Shown here in pieces: positions 1-64,000 of a stretch of 64,000 nucleotides of DNA (positions within the stretch are counted from its first letter, which is position 1; each line of letters begins with the position of its first letter). Location of the stretch: NCBI GenBank assembly GCA_033065855.1, contig JAVXUO010001488.1, positions 744,001-808,000 of the forward strand. Reading direction: 5' to 3'. Made by a program: the position numbers and the translations under genes. The stretch is from Escallonia rubra (lineage: Eukaryota; Streptophyta; Magnoliopsida; Escalloniales; Escalloniaceae). The notes beneath the pieces are model-generated. The model worked only from the letters and a program-made list of their open reading frames with translations. It was not told the DNA's origin and made no database searches.

Positions 1-431
1 GCTACACATAAGTGGTCACTGCTAAGCAAGGAATCAAATACCAGCTTGTAATCTGATACCTATCTTGTATGTAGCTTTTGGAATACAGAGGAACCAACAC
101 TCTTTCTGGTTACCATGATTCTCTCTCAGTGCTAATGACATAAGAACTTTACCATAAACAGGACCCAATAACCTAAGTAAACCTTCATGATACTGACACA
201 CAACTAAGGGGGTTTAGATTAAATTATGAGTCCAATCCTCATAAGTTAGTTCTAAAGCTTTGATTTTCGCAATCATAATCCTTGAAATTTACACGTGTTG
301 ACACCTTTTGTCCTACTAATAACTTTGGTCAAGAAGAAACAAAAAGAGAGTGGATGGAAAAGACTACACAGCATACTACATTTGAAATGTGACGAGAGAT
401 ATTATAGACCTTTCAGTATGTTTTATAAATT
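1..431. other. Intergenic, no gene seen
   Basis: AT-rich sequence with stops in all frames and no recognisable domain. Its last seven bases (ATAAATT, 425-431) form the left target duplication of the next element. Confidence 0.5.
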
Positions 432-1605
432 ATGGCTAATTACACCTATATCCCTGAGGTTTGGGGGTAATTACACGCGAGAACAATAATTTGCAATAAT
501 TACACTTATGTCCATTGACCAAACGGAATACAAAAATATGTAACGGTTTTGACAAAAAGACTTGATTGCCCCTGACTTTAAAATAAAATACCATCCATCC
601 CTATCAAAACCCTAATTTTCAAATTAGGTTTATCTCTCCAAACTTTTTCTCCAGATCTGCCGCCCACTCCCTCACCCCACGCTGCCGGCAGCCCAAGACC
701 CCTCCCTCGCCCTACGCCGCCGGTAGCCCAGCCCCGTCCCTCGACCCATGTCGCCGGTAACCCAAGCCCCACCTCGCCGCCACCGCAACAGATCTCCCCA
801 CTGAGCAAGCCGCAGCATCGATCGCCTTCGTCGTCAGTCTGCCGGATCTTCCGGGAATCGGACGGATCCGGCTCCTCGTCGATCTCCACCGACAGATTAT
901 TGTTGTTGTCGTCCCCCTCCCTTCGGCGAACCACTTGATGTGGTTGTTGAACGACGGCGTCTGGAGCTGGCCTCCGCGGAGACCCGACAGTGTTTTGCGA
1001 CGCACGGTTGACCTCGAGCATGGTGCATTGATTCTCCGGTCATAGACGGTGGGTAGGCCCATCTCCCATGCGAAAACTCGGTCGTCGTCGTTAGCCATTG
1101 ATTAAGGCGGCGAGTTGGATTTGTTGGGTCACCGATTGAGGTGGAGAAGGGGAAGTGGGATGGGGGAAGAAGATATGAGAAAATGGCTGTCGGCGAGAAA
1201 TGGAACTGCTGGCGGTGAAGTAATGGCATTTAAAAAACCCTAATTTGAACAAATGAAACCCTAATTTGAAAAATTAGGGCTTTGAAACCCTTAATTTGTA
1301 AATTAAGGTTTCAACAAAATCCTAATTTGCAAATTAGGGTTTCAAAACCCTAATTTGCAGATTGAAATCTTAATTTAATTTTTTTAAAAAATATTCAGTA
1401 TATACAGTACAAGGGGCAGTATCGTCAATTTAAAAATATGTATTGATGACATCATAAAAAAGTACACTTTTTGAACGGAACCCTGACGGATGGACACGGG
1501 TGATACATTTGAAATACTTTTGGACATGAAATGTTACATTTTAAAATTTTGTATCCTTGACTGTAATTACTCCATAACATCAGGGACATAGGTGTAATTA
1601 GCCAT
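432..1605. mobile_element. Non-autonomous TIR DNA transposon with GC-rich cargo
   Basis: The ends are inverted copies sharing a GGCTAATTACACCTAT core followed by a CCCTGA motif. The heptamer ATAAATT directly abuts both ends (425-431 and 1606-1612), which fits a target-site duplication. The interior is unlike the ends: 640-1220 is strongly GC-rich with open frames on the minus strand (up to 147 codons), and 1235-1375 repeats an AAACCCTAATTTG-like unit in both orientations. No transposase is visible. The structure resembles Pack-MULE-type or other non-autonomous elements that carry GC-rich filler. The superfamily is uncertain because the duplication looks 7 bp rather than the 9 bp usual for MULEs. 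Confidence 0.72.
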
Positions 1606-2373
1606 ATAAATTATTATTAAGGACTTGGGCTCTGATTCTATGGGATGTGGACCGAATAGCATAACCTTATATGGTAACTATCCTTGAGGTAGTCTAATCT
1701 TGTTACAAGAATTAACCTTCCTTTTAAGAAGTTCTCATGCCCTAGACAGTAATCTTTTTGTGCTTTTTAGCTTTCGTCCTTGTACAAAAACAAACGCATT
1801 TTACACTCCTCCAGAACTGACTTAGGCATCGGACATTCCTCCAACGTAATAACCGTTGTTTGACTTAAGCATCGAACACGCCTCTGGAGTGATATATTTG
1901 TCTCGTGCGTACAGATCTGCTTGCGTGGTAAAAGATCCTCCACATTTTATCAACAGCTAAATGTTGTTTTTCTCGTGATGTACACAGTTGTCCGCATGCT
2001 AAAAGATCCTCTATATTTCTTCAACAAGAAAATGTATGGTAAGAGAAAAGAAAGGTCATCTTCCATCCACTATTCTTATCCGATCAAATATAAACTTCTT
2101 TACAAGATTTACGAACCGTGGCCGTGTTAAAAGAGTCTCCAAAAGTTGAAAGATTTGCAGGAAGTACCCAAAAGTATGCTTCTCTAGGCTCTTAAGCCTC
2201 AACTTCGTAGTTGCAAACTACGACCTATGGTCTAATGGAAGGTTGCTAGCTTATGACAAGATTTCAACAACTGCTTTTCAAGATATTTGATTTTCTTGAC
2301 CAGAGGGGTCATCTCACTTCAATGACTGCATCACACCCTTCCATTCTCAGGCATTCAAGCCAAACCCACATCG
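1606..2373. other. Repeat-derived intergenic DNA
   Basis: No gene is supported. The stretch 1815-1885 contains two copies of a GACTTA(G/A)GCATCG motif of the kind often seen in plant LTR sequences, and 1921-2010 repeats a 'TAAAAGATCCTC' phrase. This is probably old LTR-derived debris, but no boundaries can be set. Confidence 0.3.
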
Positions 2374-2575
2374 TGTTGCGAATTTTTTTTTTTTTTTGTT
2401 AATAAGAGAATAGCATTGATAATTAAAAGGGTTACAGAGTTGCCCAACGGCGAGTAAAGGTCACGACATTCCCGTGACTCTGAGTATACACGACCACAAA
2501 GGTCGGAAACTAACAACGAACCTATAAACTCAAAACCAATTACAATTAAACTAAAGCAGAGCAATGTTGCGAATT
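2374..2575 (-). mobile_element. 5'-truncated non-LTR retroposon with TSD
   Basis: Read on the minus strand, about 180 bp (2385-2564) end in a poly(A) tail, seen as T15 on the plus strand. The insert is flanked by perfect 11-bp duplications TGTTGCGAATT at 2374-2384 and 2565-2575. The body is clearly related to the 3' end of the element ending near 10931: both share GCTCTGCT, GGTTCGTTGTT, AATGTCGTGACC and TATCAATGCTATTCTC in the same order. It is a dead-on-arrival copy of the same LINE (or LINE-mobilised) family. Confidence 0.85.
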
Positions 2576-4040
2576 AGTTAGGCCAAAAGTAATGCACCTT
2601 CCACCACCAATGACTGCACATGATCAATGACAACTTTTTTAAGTCATTCAAATGAAATTCTTCGTCTTTACCAAAATGTTTAAAGCCCGGGATCCGAAAC
2701 TTGCATTTCAAGACTTACGGATTGGATTGAGTTTAAGATTAATGTTCCAACCTCTAAGCTCTGCCGACAATCCTTTCTTCAGCTTCTGTATTTGGTAGTC
2801 GTCCCACCTGCATTCCAACTGATCATCATTATGAGGTTAGGAAGTAAGCGAATTCATGTAAGGACGTTGATGGTACTTTAAAGCCAACATCAATAGTCGG
2901 TTGGCACATATTGATCTGCAGTTTATCCAAGGGTCCTCGAACGAGCGAGACATCATTCGGTTGACAGTAGCAATCTACCTATCGAAATACGCCTCTATCT
3001 TTCACGTATACTACTTTCATAATAGAATTCGAATCGTTGGAACAAACACGCAGGCATCACGCATGAGATAATGCATAACAAATAAAGGGTAGAACATGTG
3101 GACTTCACATACATATAACGATTATATGAAACGTTCCAAGAGTGGCAAAACGACCAATATTTTCGCCAAATATATTCTTGACCATATGTGGGGACCATAA
3201 AGTAAGTGAAATACGGAGTAAACAACTAACAAGCGTTGCGTATCCGGCTCCTCTAGAGCTATTTTTGTCCTAGACTCAAATGGTAACCTCTAAGCTTAAC
3301 TGCGAACCGCCAAGGCATAAGGGTATTTCTGTGTTCCTACCAAAGAATTTCATTAAATTTTCGTTCATCAAATTACAATAAGCTGTTAAGAGATGCTCAA
3401 GGGCGTACCCATTAAATAACTGGTGGATGCACATGTACTCGTGGGAATAAAAATCCCCAAAGTAAATAATATTAACAATTTCGTGTTATGTAATATTTCC
3501 ACTCTCTCACCTTTCACATTTCCAGCCTCTTTCTACACTCTGACATCGCATAAAATTAGAGCGCCCTAGACTAGAATGAAAGCGGAAAACTCATATTTGT
3601 GGGATACACCCAAATTTGCGACATTTATATACCAAACTTCTTACTTTGTCCCTAAGAGAATAAATAGCTCAGTATAATCTTGATACTCGCTGACGAAATT
3701 CTCCAAGTCCGCTACCACACGTACTTCAGCTGATCTGCATGAGTCACATAAACATAACTGCATACCACCTAGTATCTTAACATCAGCTAAATCCACCAGC
3801 AAAAGGGTTTTGGGGAAAAGGTCTAAAGATAATTTCTTAGTTACCGTGGTACCTATCCTATTACCTGTTACGCAACTCACGTTGTCATTGGCGAAAACCA
3901 TGTTACTCATCACACAAGTACTCACTTTATAAAAAGATTTGTGATTGGATTTGGTACTAAGGACTAGGAATCCTAATAAACCAAAACACTAATCAATAAT
4001 CATGGTTAGGTAGGCAGCTTCAACGTTAAGTTCAACCACT
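2576..4040. other. Intergenic, no gene seen
   Basis: No domain, intron structure or codon bias supports a gene. A 94-codon minus-strand open frame at 3641-3925 has no recognisable motif and lies in AT-rich DNA. The 3' part probably holds the distal promoter of the RING gene that follows. Confidence 0.4.
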
Positions 4041-4045
4041 CTCAC

Positions 4046-4530
4046 TTTATACATACGTTGGCATCACCATATATTGACAAAAAGGGCACCTAAATTAGCT
4101 AGCTTTAAAAGCCCACTCCCTTCCTTACCCCCATCACATGACCACTTTCACGCTCATAAGAGAAATTGTTTTGTCACCAGCGCCACCTCTTTTCATTTCT
4201 GCGTGCACAGATTCGTTTTCTCGGTGCCAAAGGAGCCGCACCAATGCAGCGGCAGGCTGCAAACTTACAATTCAAGGATGTCGCAATCATGTATTTCCTT
4301 TATTCTTCGATTTCGGTGAGAAAGAAGGGGAGGACCATTTATCATTGGTAAGTTTGATTCCTGCACAAAAACCGGATAGCAAGAGCTCACCGGATGCTCT
4401 TTCCTACTTACTTACTTCTCACTGGCATTTCCGCAAACACCTTTCGAGCATCAAACAAGTCCTCTTCAAATCAACCCAAATCGTCCACTCTTCCGATTTT
4501 TCAAAACTAGGGTTTCGATCTCTGCTAGAA
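4046..4530 (+). promoter_or_regulatory. Putative TATA box and 5' leader of the RING-H2 gene
   Basis: A TATA-like TTTATACATA lies at 4046-4055, about 480 bp before the chosen start codon. The leader happens to be open in the frame of the coding region from 4138, but its translation shows no conservation-like features and the ATL family normally begins shortly before the transmembrane helix. I therefore treat 4138-4530 as untranslated. Confidence 0.4.
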
Positions 4531-5079
4531 ATGGTCACCATCCACCGCCGCCTTCTCGACAGCCAACCAAGCATGTCGCCGGCGAACGAGCACAAGCTGG
4601 ACTCGTACATCAGCGAGACCAACTTCGACACCAACATGGTGATAATCCTGGCAGTTTTGCTCTTCGCGCTGGTGTTTGCACTGGGACTCAACTCCATCGT
4701 GCGTTGCGCCATAAGCTTGAGCCGCCGGTTCGGGGCGGAGACGGCGGAGGGGGCGGCGGCGAGGCTGGCGGCGACCGGGATGAAGAGGCGGGTGGTGAGG
4801 CGGATTCCGGTTGCGGTTTACGGGTCGGGAGGGGATATTCCGGCGACGGAGTGCCCGATCTGTTTGGGGGAGTTTGTGGAGGGAGAGAAGGTGCGGGTGC
4901 TGCCAAAATGTGGGCACGGGTTCCATGTGAGGTGCATCGACATGTGGCTCGTGTCGCACTCGTCCTGCCCGAATTGTCGGCACTCGCTGCTTGACTCACG
5001 TGGGGTCGAGGAGTTTTGTGGAGCTCAGCCGGCCGGCGGTGTGGCCGCAGTAGCCAGCCAGACGACTGATTCAAGCTAG
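4531..5079 (+). CDS. ATL-family RING-H2 E3 ubiquitin ligase
   Basis: Intronless, 182 aa from the ATG at 4531. A hydrophobic segment (about residues 31-53, MVIILAVLLFALVFALGL) gives the single N-terminal membrane anchor typical of ATL proteins. It is followed by a basic linker (KRRVVRRIP) and a RING-H2 domain at about residues 108-150: CPIC, then CGHGFH, VRC and SCPNC. Ligand order is C-C-C-H-H-C-C-C, with the Trp three residues after the sixth ligand (CIDMW) that ATLs conserve. Family role: membrane-bound E3 ligases that recruit E2 enzymes, often fast-induced in defence or nutrient signalling; substrates cannot be predicted. The GLD motif seen in many ATLs is not obvious. An in-frame upstream extension exists but looks like leader. 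Confidence 0.92.
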   Translation: MVTIHRRLLDSQPSMSPANEHKLDSYISETNFDTNMVIILAVLLFALVFALGLNSIVRCAISLSRRFGAETAEGAAARLAATGMKRRVVRRIPVAVYGSGGDIPATECPICLGEFVEGEKVRVLPKCGHGFHVRCIDMWLVSHSSCPNCRHSLLDSRGVEEFCGAQPAGGVAAVASQTTDSS

Positions 5080-5476
5080 CTTATGGCTTTAGTTGGTTTT
5101 GTTGAGGTTGGTGTTTACCGAAGTTAAACCAGAAGTGTTGTTTGATTTTGCAAATGCGGGAAGTTGACCACCAGAATGTCTCTTATGAGTTTTCATGTAC
5201 GGCTTGATGTAATTAAGAGACCAAAGAGCATTCGAACTTGGACATTGGTGATCTTTGACTAGCTAAGGAAGTATTCATGTCTTTTTTTTTTTTTATTCTT
5301 CCTTAGACCGTTTCTTTTGGGGCTTCATTATTCGGCATGCAATCAAATACTAATAAGAAAGGGTGAGAAAACATTTAAAAATACTGATAAAAAGGAACTC
5401 TAAGCAAATATTCAAAAATATTTAAAAGGGTCTGATAACATGGGGTGAAAAAGTAGCCACAACGTGTAGTTTTAGA
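5080..5476. other. 3' flank of the RING gene
   Basis: AT-rich flank with a T12 run near 5283. It likely contains the 3' UTR and polyadenylation region of the ATL gene. No other gene is seen. Confidence 0.4.
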
Positions 5477-6830
5477 TAGCGTTTGATTTCGTATAAGTTT
5501 TCAGTTTTTTCCTCCAGTTTTTTAAAAAGGTCTGTTTTTTAAAACTTTTATTTTGGAGTTTTGGGTTTTCAGTTTTGGTTTTTGTTTTAAGATCGCCACC
5601 ACCGCCACCAACAAAGAAAAAATTTAAAATAAAAATTGGGTAATCAAACACTCATTTATTTTTGAAAAAAAATAAGGGGAAAGTAGGGAATGACTCCCTC
5701 TACTTTACACGTTATGCGTTTTGCCCCCCTCCACTTCAAACTTAAGCATTAAACCGCCCCACAGTTTAAGAAAATGGACACGGTTGACGGAAACTATTAA
5801 ACTAAACAGCGCGTGGGCAACACATGCGCTGACTAAAGTTTTTCTTTTTTAAATGACAATTTTGCCCCTTCTCCTGGCTCTTCAATTTCAATTTCTTCCT
5901 CTTCACCTTTTACCACGGCACCACCGGAACGGTGTCGGCGTCAAAGTAGCCTTCAACTACCACCGATTATCGCGCCGCCGCAACAGCCCCGGAGTCAAAA
6001 TAGCCTTCAGTGACGGACGCCGGAGCTCCGGTCACCATCTCCACCACCGCACACCCGAGTCCCCATATGTCCGTCGCAGACTCCTGCTCGCCACCAATCG
6101 ACCAACAATGCTACGGCCACCAATCAATTGGCCCACCCACGGCCAATGTCGGAGCAGTCCTTCCACCAGGCACCCACACACGCCGCCGCACAACCACCAT
6201 TCATGTCGCATGCCGTGGGCCACCAATCGGTCATCCAAAACCATACTGAATCCTAAACCTCAATTAATCATCAACATTAATCAGCACCGCCGATCCATCC
6301 GCTCTGCCTCTAACTCCATCAGCGTGGCCGCACAACCAAACCCAATCTTCAAAACCCCAATAGATCATCAAACCCAATCACCTACACCGGCCACCCACGA
6401 CTCACAATCACCATCGCCAGCGACCATGACTCCCAAACCCCGTCACCAGACACCCAACCGCCACCAATCGCGATCACAACCACAACTACGGGGAATGGGA
6501 AATGCAGAGAATGGGAAGGGGAAATGAGTGAAGAACAGGAAGAAGAAGGGAAGGGCACGGGTTTGGGCATGCTTTCCGAAAAATTGAAGGTTATATGGAA
6601 GGATAAAATGAGTATTTTACAAAGATCTGTTACTGTCAATTAACTGTGCCCATTTTCTTAAACTGTGGGGGGGTTTAGTATTTAAATTTGAAGTGGAGGG
6701 GGGCAAAACGCACAACGTGTAAAGTAGAGGGTGTCATTCCCTATTTTCCCCAAAAAATAAAAACTAAACTGATTTTGATTTTTTTGAAAACTTAAAATCA
6801 AAACTGTAAGTGATTTCAAACAGACCCTTA
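5477..6830. mobile_element. Older TIR element hosting a nested MULE
   Basis: Flanking the MULE are T-rich and A-rich arms that are roughly inverted copies: left starts AGCGTTTGATTTCG and continues GTTTTCAGTTTTTT; right ends GTGATTTCAAACAGACCC, preceded by AAAACTTAAAATCAAAACTG. This fits a degenerate MITE-like element into whose A-rich part the MULE inserted. The boundaries are approximate and the target duplication is not convincing. Confidence 0.45.
5667..6760. mobile_element. Non-autonomous MULE (Mutator-like), long TIRs, 9-bp TSD
   Basis: Element 5676-6751 begins GGGGAAAGTAGGGAATGAC and ends with its near-perfect reverse complement. The inverted ends stay alignable for roughly 110 bp, including GCGTTTTGCCCCCCTCCACT and CACAGTTTAAGAAAATGG. 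It is flanked by a perfect 9-bp duplication AAAAAATAA (5667-5675 and 6752-6760), the diagnostic MULE length. The interior, about 5860-6540, is GC-rich and Pro/His/Arg-rich when translated; the longest plus frame has 224 codons and shows no transposase. This is the Pack-MULE-like pattern, but I cannot identify a captured gene. Confidence 0.9.
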
Positions 6831-7392
6831 GTTATTCAAAATTTATGTTAACATAGAATATTTAGAATCTTGTGTATTCTTTAATACTCTTTTGGTTATT
6901 TTTTCACATTAAAATTGTTTTCAGCACTTTTATTCAAATATCTTACGCAATTTTTATCAAGTGTTTTTGCAGCTTATGCCAAGAAAAAACGATTCCGCTA
7001 AAAATTAATTAATACCATCTTGTAAAAATTTTATGCTTTAATCTAAAACTTCTTCTCTTTCTTTTTTATTTAACTAAGGCCTAAGAATGAACAATTTTTC
7101 ATGCACAAACATATCACAGTAATATGCGTAGAAATTTATAAATTTAACCAAACTTTGAGGGGGAATAAAAAAAGAAGTGGAAAAAAAAAGGCTTCTCCAT
7201 TTTGCAAAGCCCAATTGTCATTTGGTTAAGGTCCAGTGGTCCAGTTGGCTTTAACATATGGGCTGTAGAAAATGAAGGCCCAGTCCGTCCGTTCAAACCC
7301 TCTGAGTGATCGTTAGGTCCAACGGCTAGTAATAGTTCAACCTGCAGCTCCCTCCCCATTTCGTTTTGCTGCGCTTTTTCTCCTCAGAATGT
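6831..7392. promoter_or_regulatory. Upstream region of the small membrane-protein gene
   Basis: AT-rich to 7190, then mixed sequence with GGCCCA/GGGCC-like site-II motifs (7278-7283 GGCCCA; AGCCCA at 7209 and its inverse near 7259). In plants these are common in promoters of housekeeping genes. No TATA box is assigned. Confidence 0.35.
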
Positions 7393-8325
7393 ATGGCAGA
7401 TCGGCGACAGCCATGGACACTGTACGTTCATGCCAAAGCCAAGAACTTCGACTTCAAACTCAAAGCCACGAGACCCTTTTTCCCCAATTGCAAGCTCTTT
7501 CGTTTCTCATTGCTGCTTAAGCTCTGTCCATTTCTGATCAAAGTGAAGTCCAAACCCGGAACTTCCATTTCCTGCAAGCACAAATCCTTCAAATCTAAGT
7601 TCACAGGAATTTTCGAGAAGCTTCGAACCAGACGGGCCAAGAACAAATACATCTCCGCCGGAAAGTCCTCATTTTCACGAAGGTTAAGATGGCTTGCTGA
7701 GGTACGGTATGCGTTTCGTTAGCTTCATCTCAAAGAATATTGATCCCCTAATGTTGGTCACGTAGCAGCAGGCCGCTCTTTTTTCCCTTACATAATTATT
7801 TGTGTGCCCGATTTGTTGCTCAAAGTTTACTCAGTGTATACATGGCATGGAAGTCATTTTGTTCTTGTCTTACCAAGTTCCATTGCCATAATTGTAGGGA
7901 CCAATTTGTGTTAGTCCAGTGGTAGCAGGGAACCTGGCTCTGTTGTATCAATCAATCTCTGAGAAGGATATAACAGGAATCATCATATACACTTCGATCA
8001 CAGCCTTGTATTTGGTTTCTCTATTGAAGAACTTTATTACGAGGAGAAAAGCATGTCGTCTCTTGGTGATTTTGAGTGTTGCAATGGTGGGATGCACGGC
8101 TATGGTGCATATGAAGACCCACACGGCGTATTCATTTAAAGGGTACATTTCAGAATATGTCTGGAAAGCTTGCAAGTACGCTGCCTCCTCTGGTTATTTA
8201 TATGTACTTGCTCAGGTAATTTCATTCCCAGACCTTAATTTTTTTTATGAAACAGTTCTCTGGAAGTACTAATCACTCAAGGACTCGACCTTTTTCAGGT
8301 AATTGACAGGACCTTCAGAATCTAA
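7393..8325 (+). CDS. Small multi-pass membrane protein, unknown family
   Basis: Three exons in consistent phase 0: 7393-7701, 7898-8215 and 8299-8325 (GT-AG introns at 7702-7897 and 8216-8298), giving 217 aa. Exon 1 encodes a very basic, Lys/Arg-rich region (about residues 1-103; a PFFPNCKLFRFSLLLKLCPF stretch is moderately hydrophobic). Exon 2 encodes three hydrophobic segments: near PICVSPVVAGNLALLY, GIIIYTSITALYLVSLL and LLVILSVAMVGCTAMV. The last exon adds eight residues (VIDRTFRI) before TAA. The ATG at 7393 is preferred over an overlapping out-of-frame ATG at 7389, which soon stops. I do not recognise the family and propose no function. Confidence 0.55.
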
Positions 8326-9460
8326 GGGCGTCAAGAGAGGCATGACATTATTGGAGGGATCAATAGGGGTGTTCTTCATTAAATTACAGTTGGAATTGCA
8401 TATCATAATTGTGTTCCATTTCTTGCCCTCCATGGCTTCTTAAACGGAATTTTCAAACAAAACTGTATATGGAAACCACAAGAAGTAAGCCAACAAAGGG
8501 AATTCAGAGCTGGCCCTAATTCTCTCCCCCTTCTCTCTTCTCTCTCACTAGAGAGAAACACCCCAACAGCAACTGCCGCCGAGGAGGGGGTTAAGATGCT
8601 CTTCCTCCCCTCTCCGGCTCTCCCCCCCACCCCTCTCTCTCCTTTTCAGTTTTAAGCCCCCCGTCTTCTTCTCTAGCTCAAGCCCAGCAATCCACCGTCC
8701 CGCTATCAAGCCAACAACCGCCGTAAGCACAAGCCCGGCCGTCCACCATCCCATTCATCGCTGCCGCCGTAAGTTCTCTGCTCCTCTGCTCAGCCCAATC
8801 GCAGCCACCATGGCTTTCAATCACTAGCCAATCTTTTCTGTTTTTCCGATCTAGGTAGTTTCCCTTTTCCCTCTCTGTTTATTTTTCTTTCAGATGGTTA
8901 TGTTGCTTGATCTAAGTATAGCAATTTGGGTTTGAGATTTTATCGTATATTCTTGTTTATTCTCGTTCTTGTTTTTCTCCCTTCTAGCTTCCGTTCTTCT
9001 GCGTGTGTGTGTGGGGGGTTTCGAGGGGAACGGGGTAGTTGGTAGGTGTGGTCTATCAGATTACTTTGTAGTAATCTGCCATTTTTTCTTCTCGGGGAGA
9101 AGGGGGGAGAGGGGGAGGGGGGTGGTTGGGGTTTCAAAGGGATTGAATTCTTTGGTTGAAGCTGTCAAACGGTGGCTTCTGTAAAGAAAATTGTGGCTTT
9201 GACGGTATCCGTTCCAGACTTCACCCCATTTTGCAGCCGTGGTGCTCTATCAGTTCACATTCCGGGTGCTGCTGCTTGTAAAGAACAGGAAGTGCTACTC
9301 ATCCCCTCACTGTAGTGCGATCACCGCTGGGGTTCCAAGTCTTGGATGTTGGGGGAGCTGGTTACCATTTTGACTTTTGAGAGAGAGTTCCAGAATATAT
9401 TTAATTTAATAATTATATTTAAGGAAAAAAAAAATTAGATTGCATTTTTGACATCCATCA
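8326..9460. other. Unassigned CT-rich and G-rich stretch
   Basis: The stretch 8520-8660 is a C/T-rich tract, 8690-8800 is GC-rich, and 9000-9130 is G-rich. No open frame has recognisable content and no element ends were found. It may be another GC-rich transposon interior, or the 3' region of the preceding gene plus debris. Confidence 0.3.
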
Positions 9461-10946
9461 AGTTGTGTTTCTTGTCTAAAACAGTCGAAAAGAGAACTAT
9501 CAAAGGTGAGCTTACAAAAAAACATTCTCTGTCTAAAACATTCTGTCTTCTCTCTAAAAAAAACACACTCCACAGAAATCACCATGGCCGCCCCACTGTG
9601 CTTCCGCGCGTGTGGGGCGGCAGCCACTCCGAAGCTTCATTTATAGGTCTTTATCTTCGTCTGGTGGTGGTATATTTACGAAGGGATCAGTGGTGGCCGG
9701 CGGTACAAGAGGCGGGAGGACAATGGCGAGACGTCTCACAGGAATTTGATAGGAGACAGGCGACATCAAGGTATGTCTCCGATCGTGGTAGATCTGCTCG
9801 ATCGACGTTCTTTCCACTGTTCGCCGGAGGTAACCGAAATAGCACCGGCGGCGACCGGATTCCCGCCGGGTTTTTTATCGTCAATTTTGAATAATCCTTC
9901 AGGCTTTAAATTCCGTTCTTTTCTATTTCTTGTTCCTCAGTGGTGGAGGTTCGGGTTGGTGGTTGGTTGGTTGGTCCTAGTAGTGGCGGGAGAGCTCAGG
10001 TTAGAAGGGCTTAGCCGTGGTTCTGGGGTTGTTTCTAGGAGTCCGTGGAGTCTAGGGAGGGGGGGGGGGTTGGGGGGAATAGGGTCTCGGGGGAGGGGGG
10101 GTAGGGGTGGGGTAAGTTTTTGCTGGGCTGAATTGGGGGGGTTTCGGGACTCGGGATGGGGGGGGGGAGATTTGTCTTAGGGTTTTTGGGGAAATCTGTT
10201 CAAGGCGGGGGGTGGTGGGGGGGGGGGGGGGGGGTTAGAGGTCTTTTCTAGGTTCGAGTATCCTGTGTGTCTGTCTACTTTGGTATGGTAAGTCGTGGAT
10301 GAATTGTGTTTTCTGAGCCCTTTATTATGATAACTTGTTTCGGATTTGTTACGGGGTAGTCAAAGGATCCACATTGTGGCGATGTTAGACCCTGGGTGGT
10401 GAAATGAGACTCTTGTACATTGTACTCACTCGGGTGTTGTGCGCTTCCCGTACTTACCATACCAAAGTAGACAGACACACAGGATACTCGAACCTAGAAA
10501 AGACCTCTACAATGATAACTTGTTTCGAATTTGTTACGGGGTAGTCGAAGGATGGACATTGTGGCGATGTTAGACCCTGGGTGGTGAAATGAGACTCTTG
10601 TACATTGTACTCACTCGGGTGTTGTGCGGTTCCCGATTGCCCGCGTTATTGTCACCACTTTTATTTTGTTACATTTTCTGTTCCGTTTTAAACCTGTAAA
10701 TTTTGCATGTTACTTTAAGTTGAATTAAAGTGTAGGATATGCTCTGCTCTAGTTCAATTGTAATGTGCCTAAGTTTATTAGGTTCGTTGTTTGTATCGAC
10801 CTTTTGGTCATGTATGACGAGTCACGGAAATGTCGTGACCATATTTTTAACCGTATGGCATCTCTTGTAATCACTGCAAAAGCGTTTTTCTTATCAATGC
10901 TATTCTCAACTTTATCAAAAAACAAAAAAAAAAGTTGTGTTTCTTG
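9461..10946 (+). mobile_element. Non-autonomous non-LTR retroposon, 15-bp TSD
   Basis: The insert 9476-10931 is bracketed by a perfect 15-bp duplication AAGTTGTGTTTCTTG (9461-9475 and 10932-10946) and ends in an A-rich tail, the hallmarks of target-primed reverse transcription on the plus strand. Its last ~190 bp are homologous to the truncated copy at 2385-2564. The 5' part repeats a TCTAAAACA phrase (9476 and 9532). The middle is G-rich, with an 18-G run at 10217-10234 and an internal inverted/direct duplication. No reverse transcriptase or endonuclease frame is present, so it must have been moved in trans. The perfect duplication suggests a fairly recent insertion. Confidence 0.85.
10236..10635. 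repeat. 58-bp inverted arms interleaved with a 124-bp direct repeat
   Basis: Segment 10236-10293 is the exact reverse complement of 10452-10509 (58 bp). Segment 10327-10450 recurs directly at 10512-10635 (124 bp, about five mismatches). The order is therefore arm, spacer, unit, inverted arm, 2 bp, unit copy. It lies within the retroposon and directly after an 18-G run. Confidence 0.9.
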
Positions 10947-12700
10947 ATGTTACTTTGGAGTATTATTTTAGAGTAGGTTCATTTGGTCTTATTAGAAAGC
11001 AGCATAGTTATTCATATAACTAAGAAGATGCAGCGCTCCAGGAAAGTAATTTAACTACTCTTGTAACTTGATTAATATATTAATATCATCGTTCTCGTGG
11101 TTAACCAAAAAGAGGTAAGCCAACATGATTGATGTGGTAGCCTAAGAAGAAAGTTTTCATTAGCTACTGCATGATGTCAGGCCCCTTGAGGTTGGTTTCC
11201 AATGATGGGACTCTGCAACAACAAGAGAGTATAGAAGCGTTTTATTTTAAAGCATAATAACGACGACGATGCTCACATATTATACTTGCCCGCGCTTAGT
11301 TTAGTTTACTGTTATAGCGATGACATAGTATAATCAACGAATAAGATCTCAGTTCCTTTGTCTTGCAATGCCTCTATCTCATTTGATCTCAGCTGCTGTA
11401 TGTTCAGTTTTGAATTGCTTGCAGAAAATAGAAAATAGCAAACAATTTGCCGCCAAATTCTTGGTAAAAAAAAGCACAAACAGACTTCTTCCCCTTTTTT
11501 TTTTTTAAAAAAAAAAAAAAAATTCCTTTGGTTTAAATTCGTCTTGGGCCCGAAGAGTTGGCCTTTTCAGAAGGCCAGGACCAGGAAGCCCATAACTACA
11601 AGGCCCTCCCAAGAGGTGGAAGCGCGCGTGGAACACGCGCACCAAAAGGGAACAAAAGAGGTTTGAAAAAGGGTGGGTCCCAGAAGTCGCTTTAATAGGC
11701 TGAGATAAGGGCCGTCGATGGCTCCGTCACGGTACAAGATCTGACGGGACAGGTTGTGAGTCAAAGACCCATCTTGATGGGTCTCTTTGACTACACGGGG
11801 AAAACCACACTGTGCCCCCCCCCCCCCCCCCGCTTTTTATTTTAAGTCCTGAAATCTGATTATAATTTTCCAACTTTGACTGGGCTGTCACTTTATTCGA
11901 GGCCCCCCTTCGTTGAATATTTTTGGTGCTCCTCAACACTCCTCCAAATGACCATTACACCCCATTTGCCCCTCTAATTTCTTGATGGCCATGATCTCAC
12001 ACAATGTCCAACCTGCCCCTTCTCAGTTGAGAGATACCGCCTACTCTCGCGGTAACCTTTTTTACGCAACAAAATTCAACGATCTGATGACTTCAACCCA
12101 CTTTGTCGAACGTTTTGTATTAGAGAAAGGTAAGAGCGGAATTTCAAATTTTGGTTTGGAGAATGGTTTGGCTGGTGGAGATGATGTCGAGTCTTCTAGC
12201 CAATGGTTTGTGAACGAGTTATCTTTTGAAAAAATAAAGCTCTTAAATGGACTAGTGAGTTATAAATTAGTTTTTTATTACGTTTTGATAGCTTGAAATG
12301 TACTTACGAAATTACAGAACACGAACGATGCTATCTACTACAATTAACTGCTTTTGCCAAACATATTTTGTAATTGTTAGCAAAATTGGTGATATGAAGT
12401 GTCTGCGGTTGATTCTGATAATATATCTTTAAGCTCAAAATCATCCCTAAACTAGTGCACATAAATGTAAACCCCTCCATTAAACAAAAGAAGGATGTGC
12501 ATGTCCACCTTGGGCACTTCTGGTAATTGACACAGCTGAAGCAACAGCTGTTTCCAGCAGTAAATATTGGAATCACCAAAGCTCATAGGGCAAAGAAGTC
12601 ACAAAGGAATGAAAGAGCCATTCATGTGGTTTGGAGATAACAATAATGACAACTTTTCTTAATTACAAAAATCTGAGGAGGGTTATGGTTGGTTTGACTA
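10947..12700. other. Intergenic DNA with homopolymer runs
   Basis: No gene is supported. It holds an A/T homopolymer region (11496-11522), a 17-C run (11815-11831) and a short hairpin at 11760-11791 (GTCAAAGACCCATC against its inverse). The open frame 11982-12296 (104 codons) has no recognisable features. Confidence 0.4.
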
Positions 12701-13978
12701 CTGCTTCTTGGGCTCCATTCCCCCAGTTTCTCTAATACTGTTGATATTCTCCCTCCCTCCCTCCCTCTCTCTCTCTCTCTCATCTACTTCACATTTTCTC
12801 TCTGCAAAATCTCCTTTTGCCTTTCTCTACTTGGATTTCATTTTGGCTTGTACCGGGAGATTTCATTTGCGGTTGAATTCACAATCTATCTAAAGACTTG
12901 AATCTGACAAGTTTGGTGGCTTTTTACCACTTTAAATCAGCAAAAGAACGAGTCTTTAGAGCACAGCAGCCCAAGAACAGTTGAAGTTGCAAATATTAGG
13001 TTGGTATCTATGTCTTCCCTTCAGGTTTATTTTGCGATTTCTTGGTTACTTGCAATTTTGATTGTCTGAGACTCTGCTTTTTTTTTTTTTCTATTTCCTT
13101 ATCGTTCTCTTCATGGAAATGGAGATACCCATCTGGTAAATTTTGTGAAATTTCACTTTTGATATCCTTTTAAGAAAATTCAACTAGCAAATTACTTGGT
13201 TTTCGTTATTTTTACTGTCTATGGAGTACGGGCTGCTCTTCTCTCCTTTTTGATTAAACTAATGGTCTATCTGGATCTGGGTTGAGTGCTAGTCCAGCTG
13301 TGGAAGGGTTTTTTGTCCACGGATTTGTAAGTGAAGACGGCCATACACACAACATAAATGTATGTATGCACTCAATTTACCTGCATATGCTATAATCATA
13401 TCATTTTAAATCATTTGTAGAGAGCACAGGTAGATTATGATTTGTCTCACATAATTTGATGGGGGACTTGTAAGTTATCACAAAATATGGCCATTTGCTT
13501 ACTGTAGTGAAATATAGTTGAACGTTATATGTGAACTGAGTTTCTCAATTGCAATTTGTTTAAATGGAATATGGATTCCCTAATTTAATCTCTTTACAGC
13601 AGTACATCTAGGTGAATTATCATTAGTGTGACTGCCCGTCGTATACAAATCCAAGCAATCAGCGATTCAGCAAAAAACTACTAATAGAGATTATGATGTC
13701 GCAATCTGTATTTTGTATGGTAATGTGCCAATGCTCGTATTGAGATCTGCACCATTAACATGTAAACCTTACATGCCTTTACACTTGACTTACGGCACAC
13801 TGGATTCAGTTCATCTTCCCTATTATGGGATCTCCAAGTGCAGGATAATGTTGAAGCCTTTGGGATAGAGTTGCTTTTCTTTTCCCCGTTTTTATGCCTT
13901 CTCAAATCTTATTAAGGCCTGGTTTATCTGACATTGTTTGAAATTATATTGGCAGGACGGTCAATATCTGAACATACA
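12701..13978 (+). promoter_or_regulatory. Leader and 5'-UTR intron of the pseudokinase gene
   Basis: A pyrimidine-rich CT microsatellite at about 12749-12781, typical of plant core promoters and leaders, precedes an apparent untranslated exon. An acceptor TTGGCAG (ending at 13955) just before the start codon implies a 5'-UTR intron that began near 13000. The donor is not certain. Confidence 0.45.
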
Positions 13979-16088
13979 ATGGGATGCTTCACAGTTTTGA
14001 AGAGTAAGAAGAAAAAGTCTGAGCAACCGATTCATGTGAAACGGGTTAACCCTCAGGATCATACACCTACTACATTGCCAGAACCGCAAATCCATACCCA
14101 TGCATTGCAATCTGCGCCACCGAGTTTTAGAAACAGAGTAAAACCTGTTCAGCCCATCAAGAGAGTAACCAACAGCAGGACACGTGCATTATCTGCTCCG
14201 TCGAGCCTGAATGCAGCTGAACAAGATACTCTTTCGTCAATAGAGGGCGAGGAACCGGAAGACTCCAAAATTAGGGTGGGATCAATGAAGGAATTTCGGC
14301 CGCCAAGTCCACAGCCTCTGCCTCTTCCATCCCCTCAGAGTGCCTCTGTTCTTAGAGCTATGGGAAGTTTCAAAGTAGGCAGCGCCAGTGGCCCTCTGAA
14401 TTCCTCTGGACCTTTGCCACTGCCTCCGACACTACCACCTGTGCTGACTCCTTCAGGAACATTGCGGAACTTCTCGTTTGACGAAATTGCTGGTGCCTGC
14501 CACAATTTCTCTCCTGAGCGTTGTATGTCAGGAGGACTTTCTTCCGTTATTTATAGAGCTTCTTTTGGGGATGATGCTTCTGGCTCAAAGAAGCTTGAAG
14601 CTACTGTCGTTCGCCTTCATCCCTCAAGTCAGGTATCTTCCAATTTTTTGTCCTCTGCTAAGACAACGTCAGTTTTCTGGGTCACATTCAGGTTTGTTAG
14701 ATAACCTTTTTCTGGGGGGCACGAACCTGTTGGCCTGAATATGCTCTAAAAGTTCATGTTTGAATCTGCCTGGTCTCCATGCTCCTGATGATCATTATTA
14801 AGAAGTTCATCATTTTTCTTCTCTTGTAGGGTTTGAAGGAATTTGTAACTGAGGTGAACACATTGACATCTTTGCAACATCCTTACCTCTGTAAGCTGCT
14901 TGGTTTTCACGCACGCGAGGGATCAGAACAGAGGATGTTGGTTTATGAGAGGCTCTTTCATGGAAGCTTAGACCGGCTTCTGTATGGGAGATCTGATGGT
15001 CCACCAATTGATTGGAATGCAAGGATGAAAGTTGCTTTATGTGCGGCACAAGGTCTCACTTTCTTGCATGAGGAAGGACCTTTTCAGGCAATCAGAACTC
15101 TCATCTGATATTATATACCCGAAGTTGAATTTAATGTCTAAGTAGTTCATTGTGTTCATAGATTGCTTTTCGTGCATTTACAGGCAATGTTTCATGAATT
15201 CTCAACTGCCAATATACAGATTGATAAAGATTTTAGTGCAAAGCTATCAGGATATGGTTGCATAAGCCACATTCCGGAGACCGACGTCTCTAACAGCTCA
15301 GCTGTAAGTGCTTTTAGTTTGTATAGTGTTCATGTCTACCTTCGTCTCCTTGTTTAAAACCGTCTTGTAATGATGTCATTTTGGTTGAGTGCAATCCTTG
15401 ATCATCTTTCATGATTTTCATCCCTGCTTGCTTGCAACAACTTACAATTTTATTTATTCAGGCACTGGGGAATCTTTCAGCCGAGACACTGGATAGAGGA
15501 TTACTCACCCCCAAGAGCAATGTCTGGAGTTTTGGCATTGTGCTTCTCGAATTGTTGACAGGCAGGAGGAATCTTGATAGTCGCCATCCAAAGGAAGAAA
15601 GGAACTTGCTTAAGTGGAGCCGGCCTTACCTCGCTGATGATCCTAGACTATCTCTTATCATGGACCCTCAGCTAAAAGGCCGCTTCCCGGCTAAAGCAGC
15701 ACGCACGGTGGCTGATATAGCTCAAAGATGTCTTCAGAACGATCCATCAGACAGGCCTACCATGAGAACCATAGTAGACCATCTCAGAATTATACTAGAC
15801 ATGAAATATTCTTGTCTGTTTCCACTACAAGAGCCAGGAGCGATTAGCGGAAAAAATATGGGGCGATCACCAAGCCTAAATGGTATTATTACCCCGGCCC
15901 CGAGGTTAAGTTTCTCTCCGTCTCCGCCACCTCGACCATCTGTTTCGCCCTCAAGGCGACCTGTGCTGCCCACGTCTCTCCCTCCTAGAAGTTGTTCGTC
16001 CATTCTCTCTTCAGGGGAAATTGATCGACAGGAAAGCCGGAGATCATCATCTTCAACTGCTCGAAGGTCCAGCGTCGAAGGATTTTGA
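13979..16088 (+). CDS. Receptor-like cytoplasmic kinase, predicted pseudokinase
   Basis: Four coding exons, 13979-14632, 14830-15087, 15184-15303 and 15462-16088, all phase 0, give 552 aa. The N-terminal half (about 1-165) is Pro/Ser-rich with MGCF at the start, a possible N-myristoylation site (Gly2, Cys3 for acylation). The kinase fold starts near FSFDEIAGACHNFSPE. Catalytic residues are replaced: the VAIK lysine region reads ATVVRL, the HRD loop reads HEFSTANIQID, and DFG reads SGYG. The ATP-binding and scaffold features of subdomains VIII-XI look intact (KSNVWSFGIVLLELLTG, RPTMRTI). It resembles PBL-type RLCKs. Inference: a membrane-associated scaffold or regulator without phosphotransfer. 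The tail (about 485-552) is Ser/Pro/Arg-rich. Intron 2 uses a GC donor. Confidence 0.88.
15088..15183 (+). other. GC-AG intron in the pseudokinase gene
   Basis: Exon 2 ends ...TTTTCAG and the intron starts GCAATC rather than GT; it ends TTTACAG. Only this junction keeps phase 0 and restores the family's GPFQ-AMFHEFS continuity. CAG|GC is the commonest non-canonical donor in plants. The sequence CAGGCAAT occurs at both junctions. Confidence 0.75.
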
Positions 16089-17090
16089 GTGTTAATAGAA
16101 AGTATTTTTTTTTTCATTTATTTTTTCTCTTATTTCCTCTTTAGTTTCTTTAGTGAATTACATGATATAGAGAAGATAAAGATGTCGATTCTCCACCTTC
16201 CCATTCCCCAGGAAGATGATTTTGGGGGTAGATATTTTGTAGATAAGAGTCTTCTTCCTGGTTCAACTTGTTAGTCTGCTGCTATTCCATACTTCTCATC
16301 TTTCTCTAGTTATCTTGGTCTACAGTATTGGCTACTACAAAATTGGTGGTTCTTCTCGTGGGAAGAGGGACTGCAACAACGTTGTGGTTTTAAGGTGCTT
16401 TTTCATTCAGTGAGCTGTTTATATGAAAAGCTCTGATGAAACCAAATTACTTAAGCTTTGCCACTGGGGAGGCACTTTTTGCCCAGTTGGTACACGTCAA
16501 TCGGCTCTCACTTGTCGGCGATTAATATGACATGGTAGGATCTCTCTATCTATTCAGAATAATGGCTCGTATGTTTTGAATGTGTTTGGATAGGAATTGG
16601 ATATTGAAAAGGAGTACATAAGGAGTGTGTGAAGGCCGGGAGCTGCACCAAGAGAGGCTTGCTATACTAAGTTTTTGTAGCAGTGTGCTGCAGGGCACAC
16701 CGTGCCGTGACTATTGAGTTTGCCGGGTGTTGATGTTTGGTGTATTTCTTTGTTAACAAAAGTCATAGCATCGTGCTCGGAGAATCTGATTTAATATACT
16801 CCAATGTGTTCGAAGTTAATTAAATCTAGAATCCTCTTTTTCTTGAATTCTGATTTAATCAGTTTTGAAGAATCAAGTTTAACCTAAACAATTATCAAAA
16901 TATCATCACGTATAAAGAGACACACATGCATCCATTTGAATCTGGATATATTATATGGTCATTTTGCCATACTAAACCTACACCTTCAACAACTTTTACT
17001 TTGTTATGCTCAAAATAGATTAAAGCTGAAATTTAAGAACTGATTATGATTTAATCAAAATTTACTTTTGAAAATCAATCGCAAACAACT
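16089..17090. other. 3' flank of the pseudokinase gene
   Basis: T-rich 3' UTR-like sequence followed by AT-rich intergenic DNA. No gene is seen. Confidence 0.4.
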
Positions 17091-17094
17091 TCTA

Positions 17095-18343
17095 ATACTT
17101 TCTCTGTCGTCTAGGTTTTGCTTCCACCATCTGTCGGGGAAACCATAGTCGGTTTTCCCGGTGGGTGGTGGTTTTGTAATCATGTATAGGTGTGTGGCGC
17201 TCGGTCCTGGCTTAACCGAGGCTTTTGGTGCCTTTGAGCCCTTGGGAGGTTATGCTTGGCGTTGAGACCAGGGGTTGGGCTTCGGTTATCCTCCATCTCT
17301 CTGCGTTTAAGTAAGGCGTCAGAGTTGCAAGTGGTCTATGGTGGTTAAGATCTGGGTCCTCGACTCTTATATGGGTTTGGGTGTTGAGATTTGGTTGGCA
17401 TCCCCTCGTCTGATGGTGGTTTGGTTTGTGGCGGTTCATGGTGGTTGGGCACAGGGTGTGTAGTCTTATGGTGGTACATAGTGGTAGGTGGTAGACCAGG
17501 TGGCCGAGGAAGGTTTTCTTTATTGCTAGGGTTCGTTCCTCATTCTGTTCTCGTCCTTCCCCAGTAATGTTCCCTTCCTTATCTCTCATTTTAGGTTTGT
17601 TATGGGTTTCTAGGAACGGTTAGGGGGTCCTTATGTGTAGCCCGTGAGGGGAGTTGTGTTGGTTGGATTTGGTGACTCTTGGGGTGGGTGGCAATAATTC
17701 AAGATGAGGTTTATGTGGTGGAGATTGGCTACGAGGGTGGTCGGCGGTTGGTCTGGTGTTTGTTGGTGTCTAGCAATGGGGTTGGTTCGGTTGATGGTGG
17801 CACGGTGGCCGACTGTAGTTTGGCGATGGGTGGTGGTGATGTGCATGGTAACGAGTGAGCAAGGCGCTTCTTGGGGCACATGGTTTAGTGTGGATAGCTG
17901 TGTTTGTTGTTGCCATCGGTTGTTGCTGTGTGGTACGCATATTGACTTGGTTATGTTTCTTTTTATGTTTTTTGGCATTATCTTTCGAAGTACGTTGTTG
18001 ACATTATTTTGACTTGTCATGTGCTTTCTTCATGTATTTTTGTGTCATGTTATCTCCGTGACAGGGTATATGGCTAGTGTCTTCGCTAGTGTAAGGCCAC
18101 ATTAATCCTTTATGCAGGTAGTCATCGGTAGAGATGTCTTAACATTAAAGCCGATATTTTTTTTTGCTGCTCAGTTATACAAGGAGGTCTAGCAGTACTG
18201 CACTTTGTCTGCAGTTTCAGTGTTTAGAGTGCGATAATATGTATTTTTCTTTTTTTCATGTATTCTATCATGTTGTAGTACGTGTTTAGTAATGATACAG
18301 TTAGTATGGTTTATGTCCAAGGCCAAAAAAAAAAAAAAAAAAA
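17095..18343 (+). mobile_element. Possible retroposon with poly(A) tail
   Basis: A G/T-rich body full of GGTGGTGG-like phrases (17100-17900) is followed by AT-rich 3' sequence and a 19-A tract at 18325-18343. This composition mirrors the retroposon at 9476-10931. No flanking duplication was found, so the 5' boundary is a guess. Open frames on both strands (102 and 129 codons) are low-complexity and not credible genes. Confidence 0.35.
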
Positions 18344-18438
18344 GGGTGGTAGTAACAAGTTGGATATTTGGGTTTTGATGTATGCAGCAAAGTAGGTCTA
18401 GATTAAGATAAGTACAATTTCCTCAATTTAGTTATGTA

Positions 18439-18588
18439 TGTTGAAAGATATAAACCCCACATTGAGTATCAATCTCACATCGGATAAATAATAAACAATA
18501 TTTCGATATATATGCCTTGTAGGCGTCTCCTCTCATAATCTCATTACTAATTAGATTTGAAGTTGATGTTTTTACATGGTATCAGAGT
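18439..18588 (+). mobile_element. LTR plus primer-binding site remnant
   Basis: A TG...CA-bounded segment of about 138 bp (18439-18576) is followed at once by TGGTATCAGAG, the primer-binding site complementary to initiator Met-tRNA used by Copia and TRIM elements. The very short LTR suggests a TRIM or similar small element. No second LTR was found in the window. It is a fossil fragment. Confidence 0.6.
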
Positions 18589-18599
18589 TAGTCGATTTA

Positions 18600-19790
18600 G
18601 GCTCAACAGACAATTCATAATTAGTTTCTCGCCGCCTTCCTTTACAATGCAATTCATAGTTCCTCGCCACCTTCCTTTACAATGTAATGTTGCTGATTGG
18701 ATTCTGGTTTTCTAGTTTTCAATTTCCGAGAAATCTACAAACAAGCCCGAGTAAGGAAGTTTTTCAGCTCTGGTTTGTCAAAAGTATACTCTTTCGAGCA
18801 ATTGGGATGCAATCGTGGAAGACTTATGAAACCTTTGTCTGGTCTCTGAACTTCGTCAGGCCAATCAATGCATAAGAAGGAAACTTCTGCCATTGAGGGA
18901 GTATTTGCCAACGATGATGGGTCACGTATGAAACACCATCCTTGTTAAGTCAGCAAAGCCGTGTTGAAAGTCTTCATATCTAGGAACCCAACATTTCCCA
19001 TTTCAATTTTGTAAAGCAATCTATCCAAGCCTATTCAATCAATTTACCTACACGACAATTTTTTTTTTTTTGAGGTTCGTTACTCACAGTTTTTGTTTTC
19101 TGGGGTGTCAAATTTAAGGATTTCATTCAAATAAAGAGTGACTTATAATAACAACAGAATATAACTTCGCACAATATCCGAAATTCTCTAAAGTGGTTGC
19201 AGCACATAATCTCACATATCTCGCGCTGGCTATACCGGAAGAACAAAAATAATCAGACTGCGAATCGTGTAACAAGCTACCCTTACCCCACTAATTCTAA
19301 ATTTCAACCAACATAAGCCTAAGACGCGATCCACAATGCTTAAACCTCGCACATACCGTCATTGCAAGAACCAAGGTTGCAAATAAAGTTCATAAAAACC
19401 CAGAGGAATGGCTCTAGTTTTAAGTAGCGTACGCCAATATGCCTAGCATTGAGGGTTGGAGTGTGTCGAGCAACCTCTAAATAGCCTAACGGAACTTTTA
19501 ATCGCCTGTCAACAGTTCCGTTATTATATGAACCCAACTTTATTAGATCCAACATTTTTTTTTAAATACTTCTCAAATGGAGTAGTTTGTAATATGAAAT
19601 CTCAATCTCAAATAGTTTGTAATATGAAATCTCAATAAAAAAGACAACTTTGTCTCCATTGGTCATGCAAACAACAAAGCAAAAGAGAGTGCTTCTTCCA
19701 TTGATGCAAGAATGCATTGATTTGTGATACCAACTTGTAAGAAAGTGACCCTCGAAAAGAGTAAACACTATTTGATTTTTGAGAAACGGT
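18600..19790. other. Intergenic, repeat debris
   Basis: No gene is seen. A T12 run near 19059, followed by sequence resembling the reverse complement of a retroposon 3' end, hints at an old minus-strand insertion. A 25-bp phrase (TAGTTTGTAATATGAAATCT and flank) is repeated in tandem near 19580-19636. Confidence 0.35.
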
Positions 19791-19796
19791 TTATTG

Positions 19797-20878
19797 TTCT
19801 TTATCTCCCAAAACAGCCCTAAGCCAGCCGATTCCGCCACCGCACGGACCTCCGCCCACCGTATTAACTCGCTTCTTATTCCGCCATTCATCCCCATCTT
19901 GAGTTTTCATCGGCCAGTTACCCTCAACAAACATTCTATTGGTATGTTGATCCATCACCATTCCTTCAGTATCCTCAATTGTGCTATCCTTGATTTCCCT
20001 AATTGTCTGATTTCCAAGACTTGGCACCAATGCTAACGACTTTGTCTTTTTTTGGTAGGTCAGTTTTTTGAGTTCTTGATTGTTTGTTAATTGTGCTTGA
20101 ACCTGGTTTTACTCGACTGAAACTACGTGCCTCGCATAGGGATGATTTTATACCACAGTCCGTTTCCAAATACTAGCCCCATTTTAGTTCATAGCAAGTC
20201 AAATAAAGCCGATGCTTCTACGTTCACAATGTGTTCTAGGAACATGCAAAGAAGCGAAATGGGGCAGAAATTATGGAACGGAGGAGGGAGACTGCAATTT
20301 GCGATCAATTGATCGAAATTATTAGCATATCCCATGTAGTGATTACTGAAGAATGTGTGTTTGCTTTAACTGTGGAATTAGGGGTTTTGCAAAATTATCT
20401 GCTTTTTTTTTTGGGAGGCTTTTTGTGAGATCATTTCTTTTTTGTCAATTTAATTTGTGCTTCGCAGAGGTGTTGAAGGGTTTTTTCAAGTATAGGCTAG
20501 TATCCACTAATTTTTAGCTTCTATGTATTGTTTTTATCCTGAACTTCATCAAACATCGAGAAAGGCTATTGTTTGTTTGAAAGAGTTTATTTTGATTGTC
20601 TGTTTTTCATGTCCAGGGTAAGCAGAGATATCTGCATATCCTTTCCCTCTAGTCTGGTACAAAGGGGTTTAGCTGCATTGGACCTGGATCAAGCTACAAT
20701 TAAAGGTGCTGTTTATCTAAGAATTTTGTTTCGTTGGTCTGTTTCCCCGCTGGGTAAAGTTGGTTTAGATGATGTTGCATTAGGGGTATAGAGCAAGCAA
20801 TCTTTTAGCCTGGTTGTGTTTTTGGGTAGATAATCTTTCATTCGTCAGGATAAGTTTGGTGCTGTACGCACATCAGGA
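19797..20878 (+). promoter_or_regulatory. Putative leader region of the ZIP transporter gene
   Basis: A CG-richer island at 19810-19900 looks like an untranslated first exon. A donor-like TATTG|GTATGTT near 19941, and an acceptor-like TTCGTCAG near 20849 just ahead of the start codon, would form a 5'-UTR intron. This is inference from composition and splice-site form only. Confidence 0.35.
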
Positions 20879-23800
20879 ATGGAGTTGAGATTCAATCAGG
20901 TCTTGGTATTTTTGCTATTTATAGTAGCATTGAATGGCTATGCCACGGCAGAGGTGGAAACCGAAATATTACAAAAGATAAGAGCTCCAGTGAGGGATGC
21001 TGGAGGTAATGTTATTGATGGCACGGGTACAGAAGATGCTTCAAATTCTGATAGCATGGCTAATGGGCTGGGTGAAAGGTATCGTGGGAATAACAGAGTT
21101 TCGGTGTCCACGGTTGCATTGTTCACTCTTGCAATGGCTGCAGTTACTGGTTTGGGTGCAGTGCCTTTCTTCTTTGTGGAGATTGATCCGCAGTGGGCTG
21201 GGATATGCAATGGAGTGGCTGCAGGGGTGATGTTAGCAGCAAGCTTTGACCTCATACAGGAGGGACAAGACCATGGTGGTGGCAACTGGGTTGTGATTGG
21301 TATTTTGACAGGTGGATTATTCATATGGCTTTGTAAGAAGGTGATGACTTAAATTTCATTTTATTTCCCTTGTTAGTTTAACTTGGTGTCTTTACTAGTG
21401 CAATATCTAATCTTGTCTCACATTTTAATTGTTATTTGTTCCTGTCAAGCACTATGGCTTGTAGAGTAGATGATGACTTAGCAGTTCCCATGAACTTTGT
21501 CACTGTGGTCATACTCTCACATCATTAAGTTCTTAACTATGTTTAGGTGAATGTTGCCTCAACTTTATGGACACGTTACATAGCATGTACTTCTCAAATT
21601 CTGGTGTCACATTAGTTGAGAAGAAACCTTTGTTGTGCATAATGTTGTTACGTTGACAACAGATGACAACGTTCTAGTTGGCAGCAGCATAAAGATGAAA
21701 ACTATTTAAAGTTCTAACTTCAATAGTAAGTTAAGGCCTTATTGCCATGAAGTCATTTGCAGCTATTACTTATCTTACATCTGCTAGATGGATACCGATA
21801 AAAAGTTCTCTTGGAAAGTTAGAATGAAAGCCCTCCAACAAAGTGCCTTTGTAATTTTGCATGGAGTCAAATTCTTCCTCCCTTTCTGTAGGAAAGTATC
21901 ATGCCCCAATTGTGTCTTTGGACGTAAATGGGCAATAGTATTGTGTTATCATTGACGTAGTGATGTTGAGGTAATTGCATTTACCCCTATCAGCAAAATA
22001 GATACATTTTACCTTGAACAAAGACAAACCAGAATACAAATTTCACCCATCCAGAGTTTTCACTTTCTAAATTCTCTTGTAGACATACTATGCGACATCA
22101 TGTTGTAGCAACTAGTAACTGGCATATTGGAGTAGAGGAAATTAAATCGATGAATGACATAACAAGTATACGTGTCAAACTAAAAACTGTTCATTGGTGG
22201 CACCACATAAAGGTTCCACTCATGTTCAAAACTTTCTTTACCTACCTCTTGAGCTCTTGCTTTTACTTCTTGACACCCGTCAGATTCCAGCCTACATGTC
22301 CGCATACAATGCTACACTAGTTTGGACCTCTTTTACCTATTGGGATACCCTTATTGTTTTGGTTTTGAGCTGAATTTGACAATCTTGGCCCTTAATTAGC
22401 TTCTTCAGTCGAGCTTATGTTGTACATTAGCATTATATGATATCTCAATTACGTATTTGCTTCCTCACTTTATGAACATTACTAAACAATAGCTATTTTC
22501 TATCTTAAGCTAGATTAAGGATCCTTTTCTTTCAGAATTTAGTGAAGGACTGAAATTTTCCTTGAATAGTAGTGAGTTAACCTTTCTCTCCCTATATTTT
22601 CTCTCATCACCCTTGAAGTCACGTCTCTACATGCAAACGCAATTTCAACACAGGTGTCCCTCACATGCCCTTGTTTCAAGGAAAGCCGTTTTTCTAGTCT
22701 CTAGCAAGAATGCACATAGTCTACGACTCTACGTTGATCAAAACAATGCATGTTCTCTTATATTCTTCGACACTCCTATTCCTGAAAAATGAGATTATTA
22801 GCTGTCCCTCATTTCCATGTCAGTGAGGCAGTTACCTTTTCAATCAAGATAGCCGATCCCTAGGTTGTTTTTTAGCCTATGATTGGTTGCAGGTTGTTAT
22901 ATCTTGTCTTTTTTCTGATGTTCAGTTCCTTGAGCAATATGGCGAGGTGAGTATGTTGGACATAAAAGGAGCAGATGCAACTAAAGTCATACTTGTTGTT
23001 GGAATCATGACCCTTCATTCTTTTGGGGAAGGCTCTGGTGTGGGAGTATCATTTGCTGGCTCTAAAGGTCTTTATCAGGGCATTCTGATAACTTTAGCTA
23101 TCGCAGTGCACAATATACCGGAGGGTTTAGCCGTGAGTATAGTTCTTGCGTCAAGGGGGGTTTCTCCGCAGAATGCAATGTTATGGAGTGTAATCACATC
23201 ATTGCCCCAGGTAATACAGTTCCATAGATTACTAGTTTCTCTTATTGTATAAGAATGTTTATTCCATTTGATCTCATGGAGCTGACTATTCTTTGCATGA
23301 GTTTTTGAAACTTAAGGCAGTTAAGGTCGTTCTCCTTCTGGATTTACAGATAATTCTTCGTAAAATTCTTTGCATAATTATTGTCTAAGAATGTTTATTC
23401 CATTTGATCTCATGGAGCTAACTATTCTTTGCATAAGTTTTTGAAACTTAAGGCAGTTAAGGTCGTTCTCCTTCTGGATTTACAGATAATTCTTCGTAAT
23501 GTTTGCCACATGGCGCTCGGATAATAAGGTTTAACTTGATTGTTTGAACCAATTATTTAGCTATGCAAGACAATGGCAAGCACATGTTAGTTCAATTTAT
23601 GCAATCCTAATGAGAAACCTTTTAGGCGGAAGTGTCCTTTTTAAAACATAAAACTATCCGCTTTTTAGTTGATCTTTTCCGTTATTCATGTTGATGCAGC
23701 CTATTGTAGCAGTGCCTGCATTTATATGTGCGGATACCTTCAGCAAGTTTCTCCCCTTCTGTACGGGCTTTGCAGCTGGGTGTATGATCTGGATGGTCAT

Positions 23801-26800
23801 TGCAGAGGTTCTTCCAGATGGGTTCAAGGTAATGTGCTTCAATTCCTTTCTTTAGTCCTTAATATTGAACACTTCTTCACTGTATATTGTATGGAAGATT
23901 AAGAGCCAAAAAAAGAGAAAGAAATTAAACAAAATATGAAGACTGTGCTTCAGAATTAAGTTGACTAAGTTTTACTCTAATAGTTGCCGAATTAACTAAG
24001 TCAGCAAAAGGATTTTTACCTCTTTTTTGCCAATTGTAAAGAATAGCTTGTTTTTTCCCTTCAAAATATCTATTACTCTAATGTATCTCCACTTAACGGG
24101 AATTTTGTTTAAAGTTCAGTTGGTTTTGTCAGAAGGATCCTCTTAGTGAAACTAGAATGTTCGACTAAGGGGAAATTTTTCACAGATTCCAATTTATACA
24201 TGGTGCTATAAAGGTGTAGAGCAAGCGAAGGACAAATATGTCAATTCGGGGTATAGGTTTGGCATTTTTAAATAGTAATGCAATGGCACTATGGCAGCCA
24301 CATGGTTTGGATGTGGATTAATGCTGTAGAACAAGCAAGGACAAATATGTCATTTGCTAGAATAGTAACAGACATGACAGTGGATGGAGAGAGTGCTACT
24401 TTAAATCATAGGTAGATTGAACCCCGTTTACTTTCGGGGTTTGGGGTGGTAGAATGAACGATGAATGGCGAAAAGCAAGTAGATATTACAATGAATCAAG
24501 CTTGGAATGGGATAAACCGAATCTACCTCGAAATTGCTGATACCTTGGAAGTTGACTCATTAAAAGAATGTTTCATTGGGATGTGTTTTTGAACGTCTAG
24601 GGGATGCTTTCACTTCTGAGGTTTATTTTATACTGGATGAGATCTCTGCTTTCCTTCACCACCACCCCTGCTATCAGACCATAAGATGGAGATAAATTGG
24701 AAAAAGACCAAAGATATGATCTATTTGGTGGGGAGATTATGAACTGAGAAAAACATAAATACTGATCTTTTGAATTCCACCGGTCTGTTTTTTATATTTC
24801 AACTTTCTTGTGTTCATGCTCAAATTTCTTGATACTGAACTCTTGATTCTTTTGGCTTTTCGGATGCTATAGGAATCGTCTCCATCTCATGTTGCATCTG
24901 CAGCTACACTTTCGGTTGCGTTTATGGAAGCTCTAAGTGTCGTCTTCCAAAATCTCAGCCACAATTTCAAGTGAGTCCGTATATTTTATTTTGAGTAACT
25001 TGTAATATGGAACTACTAGGATGATATTTACAACTTTTGCTGTGAATTTTTGACGTGTGAATTCGTTCTCCTCGGTCGTGCCTCCAAACACTAGGGTTTC
25101 GAAGATGCTCTGAACTTTAGCACTTGCTAGCTGTCCGGATATAGTTTCCGTTAAAGTCAGAACGAAGGCATGGAGGACGGTGTTGCTTTTTCTATTTGTA
25201 CTTTTCAGTATTCTTTGTTGCATATCATGAAATTTATCTTAAACTCTGGCTCAAGGAGCTTGGGGACGCAATTGGAAAGACATATAGTTGACATTCTAAC
25301 AATAGCCATCTAACAATCCATCTTTGCCTGGTCATGAGAATTAGTGGGAAGGGAAAGCAAGAGATCAGTGTGAGTGCGAGCCAAGAAACTTGAGACCAGC
25401 TTAGTTTTATGTTTGATCACTTTGACCTCTCTGGGGCAACTTAGGATGCCATCCACCCCCCACCCTCTTCTGGTTTGGGACTAACTTCCCTCATTGGGAC
25501 CTGACAAGACGGAGATAATGGGGGAAGCAAAATGACTGTTATGCACCTTCAAATTACTGTAGTTTGAAAAATTCATAGAACAACGGTTCTCTCTCTCTCT
25601 CTCTCACACGCACGCACGCGCGTACGTGCACACACACACACACAGAGTACTGGCCACATAGGTAGCTAGCAATTTGTGCTCTCCTAAGAAGCACGGACTC
25701 GGGTGCGGGTGCGGATTCGCGGATACGGCATTTTTGAAAATTTTAAGATGCGGGTGCGTCGGGGATACGGCATATTTTATAAATATTTTTTTAATTATAT
25801 ATACTTAGTATTTAATTTTTAAACAATTTAAATCTTAATAATCATAATATATGTGTTTGATATATGTGAAACGACATTAATATTCCAACAAAAGCACAGA
25901 GTTTTTAAGTTAAACGAGTTCTTTCGTAAATTCTAAAGCTTTCAACCAAATTAGTTAAGTTTAATGGGTTGTTCTATAAATATTAAAATTGTAAAACTGA
26001 ACATAATAAAGCTTTTATGTGGTATCACTTCTATTTCTATGAAATGTTGGTTGATTTATGTAATAACTTAACATTGGGGTCCTTAAATAATATAACAAAA
26101 CTAATAATATGTAAATAATATAACATAACAAGTCAATCAGAAGAAGATAACTTCACATATCGACGGTCGACTCTCTGGAAGCAGGCGCACGGCGCTCGCC
26201 GTAGTGGGTCGCCGGGACTCGGCGCACGGGGACGACGCAGTGGGTCGCCGGTAAGTCCCCTCCTCCTCCTCCTTCTTCTTCTTCCTTCTTCTTCTTCTCC
26301 TTCTTCTTCTCTCCAGTGTCTCCTCTCAGATTTTCAGTAGTCGCCGGAGTCCCCGATGGTCGCCGAGGTTCCCGATGGTCGCCGGGGTTCCCGATGGTCG
26401 CCGGTGGTGACAGATCTGAGCCGATACGCACCCGATCCGCACCCGGGATTTAAGAAATTAAAAAAAAAAATGGTGGACACGCACCGGTGCCGCACCCGAG
26501 GCGCACCCGTACCCGACGCGTATCCGGTGCCGGTGCTTCACCCTAAGTGCCGCACCGGTGCATCATAGGTGCTCTGTCTTCTCTGTCTTATTTGGTTCCC
26601 TCTCTTTTCTCAAAGTGCAATTTTGAACACGTGTATGTAATATCTTTTGGGAAGCTTAGTGTAGGAACAGCAACTTAGGATAAGTTATTTAATTGTAAAA
26701 GTACAGGGAAGAGCAAGGATTTAGTCAAAGAATAGTCGAGTCATTGCATTCAATTGTTGATCTTCTTGCCTTCATGGCCCATAATTAGAGATGCCAAAGG

Positions 26801-28903
26801 GTGGTGGTTGTTACATTTTTATTAACCGAGTCCAAATTGCTTGATAAGTAGTAATTTTTTTGGTGTTTGGTTTAGAGAAAGATAACAATCAATCAAATTG
26901 AGTGATAATAACTCTTGAAATAATAACATTGTGTCATTGAATTTGTGAAATTCGACCTGTGCGAAAAAGTGATTATGGTGAAAGGGGGCTTTGTGTGTGT
27001 GTGTGGGGGGGGGGGGGGGGTACATTGGCAGCGGCACTCATTTTGGAGAATATGTGGGAAGGAGAAGATGAGGTTTTTCTTCCTTAATTTACATACATAA
27101 CTCGTTGACTATGTGCTTCATGTATAGAAGAAGTGAATTGAGTTCTGATCTTATCTGCTATTTTTAATTGCTCTTTAGAATAAGAGAAATATATAGCATC
27201 ATTTGTCGCGTACGAGGTATCTATGTGTAGAAAAACTACTCACTTGGATTACTACTACGCTGTTATTGTTAATCACCTCACAAATGAGCCTGGAGCAATT
27301 TATATGCTGCTCAGTGTATGAATTTTAAATTGACAATGACTTACACACCCAATATGCTCTTACATTACATCACCAAGGAAACTCAATCTCCTACAAATGG
27401 TAGAATTTTAATTCAATTCAAGAACAAAGAAGAAAAGAAGAATCGACCGGGTAGTATACATGGGTTTTCAACCAGGATAATGCAATTTAGGCTCCGTCTT
27501 ACATAGAAAGGGGGACATGTCTGGCCTTTGATAAATAGTTGCAATTTCATCCAATACGCATGGGCGGACCTACGTGGTGACTACGGGGGGCTCAAGCACC
27601 CCCTGAAGTTTAAATTTTTTTTTTACAAGAAATCATATGCCATTGTTGCACTAAACAACTCTTCATCACTGGTCCACAATGGTGGTTTTGGGCACCCTGG
27701 TCACTAGACAGCTTATATTTCAGGCTAAGAGGCATGAGCCCGTAGCACGCGACCCACTTAACTGGAGATGTTGGACTCCGTATTTATCGAACATTTAGGA
27801 CGTGGACATTTTGATTTTGCGACATCCAACAGTGAATACTCACATGTATTTTTTTTTCTTTCGAAAATTGTACCTAGAGATTTTAAAAATATGTTTGATT
27901 AATTTGCTTGCCAATTCTTAAAATTTAGTTTAATTTTTGCACCCCCTAAAAATAATTTCTGGTTCCGCCCCTGCCAATACGTAGTTGATAGTTTGAACCA
28001 AGAAATGGAAGATGACAGAGAGATGTGACAAGTCATTCAGTGGCTTCTCTTGCATTTACTAACAAATTCTAATGACCTTTTGGATGCAGCTCGGAGGATA
28101 CTTCTGGCTTCCTTGTTTCACTACTTTTTGGTCTTGGCCCATTGCTTGGTGGCATTGTTCTTGTTTCATTGGCACTTGCTTTTCATCTTCAGCATGCTCT
28201 TCTGACTGGTGTAGCCTCTGGTGTTGCCTTTGTCCTTGGCTCTTGGCGGCCATTGCAATTACTTTTGTCCTCAAAGATGGGAGTTATTCCCCTCGTGCTG
28301 CTTCTTTCACTGGGGTCCGCATTTGTCCATCTATCAAGCTCCAGTGTCTTGAAGCTTGCAAGTCGCAAAAGGACTTCAGCAAATACCTTGTCTGCTGTAA
28401 CTGGCTTTTCTGTGAGCCCGCTGACCCTTCAGTCATTCTTGTCATGTGTAGCAGTTGCTCTCCACGCTCTCGCTGAGGGGCTTGCTTTGGGTGTTGCCGC
28501 ACCTAAAGCTTATGGGATGGGCCGGCACATGGTCCTTCCTGTATCTCTGCATGGACTCCCTCGGGGAGCTGCTGTAGCTAGTTGCATATTTGGGGCAACT
28601 GACAGCTGGTTCGCGTCCCTTGCTGCCGCTGCTCTGATTGGGTTTGTGGGCCCATTATCCGCAATCGGAGCCATTCTTGCTGGAATCGATTACAGTGGTC
28701 TGGACCATTTGATGGTGTTTGCATGTGGGGGATTGCTCCCATGTTTTGGTAGCATGGTAAGGAGAGCAGTCAGATTAGATACGAAAAAGAGCAGTTTTGG
28801 GGTCATGATGGGCGTGGTTTTTGCTAGTGTGTGCTTGACTTGCACAAAGTTGGTGTGCTTGCACACATCCTATTGCAACTCTGCACCAGAGGCCGTTAGA
28901 TGA
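20879..28903 (+). CDS. ZIP-family zinc/metal transporter (At3g08650-like)
   Basis: Five exons: 20879-21340, 22926-23210, 23700-23828, 24873-24970 and 28090-28903. Phases fit throughout and give 595 aa, the length I recall for the Arabidopsis relative. It starts with a signal-like hydrophobic segment (VLVFLLFIVALNGYATA). ZIP transmembrane signatures are clear: HSFGEGSGVGVSF and HNIPEGLAVSIVLASRG (the HNxPEG metal-binding helix), then a second set, HALAEGLALGVAAP and HGLPRGAAVASC. Family role: moves Zn2+ or other divalent metals into the cytosol from outside or from an organelle; substrate and membrane are not predictable here. Intron 4 is 3.1 kb because of transposon insertions, and intron 2 carries a 113-bp tandem duplication. 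Confidence 0.93.
23251..23499. repeat. 113-bp tandem duplication in ZIP intron 2
   Basis: 23251-23363 and 23387-23499 are the same 113-bp sequence with about two mismatches, separated by 23 bp. It lies in the intron between exons 2 and 3. Confidence 0.9.
25590..25645. repeat. CT/CA microsatellite
   Basis: A (CT)n run grades into CACGCACG and (CA)n units inside ZIP intron 4, just upstream of a hAT-like element. Confidence 0.85.
25676..26575. mobile_element. hAT-like element in ZIP intron 4
   Basis: Element 25683-26568 is flanked by GTGCTCT on both sides (25676-25682 and 26569-26575). Both ends are rich in CGGGTGCGG-type subterminal repeats in opposite orientation: left GAAGCACGGACTCGGGTGCG, right in reverse. 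Such repeats are typical of plant hAT elements. Between them are an AT-rich part and a GC-rich part with about three tandem copies of a CCCGATGGTCGCCG unit (26352-26405) and a TTC-rich tract. No transposase is present. The 7-bp rather than 8-bp match leaves one base unresolved. Confidence 0.7.
27551..27981. mobile_element. hAT MITE, 8-bp TSD, in ZIP intron 4
   Basis: Element 27559-27973 has a perfect 8-bp target duplication CCAATACG (27551-27558 and 27974-27981). Its short inverted ends read CATGGGCGGACC and, inverted, CAGGGGCGGAACC. Subterminal GCACCCCC-type repeats occur at both ends. It is 415 bp long with no coding capacity: a second hAT insertion in the same intron. Confidence 0.9.
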
Positions 28904-30500
28904 CGAGCGTGTCGTCGTGGAGGCAAGGTGGGATATCTAGTTTACTTGAGTGCCATTTTAGGCATAGCAGCTTGGTACTCGACGATTGAAGGCAAATGAT
29001 GCGAATACTAGTAACCCTGTTATACAAGAAGGTAACCTATAATAAATGACAGATCATTGTACGATGCAAGGGGAAAGAAGGCCCTCCATTTTCTTTTGTT
29101 GTACATTAGATTTGTGCAGGCTCATTGTACATGGCTGTATCGTGATTAACGAAGGTTTTGAAAATATAATACAAACTGACTTTTACAATCTTATCCTGCA
29201 TTTTGTTAAAGTTCTTAACACTTCAAAGCGGCGGAGTGATAGTTGACAGTTTACTTGACATATTGTTGCTCCACCGTCGAAATCTCAGTTTTTAGCATCA
29301 AATATATGCGCAGCAATAAGTTGTCCAATAAAGAAAGGCCTGTTTCTGTAATCTGGGGCAAATTATGTTTTTACCTGGTGAGAAACCCACCATCGCATTA
29401 ACAACAAAACCTCTGGTTCACAATGACAGTTAAATCTACAGTCTCACTCCTTCTTGTTGCCAAAAAAATGTTGTAGCGACACTATTCAAAGCCCTTGCAA
29501 TGACGTGGTCTTACAGATTTTACCGATGGTATGGACGAATTGAGTTGTGGATCTAGCCTCACCTTGAGTCTATTATAGGGATTCAAAACAAGTCAAACGA
29601 AGAAAACCTAATGGGGTGAGGGGGTGGAGGCGGGTGGGGGTGAGCTGTGTGTCGTGTGGGTGTCGCGGTGGCCAGATAGGGCGCTGTGCATGGGACAGTG
29701 CTGGGTTTAGTTGAGACGGTGTGTGGCGGCGGTGGAGTTAGGTGGGCTGAAGAAGGAGAAGGAGGTAGGCAGACAATTTTGCCCCTGACGGTTTTGTCTC
29801 CAAAGTTAGGGATTTAGACGAGAGTACTTAGTAATGGCCTAATTGAAACTCCAAACCCTTAATTGTAAAAATCCAACATTTGAGTCATCAAGTGAGGTTT
29901 CCGTGTACTTTTTGAGGGTACTATAATATAGATTTAACCCTAAATCCAATGATATTCATGGTTTACTAGAATTACCTCAAAAGCTTTGAGGCACAAGCCC
30001 GGGTTTACTGATGACATGCTAGACTTCCACGACAAAGGATAGTTGATGTTGTTCAGGCTACACGGTTGGAAGAAGCTACGTTACTCCTGCAAAGTTTAAA
30101 TCACATAAAAAGTGTTCATTGAATTTTTAATGCTTGGTGACAGAGTTTGGTCAGAGTTTCAGGCTTCATCTCCCAAGTGCGCGATCCTTACTGAATTGCC
30201 TTAAGTTCGTGCCCAAGATCACATGATCCAAGTCTCATGAGAGAGAAATTTGAGGTAACGCGAATCATATAAATTGCAACCAAGCAAGAAAAGGCTGGTG
30301 AGATTTACAAGATTTGTTTACTATTGACACGCCAAGACTCGGAACCAAACATGCTGTTCTTAAATTACAAATCGAGGTGTCTATGTTAAAAACTTTGGGA
30401 CAAATGTACTCTTCATCTTTTGCTATGTATTCTCCAACCCAGTGTGTCTAAAAAGGGCATCAAGGAGCGCTAACAAGTATATGAAAATGGAAGATAAAAG
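28904..30500. other. Convergent intergenic region (ZIP and VAL2 3' ends)
   Basis: It contains the 3' UTRs of the two convergent genes. The stretch 29610-29790 is G-rich like transposon interiors seen elsewhere, but no ends were found. No gene is supported. Confidence 0.4.
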
Positions 30501-33500
30501 CTAGGAGGAAGAATTTAGTGAAGGGTCAGTTTGACTTGGATCCGGCATGCAGAGCTCCTCATCACACCCCCTCTCCTGCTCTCGAAGTGCAGGAGCAAGA
30601 GAATGACCATCGTGAAGCCTACCCTCACTCTCTCCAGTGGCTTGAGGCAGTGCGTGTGATCCTGAACTTGCCTGTTGCTCAGAAATCAGGCTTGTAAGAC
30701 CATTCTGCTTCAGGTATGTCTCCAAAGGGAGGTTCGCTACTTGAAGAAGACCCATCATGCTCACACGGGTTGACATAATATTCAAGTCTTCCTCACGATG
30801 AGGATGGCTATTCAGATCCAGTTGTCCCTTAAACTGATTGTTGCTTTGACACTTGGATTGCGATTCACTTCCTGATTTGGCTTCATTCTCTAAAGGGTCC
30901 AGTTGTAATGTTCCTTGTCTAGAGATACTGTCCACTTCCGCTTCCTCCTTAGGACCCCACAAAAACTCATTCTTCTGGGCAATTTCTGCTTCGCGCTCTG
31001 ATTGACGCTTCTTCTTGCGCATCATTAAGGTTTTGAAACGGCGTTTAACTGTCATGCAGACATTGCAGGTGCAAGTAGGCTTGTGTTTGCCCTTGCCACT
31101 AGGTGGCTGGATGCATACAATGCAGGAGCAACCAGGCCTATGCCTTGGGTGTTTGGTAGTGGTCGCAACCAACGGTGTCTCTCCAATAACCGCACCACTG
31201 GGCTGAGCATCTAGGCTGGCAGATTCATGCTCCTGTGCTGGCCTGTTGCTTGCTGCGAGCCTCTGTTTTTTATAATCTATGCACAAAAAATAATAAAAGT
31301 TCAAGAATCTTGAAAGAAACCATGTGCGGTAAGGTACAAAGTTTCAGCAGGAAGTGACAAGCTTTAGAATGGAATTTGTGCCTGCTAGAAAAGTTCCCTT
31401 ACATGCACCACAACAAACACTTCAGGGGCAAAAATAGCTAGGACCCTCTTGAGCCACCCCCCCCCCCCCCTCCTCTCCCTCTCTTCCTGCCCGGGAGTGC
31501 GCATCCTGAACCATCATCAGGAAAAGAATGCAAGGGCAGCCCAATGCACAAGGCTCTGGCCACTGCAACGAGCACTCTCATGAAAATAGATTTGTTATAA
31601 TCATATTTACATTTTGGCCTGGTTATTGGGTTTTTGGGGTAAGTCCTGGTGACTTCCCCAGCTTGTGTCCACAGGAGTCCTGCCTACAATTTCATCTCGT
31701 AATAGCAACAAAAAGGAAGGGGGAGGGAGGAGGCAGGAGGGGGAGGAGAGAGAGAGATATTTAATAGACTCATATCACCCACTCCCCATATAGCAGATCA
31801 AGCCAGGAACCTAACAAATGTGCAATTTATCCTAAGGAGAGGTTATGTTAGATCCAACCCATCTCTTTATACCCTCACGTATAAAGACCGTCAACGAATA
31901 AACAAGACCACATTCTAAGACAACATCCCAGGCAACATCAGTGGGGTTAGATTTAACAGAGACAAACCAGAATCATACCCCTCATAAGTTTAAGAAGATT
32001 TTCAAGTTCCCTAGGGCTCAATTCGTCTGGTGCAGAACAGGAGCACCTGAGGATCACAAAAATGATACGAATAAGAGATACACACAATATATTGCATAAA
32101 TTTGTTCCTCGGATGGAGAAGTCATGGCTGACCTGCTTTGATCCCAAGCATTGGCCTGACATGTCCACTTAGAAGGGAGAAGAAAAGTAGGTGGTAATCT
32201 TCGCCACTTAGAGCAACTGTCGCATTGAGCCCACTGCTCTTGCTCCCTGTATGAAGTTATCAAGTGAACCACCAATTACATCAGATAAACAAACAGCATC
32301 TGAACTGAATATAGCACCATAATAATTGAACGTACTGAATTCCATAGCATTTGTTGTATACTTTGGCAGAAAAAAAAAAATCTAAGAAAATGATGCTATT
32401 GAAGGCTCCTACATCTTGAATATGATGTTTATGCTTAGACCTCACCATTTTATAACTATGGATTACCCAAAGCCTGTAAGATAAATAACTCAATTGTGAC
32501 CTACAGTTCCGATTGGAAGACAGCATCGTCCTTAGCATCCTCAGCACAAGGAACACCAAACGGAATTGCATTCTCATAGATCCGTGAAAGAAGTTTCTTA
32601 TAGGTTTCAATATTGCTCTAATGGGCCATAAGTCTTTCTCACGTGGGAAAAGTTTCCCTAAAAATTATTTAGTTAGGATCCTTTGTACGCAGAGCCGTCC
32701 CTGCATTCACAGTTGAAAAAACAGTACAATTTTCTGTAATAGGTTATAGACTCCTTACCCAGATAAGCGGACAGTGAAAATGCTCCTCTTCCCAAAGACA
32801 GGGGGTTCCTGTAAGAAAGAAAACAGGACTATTAGCAATAAGTCACGGTAAAACACCATTAGTATTGGGTGAGACTAGTCATACACCCGTTTTACTGTTT
32901 ACACAACCATTCAGATCTTATTTGTTCTAAAGCTAAAGCTCACTTTACATGCATTTCACAATGAATATACGTCCGTGGTGTTTAAATACTGAAAAATGTG
33001 TGTATATAGCTTCAACCCTAATGTAGCCCAAAAATGCCAACTAGAAGCCATGACTCAGTTGCAGGGATTTCCGTAAATTACTCGTACATTCCACTTTAGT
33101 TTTCCTAAAACTGCTAGTGGTCAGAACTCAGAAACTGGCTAAGAATGCTTATACACCAATTCACCAGCCAGTAAGACGATTAAATATTGCTTTGTCTAGA
33201 CTCAAAAATCTAAATAAGTTCTAAGGAAACAGGACCCAACTCTGCTTCCTACTGGGTTCAGCAACTTGATGTATCTGAAAATAGCATGTTACTTTTACAA
33301 AATAGATTACATTAACTTGCAGTATCTCTACGCATTTTCCATTTTTTTCATTCTACATTATCATTTGGGGGTTGGGGTCCGGGGGGGTGTTTGGGATGTG
33401 GGGGGGGGGGGGTGGGGGGGGTGGGTTGGTAAACACATTTGCACGGAATTGTTCAATACAAAGAATACGAAGCAATCAACAGAGAACTTGTATAAGGATG

Positions 33501-36500
33501 TAGATTTATTGTTCCTTTCATTGATCTTCATTAGCACTGAAATTTGATTCAGCAGACATCCAATGTTTCTATAGACATTAGAAAATGGAAATTAACGTAG
33601 GGCTTATTGAACAAAGCGTACACTTACTTCATATTCTTCAAATTCTTGGTCCTCAAGGGTGACAGTACTTGGCTTGACACTAGGAGGTGGGCGGAGCATA
33701 TCCTGTGCCTCTTCCCATGTAAGTTTTAGCTCCAGAGCATCTTGGCTATCAAAAAGCAACCTCTTACTTTTTGACCCAATGTTTCGACTTCTTTTCCTCT
33801 CTGGAACCAGAACATGTTGCGGCAATAAGCTATCTGCCTTGCCTCCACGGTTCTCAGAGAATTGCCAGCTGACATCGCCTCGAGTTGAAGTGAAATGCTT
33901 TGCGAGTGCATTCATATGGATATCTGTGCTACCTTTCAGCGACTGAAGAAGGCCAGAGTAACCATTATAGCTAGACTTTTAACACCATCCAAAAAGAAAT
34001 ATTCTCTTGAAAAATCACCCTCAAGTATGTCAGATATATGGGTATCCCTTTAGGTTGATATTTAAGATCTCAATACTACATTCACATTTGCTATCAATTT
34101 GAAGCTGGCTGCAAGTTATTATCCATGCGGTAGATTAAAAGCTCGCCAAATGAGAAGATGCAATTATTACAATACTCAGGCCATTCAGAAAAGTCCCAAA
34201 GTTAAAATTAACAGAGAGCTTCGCTACCTGTACAGTTAAAGTGTTTGATGCCTTTCGAAACCCCATAAGAAGTTTTCCTTCTGGCTCCATTCGGCTGAAT
34301 GTTACTGTAAAAATTTTATACATTGACTTCAGTTTCCCAAGTATAAGCAAGAATACGCTATACTATATGGGAAAAGGCAAGGACGGTTAGTTCATATTAA
34401 AAATAAGAGGACGTATTCTGGGGTGTTTATTGTGGTGCTTTCTTTACCCTGGAAAGGGGGGTATCTGACATCAGTTGGATAATTCGAAACATACAAATGA
34501 ATGCTACTTTCTTTTGAAGTGAAACTATTAGTAAGCTAGAACAGCAAGATACTTTCCCTGGACAAGATATATTAAGTAAATCCCCTTGGATGCTACTCGT
34601 TTATGTTTTACGCAAAAGGAAAGCAAGTTAGCTGCATCATATAACTATTTGCTATCTCTATGCCAAAAAAAGCGATTTACCTTCTGATTTTTGGGGGGAA
34701 AAATAGAAGTTATGGTCGGCTACAGAAGTCAAATTTACACTCTTGTCTCTTCCAATCCTTCTTATGACATAAAATCATATCTACCAATATTCTATTCATG
34801 ACCTACCAGTATTATACTCCTCCAAGGCAAAGCTCTTAGGCAGGACTCACCGGCTCAATAGTGAATCCTGCAAAGGGATGCAGTTGGGTGATGGTCAAAA
34901 GTAGAGATGGTGGTAGAGAAAGAAAGACGGTGGTACTGAAAATGGTGGATTTGGGTGAGTGGATGAAGGAGAGTGGAAAGAGAAAAGAAAAAAAGGGTGG
35001 ATTAGAGATAACGGGAGGCAGAGTGAGGAGAGAGAAAGAGCCATTACTAAAGGGACATATAAGGAGATACAAGTATATATTCTTTCCTGATTTGGAAAGT
35101 GATCAATTTTTTTGCGACAGCCCAAAAAGGAAAACTGATAAATCATTTTGGGACGGAGGTAGTATTAGGGAAGATTGGGAGGGAGAAAGAGGACATTATT
35201 GAAAAACATTTACTTATTAATGTTCTCGGACACCTCCAAACCAATTACAGTGAAGACAATGTCAATCATAACCATACGAAAGTAATACAATTGGCTATTT
35301 TACTGGCTATTTGAGCAAAGCAGGCTTCAAGTAAATAATTAAAAACTTAAGATACAAATAGAAGAACAAGTTCTAAGTAATACCAGTATCTCCAGCTTGT
35401 AATTGCATGGACTGTATGCAAGGGGTTACACCTTCTAAAACGTACATTCTGCTGTTATTATTAGGCCAAAATCTGAACTGAAACACCCACTCTTTGCCCT
35501 TAACATCTTGAATCCTCAGGGGTAGTCCCTCCGGTTGAGAGATAGGTGGAAAATATGCCTGCATGATGATTCTGTATTACTTATTACTCGTAAAACAAAT
35601 AAGTTGATCAACAAAACGCATTTCTACATGAACAGAAAAATAAATAATAAATAAGCACATGCCAGGGAACTTACTTCAGCACACGCTTTCGGGAGAACCA
35701 AACGACCTATTCGACCAGCATCACTGGCACTAAGAACCTTCTCAAACAATGGCACAATGGTCGAATTTGAGCTGATCATAACACAGTAAAGGAAATCACT
35801 GCCCCTTAAGCTAAAGGCACGATATTTCAGATTAGGAATCTAACCCAATACCATTTGGCTATGGGTGGAGAAGCATCGAGCTCATGTCCTAGTACGGGAG
35901 ACCTTTCTTACATGGGACAATCTCCTTTTCTTGCATGCAACCCGGGCTTGCACGTAGCCAGAGATGCATTGGCAGAAAAATCAGATGGTTAAAGATTGAC
36001 CCACAACCTCCTCAAAACATAGCTTTGATACCATATTAGGGCATCCCACTTACACCCCCATTGGCTTTGGGTGTCGGGTGGCCCATAAAGCTCATATGCT
36101 CGTTTGGGAGGAGCCACTTTTCTTATGTGGGACGAGCTCTTACATTTTACAAGTTACCAATTCTTGAAAAAGAAAATACAAACGAAAGAGATTAGCATGG
36201 ATACTCTCCAGATATTTGCTGCAACTCCTGATCTGTAATCCTGGGCCAGTATCTAGGAAGCAACTGATTCTTTACTTGTCCCTCCACAGGTGGCCTTGCA
36301 ACCCGTATCTGCGAAAGCGTGTTGGTATTTGAGTCCAACCCTACAGCAACAATGGACTTTGGGGCCTTTGGTAGATGGTGAGACGTAGACCCATGTTGAA
36401 AGGAAGTAATTGGTTTGCAATATTCTCTTTCTCCAACTGGACCAGGAAAAAAAGGTGAGTTTCCTGAAGGGGCAGCAAGTGAAATAGTCAAATTTGTCTG

Positions 36501-36812
36501 AACCAGTGATCCATACACATCTTTGACCCCCATATTGGTTTTATTTTTGTCTGATTTAACATCAGGGGGTGATCCAATATATACTTGTTTGAAGTTCAGT
36601 AAAGATGTGTTTCCAATTTCTCCTGTAGGAGGCAACACGTCTTCCTGTTTCATTTGACAGCTAGCTGACCCATCCGTATCATCATTCTGAGACGATGACA
36701 AGTGTTCATGACCATTATCATCAGAACTATCACCCAACTTCTTAAGTTTCATTCTGTCGAAGTTGCCTTCAGGTGTCCACGAAAGTGGGTCACGTTTCTC
36801 CAACACTAGTTC
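30501..36812 (-). CDS. VAL2: VAL2/HSL1-type B3-CW transcriptional repressor
   Basis: Nine minus-strand exons in consistent phase: 36812-36205, 35771-35675, 35558-35384, 34304-34228, 33942-33628, 32808-32759, 32246-32133, 32046-31979 and 31276-30501. Together they encode 759 residues. In order: a variable region ending in [19 protein letters not shown]; the B3 DNA-binding domain ([20 protein letters not shown] to the QAGDTVTFSR region); the PPVFGKR motif; a CW zinc finger ([14 protein letters not shown]...WTC...CSCS) that reads H3 lysine-4 methylation; a CxC-like Cys cluster ([20 protein letters not shown]); and an EAR motif (LDLNS). Family role: nuclear repressor that binds RY elements and recruits Polycomb to silence embryo and FLC-type genes. 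The true start is unresolved: the usual N-terminal zinc-finger exons are damaged, and the first Met in the 36812 exon lies at 36752. Confidence 0.9.
34810..35165. mobile_element. Possible Stowaway-like MITE in a VAL2 intron
   Basis: The right side ends CATTTTGGGACGGAGGTAGTA, the classic Stowaway terminal pattern, and the left begins near a TACTCCTCC at 34815. The inverted match beyond the terminal few bases is weak. The A/G-rich interior (34890-35040) has no gene. Confidence 0.4.
35835..36160 (-). mobile_element. TRIM-like short LTR element in a VAL2 intron
   Basis: Two diverged ~100-bp copies (about 35838-35925 and 36035-36150) both read, on the minus strand, GTCCCA..TAAGAAA...ATGAGCT...CCAAA/AGCC and end in CCTAAT. 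Between them, next to the upstream copy, is TGGTATCAAAGC (36033-36022), a tRNA-Met-type primer-binding site. Two tiny LTRs with a ~100-bp interior is the TRIM architecture. It is an old fossil, judging by divergence of the two ends. Confidence 0.65.
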
Positions 36813-36856
36813 CTATCGACATGCCAAAACATTGTGTCGCTTCTGGTGCCTGCATG

Positions 36857-36942
36857 AATGTTCAAAAGAAGCTAAATACAGGGATAAATCTGAAGCCTAC
36901 ATAAATGTTCAAAAGAAGCTAAATACAGGGATAAATCTGAAG
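36857..36942. repeat. 39-bp tandem repeat
   Basis: A 39-bp unit beginning AATGTTCAAAAGAAGCTAAA occurs at 36857-36895 and 36904-36942 with no visible differences, just upstream (in gene sense) of the first clear VAL2 exon. Confidence 0.9.
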
Positions 36943-37159
36943 GAAGATAAGATAAAATCCCACTATATTCCTTTAAAAAATCCAAGGCAAAATCTATTTA
37001 ATGCACCTTAAACAGGAAGCACTTATGAGAGTAGGAATTATTACTTAATCATCAGAGCCCATCTAATGAACGTTAAAGGGACTTCAATATGATGACTGAA
37101 CAACCCCACAAAAAGTTCTAGAAGGGTTCCCTATTAGTTTAGAAAGATGACCTAGAATC

Positions 37160-37439
37160 ATCATACAGGGTGGTATCAAGAAGTTATTGCAGCTAATACA
37201 GTTTACACCACCACTGTAAATAGCTGTAAGAAACGCATCCGCAATGGAGAAGCTGACAATACCAAAATCACTCATATATTTGGAGCACAGTATTTCAAGA
37301 GGGAAAGGCTTGGGGACATAGAGGAAGAAAATCTTGTTAACAATCAAGCCAACGCCTAACCTTGTGCTGATGTTCACGACTCCAACCAGTATCCTTTATG
37401 TGGAACAAGTCACAGAAGGCTAGTTTCTTATAGGCAATC
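37160..37439 (-). pseudogene. Eroded N-terminal zinc-finger exons of the VAL2-like gene
   Basis: Two adjacent minus-strand segments match the VAL-family Cys-rich N terminus. Exon 37439-37361 encodes AYKKLAFCDLFHIKDTGW, matching the family AYEQxxFCExFHxKExGW. A 108-bp GT-AG intron (37360-37253) follows, and 37252 onward reads LLHCGCVS, matching family RLHCGCIAS. Thereafter the frame changes: GGVNCISC, also family-conserved, appears in another frame. In the first exon the expected WRECNSC cysteines are replaced by WSREHQHK. The domain therefore seems to have been lost through small indels. The upstream exon carrying the WKKGWPLRSG-type finger was not found. Confidence 0.65.
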
Positions 37440-37559
37440 CTGGAGTCATTCCAAAGTTGACAAGCCATTTTAAAATCAACCTTGAGAACTTTAGCTGTCA
37501 AAACTAGGCTAACCCTCTTTGCTAACCGTCCACAAAAGTCATAAAAAGTAGATTATTAA

Positions 37560-38900
37560 GCTCAGAATGGAAGTTCTATTATCACGCGTAAAACAAAATT
37601 GGAACGATACGGGATATGTGCTGGCCATGTTTGTTGTGGGATAGAAGAATTGGTTGTTCTGTTCAAATTATTCCAAGGATTTCCTTTTTTTTTTAAGCTA
37701 CAGAAGTGTTTAGAAGACAGTCCAAAGAGACTAAATGTGGCCGAGAGATGCCCGTCAAATCTGCCGCCAACAAATCGACAAGCCATGAAGAAGGGGGGAG
37801 GTGAGAGCCTTGTACAAGCCAATGGCACAACCAGGAGGTTGGTTAGCAAGCCAATCAGCACAGTAATATCCTTGGGGTGGGAATGGATGATGTCTGCTAC
37901 AATCCACTCCTTGCATTTTTTGATAAGCTGGCATAAAGAGGATTCCCTGGATTTGCTTGATATGAGCTGGATGGAGGGCTTAGAGTCAGTATCGAGCATG
38001 AGTTTTCTGCATCCGATATCCCAAGCCACTTGCAGCTATGGTGAATCTCCCAGAGCGTTAGCTACAAAACCATCTGGGTCCCCTCAGGATACCACCTGCC
38101 CCTGCCATGCCAGAACTGCCTTGAATATGGGGGGATGGAGAGGCCTTCTTCAACCATGGCAAAAAACTCAGCCCAAGGCATGTTTTTACCTGAACTTTTA
38201 TGATCTTCTCGCAAGTTGCCACCCAGAAAATTTTGGCTCTACTGTGATAACCCAAAAAGACAGGTTCACCAAATCTTTATAGCTGTTGTATAGTCCCTAG
38301 ACACATAGAGGCAATCATCCCGACCATGGCCACAATCTCGCATTCTAGTTGGTTGTAAGCTGCCTAATGAACCTCGCTTCATTTGTTAAGATTCTTTTGT
38401 TTCTCCCTACCCGCATTAGCTTTGAGACATGTATTGAGGGTCCAAATTCTGCCGCACGCTTTGTCTTTGACAAGCGTCTTACCTTTGTAAATGATGCCAT
38501 AGGCCGATTTAGTTAAGAATATACCTTTGGCCGATGTTTGCCCAAATCACACAATCTTCCCCACGAATCAGAATATCATTTAAGAGGTGCTGTAAGTGCC
38601 TTGTGAGATCTGTCTGCAGCTTCGAATATTCCAATCTCCCTCACTGATGCAGCTTTCAACCTTGGCGGACATGTTTACATTACTAAGTCTAGCAATTCTG
38701 CTGTCAATGAGTGCTCCACCATCCACCCAGACATCTATCGAAAAGGATATCTTCAGCAGTTGGCTACCCTCCAAATCAATACTTCTGCCTTTGGCTATCC
38801 ACATCCATGTTGACGAGGTGCTAGGCTTAGGCAGATAAAGTTTAGTGCAATCTTTTGCCGGACACCTCCCTTGGAGGATTTTATTCCACAAACTGGTAGC
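37560..38900 (-). mobile_element. LINE fragment: zf-RVT and RNase H remnants
   Basis: The minus strand encodes, in order, a zf-RVT-like region (38891-38580; TWMWIAKGRSIDLEG... DVWVDGG), a linker, then RNase H-like pieces: GMAGAGGILRG near 38120, and AWDIGCRKLMLDTDSKPSIQL from 38025, followed by a degenerate HxREGN..AD region. These form the C-terminal part of a plant L1-type polyprotein in more than one frame. Reverse transcriptase and endonuclease are absent. It lies directly upstream of the eroded VAL2 zinc-finger exons. Confidence 0.75.
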
Positions 38901-41900
38901 TCAGAGCAGAGCCTCCAGCTCATTTTTGTTAAGTGGGCTTCATTCATCTGTCTTGACTTCTTGATGGTTTAATTTTGGTGATTTCACAACTTAGTTTATC
39001 GAAGTTATGACAAAGAGAACTAGCCAAGTTATGATAAATCGTTATTCCTGAATCAACATTGCAGCTGATACACATGCCAAGATTGCATCATGTTGTTCAA
39101 CGATTATAGTACACTGTAAGACAAAGTTCCACCTCATAACTTGAAACTATAGGCTTTCGCAAATTAAGAAGATCAATCTCAAATAACTGGCATGACAAAG
39201 GAGACACACAATTGGCATATAAGACTGTGATATTCATTAGTCTGCTTTTAGTATTATAAGAGTGGCTACAAATCGGGTCTAAGGAAACTTTGTAATATAA
39301 GACTCAATTCGCAGTTCTATGCTTTTGTCTCAAGCAACAGATACGACGTGTTATAGAGACTTTCTTGTCTCATCAAAACCAAGACACTCTTTTGTTGTAT
39401 GATCATGGCAAACTAGGGAACCGGTTTTAAAGGATGCACGCTTATCGTCCACAGTATGCCTCACAATAGCCTCCTTTCACGGAAGGATAGAGTTCGGCAC
39501 TACAACTATTGTGCCCATTTTTGAACTACGCCATTACTTACTAGGGAGCTTACATCTAATCTTTGAGATCTAATTAGGAGCTAAGACTCTTGTGTTAGCA
39601 ACAACCATTAACATGGCAGTACTTATTTCTGGATTTCTACTTAGTAGCAGTTGTTCATTTGATTCTTCAATAGCAATCATTGGCACCCTTCTTGTTCTGG
39701 AAGAAACAATAAAAAAAGGATACCCTATTCCTTTTGTTACTTAACTTTGACGGCGATTCTAGATCAACGCCCTCTTGCTGTTGAATACCATTGACGCAAA
39801 ATGACCAAAAAGGGGGTTCATGCAACTCTACCTATTTACAGAAGCAGGTTCTTTCTCCAATATCTAGCTGCAGTGGCGAAGCTATACTGGTTTGGTCGAG
39901 CTCAACAAAGCTAATAACTCAACCCAACTGAAATGGCGGTAATGAGAAAGCCCACAAACAAAAAACAGCAAGAAAGACCACCTGTGGCAGAAGATATCCT
40001 TGGAAAGGCTCATGGCAAACACCGAGCTCCAAAATTTTTGGTTAACCTTCCTGCATAGCGTTGCTATCTAACCATACCGAGTAACTTCCACCGGTTATGC
40101 TACACCACTTTTCTACTCATTTTGAGTTTTCAAATGTTAAGGAACTAGACTGACAGTTCAAAGCAGATTACGTCTCTCCCCAACGAAGTAATTCATATCT
40201 GTGAAGTTAGACTTACAACAAGTTTGTTTATCCTGCACATTATATACTTTCTAACTTGTACCCATCATCACCTAAGCCTTGTCCGAAACTAGACTGGTTA
40301 GCTACATCAATCCTATGAAACACGGACACCTCTTATGGGTCGAAAAATCATGTTTCACACTTGCCGACACCTCTAGACACATGCCAGACACCTTTGGGAG
40401 GTGCCTGAATCTTTTTCATTTTACATAATTATCGAACAACGTGTCAGACACTCCTTGAACAAGTATTGGACACTTCCTGAAAAGTGTTGGACATGTATGA
40501 AGCTGAAATGTGATATTTAAAAGAGTCGGGATATAACATTAGGGAAAGGTGGTGGTTTTTTAGGATCAAAACTTGGCAAAACTAAAATATTGACTAGATT
40601 GTATATCCCTTCCTTTGTTGACATCCGATGTTGCAATGCTTGCTAAACCAAGAGGGAGACGACGACAAAGGAGACAGAGGATCGTCGCTGGCTTCAAGCC
40701 GGGAGTAGCGCTTCTTTTTCTTTCTTTCTCTTTTTCGTTCTAATGGAGTATTGCTATTGATACTTATTTCTTTTTCTTGTTATTTCTTTCCTGATATTTC
40801 TTTTCTCTCCCTATCCTTTCTTTTGTGACTAAAAAGAAAGAAAACAACTTTTGTAGTTTGCGGCAACTCTCCTTCCTTCACTTTTGAAACTAATTTTGAA
40901 ATTTGCTTCTTACTTGATTTCGAAATGGATTCAAGCGAGGCTAGCAGTGTGCTAAGTTCCGCAAGGGCACATAACCAAGGTAAACCTTTGTGAAGATTTG
41001 TGACAAGGTGTAGCAGTGGTTGCATAAGGTGGAGGAATCTTGACTTCAAAGTGCAAGTTTAGAGGTGGAATGTGATAGAAGCGTAGTGAACACAAAGATA
41101 AGAAAACAATAAAAAAATTCGATGGTGTCCCATGGTCTTCAAAATTTGGTGTTTTGGAAATTGCAGTGTCTGTTAATCCGTCAATGTCAATGTCTAATGT
41201 GGTGTTTATACCGGTACTCCCTAAAGCATAAATCTTTTTCTTTTCATAAATTCCTAACAATAAAGTCTTCTAGCACTACTTCTCTCCATGTTATCCCCTT
41301 TGTAACTTGTACTCTTGAAATGATATGTGATGGTTTGTTTTCAAACAATAACACGACGAATGGGGAAATGATACCTTAACTAAGTCAAACTTACTCACCA
41401 CATCTCAAAATGCTGGTGAAAATCAAACACGTTCAAATTATATATAGATAGCCATCATAGATGTGTATTTATGTAACAATAAATGCACATGTGAGTTTTG
41501 TTGCAGGGAAAAAATACTCCTCTCGTGCCAAATGATGGAACAACTGACTTTGACCACTACCAAAAGCCTATGTTACATGAACTCGGTACGAGTGTCTGAG
41601 TCAGATACGTGTCCAAGTGTCTGATTCGTCCATTTTTCTAAACCCAAGACACAAGGACACGACAACATATTCCTATCTATTCTTGTATTTTACGATTTCC
41701 TTAGTTTACATGGTGTTTTAAGTTACACATGTCGTTTTAATTTAAAGTGAGAACATCTTAAAGCGATAACAAACTAGTAGAAACACTATAATATAGTGTT
41801 CTTAGTAGCATATCCTATGGGATGTGTCGGACACATATCCCATACCCATGTCCAAGTGTCAAGTGTCTGATACGGGTACTTCACGCAATTTGAAGAGTCC

Positions 41901-42680
41901 ATATAACATAGCCAAAAGCCATCTTCATGTGTTGTCATCACTATTAGTGACTATAATTATAATGGGAGGATGGGGCTTAATCCACACCCCTCTAATAATC
42001 AAGATGCCAGAATTTTAGCTTTAGCAACATATAGTGTTTAAAGGTTGTAGGTGTTGATTTAGTAACGAGACCGAGCTAGCAACATTTATTATGCACCTTA
42101 CCTTACTTCTCTTCTGTAAAGAGATGAAAGTGCTGACATTGAACATGAAGGTTAAGTGTCATCAGTGGGGTTTCCGCAAACACGTAGATCCTATCAGTGT
42201 ATGGTACAAAACAAGAAACACTTTTACATCCAAAATAATGAAAAAGAACAAGGCCACCGTGAAAAGCCAGAAAAACCTCATGTAAAGCTCTAAACATAGA
42301 ACATTTCCTATCCGAACAAGACAGCAGGTTACATTTGAAAGTTCCGAAGCAATTTAAGGGATCTATAGACCTATGCCCAAGCGATTCCCAGTGTCAAATT
42401 TGCGAACTTCAGACAATTGTAATCCAATATCTTTTTTCAGAACAAAAGCCCTAGCACTTAATACTGCAATTACACTGAAATAAACATTCAATTGAACTCA
42501 AGATGGTATTACAGATCAAATAAGTAAACAAGGGGAAAACTAAAAAACCCACGAGCGAAGTCAATAGTAAAAGTTCGAATTCAAATCTAGAAATTCACAA
42601 CTGTCAAGAATTATGAAACGGAGGGAAGTTCTACGTCACAAGTACATCAATCAGTCAAACTAGGGTCAAAAATAGTGTTT
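38901..42680. other. Large intron or intergenic region upstream of VAL2
   Basis: If the exon at 42.7 kb belongs to the VAL2-like gene, this is intron. I searched it on the minus strand for the missing family exon (MN..CG...WKKGWP) and found nothing. It is AT-rich and repeat-laden. Confidence 0.4.
40316..41890. mobile_element. Degenerate hAT-like fragments
   Basis: Clusters of GACACxTxxxACAC and GTGTCxGA phrases occur at 40316-40510 and, partly inverted, at 41585-41640 and 41815-41885 (CCAAGTGTC, AGTGTCTGATACGGG). Such subterminal repeat clusters mark plant hAT elements. Clean termini and a target duplication were not found, so at least two overlapping remnants are likely. Confidence 0.4.
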
Positions 42681-42681
42681 A

Positions 42682-42805
42682 CCTTTCACTGGTCAAAGTT
42701 TTGAATACCGATCCTCGGTACGGAGCTGGAGTGTTCGTTTCCCGGTGAGCGGGAATACGATCGCCGGCGATGAGAGGAGAGGCAAATGTATAAAGTGCAT
42801 GCACG
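42682..42805 (-). promoter_or_regulatory. Putative promoter, RY element and untranslated exon of the VAL2-like gene
   Basis: On the minus strand: the palindrome GTGCATGCAC (42804-42795) holding the RY core CATGCA, then TTTATACA (TATA-like, 42793-42786), a GC-richer leader, and a donor GTGAAAG|GTAAAC at 42681. Nothing in the leader starts translation, so this would be a non-coding first exon. Assignment to the VAL2-like gene rests on orientation and position only. Confidence 0.5.
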
Positions 42806-43536
42806 ATGCTTCAAGGTTCCGCAAAAGTCTTCCACCTAACCTCTTTCCCCCACTTACGTTACCAAATTTCGAATTCAAAAACTAATTTATTAATTAGGAA
42901 TAAATTAATTTAAACGAAAAACTAAATAATTAGAGATAGGTTAAGGCAAAAACTAGTTTATTACGATGCAATTGAAAATTTTCATTAGCGTGCCTTCAAA
43001 AGAATTGAAATTTAAATCGACATTGGTGTGATATGATAAAAATAAGTAACGTCCGTTGTTTGCTAAAACGACAAAATTATCAATAATAACTTCATCCAAA
43101 CTATATACACATTAAAGAAATTAAAGTCAACAATGAAACAGAGAGAGGAAAAAAAAAATAAAACGCACACAAGCCAAACAGATATACCAAGGCAATAGTT
43201 TTTTATTTTGGTTTGAACGCTAAAAAAATATTTTTAAATCAGTTTTAAAGTCAATCGAGATTAAGATATTAGTTCAATTTGGGGCGAGGAAGAACCAAAA
43301 TACTCGGAGGCCTGTGAATATTTGGATTTTAAAGCTGTTTAGCTCAATCCAGTTTATCTGCTCCATTGGTACGGGCCTTGGACCGGCCCAGTCCAAGGCC
43401 CGTTGTACCATTTCGCTTCCTGGGTTGTACCTTGGGTTGAAGCCCTGCAAGTATAATTGCACCCCCTTATCCCCAATTAGTCCCTTCATTCTTCATTTCT
43501 TCTTCACTCTGCTGCACAAAGCAAATAAGAAGAGCC
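42806..43536. promoter_or_regulatory. Intergenic region between putative VAL2 promoter and EF-P
   Basis: About 730 bp separate the minus-strand TATA-like box from the EF-P start codon. The EF-P-proximal 150 bp are less AT-rich and carry GGCCCA/GGCCCG motifs at 43384-43403 (inverted pair GGGCC...GGCCC), common in promoters of plant translation-machinery genes. Confidence 0.45.
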
Positions 43537-46500
43537 ATGGCGGGTATGGCCACATTCAAGTTGTCTCGGTGCCCCTGTTTCAACCCGCCATCATCGTCAT
43601 CATTGAAACCCTTCACGTTCCCAATGCGGGGTTTACCCGAAAAACCTGGCCGACCCAGATTCCCAAGTAGCTTCCTATATGAGAATTTTCTTGAACTAAT
43701 GTCACATTTGCGTTTACTAATTAATCCTATTTACTTTTGGGGTTTTTTTCTTTTTCAGAAATTTATGCCTTCTCTAGCAATGATATAAAGGTTGGCAGCA
43801 ACATTGAAGTGGATGGAGCTCCTTGGAAAGTTATAGGTACTAATGCTGCTCCTGCTATTACTACTACTGATACCCATTTGGTTATACTTAAGTCTATGCA
43901 ATTGTTTAGGATTCTTTTCTTGTGGCATGGACTCTTATATTTGACTCATTTACTTTATGGCGTGCATTGTGATGCTTCATGTAGATGTTCAAAGTGAAAT
44001 GGATAGTGAGCATTAGCAATATGGTGAACGGAGAAAGTTATGTATATGTAGGTAGTTCTTTACTCATTCACAGCTGCACTGGGAGTTTGTGCCATTTTCC
44101 TTTGCTTGATTATTCCAAATCGAGTGCATTCGTACAATGGACTGGACTGGCAAAAAGTAATTTAGTACTAAAAAGATTGCACTTTTCCAGAGACGCGTGA
44201 ACGAAAAACGACGGAAAAACTTGAACAGACTCAAATTCCGGGGCGGAATAATTATGCATTTTTGTTCTTAAGTTGCTAGGATGGTCCAGTTGGATTCTTT
44301 CTTAGACTTTCTCACTTTTACTAGAGCCTTTGGATTGCGATTCCCGTGGGAAAGTGTGATAGTGTGATACTGATCATAAGAAGATACGTATCTTTTTTTT
44401 TTTTCTTCTTTCTCCACCGGACTGTTTGAAGAACAACAGCATTGCCTTTGAAAATGTGTGGCTCATGATATGGCATTGGCAATATGGTGGTGTGCAGTGC
44501 AGAATGAAATTGGTGCTTACGGTTTGCATTGTGTACTGTAATGCTTTATCTAGATGTTTGTTCCATTACATAGTGAAATGGGTAGTGATTAGAGAAGTCA
44601 AGTACTTAAGTTAGCAACAGGGTGATACGAGAAAGTTATGACCGTTTGAATTTCTGTATCTGAAAAGATTAAAAAAACTGCTTTTTTTTTCTTTTCTCTT
44701 TGCTTAGCTCTTAGGATGGTAACTACTGGTAATCACTGGTGACTTCATACCAACCATCACATTGTAAGAATATCACTTTCCTCCCTCACTGCCAGAATAT
44801 GCCCGGAAATTTACCACTTTCTATTACACCTCAAATTGGCTTCCAAATTTCTTTACACCTCAATGAGGAATTCCTTCACTTCCACTGAATGAGGCATTTA
44901 GGCCTTGCACACTATAAGGAATCACCATAACACCGCTTCCCCTCTCCTTACCTACCCTGGATCCCTCATTTTGCACTGAACTGTTCAATTTACACAGAAC
45001 CTGACTCCCTTCTTTTTGCCTTTCCTCCTTGTTGCTGGCTTTGGCCCACTTCAATGCCAATGTGGTGTTCATTATTATGTCAACTTATCTTAATAAATGA
45101 ACAAAGATAAGACCATTTACGAGGGAATCCATTTCTCTCATCTGCCTGGTTCAGGATCTGCTTGTGCCTTTTGGCTTTAGCCACCTCTAAGCTAGGACCT
45201 TATGTACTTAGTGTGATGAGTAGGTATGGGTGTCGGCTTTATTTTTCTAGTGACCCTATGTAGTCATATGAGTAGAGTTGCTGATAACACGTTGGAACGC
45301 CACCTATAATTCTTTATTTCCAACAAGAAATTCTTTTGTTTATGAACAAAACCACTTTATTTAAATTTGAGAAAACTCATGAGACATGAAAAAAAAAACT
45401 TCGGAAGGAGGCATTAATGCATAGCAGTGAGAAATTAGAGTTAGGACTATAATCATGAGGTGGCATTATATGATCGGCTATTGGTGTCATCATTTATATG
45501 ATCATCTGCGCGGGAGAAGTGTTTAACGACTGACCATATTAATGAAGGTTTCATTTTTATCCAAATATGTAATATTTGTGTGACGAGTTGGAGGCATTGT
45601 CTTTGCTTCTATCTCTGTTGACAATGTGAGTTACACAGTGGAAAACTTAAAGTGCATGTGTTCTTTGACGCAGATCATCCATATTGAAAGAGAGGTATAC
45701 TCTATCCTCTAATGGGGAGGAGGTAAGTAATAACGGCAAGAGTAACAGTCTGAGTCTCTTTTGTCTTCAGATCGAAGCTAGAACCCTTCTTTTCAATTTT
45801 TCGTAATCTTGTTGATCTGTTGTTTCTCAAATTCAAAGTGAAATATACTTGATTATGCGCCCTCTGGCTCCTACTAAAACCTACTTACAATCAAAATTCC
45901 GATGGTCTTCTAAACTTCTAATGTTTGTCTTATCCTCGTAAGAAGTTTTGTTTTCACTTTGTCATGTGGTGCATATTATACTTTGTCGGTGATATTCATA
46001 TAAGAGGCACCCTGTTATAGTCATTTGTCATTGTTCTTGTGCATCATCAATCATGCTGGAATCTTTAGTTTCCACGACTGAATCATGTTATATGGACCAA
46101 CTATAATACCGAATCCTAGGAATAATGGTGTAGCCAAATGTTCACGTATTGTTTTCTTTTTTGCTTTTCGCTATGGTTGGCTGAGCCCACCAGTGGGCTG
46201 TTTGGGGGTGTAATGGGGGAAGGCAGATAGTTGCATTTTCATCCAAAATTTTCCTTTTGCAGAGTTTCTTCATGTGAAACCTGGTAAAGGGGCTGCTTAT
46301 GTGAGGACCACAATGCGCAATTATGTGACAGGAAATTCAGTCGAGAAAACTTTCCGAGCTGGAAGTAAGGTAATACCCAGCACAGAAAGCTGACAACTTC
46401 CTTTTCATCTCTTTTTATAATACTACGCCGTATAATTGATGAAGTTCTCAAAGCAATTATATACTCCATCCATTTCATGATTTCTGTGCCCTTTGATTTG

Positions 46501-49500
46501 TTGTGGATTCTTCGACTTTACTCATTGTGTTTAACCTAGCTTGACTTGTTTAACAATTACATGTTTAATCTTTATCCATCATATGAGTTAAATTCAATTT
46601 TAACATGTTCAAATCCTATTCTAGAAATTTGTAAAAAGTCAAAGGGGATAAAAATCATGAAATGGAGGGAGTATCATTTTTGTTTGGGGAATGTATCCTC
46701 TATAATAAAGGACCTACAGTTACAATTGGGGATTGTATCCTGGTGTCTGTGGCTGGAACTTCCCTTCATAGAGCTACATGCGCTGTTATTACGAAACTGC
46801 CTATGGTCTATATAACCTTTTGTATTCGAATTGAATTGAATCAATTGATCATGTTAGCTGTGGAGGTTGTAACTTTCCCTGAGATATTTATAAGTAGCTT
46901 CAATTGTAAAGCTTTTTAAGCGATTTTTTCAACTTGCTTTCTGAAGAAGTTGTTGTGCTTATCTCTTGGGCTCTGGAATTCCTAAATAATCACAACTTGA
47001 CTCCAAGTTTTTTCCCAAAGAGTCATGACAAGAGGATTTGCCTTTTAAAATGACCATAAAGTGGGCCAAACATTAATCTTCATGCTGTTGAAATTTTTTT
47101 ATTAACAAGTTTGTAATATAAATTGATTGATTGACCAATCTCCCCTACATTTGTGATGCAGTAGTAATGCATGGAAACTCGGAATGATCAGATTGAATTG
47201 TTTTTTATAGTTTATATGTTCGATTTTGGGGATAAATTGGTCTATAGAATTGTAATTTAGATTATTTAGAATATTAGTATATGATATTCTAGAATATCTG
47301 TTGTAAGGGGTATTTTGGTACTTAGCTCTAGATTAGGTTTAAGAACTTCTCTATTTAAGCAGTTGTAATCCTCTTCATAATTGATGATTACTGCTGATTA
47401 TTAAGAATTTCTTTGAACACTTGGGTGTTTACTCAAACAAGCACTTAGGCCTGGACAAGTTGATTCAATCCTTATTTAGGGGTGCAATTTAATCCACCTC
47501 CCCGATTGATATCGTATCTCGGGACCCCCTATTCTTCCTGCATCACTCTGCCTGATGATCAAGGCACACTTCTCAGAGATTCCACAGAGTAATTGCATAA
47601 AGAAGATACTCATGCTCTTTCTGCATATTTGGTTTAAAATTTTTTTCACTTCACTTTGGTTTTATTTTTTTCTCCAGATAGAACCTGCAAATATCGTGAA
47701 GGAGACAAAGCAATATACATACAAGGATGGGGCCCAGTTTGTTTTCATGGACCTGGTATGTTTTGAGATTAGATAGGTATTCTTCTTATATGTCTTGTTT
47801 CTGTTTTTATGAAACCATTAAAGCGACTCGAGGAAAACCTTGATGAACCATTAGAGAAGAACAAAGAGGAAAAGAAAAATCCTTCGCATTGTTACCCTGT
47901 TTGCTCGATTTTATTACCTTGTGTTTCATATGTAGGTTCTTAAACCATGTTAGGGGGCCCAAATTGGCCACCACGTTGGGTGAAGTATGGCAAACATTGT
48001 TAGCGTTTGATTGGAAAAATTTTATTTAGGGATTGTTGGCTAAACATTAGTTGTTGCAACGAGCTCTAGATAAGTTAGAGAGAAATTTGTACGACTTTCA
48101 CCAAGTGCCTAATGAAGTTGGAGTTCATTGGTGTATGTGGGATTGTCTGTGGGGTCCATGTTAATTGATGGTGGTGGTTCTGAGCTGTGGGTAAGGTGCT
48201 GTCGATGCTCTGCGGCTAAGGGAAGTTTGGCCACAAGGGTCAACTTCCGGCTGAAGGTAATGTGAGTGTTGAGGTGGTTTGGGTGGTGGCTTGATGTGTT
48301 CTTTGGAGGCAGCCTGAGACAAATAGTGGGGGTTGTGTATTATGGAAGGTGGGGAGAAGGATATGCGGTACTTGTAGAAGCAAGGAAGGAAGAGAGGAGA
48401 GATTATAGGACTTTTTGTTGTCTTTTAAGTACGTTTTACGATGTTTTGCAATTGTTTGGGAGCAAGTTTTAGGCGTTTAGAATTGGATTATCGTCAAGGT
48501 CCAAGTTTTTCAGTTGAGAGACATAAGCATTACATTCTAAGGGTAATCTCAGTGTGGCTCAGTACTAAAGCAAATACGCAATTCTTGGCGTTTCAGTTAT
48601 GCCTGATTGTAAGATACTTTAATAACACCTTATCTTGTAGAATCTGATGTGTATGTAGTGGATTCATTTGTGTTATGGGAAAAGGGCTAGCTCATTGCAC
48701 GATCCCACTTCGTGGGAAGAGTTATAGATGCTGAATGTGCTAAATATCAAATTAGGTTGATAATTTAATTCGCTGAATATGCTGAATGAATGTCAGCCTA
48801 ATTTGTATAAGCATTTGTAACTTTCCGGAAGTAGTCGCATAATTGTTTACTATATACCGCACTTGGCAAAATTTGATCTTAAGTGAGAGCTGCAACTCAT
48901 CCATCAGAAAGTATTTGCTATATTTGCCACTGGGGTCAAGTAGATGGAATGCATGTCACAGCCAAGTGGATGGAAGACTCTCTTTTATTTTTCTTCATGC
49001 CAAAATGTTGTAATGTTACTGAAACCTACTCTCTTCATTTTCTTCATGTCAACATGGTGTAAGGTTACTGGAAACCCATATACTCTCCTTCATTTATATT
49101 ACGTAATACTATCAGTTGGAAGACCAGTTAGCATAATTACAAAAGAAATGTGAAAGGGGAAAGTGCTTTAGATTTGAAGTATCTAATCTTGCAGAGTTCA
49201 TTTGAAGAATTTCGTCTTAACGCCTCAGATGTTGGAGACAAGACAAAGTGGCTGAAAGAAGGCATGGATTGCAATTTGCTATTCTGGAACGGAAAAGTAT
49301 TTTTCCAGGCTGATTTTGTTAACCTTTGTCAATTTTGTATCACGTGTGACTGCTCGCGTCCTTTTTGTTACGATTTCCTGACCAGTTAACAAATGCTAAA
49401 TATGGTTGCAGGTTATTGATTTTGATCTACCCATCACGGTTAAGTTGACAGTAGTAGAAGTTGATCCTGGTCTTCGAGGTGACACAGCACAAGGTAGTGT

Positions 49501-50242
49501 CTTCAGTATTCTTGTAAAACTTTCAGTTCAGTGAATTTGCGCATCAAACTGCGTCTTTGGGATCAAAGTCGGCAAGTCAATCAATTGTCATGACGTCCTA
49601 TTCTTGGTCCATACTTTCCTTGGGAAAATATCAGCTCTGTCATCTAATCATCTTGCCACATATGATAACACTCTTGCACTCTATTGTTCCAGCTTGGCTA
49701 CCCTCCCTGTGCTGAGAAATATCTTAGCTGATCAAGCACATGTTTTTTTGTTTTCGGAAATTGGGTCGGAAATCAAATGTTGAGAAAGCATGGATTCTCG
49801 ATTGTGAAATGAGGTAGACTCGTCTGCTACTGGAGACTTTCGAGTCGACAGTACAACCGAACCTCTTCAGTTGGTAGGCTCTCATCACACAGTCTCAACC
49901 AGATGTGTCCCCAAGGCTCGCCTAGTTCAGTCTCACTTTCGGATATTAGGAGCTTATGAGCACTTATGCATGCCACTCTGGAATGCATAGGATAGTAATG
50001 TTCGAGTTACAGGATCCGTGGACCACTACCTTTTTCGTCTACATGCGTGTGCTATCGTAGGGTTTGAAATGCTCTTCTTATAATTCTTCCTTCTGCCATC
50101 AACTTCTGTGTGCTGTATGGCAGGTGGATCCAAACCAGCAACACTTGACACAGGTGCTGTAGTAAATGTTCCATTGTTCGTCGAAAGAGGCCAAGAGATA
50201 TTGGTGGATACTAGAAGTGGGCAATACATGAGCCGTGCTTAA
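43537..50242 (+). CDS. Plastid elongation factor P (EF-P)
   Basis: Seven exons in correct phase: 43537-43666, 43759-43836, 46263-46369, 47678-47755, 49195-49296, 49412-49493 and 50124-50242, giving 231 aa. The first ~45 residues are Ser/Pro/Arg-rich with few acidic residues, a chloroplast transit peptide. The mature part has the three EF-P OB-type domains: [20 protein letters not shown]; the loop [11 protein letters not shown] whose lysine sits at the ribosomal P-site tip; and the C-terminal signature [20 protein letters not shown] with [16 protein letters not shown]. Role: relieves ribosome stalling at proline runs in plastid translation. Introns 2-4 are 1.3-2.4 kb and host a MITE and LTR debris. 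It converges with the PPR gene 300 bp downstream. Confidence 0.95.
43860..44640. repeat. Diverged local duplication in EF-P intron 2
   Basis: Two segments, about 43955-44047 and 44515-44640, share phrases in the same order: TTGCATTGTG, ATGCTT, TAGATGTT, AGTGAAATGG(A/G)TAGTGA, TTAGCAA and GAGAAAGTTATG. This suggests an old duplication within the intron. Confidence 0.5.
46462..46673. mobile_element. Stowaway-type MITE in EF-P intron 3
   Basis: Element 46464-46671 has inverted ends CTCCATCCATTTCATGATT and its near-exact complement (AATCATGAAATGGAGGGAG), flanked by TA on both sides. It is 208 bp long with an AT-rich interior: a classic Tc1/mariner-derived Stowaway element. Confidence 0.92.
47215..47545 (+). 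mobile_element. LTR-like remnant in EF-P intron 3
   Basis: Promoter-like TATTTAAGCAG (47352-47362) is followed by a segment (47423-47502) that recurs in diverged form at 59825-59890: both have GTGTTTAC, AGTTGATxxAATCCTT, TTTAGGGGT and CCACCTC in order. This is consistent with fragments of one LTR family. Exact ends were not resolved. Confidence 0.4.
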
Positions 50243-50541
50243 ATTGCTCAGAATCATTTCTGTCATCTGCCGGAGATTTTCCACATCTATGCCTTATTAT
50301 CAACCGGCTTCTTTGACTTTTGGAGTAAGCGACAAATACCTGGACTGCAATTATAGAAGAGTTGTAGATCTCGAAAACTTGTCTCAAATACTGAAAAAAT
50401 GAAATCATGGGTTATATATGTACTCAATAGGAAAAACCCCATAGCAAATAGCTCTTTTGTATGAGGAGATGCAAGACATGCTAACTTTTCTAGCATATAT
50501 GTAAATGTGTAACTCTCATTCTATTTCTAGTCATAGTGCAG
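50243..50541. other. Convergent gap between EF-P and PPR genes
   Basis: 299 bp between the two stop codons hold both 3' UTRs. The transcripts may overlap. No other gene. Confidence 0.5.
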
Positions 50542-52086
50542 CTAAGCATAGTCTCTAGGCTTCTGCTGTGGAACCACCCCAATTTTCAATGCTGCGCCAT
50601 ATACATTACAAGCACTGGATGTTATTCCCTGTAGGTTGAACTCATTGATCAAAATGTCAAAAGGGATTCTGTTGGGCATTCTACTCCCTTCATACATGAG
50701 TGAAAATGCAGACATTGCTTCCTTGAGATTTCCCTCGACAGAGAGTGCTCCAATAACATTGGTAAATGTGATCGTCCTGGGAGAATACCCGATCCTAACA
50801 GTCTCCTGAAGATGTACCAGAGCCTTGTCTACCTCCTTCCCAATGCATAATGACTCAATCACCAGGTCATTTGCGACGGGGCAAATGACATAAGCACCAT
50901 TCTTCATTGTCTCAAACACTTCATACACATCTTGTAACAGCTCTTTTTCCTTTCGAGATCTCCTGCACAAGCCTCTCAATAGTGTGTTCATCAGCCTCTC
51001 ATCCACTTCAAAACCACTCCCAACCATTTCTCTATAAATCCCCAATGCTGCCCGAATCTCGCCCCACTTCAACAACCCATGCAACAATGTGCTATAACTG
51101 ATACAATCAGGAGCACAATTCCTCTCCTTCATTTGGTTCAGTAAACGAATACCATCCAATGGTCTTCCCTCCTTAAAATACCCATTAAACAGGGTATTAA
51201 AACTAACCACATTTGGAATCAATCCCATCTCCTCAGCCTCATCAAGCAATTCCACTGCTTCATTGGATCTACCCACCTTACAAAAACCATCCATAACCGC
51301 GGTATATGTATAAATATCTGGCTTCTTTGAAGATTTCTTGATTTTCATCAACATTTCATAAGCTTCTTCTATCCTCCCCACATAGCACAACCCCTTTAAC
51401 AAGCAGTTGTAGATGTTAATCGTTGGTTCACATCCTACGCTTCCCATGACCCGAATAACCTCGAAAGCCTTCTGCAGCCGCCCCTTTCTGCACAATGAAT
51501 TCATCAAGTCGGTAAAAGTTGCAACATTGGGTTGAAACCCATTCTCGACCATTTCAACTAAAACCCTATAGGCCTCACTGGGATCATCTTTCTTGCAGTA
51601 ACATTTCACCAGAATGGAATATGTCAAACTATCTGGCACAAGCTCAAAATAAGACGATAAGTTGGAGTACAATTTCAATGCGCTTTCGATCTCACTGGCT
51701 CTTACCAATGCCATGAGAAGGTCATTGAAATGGGATATGGTCTGAATTTCGTCACTGCTCTTGACGAAATCAGTAATCTTGATTGTATGGGTAGTGGGTA
51801 ATTCTCTGATTCTATCGACAATATGTCGAACATCTCGTGTGCGTAACTTGTCATTTTTCTTGACGACGCGGAGGGTGTTTGGAGGCGTGCTTTGTGAAGG
51901 GTTTGGCAGGGCTGCAAAGAGAAGCAACTTGCATTCACGGGTCTTACCGCGGTTGGTTGAGAAGAAAGGACGATTGGGTGAGATGAATTGAAGAGAAGAG
52001 TGAGGAAGAGGGGAGGGTAGAAGGCTTGAAGATGGAAATGAACAACGCATGTCAGTGTAGTGAACAGCCAAATCCGGAGATGGCAT
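50542..52086 (-). CDS. P-class pentatricopeptide repeat protein
   Basis: Intronless, 514 aa from the ATG at 52086 (an internal Met at residue 13 is an alternative). The Ser/Pro-rich, acid-poor N terminus (1-60) looks like an organelle targeting peptide. From about residue 116 the protein is built of ~35-residue PPR motifs, about ten, e.g. PDSLTYSILVKCYCK, PNVATFTDLMNSLCRKG, PTINIYNCLLKGLC, PDIYTYTAVMDGFCKVG and PNVVSFNTLFNGYFKEG. There is no E or DYW domain. Role by family: sequence-specific RNA binding in mitochondria or chloroplasts (processing, stability, translation); the target transcript is unknown. One motif near residues 340-375 is stretched. Confidence 0.95.
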   Translation of the reverse strand: MPSPDLAVHYTDMRCSFPSSSLLPSPLPHSSLQFISPNRPFFSTNRGKTRECKLLLFAALPNPSQSTPPNTLRVVKKNDKLRTRDVRHIVDRIRELPTTHTIKITDFVKSSDEIQTISHFNDLLMALVRASEIESALKLYSNLSSYFELVPDSLTYSILVKCYCKKDDPSEAYRVLVEMVENGFQPNVATFTDLMNSLCRKGRLQKAFEVIRVMGSVGCEPTINIYNCLLKGLCYVGRIEEAYEMLMKIKKSSKKPDIYTYTAVMDGFCKVGRSNEAVELLDEAEEMGLIPNVVSFNTLFNGYFKEGRPLDGIRLLNQMKERNCAPDCISYSTLLHGLLKWGEIRAALGIYREMVGSGFEVDERLMNTLLRGLCRRSRKEKELLQDVYEVFETMKNGAYVICPVANDLVIESLCIGKEVDKALVHLQETVRIGYSPRTITFTNVIGALSVEGNLKEAMSAFSLMYEGSRMPNRIPFDILINEFNLQGITSSACNVYGAALKIGVVPQQKPRDYA

Positions 52087-52207
52087 CGCACCTATGACGA
52101 GCTACTAGCTCAAAAATTGTCCTTACATGACATTTTTGTAGGTTCTTAAATACGAAGCTCGTTCATAGATCAGGGGCCTCTTTGATATTTTTGCAGTTTT
52201 GGTTTCC

Positions 52208-52477
52208 TTTTTTTTTTGTACATAAAAGGCTAGACCGTAAGGTTCTAATCCAACCAGCATGGAGTATTGCATCTTGGGAACCTACAAGGCCGCCACATAC
52301 ATCTGAGCCCCCGATTTCCGCACCTATGTCGGTGCCGAAGCGCACAAGGACCCGTGTGTGGAGCACAAGCAGGGCGATGACGTAAGTTTGCCACCAACAA
52401 GTGCGGCGGGCAGGATTCGAACCCAAGTGAAAAACCTGAATTGAGATCCTGAGAACCGCTGAACCAACCCTTGTTGG
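52208..52477 (-). mobile_element. tRNA-derived SINE
   Basis: Read on the minus strand: a box A-like TGGTTCAGCGGTTCTCA (52466-52450), a perfect box B GGGTTCGAATCCT (52424-52412), a ~190-bp tRNA-unrelated body, and a terminal A10 (52217-52208). Spacing of the two boxes is tRNA-like. This is a pol III-type SINE. No target duplication was found. Confidence 0.8.
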
Positions 52478-52478
52478 C

Positions 52479-52596
52479 AAAACATGGGTGAAAATATCCA
52501 CCACTTCTTTCATCCAGAAGGTAATCAGAGCCAATTTTTTTCAAGATAGACTCGCGTGTCGCTAGTCATGTGTGATCCAAAAAAATGCCTTTTCGG
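52479..52596. repeat. ~110-bp direct repeat, copy 1
   Basis: This segment recurs at 53857-53970 in the same orientation: shared phrases are AAAACAT, ATATCCACCAC, AGAAGGTAATCAGAGCCAAT, TTTTTTCAAGATAG, CGCGTGTCGCTA and AAAAAAATGCC. It begins immediately next to the SINE. Confidence 0.85.
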
Positions 52597-52639
52597 AAAA
52601 TAGTCAAAACAGTTTAGCTTTCAATTTTAACCGTGGGAT

Positions 52640-53470
52640 GTTTAGTTGGAGTGTAGTTCGTTTTTTGTTTTCTTCTCTTACAATTTTTTTTAATTCTCAC
52701 CTTCCCTATTTGATACCACAAATAGAAATCCTCCATCACCCAACGTCGCTCATTACCATCAACTACAACCACCACAGGGTAGAAGCTTCTACGAATTCAA
52801 ATCAATTTTTTTGTAACTCTAAAAATTTTCGTGAAATTTTAGCTTCTATAATTAGATAGAACCCCAAAAAAATTGAATCAAAGCCCCAAAGAAATTGAAT
52901 CGGAGCTCAAAAGAAGTGGAGCTAACTTTAGACATAATTAATTGCAGTGATGGTTGTGGAGGTGTGTTGGATCATAGAGTTAAGGTATTTATTGAATGGT
53001 GGGGGTGGTGGAGGTAGTCTGTATGGTGGTGGAAGTTGGGTTGATGCGGGTGGGTTTAGTTGTGGTTCATGGCAGCGATTATGTAGGTATTATGGTTGTA
53101 GAGGTTGAAGGGAAGGCGAAGAGGGTGGGGTGGGCTTAGCATGTTGGCGATGGTGCTGGTAATACCAATGCCGGTGGCAACGGTATGCTGATGGTGGTGA
53201 TGTTGGAGAGCAAGGTTCAAGTGGTGATGATGGTGGCGAGCAAGGTTTTGGAGATGGTGGTCAATGGAGAACAAGGTTGAGAAAAATAAATTCCATTTGA
53301 TTTTGCTTCCAACAAAAGTTAAAAGGTGGATGTTAAAAGAAAAACTGAAAGTTCCACTGCGCCATTTGAAAATTGATTCGTAAAACTTTTTTTAAACAAA
53401 ATGCTAAAACTATCTACCAAACATCAATTTTTTCTTTTTAATCTCTAAAATTGTTTTAAACCTCGTCTAG
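52640..53470. mobile_element. Possible TIR element with GC-rich interior
   Basis: Left side GATGTTTAGTTGGAGTGTAG and, inverted, right side GATGTTTGGTAGATAGTTTT are similar. The interior 52940-53280 is rich in GGTGGTGATG phrases, like the other GC-rich element cores in this window. There is no coding capacity, and the ends are uncertain. Confidence 0.35.
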
Positions 53471-53705
53471 ATTATAAGAAGTGTTTATGATAATTTCAAC
53501 CTATTGAGATAGACATGAAAAATATCATGTAAGATGACAATGGATGTACAACGAACGTTTCACTTTATGGCATGTACTTGTAAGACCATGAATATCATGC
53601 GTGAAAACATTTTTCCGAATGCACTAGATCGATGTGGAAAGTGTGTTGTTAAGATCGCTTAGACAAGAGATTTAGTATCAATTAATGTCAAAACTACTTC
53701 GAGGA

Positions 53706-53768
53706 TGTCCCTTAGTATTCACACAAAAATTAAAAAAGGGATGTCCCTTAGTATTCACACAAAAAATA
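53706..53768. repeat. Short tandem duplication
   Basis: A ~31-bp phrase starting GGATGTCCCTTAGTATTCAC is present twice in tandem within AT-rich intergenic DNA. Confidence 0.85.
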
Positions 53769-53856
53769 AAAAGAACAAACTAACGCGAATTGAAGAACAA
53801 AGAACACAACCAATCAAAAGGGTAGTATGTACTTTCGATCTTAAACCACATAACAT

Positions 53857-53970
53857 CAAAACATAGGCGAAATATCCACCACTCCTTTCATCTAGAAGGT
53901 AATCAGAGCCAATGTTTTTTCAAGATAGTCCCGCGTGTCGCTAATCATGTGCGACCAAAAAAATGCCTCT
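53857..53970. repeat. ~110-bp direct repeat, copy 2
   Basis: Second copy of the repeat at 52479-52596, about 85-90% similar by eye, 1.38 kb apart. Confidence 0.85.
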
Positions 53971-54202
53971 TAAAACGTGAAAAACATTTCAAATATTTAT
54001 TTACATTGGTATAACGGGAGGCATTATTTTTACCTGCTAATACGCTACTTCTCTTCTTATTTGTCGCTAAAAAGTTGATTATTATCGCTAGTATTTTTTA
54101 GCGACGAAAAAAGGTGAAAAATGATACGAAGAGAGGAGAAAAGGAGATTTGCAACCAGACGTTACAGGCACCTCCCTAAATTAGTACCAGAGCATTCAAA
54201 AT

Positions 54203-54625
54203 TCAAAGCCGTACAGATCTACTCAATGCCTTCCAAGACCTGCTAATATCATCATCATCACCAACCTTTGCAGCACCTGCGACGTTTCCTTTTCTCCCTG
54301 CCGACAATCCCATCTTTGTTATTCGCGCACCAAGCACAGGCAGTTTCATCAACTTCCTGAAAACCTTCCGGAAGCCCAACCCACGGTGGCGCCGCCCTTG
54401 ACGCACCTGCGTGTGGAGCAGAGGCGGTGTCGGCAATGGTGGTGCCTGCAGCTGGGCACGAGCCAATGGTGGCTCGGACAGACTCCTGCCCAGTATGGCC
54501 TGGTTTAGCTGCACCTCGAAAGACATCCTTTCGAACCGGTCCATCAGCGTGCTCTCATCATCGTCTCCAAACCTTCTTAGCACCGCGTCCATTTCATCAT
54601 CCATTCTCCTCCCCATCACTGTCAT
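54203..54625 (-). CDS. Small basic protein of unknown function
   Basis: An intronless 140-codon frame on the minus strand from the ATG at 54625; later Mets at residues 4 and 8 are alternatives. The N-terminal third is acidic (MDDEMDAVLRRFGDDDES), followed by an amphipathic helix-like DRFERMSFEVQLNQAILGRS, a Pro-rich linker, and a basic GFRKVFRKLMKLPVLGARI region; the tail holds DDDDISRSWKALSRSV. Codon choice and GC content exceed the surroundings, which supports a real gene. I do not recognise the family; it reads like a plant-specific small protein. Upstream, a (TG)n repeat falls in its leader. Confidence 0.6.
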   Translation of the reverse strand: MTVMGRRMDDEMDAVLRRFGDDDESTLMDRFERMSFEVQLNQAILGRSLSEPPLARAQLQAPPLPTPPLLHTQVRQGRRHRGLGFRKVFRKLMKLPVLGARITKMGLSAGRKGNVAGAAKVGDDDDISRSWKALSRSVRL

Positions 54626-54638
54626 ACATATGTCTGTG

Positions 54639-54642
<4 letters not shown>

Positions 54643-54671
<29 letters not shown>

Positions 54672-54672
54672 T
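54643..54672. repeat. (TG)n microsatellite
   Basis: About 14 TG dinucleotides in the probable 5' leader of the small basic protein gene. Confidence 0.95.
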
Positions 54673-54699
54673 GTGGTTAGATTATAGAATGATGTGGGC

Positions 54700-56183
54700 T
54701 GATGGAACAGAGGGTATTCTGCAAGGCTTTGAAAAAGTTTCTAAGGCTGCAAATGGTATGAAGTGGGTGTGGCAGTTTGCCTAAAACGACCAAAAGCACT
54801 GGTTACTAGTAAATGTCACAAATTCGATTGTGGATTCCTCGGGAACAGCCAAGATTTTAATTCCCTTTGCAGCTTAATTGAGCAAACTCTTCGTTTGACA
54901 ATGCACTCCGAGAGTGGCCACTTATTAAAGTTATTACATTCGAAACTTCTTATTAGCGTATCCGGCTGAGGAGTCTTTATAATTAAAAATCCACGACTGC
55001 AGCAGTAAACAAATAGATTTCTTGTTTGAAAGAATGTGAATAGCTTGATAACCGTTGAAGTCCTTGGAAACATTTCGTATTTGTTAGTTTTTATTTTTCG
55101 CTATAGTTGGCATCGTGACTTCACAAAAATGTCAAATAGTGATTTCTTATACAGTTGTGTAAGCCATTATAGGAAAATGTTTCTTCTCTCTGAAATATGG
55201 TACAATGATCAAGTGCTTTTTTGGTATGACATATGTATAAGGTAAGGAACTATAAAGAAATAAAGAAGGGTAAAACATTGTTGTTTGGAACTAATACTAT
55301 GTGTTATTCCCTACGTTGTTGTAGATTACTTCTGAGATAAAAGCTCTTAATTGTTTTAGAGCACTTTATTCTTTCTTGCAAGTTGGGAACTATGTTTTAT
55401 TCCCTAATGTAGTTTTCTGTAAGAAGGCTTATCCCACACAAAAGTATGAATATTAGAGGGCATGTTGCAAGATTGTTTTATGATATTTTGTACTAATATA
55501 CAAGAATATATTATTATATTTCTTAAAGCCGAATTCTCACCGATATGATATGAGATCGACAACCTGTGCAAGCTGGGGCATTTTGTTGGTGATGTCAAAC
55601 AGCGAGTTCGGAGAAATTAATTTCCTCCAAGGTCGGTGAGGAATGTTGTAGCTCATTCTTTTGCGTGTAATGCGTCTTTTGTTAAGAAACGTGTAAATTG
55701 AATGGACGAGGTACCAAAATTTGTAACGCACGGCATCCTAATAAATGGACGCAATTGATCTAGTTCTCAATAAAACTGCCTCTTTTGTCCAAAAATAATG
55801 TCGTTTTCGTTTATATAGGAAATTTTCACTCTCCTCAAAACTCTTGTTTTTTGGTAAGAGAATTAGGAGACGCTAAGAAACAACCAATCTGTGAGGCTTT
55901 GGTGCTTTTGCTCAATAAAAGCATGTAAGAGAAGTTCAAAATGGGTCAAAAGTATCTAATCCTAAGCTTAAATGGCGTGTTTTCATTAGTTGTAACAATA
56001 GTCAACAACACTTGATTACGACTTAACAATGCCTATTCACACACCTCATTTTGCATCCTCAAGACAAAAAAAAATTAGCGTTGGAGTGAAAAATGAAGTA
56101 AATCAATATCTTGTTAGATTATCGAAGCCTGATCCATACTAGGGACTTCTTAACGAAGATTGAAATTGGGCCAATCCACCCAT
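54700..56183. other. Intergenic, no gene seen
   Basis: AT-rich DNA with only short open frames lacking motifs. It probably contains the promoter of the minus-strand small gene at its left end. Confidence 0.45.
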
Positions 56184-56783
56184 TAGGGGTGAGCACGGTT
56201 CGGTTTGGGGGTCGAACCGTAAACCGAAACATTACCCCTCGGTTTGAAAAATTATAAATCAAGTCAAACCAAACCAAACACCATCGGTTTGGACGGTTCG
56301 GTTTGGTCGGTTTAAACGGTTTATTTTGGTCGGTTTGGATCGGTTTGCCCACTCAAAGTCGTTGTTACTTTACACACTACTAATTAAAGTTATATTTTTT
56401 CTAAATTGCATATAATCTTATTTCATTCGATATATAAGTTATCATTGATGAATGAGAAAGAATGAGTAAATATAAACTAGATATTAGTCACAAAATTTAT
56501 GTATTCTAAGTGTTGTTAATATTTTTGTTTCTTTTAATTTTCAAGATTTGTTTATTTTGGAGTTACTTAGTACCTTATATGTAAAATTATCAATAGAATG
56601 TTATTAAAAATACATTAACATATCATAGGTCGGTTCGGTTCGGTTTGAAATCGGTTTAAAAAATGTGAACCGTGAACCAAACCGAACCAAGGTCGGTTTG
56701 GAAAATGTGAAACCAAACCGTTAAGATCTTTGGACGATTCGGATTGGATTGGTTCGGTTTGAACGATTTGACGCTCACCCCTA
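56184..56783. mobile_element. hAT-like element with CGGTTTGG arrays
   Basis: Ends TAGGGGTGAGC and (inverted) GCTCACCCCTA form an 11-bp TIR. Just inside each end lie many copies of a CGGTTCGGTTTGG-type motif in both orientations (56207-56345 and 56632-56770), around an AT-rich centre. This is a common plant hAT-derived repeat. About 600 bp with no coding capacity; no clear 8-bp duplication. Confidence 0.75.
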
Positions 56784-58264
56784 AGGCACTACCACCCATC
56801 CAAAAAGTGGAGCAAGAATTTATGTTTCATTGTCGATGTCTAGCTAAGGATGGCAATATGAGGATCCCAACCCCGTTTTGCCCCAAACCACTCAAGTTGC
56901 CGGATCCCCATGTTGCCTCGTATTTGATTTAATATGCCCCACCTCGCTCCACTCTATACTATTAAGATCCAACCCGACCCATTTGTTAGAGGTGGCTGCC
57001 GCCATTGGTGGTCAGTGTTTGGCGGTGATGGTGGTTGAAGGTGGTGGACATCGATGATTCTGGATGTGGGTGTTGGTGGTGGACTTGTAGGTTAAGATGG
57101 GAATGGAAAAGATCATAGAGGCTCCAAAAAATTATATTTGAGTTATGATGGAGACGAGGATACTCCCTTTAGGCCTATCCCCAAGCATCCCAACCCCAAG
57201 TTGCTATCCTAGTTGTTCGAATGTCAAACTAAAATCAAGATAGAAGTTGAAAATAAATCTATCAAAGCTGTGTCACACGATTTTCAATGCCAGATTCAGA
57301 ATTCACATAGTTTAATTGGCTTGCAAATTTTCGGTATTCATTTTTGTACTCTTAATTTTGTTGAAAAGATTATATTTTGAAATTTATATAGCATCACAAT
57401 TTTATTGTTTGATTAGTAAATTTGAATTTAATATTCAAATAAAGTTGTGTTGGTTATCAAATCCAAATAATTATTTACCCAATCTTTACGCAAATCCCAC
57501 CCTTCCCCTTTGAGTCCCTTCTGTACACAAAGCCCCACACACGAAACCTCTTTTATTTCCGTTCTGTATAGAAATCCCCCACACACAAAATGAAAATAGA
57601 TTGTCAAAAATAAATTTCCTCGGAGGAGTGCAATATTTTTTTTTCTTTGCACGAAAGGTTTTTTTATCATAAATGTATTTGAGACTCAGATGCTTAAAAA
57701 TTGCCCATACGAACAAAAACAATTACACTTTAAATGTAAGTAATGAGTGATTTATGTTAAAACTGTCGGAACTCATATTTTTGCCGATAAAATGATGCAA
57801 ACATATGTTGTTTTTTTGTCTCGTCTGATAGATTATAAAAGTTTGTCGAGGATGTGTAGTATAAACATTAGCGACTAATTAAATGTCGCATTAAAGATTT
57901 AAAAAACTCTTCCATATCTTTTGAGTACTATTTTTGTACATTCATAAAGAGGAAAAAAAAAAGAATGGATGAATTCCAAAATATTGAATCTGGTGTTTTT
58001 GAAGAGAATAGAATTTTAAAATAGAATCTGGTAAGCGTTGGTCTTTCACTTCAACCATCTTTCTTCTAATCTTCAAGTTCAATCGACTGCGTAGTATCGA
58101 AGCTCTGTAAACCCTATACCTCCACCTTTGGAGATCTACTTTCATTTGTCAACTTGCTATCCAAATATGATCAATACCCATGTGTCTTGCTAAAAAGATG
58201 AGGCCTTTCTACATGCCATTTCGACTGGGTTAAGGGATTCAGAAGTTCAGAGTATTCTGGTGGC
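56784..58264. other. Intergenic upstream of the membrane-protein gene
   Basis: No gene seen. The G-rich GGTGGTGG-type tract at 56985-57090 resembles element cores elsewhere in the window. The 3' end (58000-58264) likely carries the promoter and leader of the next gene. Confidence 0.4.
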
Positions 58265-61200
58265 ATGGATAGACATGTGATTATAGTAGTAACTGTTATC
58301 GTTTTTATGCTCGCCTCGCGTCGTTCTAATGCCTCGTTTGCCTTGAATTCCCGGAAAGAACTTGACCTGACGTCCAACAACAGCTCCACCACCAAACAGG
58401 TCGTTTCAACTCATAGAATTGTTTGGTAATTAGACTTTACTTTTCATCGAATTTCTGGGTTTGATACTGAGCACCCGAAAATTGATTATATTAACTCCAC
58501 TGTAGTAATTTTATAGTTCTTTTGACTCTTTACGAGTTTCTAGGATCGGATTTGAACGTCTGAAGCTTTGATTGAACTTAATTAGTTGTTACAGAGTAAG
58601 TAGGTATTGTTCAACAAGTCAAAACTTGACGAAAACAGTAAGTATAAAGTCGATGTTTACTCGTTCAAACTCTCTATGCCAGGAGTTCACGAAAAGTCAA
58701 ATGGACAATAATTGTGGATTAGAGTTATCTGTATTTACTTTTCTAATTGCCATTTGAGTTCAATACAATGTCTAGGTGTTCGAATTCTGAGCTACGAATT
58801 TGCTAAAATGTGAACTCTGGACTTTGATTTTGGGCGGAGGGAGTTGTGTCTTTCATGTGTAAGAAGTATAAGTCAAAACTGTTTTTGGTTTTTCAGATAA
58901 CACCAGTGCCTAGTCCTGTTTCCGGTAACAACAACTCGGATCCTAGTCCAGTTGATGTCGGAAAAGAGAAGCCTATTGTTCCCAAGGGCTTGAATGGAAA
59001 CAATAGCACGAATTCAACGAGTATACCTGCTGCAGATAAGCGAACCAAGGGCTTGAACGGAAACAATAGCACGAATTCAACGAGTATACCGGCAGATAAG
59101 CAAACTGATAAAGGAAATAATCATGAGGGAAAGAAAGATGATAAAGGGAAGAATCATGAGGGAAATAAAGATGACAAGATAACCAATTCCGAGTTGAGCA
59201 CTAATGGAAGTTGTGAGGGGATATCTAAGAGTAAGAGGTGTAAGGACCTGAAGAATATCGTTGCCTGTCTCCAAACTTCTTCAAATGGTAATATTCACCT
59301 TACCTCTTCTTTAGCTTTCCTATTTCAACCATCAAGCATTTATAGTTTGACCCTCACTTGGTATTTACGCAATGGAGATCTAGATCAGACGGTACTTCTG
59401 TCATATCAAGGTCTATGTTAGAGAAAAAAGATATGAATGACTTTGTTCTTGATGTATTGTATTGTGTTCTATAGGATCAGATTTACAATGCATGCGGGCC
59501 TCAGTAGCTATAAAATCATTGCAGTTTTACTATTCGTCAATACAATACTTGGTCCATTGGAAGGCTGCTAAGCTGATACATATTTTGCATTTTGGACAAT
59601 TTGACTGAGGTAGGATGAAAAATAGGAATTCAATGGAAATATTCAGTGGATGTGAAGGATTGTAGTGAGCACCTCACTTATCTATAGTCTCCGAACTTCC
59701 TTTGACCCTTACGTGTCCTACACTAATTCCTATCTACACCTATTAATGTTTTCCGTTAATTCCGTATTACTTTAAATGAGTTGTTAGCACTGTTAGTGTT
59801 CTTGGGCATGTATTACCTTCCAACCAAGTGTTTACGCTTGAACGAGTTGATCTAATCCTTGTTTAGGGGTTTGATCTGCTCCACCTCTCCCTTCTTGCAA
59901 CTGAGTTGGAAAGTGTCTTTTTTTTTCATTACCTTAGCGTGTCTTTAAAAAATTTAACGATATTTGAATAATTTATTGGCTTACAACCTTTTATGTTGGT
60001 AGTTGATTCCATTTCCTGTGTGTAGCATCTCAACAAAATTTAACGAAAAATGCTGACATGACCTTAATATTTATTCAAATACGGGTTTATACTCGACTTT
60101 ATTGGTTACAACCAGGGCTGTTATATCAAATCATACAGCATAGCGTCGCAGTTGTTTATCAAACTTTTTCCTCAAATTGGTAGGACTTTTATAGTTGCAT
60201 GCAATTCCTGCAGCACTTCTGAAATTATCTGACCTGGTCTTGTTTTTTTCTTGAGTAACATTTTCATTGATCTCTTGTTCCCTTTGAGATTTGAGATAAC
60301 AAAACAATTCAGTCACTTATGAATCAAATTCATATTGATCAAAGTTACTTTCATGATCATATGTTAGCACCTTTTAGTAGAAATTTTCATCTACCCCACA
60401 AAAAAATGTTAGAGAAAGTTGATAAAGAATTACGTGGCAGTGGCTTTATCAAAATTAGAAACATATCTTGGCAACTTTATTACAGAATGATGTGGCCATC
60501 ACTATACGGAATGCAGATACTTTGTGGAATTGTCAACCAGAGTAGCACGTGAAGTTTTGTGCTTTTACTTCGTATATGATACACCCCACTGACATGCCTG
60601 TCATGAAAGTAAATATGATATGTAACATTAGGGTTTTTGATAGATATACATGTATGATAAATTAGTAAAGGAGGCCTCTCTTCAGAATTTGTGTAATTTA
60701 ATCACTATCACTTGATCTATTTGATGTTGTTCAGATTAATTGCAAAGAGCATTGTGACAATAGGATATCTGGACCCACCTGTACTTTGGTTCATGATGTT
60801 CGCATCGAGGAGAGTCTCCTTTTGTAGTTTTTGTTGATCTGCAGCTGTATGCTTCTGTTTATGTTTCATTAGGTCTTTATAAGTAGGGTTTCGGAATGGG
60901 ATGTAGCAGATGAGTTGTAATTTAGGCCAGATTAAATGATGTTGGTCTTCACAGTGTCTTTAGTGGGTGTATATGTTCCTAACTGTCCAACAGATTTCCA
61001 TACGATCTGAGTGTTGGTCCCGAGTAGAGTGAAAGATCTCAGCAGCCTAACGGATATGAGTTTTATGGTATAGGTATTGTGCTGTGAATAGCTTCTAATT
61101 CACTTCATATCAACCCATAAAGCAATAAAAAGCAAAGAAAAATCCTCTGATTCTAGGGGTTCAACGAAAATATGGGTTTTTTAGCCTAATACGATAAAAT

Positions 61201-64000
61201 CATACGAGGAAAAAGTCAAAATCTTGTAGGTGAGGTTCTCATCCATAGCTCGAAAAAATCCTTAAATTTCTCATCTATGCTAATCAGCCCATTGCCTCTC
61301 ATTGACACTCCCTCAAGATGCTAACATGTTACTTGGAAATCCCCCCCTCCCCCTCCCGGTTCAGTGCGGCTTGAAATTAGCAAAAATGCATAAGGTAATA
61401 TACAGAAGATGGAATTATGATTCGCTTGAAAGACACTGTAAATAGGATTCAAAGCCAGGTACGCTTTATAACATCGTATTTTGTCACGTTGTTTGCAGTA
61501 AAATGATGGCTTAAAAAGTAAATGTACTTAATTCTGGTTGTGGTCTAGTTATTTTGTCCTTTTCCTAAGATTTATTTGTTCAACACTTGGGACTTGTAGA
61601 ACATCATTCTAGAGATATTATACTCTTACCTTCTTCATTGTGGCAGGCTCAGAGGAATACCTTTTGGTGAAAAATGAAGGAGAAGTAACAATCAACGTGA
61701 GTCTCACCGCCCTGGGTTCTGTGGGCAATTTTTCCCAACCTTTTGAGATATCAAATCACCAAAGTAAAGAGGTGCATATCCCTCATCTCTGTTGTGTGTT
61801 ACTTCTCTATGATCTTAGGCAATTGGTATGAGAATTGTGACAAGTTTTTAAAAAAAAAAAGTAATCTAATGCAATTATAGTCTTTTAGATGAGCTGCAGA
61901 CTAGAATCACTGTAGACTAATGGTGCACTTACCTTGTTATTTAGGGTCTCTTGTATCATATCGAGGCATAGAATGAGATTTGAGACTAGCAAATCAATAA
62001 GTTTTGGCTACTACAATTGTGTAACCACCATGAGAACCTAACTGCAGGTTTTTAGGAAGACATTGAGCCACTATTCATGGTTGTATGTTCCTACTCATTA
62101 CTCACTGAAAGGGAACCCCCGTTTAGGTCGCCCTTTGGGGTTTCCACCAGAAATTATGGGTAAGATGGACACTGGAGAGGTGTTGGGAAAAAATTACAAT
62201 TCCTTGATCTTGGGAGTTATAATATCGCAGCATTTCTGCTTCATTTCTATTTTTTATTCTTTTTTGGAATTTTATTGTGTTTGTGTTGATGAATTTATAA
62301 AGAAGGTAGGAGTAAAAAGCTTGGGTCAATTCATGGAAAGTATCTTATGTATCAGTATCGATAGTCAATTCATGGAAAGTATCTTATGATGCAAAAGCTG
62401 TGCATTACATGGCGGTGAAACCAATTCTTTTGAGTACTTAAAGATTGCCATGTATAGCGATATGTTTTGATCGAATAATCTCATGTACATGTATATCTGG
62501 AGATAATCTTCACAATTCACATGAAATGAGAAATTTGATTACCTTCGTATATTTATGAAAGGAGCTAACTTCTAACTCTACAAGTAGAGCTCTATGATTA
62601 AGTCATTCGCTCACTCCCAACTGTGCTCCTTTCTGACGCATTTTGATCGACTTTGGAATGTCAATGTAGCATGATGTCGATGACTGGCTCAAGAACATAA
62701 AAAAAGGCACTCTTACACCATTGTCAACTAAACTTTGCCTCATGCATATATCTATGAATTTCGCACTTTGGGGGTTTAGGGTCCACCTGTGGCTGACAAG
62801 ATGTGTCGTGGAAAAAGGAGAAGCTGAAAGAAATACTTTTTGTCCTAAAACTAAAAATAATTTGGAATCAACACATTGAACAAGTACTGGCAGTTCTTGT
62901 CTAGAGCAATGCTGTACGCGAGAAGTATGTACCTATGCATTAAGAAGTGGCACCAACCCCAAAAGTTAAAAGAAAAGGAAAAAAGGGAAAGAGAAAAAAA
63001 CCTACCCCAAGAATGCAAGAATAATCAAGAATGCAATTTTTGACAATCAATTATAGGTGAGTGTAGAACGGTGAACAAAGGGGTGATCCACTGATTCACC
63101 ATATTCAGCGCTCCTTTTTCTTGAACCAGTGCCAGGGCTTCAAGATTTTATAAATTCAAATCAATCTGATAGGCCAAAAATCTTTGTATGCAACAATACG
63201 GTACAGCAAAATTTATATGTTTGAGGACAGGTATCGAATCGAATCGATATTAAGATTCTTGTTCTCAAGAGAGCCGAGTCCTCTTTACTCTCAACTTATT
63301 CTCAATGTGAGATATTACACTAATAGAGCAAAGTTACAAAAAGAAGCGGTCGCCTGATGATGGGAAGGCAGCCTCATTATTGGCTAACTCGTTTTAGTGG
63401 AGGAGAAAATGTCCTTCAGGGATTGCATAAGGTCTTATTTTTAGCTAGAAAGTGTATTGGCGATAAATGAGGTGTGGATAAGCATATAAGAATGTGCCTT
63501 TGATACTTCAATTGTAATTTTTAGTTTTTGTTTTCTATATTTTCGTACTCATGAACAACATACTGATTATAAAATTAATGGCATGTAGTGATATTCTGAT
63601 CGCCGATGAAGGCTGAGATCTGGCCACTTGTATGTTGTGGCCATCATTGAAACTGGATTAAATCCTATTATGTGGTTAACAGTCTGATATAGAAGTAGTA
63701 AATTGTGCATTATAGTTCCAGATACGGGGAACCACATTGTTTTTTCTGTTTTTTTTTTTCTTTTCTTTTAACTTCAGTGCCTTCTGTTTCTCCGCATTTG
63801 TGTTGTAGATCAATATCTCGACTGTGGAAAAAAGCGCCAAAATAGTACTAAATGCTGGAAATGGGGAGGAGTGTGTGCTTCACATGGGCACTCCTAAATC
63901 TGAAGGAAACTTTTTCCGGCAGGTCACCTTTTATTCTAAGCAAGTGACCCCAATCTATGGTGCCTACCTATTGTTTGTCGTAGTGCTAATTTTTACTGGG
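58265..64000 (+). CDS. Secreted/type I membrane protein (DUF7356-like), 3' end off window
   Basis: Four exons are seen: 58265-58399, 58897-59287, 61647-61771 and 63809 onward (open to the window end). Exon 1 encodes a signal peptide (VIIVVTVIVFMLASRRSNA). Exon 2 encodes an Asn/Ser/Lys-rich, low-complexity region with repeats (KGLNGNNSTNSTSIPA twice, then GNNHEGKKDDKGKNHEGNKDD) and many N-glycosylation sites (NST, NNS). A Cys-bearing folded part follows (CEGISKSKRCKDLKNIVAC; exon 3 GSEEYLLVKNEGEVTINVSL; exon 4 EECVLHMGTP). The last visible residues (AYLLFVVVLIFTG) begin a transmembrane helix. The layout matches plant DUF7356-type proteins of unknown role; the family name is from memory. Introns 2 and 3 exceed 2 kb. 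Confidence 0.75.
58984..59106 (+). repeat. 63-bp in-frame tandem repeat in exon 2
   Basis: 58984-59046 and 59047-59106 encode nearly identical KGLNGNNSTNSTSIP units; the second is 3 bp shorter. A second, smaller repeat (HEGxKDDKG) follows directly. Confidence 0.92.
59815..59895 (+). repeat. LTR-like fragment related to 47423-47502
   Basis: Shares the ordered phrases described for 47423-47502. It lies in an intron of the membrane-protein gene. A fossil piece, too short to classify further. Confidence 0.4.

Follow-up and report, generated by a model that had tools for sequence, protein, structure and literature searches.

Organization of the VAL-type gene

The stretch of DNA analyzed here, referred to as the window, covers 64 kb (C1345:744001-808000) of a genome that comprises 566 Mb in 3222 contigs. 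The window contains on its minus strand a VAL-type gene with the following exons:

36205..36752, minus strand: coding part of E4, beginning with the first in-frame ATG (MKLKKLGD...) past a TAG; linker preceding the B3 domain
35675..35771, minus strand: E5, start of the B3 DNA-binding domain
35384..35558, minus strand: E6, core of the B3 domain
34228..34304, minus strand: E7, end of the B3 domain
33628..33942, minus strand: E8, conserved block
32759..32808, minus strand: E9, EPPVFGKR block
32133..32246, minus strand: E10, CW-type zinc finger
31979..32046, minus strand: E11, end of the CW region
30501..31276, minus strand: E12, cysteine-rich HPRHRPGC block, EAR motif DLNSHP and stop codon

The nine exons specify a frame of 739 residues that runs from the ATG at 36752 to the TAG at 30503-30501. 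A preliminary description of this DNA had termed them intact and in phase, and this was borne out by a coding sequence of 2220 nt with a single terminal stop, zero inner stops and eight introns that all have GT-AG borders, placed by hand from homology. The hallmarks of a processed or silent pseudogene, namely lost introns or disabling lesions spread over the coding region, were absent, the introns being retained and the 2220 nt from the ATG at 36752 being free of lesions.

VAL proteins recruit Polycomb silencing to seed and flowering genes. The family features searched for in the deduced protein were all present, namely a B3 domain of the VAL type (aa 192-291; PF02362, 59.3 bits), a zf-CW domain located C-terminal to it (aa 425-467; PF07496, 41.8 bits), both with scores above the Pfam cut-off, the HPRHRPGC block at aa 524 and an EAR motif of the DLNxxP type (DLNSHP, aa 635-640). 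The best matches in the PDB were the B3 structures of VAL1 (6j9a, 5yzy and 6fas). The four-domain VAL1/VAL2 type additionally includes an N-terminal PHD-L finger (PF25813), of which only broken remnants were found at 37439-37167. Comparison with Arabidopsis VAL2 and VAL1 yielded 641 and 558 bits, respectively. The bit scores favour VAL2, but a six-row tree of the conserved blocks contained no strongly supported fork, and the nearest row to the window protein was the C2593 gene of the same genome (266/332 identical). The gene is therefore labelled VAL2-like.

Remnants of the N-terminal finger

The PHD-L finger, which is partly covered by the Pfam family zf_VAL1_N and whose structure is available for Arabidopsis VAL2 (5z28) and VAL1 (5yug and 5yuh), is encoded in the sibling genes by exon 1, exon 2 (to xxCGK) and exon 3 (HCGC...GGVxCxxC). 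The region preceding the intact frame of the window gene contains the following features:

36753..36849, minus strand: broken 5' part of E4 (first 97 nt), with stops in both relevant frames
36848..36942, minus strand: 47-bp tandem duplication, two copies with 95% matches, spanning the 3' splice site of E4
37167..37252, minus strand: remnant of VAL exon 3 (second half of the finger), frame shifted; a stop follows in the HCGC frame
37361..37439, minus strand: remnant of VAL exon 2 (first half of the finger), open frame, donor AAG/GT retained
37901..38062, minus strand: degenerate LINE RNase-H-like fragment (RVT_3, E 6.6e-6); coordinates approximate, computed from the match

The minus-strand landmarks AYKKLAFCDLFHIKDTGW, LLHCGC and GGVNCISC, which had been taken as traces of the cysteine-rich N terminus, were all found at the positions originally given. 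The assertion that they fall in different frames applied to GGVNCISC relative to LLHCGC, which belong to the same exon and are separated by a gap of 34 nt between the cysteines of HCGC and GGVxC versus an expected gap of 48 nt, i.e. 14 nt too short; it did not apply to AYKKLAFCDLFHIKDTGW and LLHCGC, which share a frame. As the latter two motifs reside in separate exons of the sibling genes, their relative frame is uninformative. The claimed loss of several zinc-ligand cysteines was evident in the exon-2 remnant, which lacks both cysteines of the RECxxC pair, reads REHQH in this stretch and is shorter by a net one codon. AG and GT dinucleotides are present at the expected borders of both remnants, and the open frame of the exon-2 remnant includes an ATG at 37468. 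According to a hand alignment, 7 of the 11 family-invariant residues survive in exon 2 and 8 of 10 in exon 3. A Pfam search with the remnant peptides yielded a single PF25813 match (12.9 bits, E 0.11; cut-off 27), the remaining peptides giving none.

Downstream of the remnants, the first 97 nt of E4 are interrupted in both candidate frames, the TAG at 36815 closing that of the main ORF and a TGA at 36792 closing the alternative one; two short upstream ATGs are also present there. The 47-bp duplication doubles the 3' splice site of E4, and its length is not divisible by three. The LINE fragment that had been noted upstream of the gene is real; it carries inner stops and is located approximately 0.5-0.6 kb upstream of the exon-2 remnant. 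Neither the region 37600-39000 nor the region 41900-43000, the latter a possible location of the first exon, had other copies in the genome at E 1e-5.

A frameshift-tolerant family profile, for which five VAL sequences from outside the window were used (three in the case of exon 1), was applied to both strands of the 64 kb, with 30 two-base-block shuffles serving as background. The exon-2 remnant scored 56.0 (shuffles 31.6 +/- 2.4, maximum 37.6) and the exon-3 remnant 58.0 (shuffles 30.5 +/- 2.7, maximum 38.4). Both are the top places for their exon on either strand, about 10 SD above the shuffles, and lie in the proper order adjoining the gene; these scores exclude chance matches as the source of the finger peptides. 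The next-best places for exon 2 scored 41.0 at 32207, within the CW exon, and 40.6 at 24396 on the plus strand and hence exceed the shuffle maximum, so that the shuffles understate the background somewhat. Exon 1 attained a best score of 35.0 on both strands of the window versus 35.1 +/- 3.7 in the shuffles.

A plain HMM built from five rows likewise ranked the remnants as the top matches of the window for exons 2 and 3, with 19.7 bits for exon 2. When single genes were left out, the exon of the omitted gene was recovered in 9 of 9 cases, exon 1 at 28-50 bits, and the exon-3 remnant was the best match in all three runs. The same runs detected no exon 1 anywhere in the window; an exon 1 hidden further upstream within the window was discarded on the basis of both the HMM and the frameshift-tolerant scan, which agrees with the preliminary statement that the first family exon could not be found. 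A plus-strand peptide at 24373-24399 also resembles the end of VAL exon 2, reaching 18.9 bits with the five-row HMM versus 19.7 for the remnant; two of the three leave-one-out runs placed it ahead of the remnant, by 0.7 and 0.2 bits, and the third placed it behind. It is probably a chance likeness, considering its score of 40.6 versus 56.0 in the frameshift-tolerant scan.

VAL-type genes and gene copies elsewhere in the genome

A genome-wide search with PF25813 (E up to 10) resulted in ten matches, none of which was located on contig C1345. Six of them represent exons 2 and 3 of VAL-type genes on C2593, C1971 and C922, and the other four are weak (E 1.3-5.2) and distributed over other contigs. 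The N-terminal 105 residues of VAL2 retrieved eight matches, which account for the nine finger exons of these genes with the exception of exon 1 of the C1971 gene; the search (exon-1 sensitivity 2/3) is therefore not fully sensitive. The three genes retain the finger and each has B3 exons of its own. Since every finger exon set found is situated in such a gene, no spare intact finger was detected, and the intact finger on C922 was rejected as the missing front of the window gene because it is part of a gene with its own B3 exons. An intact N-terminal exon set for the window gene was thus searched for in the whole genome and not found.

The region 37100-37520 matched nothing but itself in the genome at E values of up to 1, and the E4 region gave only short matches of 70 bases (81-84%) and 116 bases (78%) in the siblings and in gene copies on C441. 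A second intact copy of the window gene, the search for which had been suggested as a check, was not found in whole-genome searches with the finger and E4 regions. The C441 sequences (13001-23000, L049; 57001-65000, L050) are two 5'-truncated copies of the C1971 gene with DNA that is about 95% identical; both begin past the finger exons and carry a stop and frameshifts.

Several further observations were made during these searches. The VAL-type gene at C922:35236-46953 (L032-L034) has finger and B3 exons that look intact, and no convincing CW or C-terminal block was found in about 13 kb downstream of it, an architecture that is the mirror image of that of the window gene. A related piece comprising CW and C-terminal sequences is present on C478 (L030). 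The genome-wide B3 search furthermore returned dozens of near-equal matches in open frames of 87-91 residues; two of the loci (L051:608-1763 and L052:560-1715) share a block of 1156 bp with 97.5% identity inside stretches of 2.5 kb. This shared block looks like a dispersed repeat that carries a B3 gene fragment.

Evidence bearing on possible selection on the B3-CW-EAR part

Four lines of evidence, none of them decisive alone, bear on whether selection still maintains the B3-CW-EAR part. The first is the polarity of disabling lesions, of which there are none in the 2220 nt following the ATG at 36752 versus two or three in the approximately 261 nt preceding it. Even placement of the lesions would give this distribution with a post hoc P of 0.011 (two lesions) or 0.0012 (three lesions), values that are optimistic because the boundary was picked after the lesions had been seen.

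The second line is provided by relative rates, for which changes unique to the window gene were counted against those unique to the C2593 gene in the conserved blocks only, with the variable linkers left out. The resulting ratios were 23:23 with Arabidopsis VAL1 as outgroup (330 sites), 20:32 with Arabidopsis VAL2 (330 sites), 18:19 with C1971 (314 sites) and 3:7 with C922 (142 sites). None of the four comparisons was significant (smallest p 0.13), and the conserved blocks evolve as slowly in the window gene as in the finger-bearing C2593 gene. Third, the same gene pair differs by a dN of 0.30 and a dS of 1.76 over 633 alignable codons, the synonymous sites being near or at saturation in parts; the lowest dN, 0.105, was determined for the B3 segment.

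The fourth line is a comparison with the dead copies on C441, whose coding sequences diverge from C1971 by 1.6-1.9%. Seven exon pieces were compared. The first copy contains three 1-nt indels and a stop, i.e. four lesions in 1569 nt with 25 substitutions, and the second contains one 1-nt indel and the same stop in 1348 nt with 26 substitutions and has also lost the stretch holding the CW exon; the lesions of this control may include assembly errors, and they are not independent, given that the copies have the stop and a 6-nt insertion in common.

The loss of the finger from a gene with an intact B3-CW-EAR part is well supported by these data. The explanation that we favour and consider probable is that of a VAL2-like gene in which the N-terminal PHD-L finger has decayed and selection still maintains the B3-CW-EAR part. 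A gene that is just beginning to die, silent after the loss of its promoter and exon 1 and hit by chance only in its 5' part, is a rather improbable alternative. It would account for the undetectable exon 1 and the LINE fragment upstream, and the function could be taken over by the three further VAL-type genes. It also gains from the survival of most invariant finger residues, according to which the decay may be young: as the estimates of selection average over the entire lifetime of the paralogues, an intact remainder proves little if the finger decayed very recently. Such a gene is, however, difficult to reconcile with nine exons and 2220 nt devoid of stops, frameshifts and lost splice sites, with relative rates equal to those of the C2593 gene and with the several exons hit in the C441 copies at their low divergence.

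A second alternative is a longer protein, the new N terminus of which would be derived from unrecognized exons or from the exon-2 remnant spliced to an inner E4 acceptor located after the TAG at 36815. This is quite unlikely, as an unconventional acceptor would be required, both relevant frames running into a stop after the usual one, even though 20 codons of the E4 frame lie open from the TAG to the ATG at 36752, the open exon-2 remnant with its ATG at 37468 ends in a fitting phase, and the genome-wide search for exon 1 overlooked that of C1971. A longer product would still be devoid of a functional finger, given the missing RECxxC pair and the undetectable exon 1. An artefact of assembly or haplotype, with an intact finger in the true or other allele, is very improbable: the data rest on one assembly, but the window holds no N, the finger region lacks a second match in the genome, the lesions are of several kinds with no homopolymer slips among them, and all finger exon sets found belong to other VAL-type genes.

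Predicted product of the finger-less gene

If the finger has decayed and the B3-CW-EAR part is maintained, as favoured here, the window gene may reasonably be expected to yield a finger-less protein. Transcripts would enter the gene upstream of or within E4, and translation would start at the ATG at 36752. The product would keep the RY-binding B3 domain together with CW and EAR, the parts that make contact with histone-deacetylase partners and trigger PRC2 marking in Arabidopsis. It would lack the finger, which in the same species serves in the pairing of VAL1 with VAL2 and in the proposed reading of H3K27 methylation. For the CW domain, SIN3-like proteins (VAL1) and HDA19 (VAL2) are described as partners (PMC9266683), and the binding of VIN3 was mapped to the linker and CW of VAL1 (PMC7615239). 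The EAR domain is reported to be able to trigger PRC2 marking, and PHD-L is named a dimerization domain with reference to earlier work (PMC8408475). The PHD of VAL1 is said to bind H3K27me2/3 (PMC9266683), and the hsi2-4 point mutation in the finger is reported to result in less H3K27me3 at transgenes and AGL15 (PMC4232687).

The designation as a finger-less repressor in the preliminary description is the weakest part of that interpretation and must be viewed as uncertain. In HSI2mPHD, a VAL1 protein with eight changed finger residues, pairing with itself or with VAL2 was reported to be abolished; the protein showed no enrichment at DOG1, and DOG1 expression was about two-fold over that of the null mutant, for which the authors use the term dominant-negative (PMC7383879). 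According to the same report, CW and EAR are dispensable for the repression of DOG1, and EAR is cited as required at AGL15. Given that HSI2mPHD remains undimerized and off DOG1 with DOG1 levels above the null, a finger-less VAL may interfere rather than repress, and as the finger-dead VAL1 fails to accumulate at DOG1, such a protein may hardly bind its targets. The product of the window gene might repress weakly as a monomer, scarcely arrive at its targets or compete with the complete VAL1-like protein specified by C2593. Expected would be a VAL unable to dimerize that has a modulating effect on this VAL1-like protein and possibly acts as its competitor. The further-reaching proposal that the B3-CW-EAR half has been selected as a monomeric competitor tuning the complete VAL1-like protein, and thus as a natural dominant-negative VAL, is tentative and on the whole doubtful. 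If it were true, the protein might act, for example, at dormancy or flowering genes.

The decay of the finger is well documented at the sequence level and the resulting protein is putative. The loss of the finger only, with its fossil exons alongside, represents a natural experiment in which DNA binding and co-repressor contact are separated from pairing and reading. Should the protein be produced, it would provide a test of whether a VAL protein can work as a monomer or brakes its sibling.

Comparison with known VAL proteins

Literature searches limited to open-licence articles in PMC gave no title or abstract on a VAL gene that combines fossil finger exons with an adjoining intact B3-CW-EAR frame, and the available portion of the rice GD1 paper (PMC3813988) contains nothing on finger loss. 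B3 and zf-CW are treated as essential VAL features (PMC6599366), and loss of the CW domain was proposed for two tobacco genes (PMC6409620). Finger-less VAL proteins as such have a reported precedent in AsLAV5 of Aquilaria sinensis, which resembles the window gene in combining B3 and zf-CW with the reported absence of the whole PHD-L; in contrast to the window gene, it stems from an annotated gene set, and the available part of the report mentions neither remnant exons nor a test of constraint (PMC10653465). The PHD-L of Arabidopsis VAL3/HSL2 is stated to be incomplete as well (PMC10653465), but this protein belongs to another VAL clade and is likened to the window gene by description.

Arabidopsis VAL2/HSL1 contains the B3 domain, the mid block, CW, the HPRHRxGC block and EAR in the same order as the window gene and differs from it by a complete PHD-L (5z28) in place of broken remnants. 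The window gene also resembles HSI2mPHD and hsi2-4 of VAL1/HSI2, which combine a dead finger with intact B3, CW and EAR parts. Among the residues changed in HSI2mPHD, it lacks the equivalents of C39 and C42 (exon 1) as well as C65 and C68 (exon 2), whereas those of H73, C76, C93 and C96 are readable, in two different frames. HSI2mPHD and hsi2-4 are laboratory mutants in which the finger is altered yet present; a natural dominant-negative VAL, if true, would be the evolved counterpart of the engineered HSI2mPHD.
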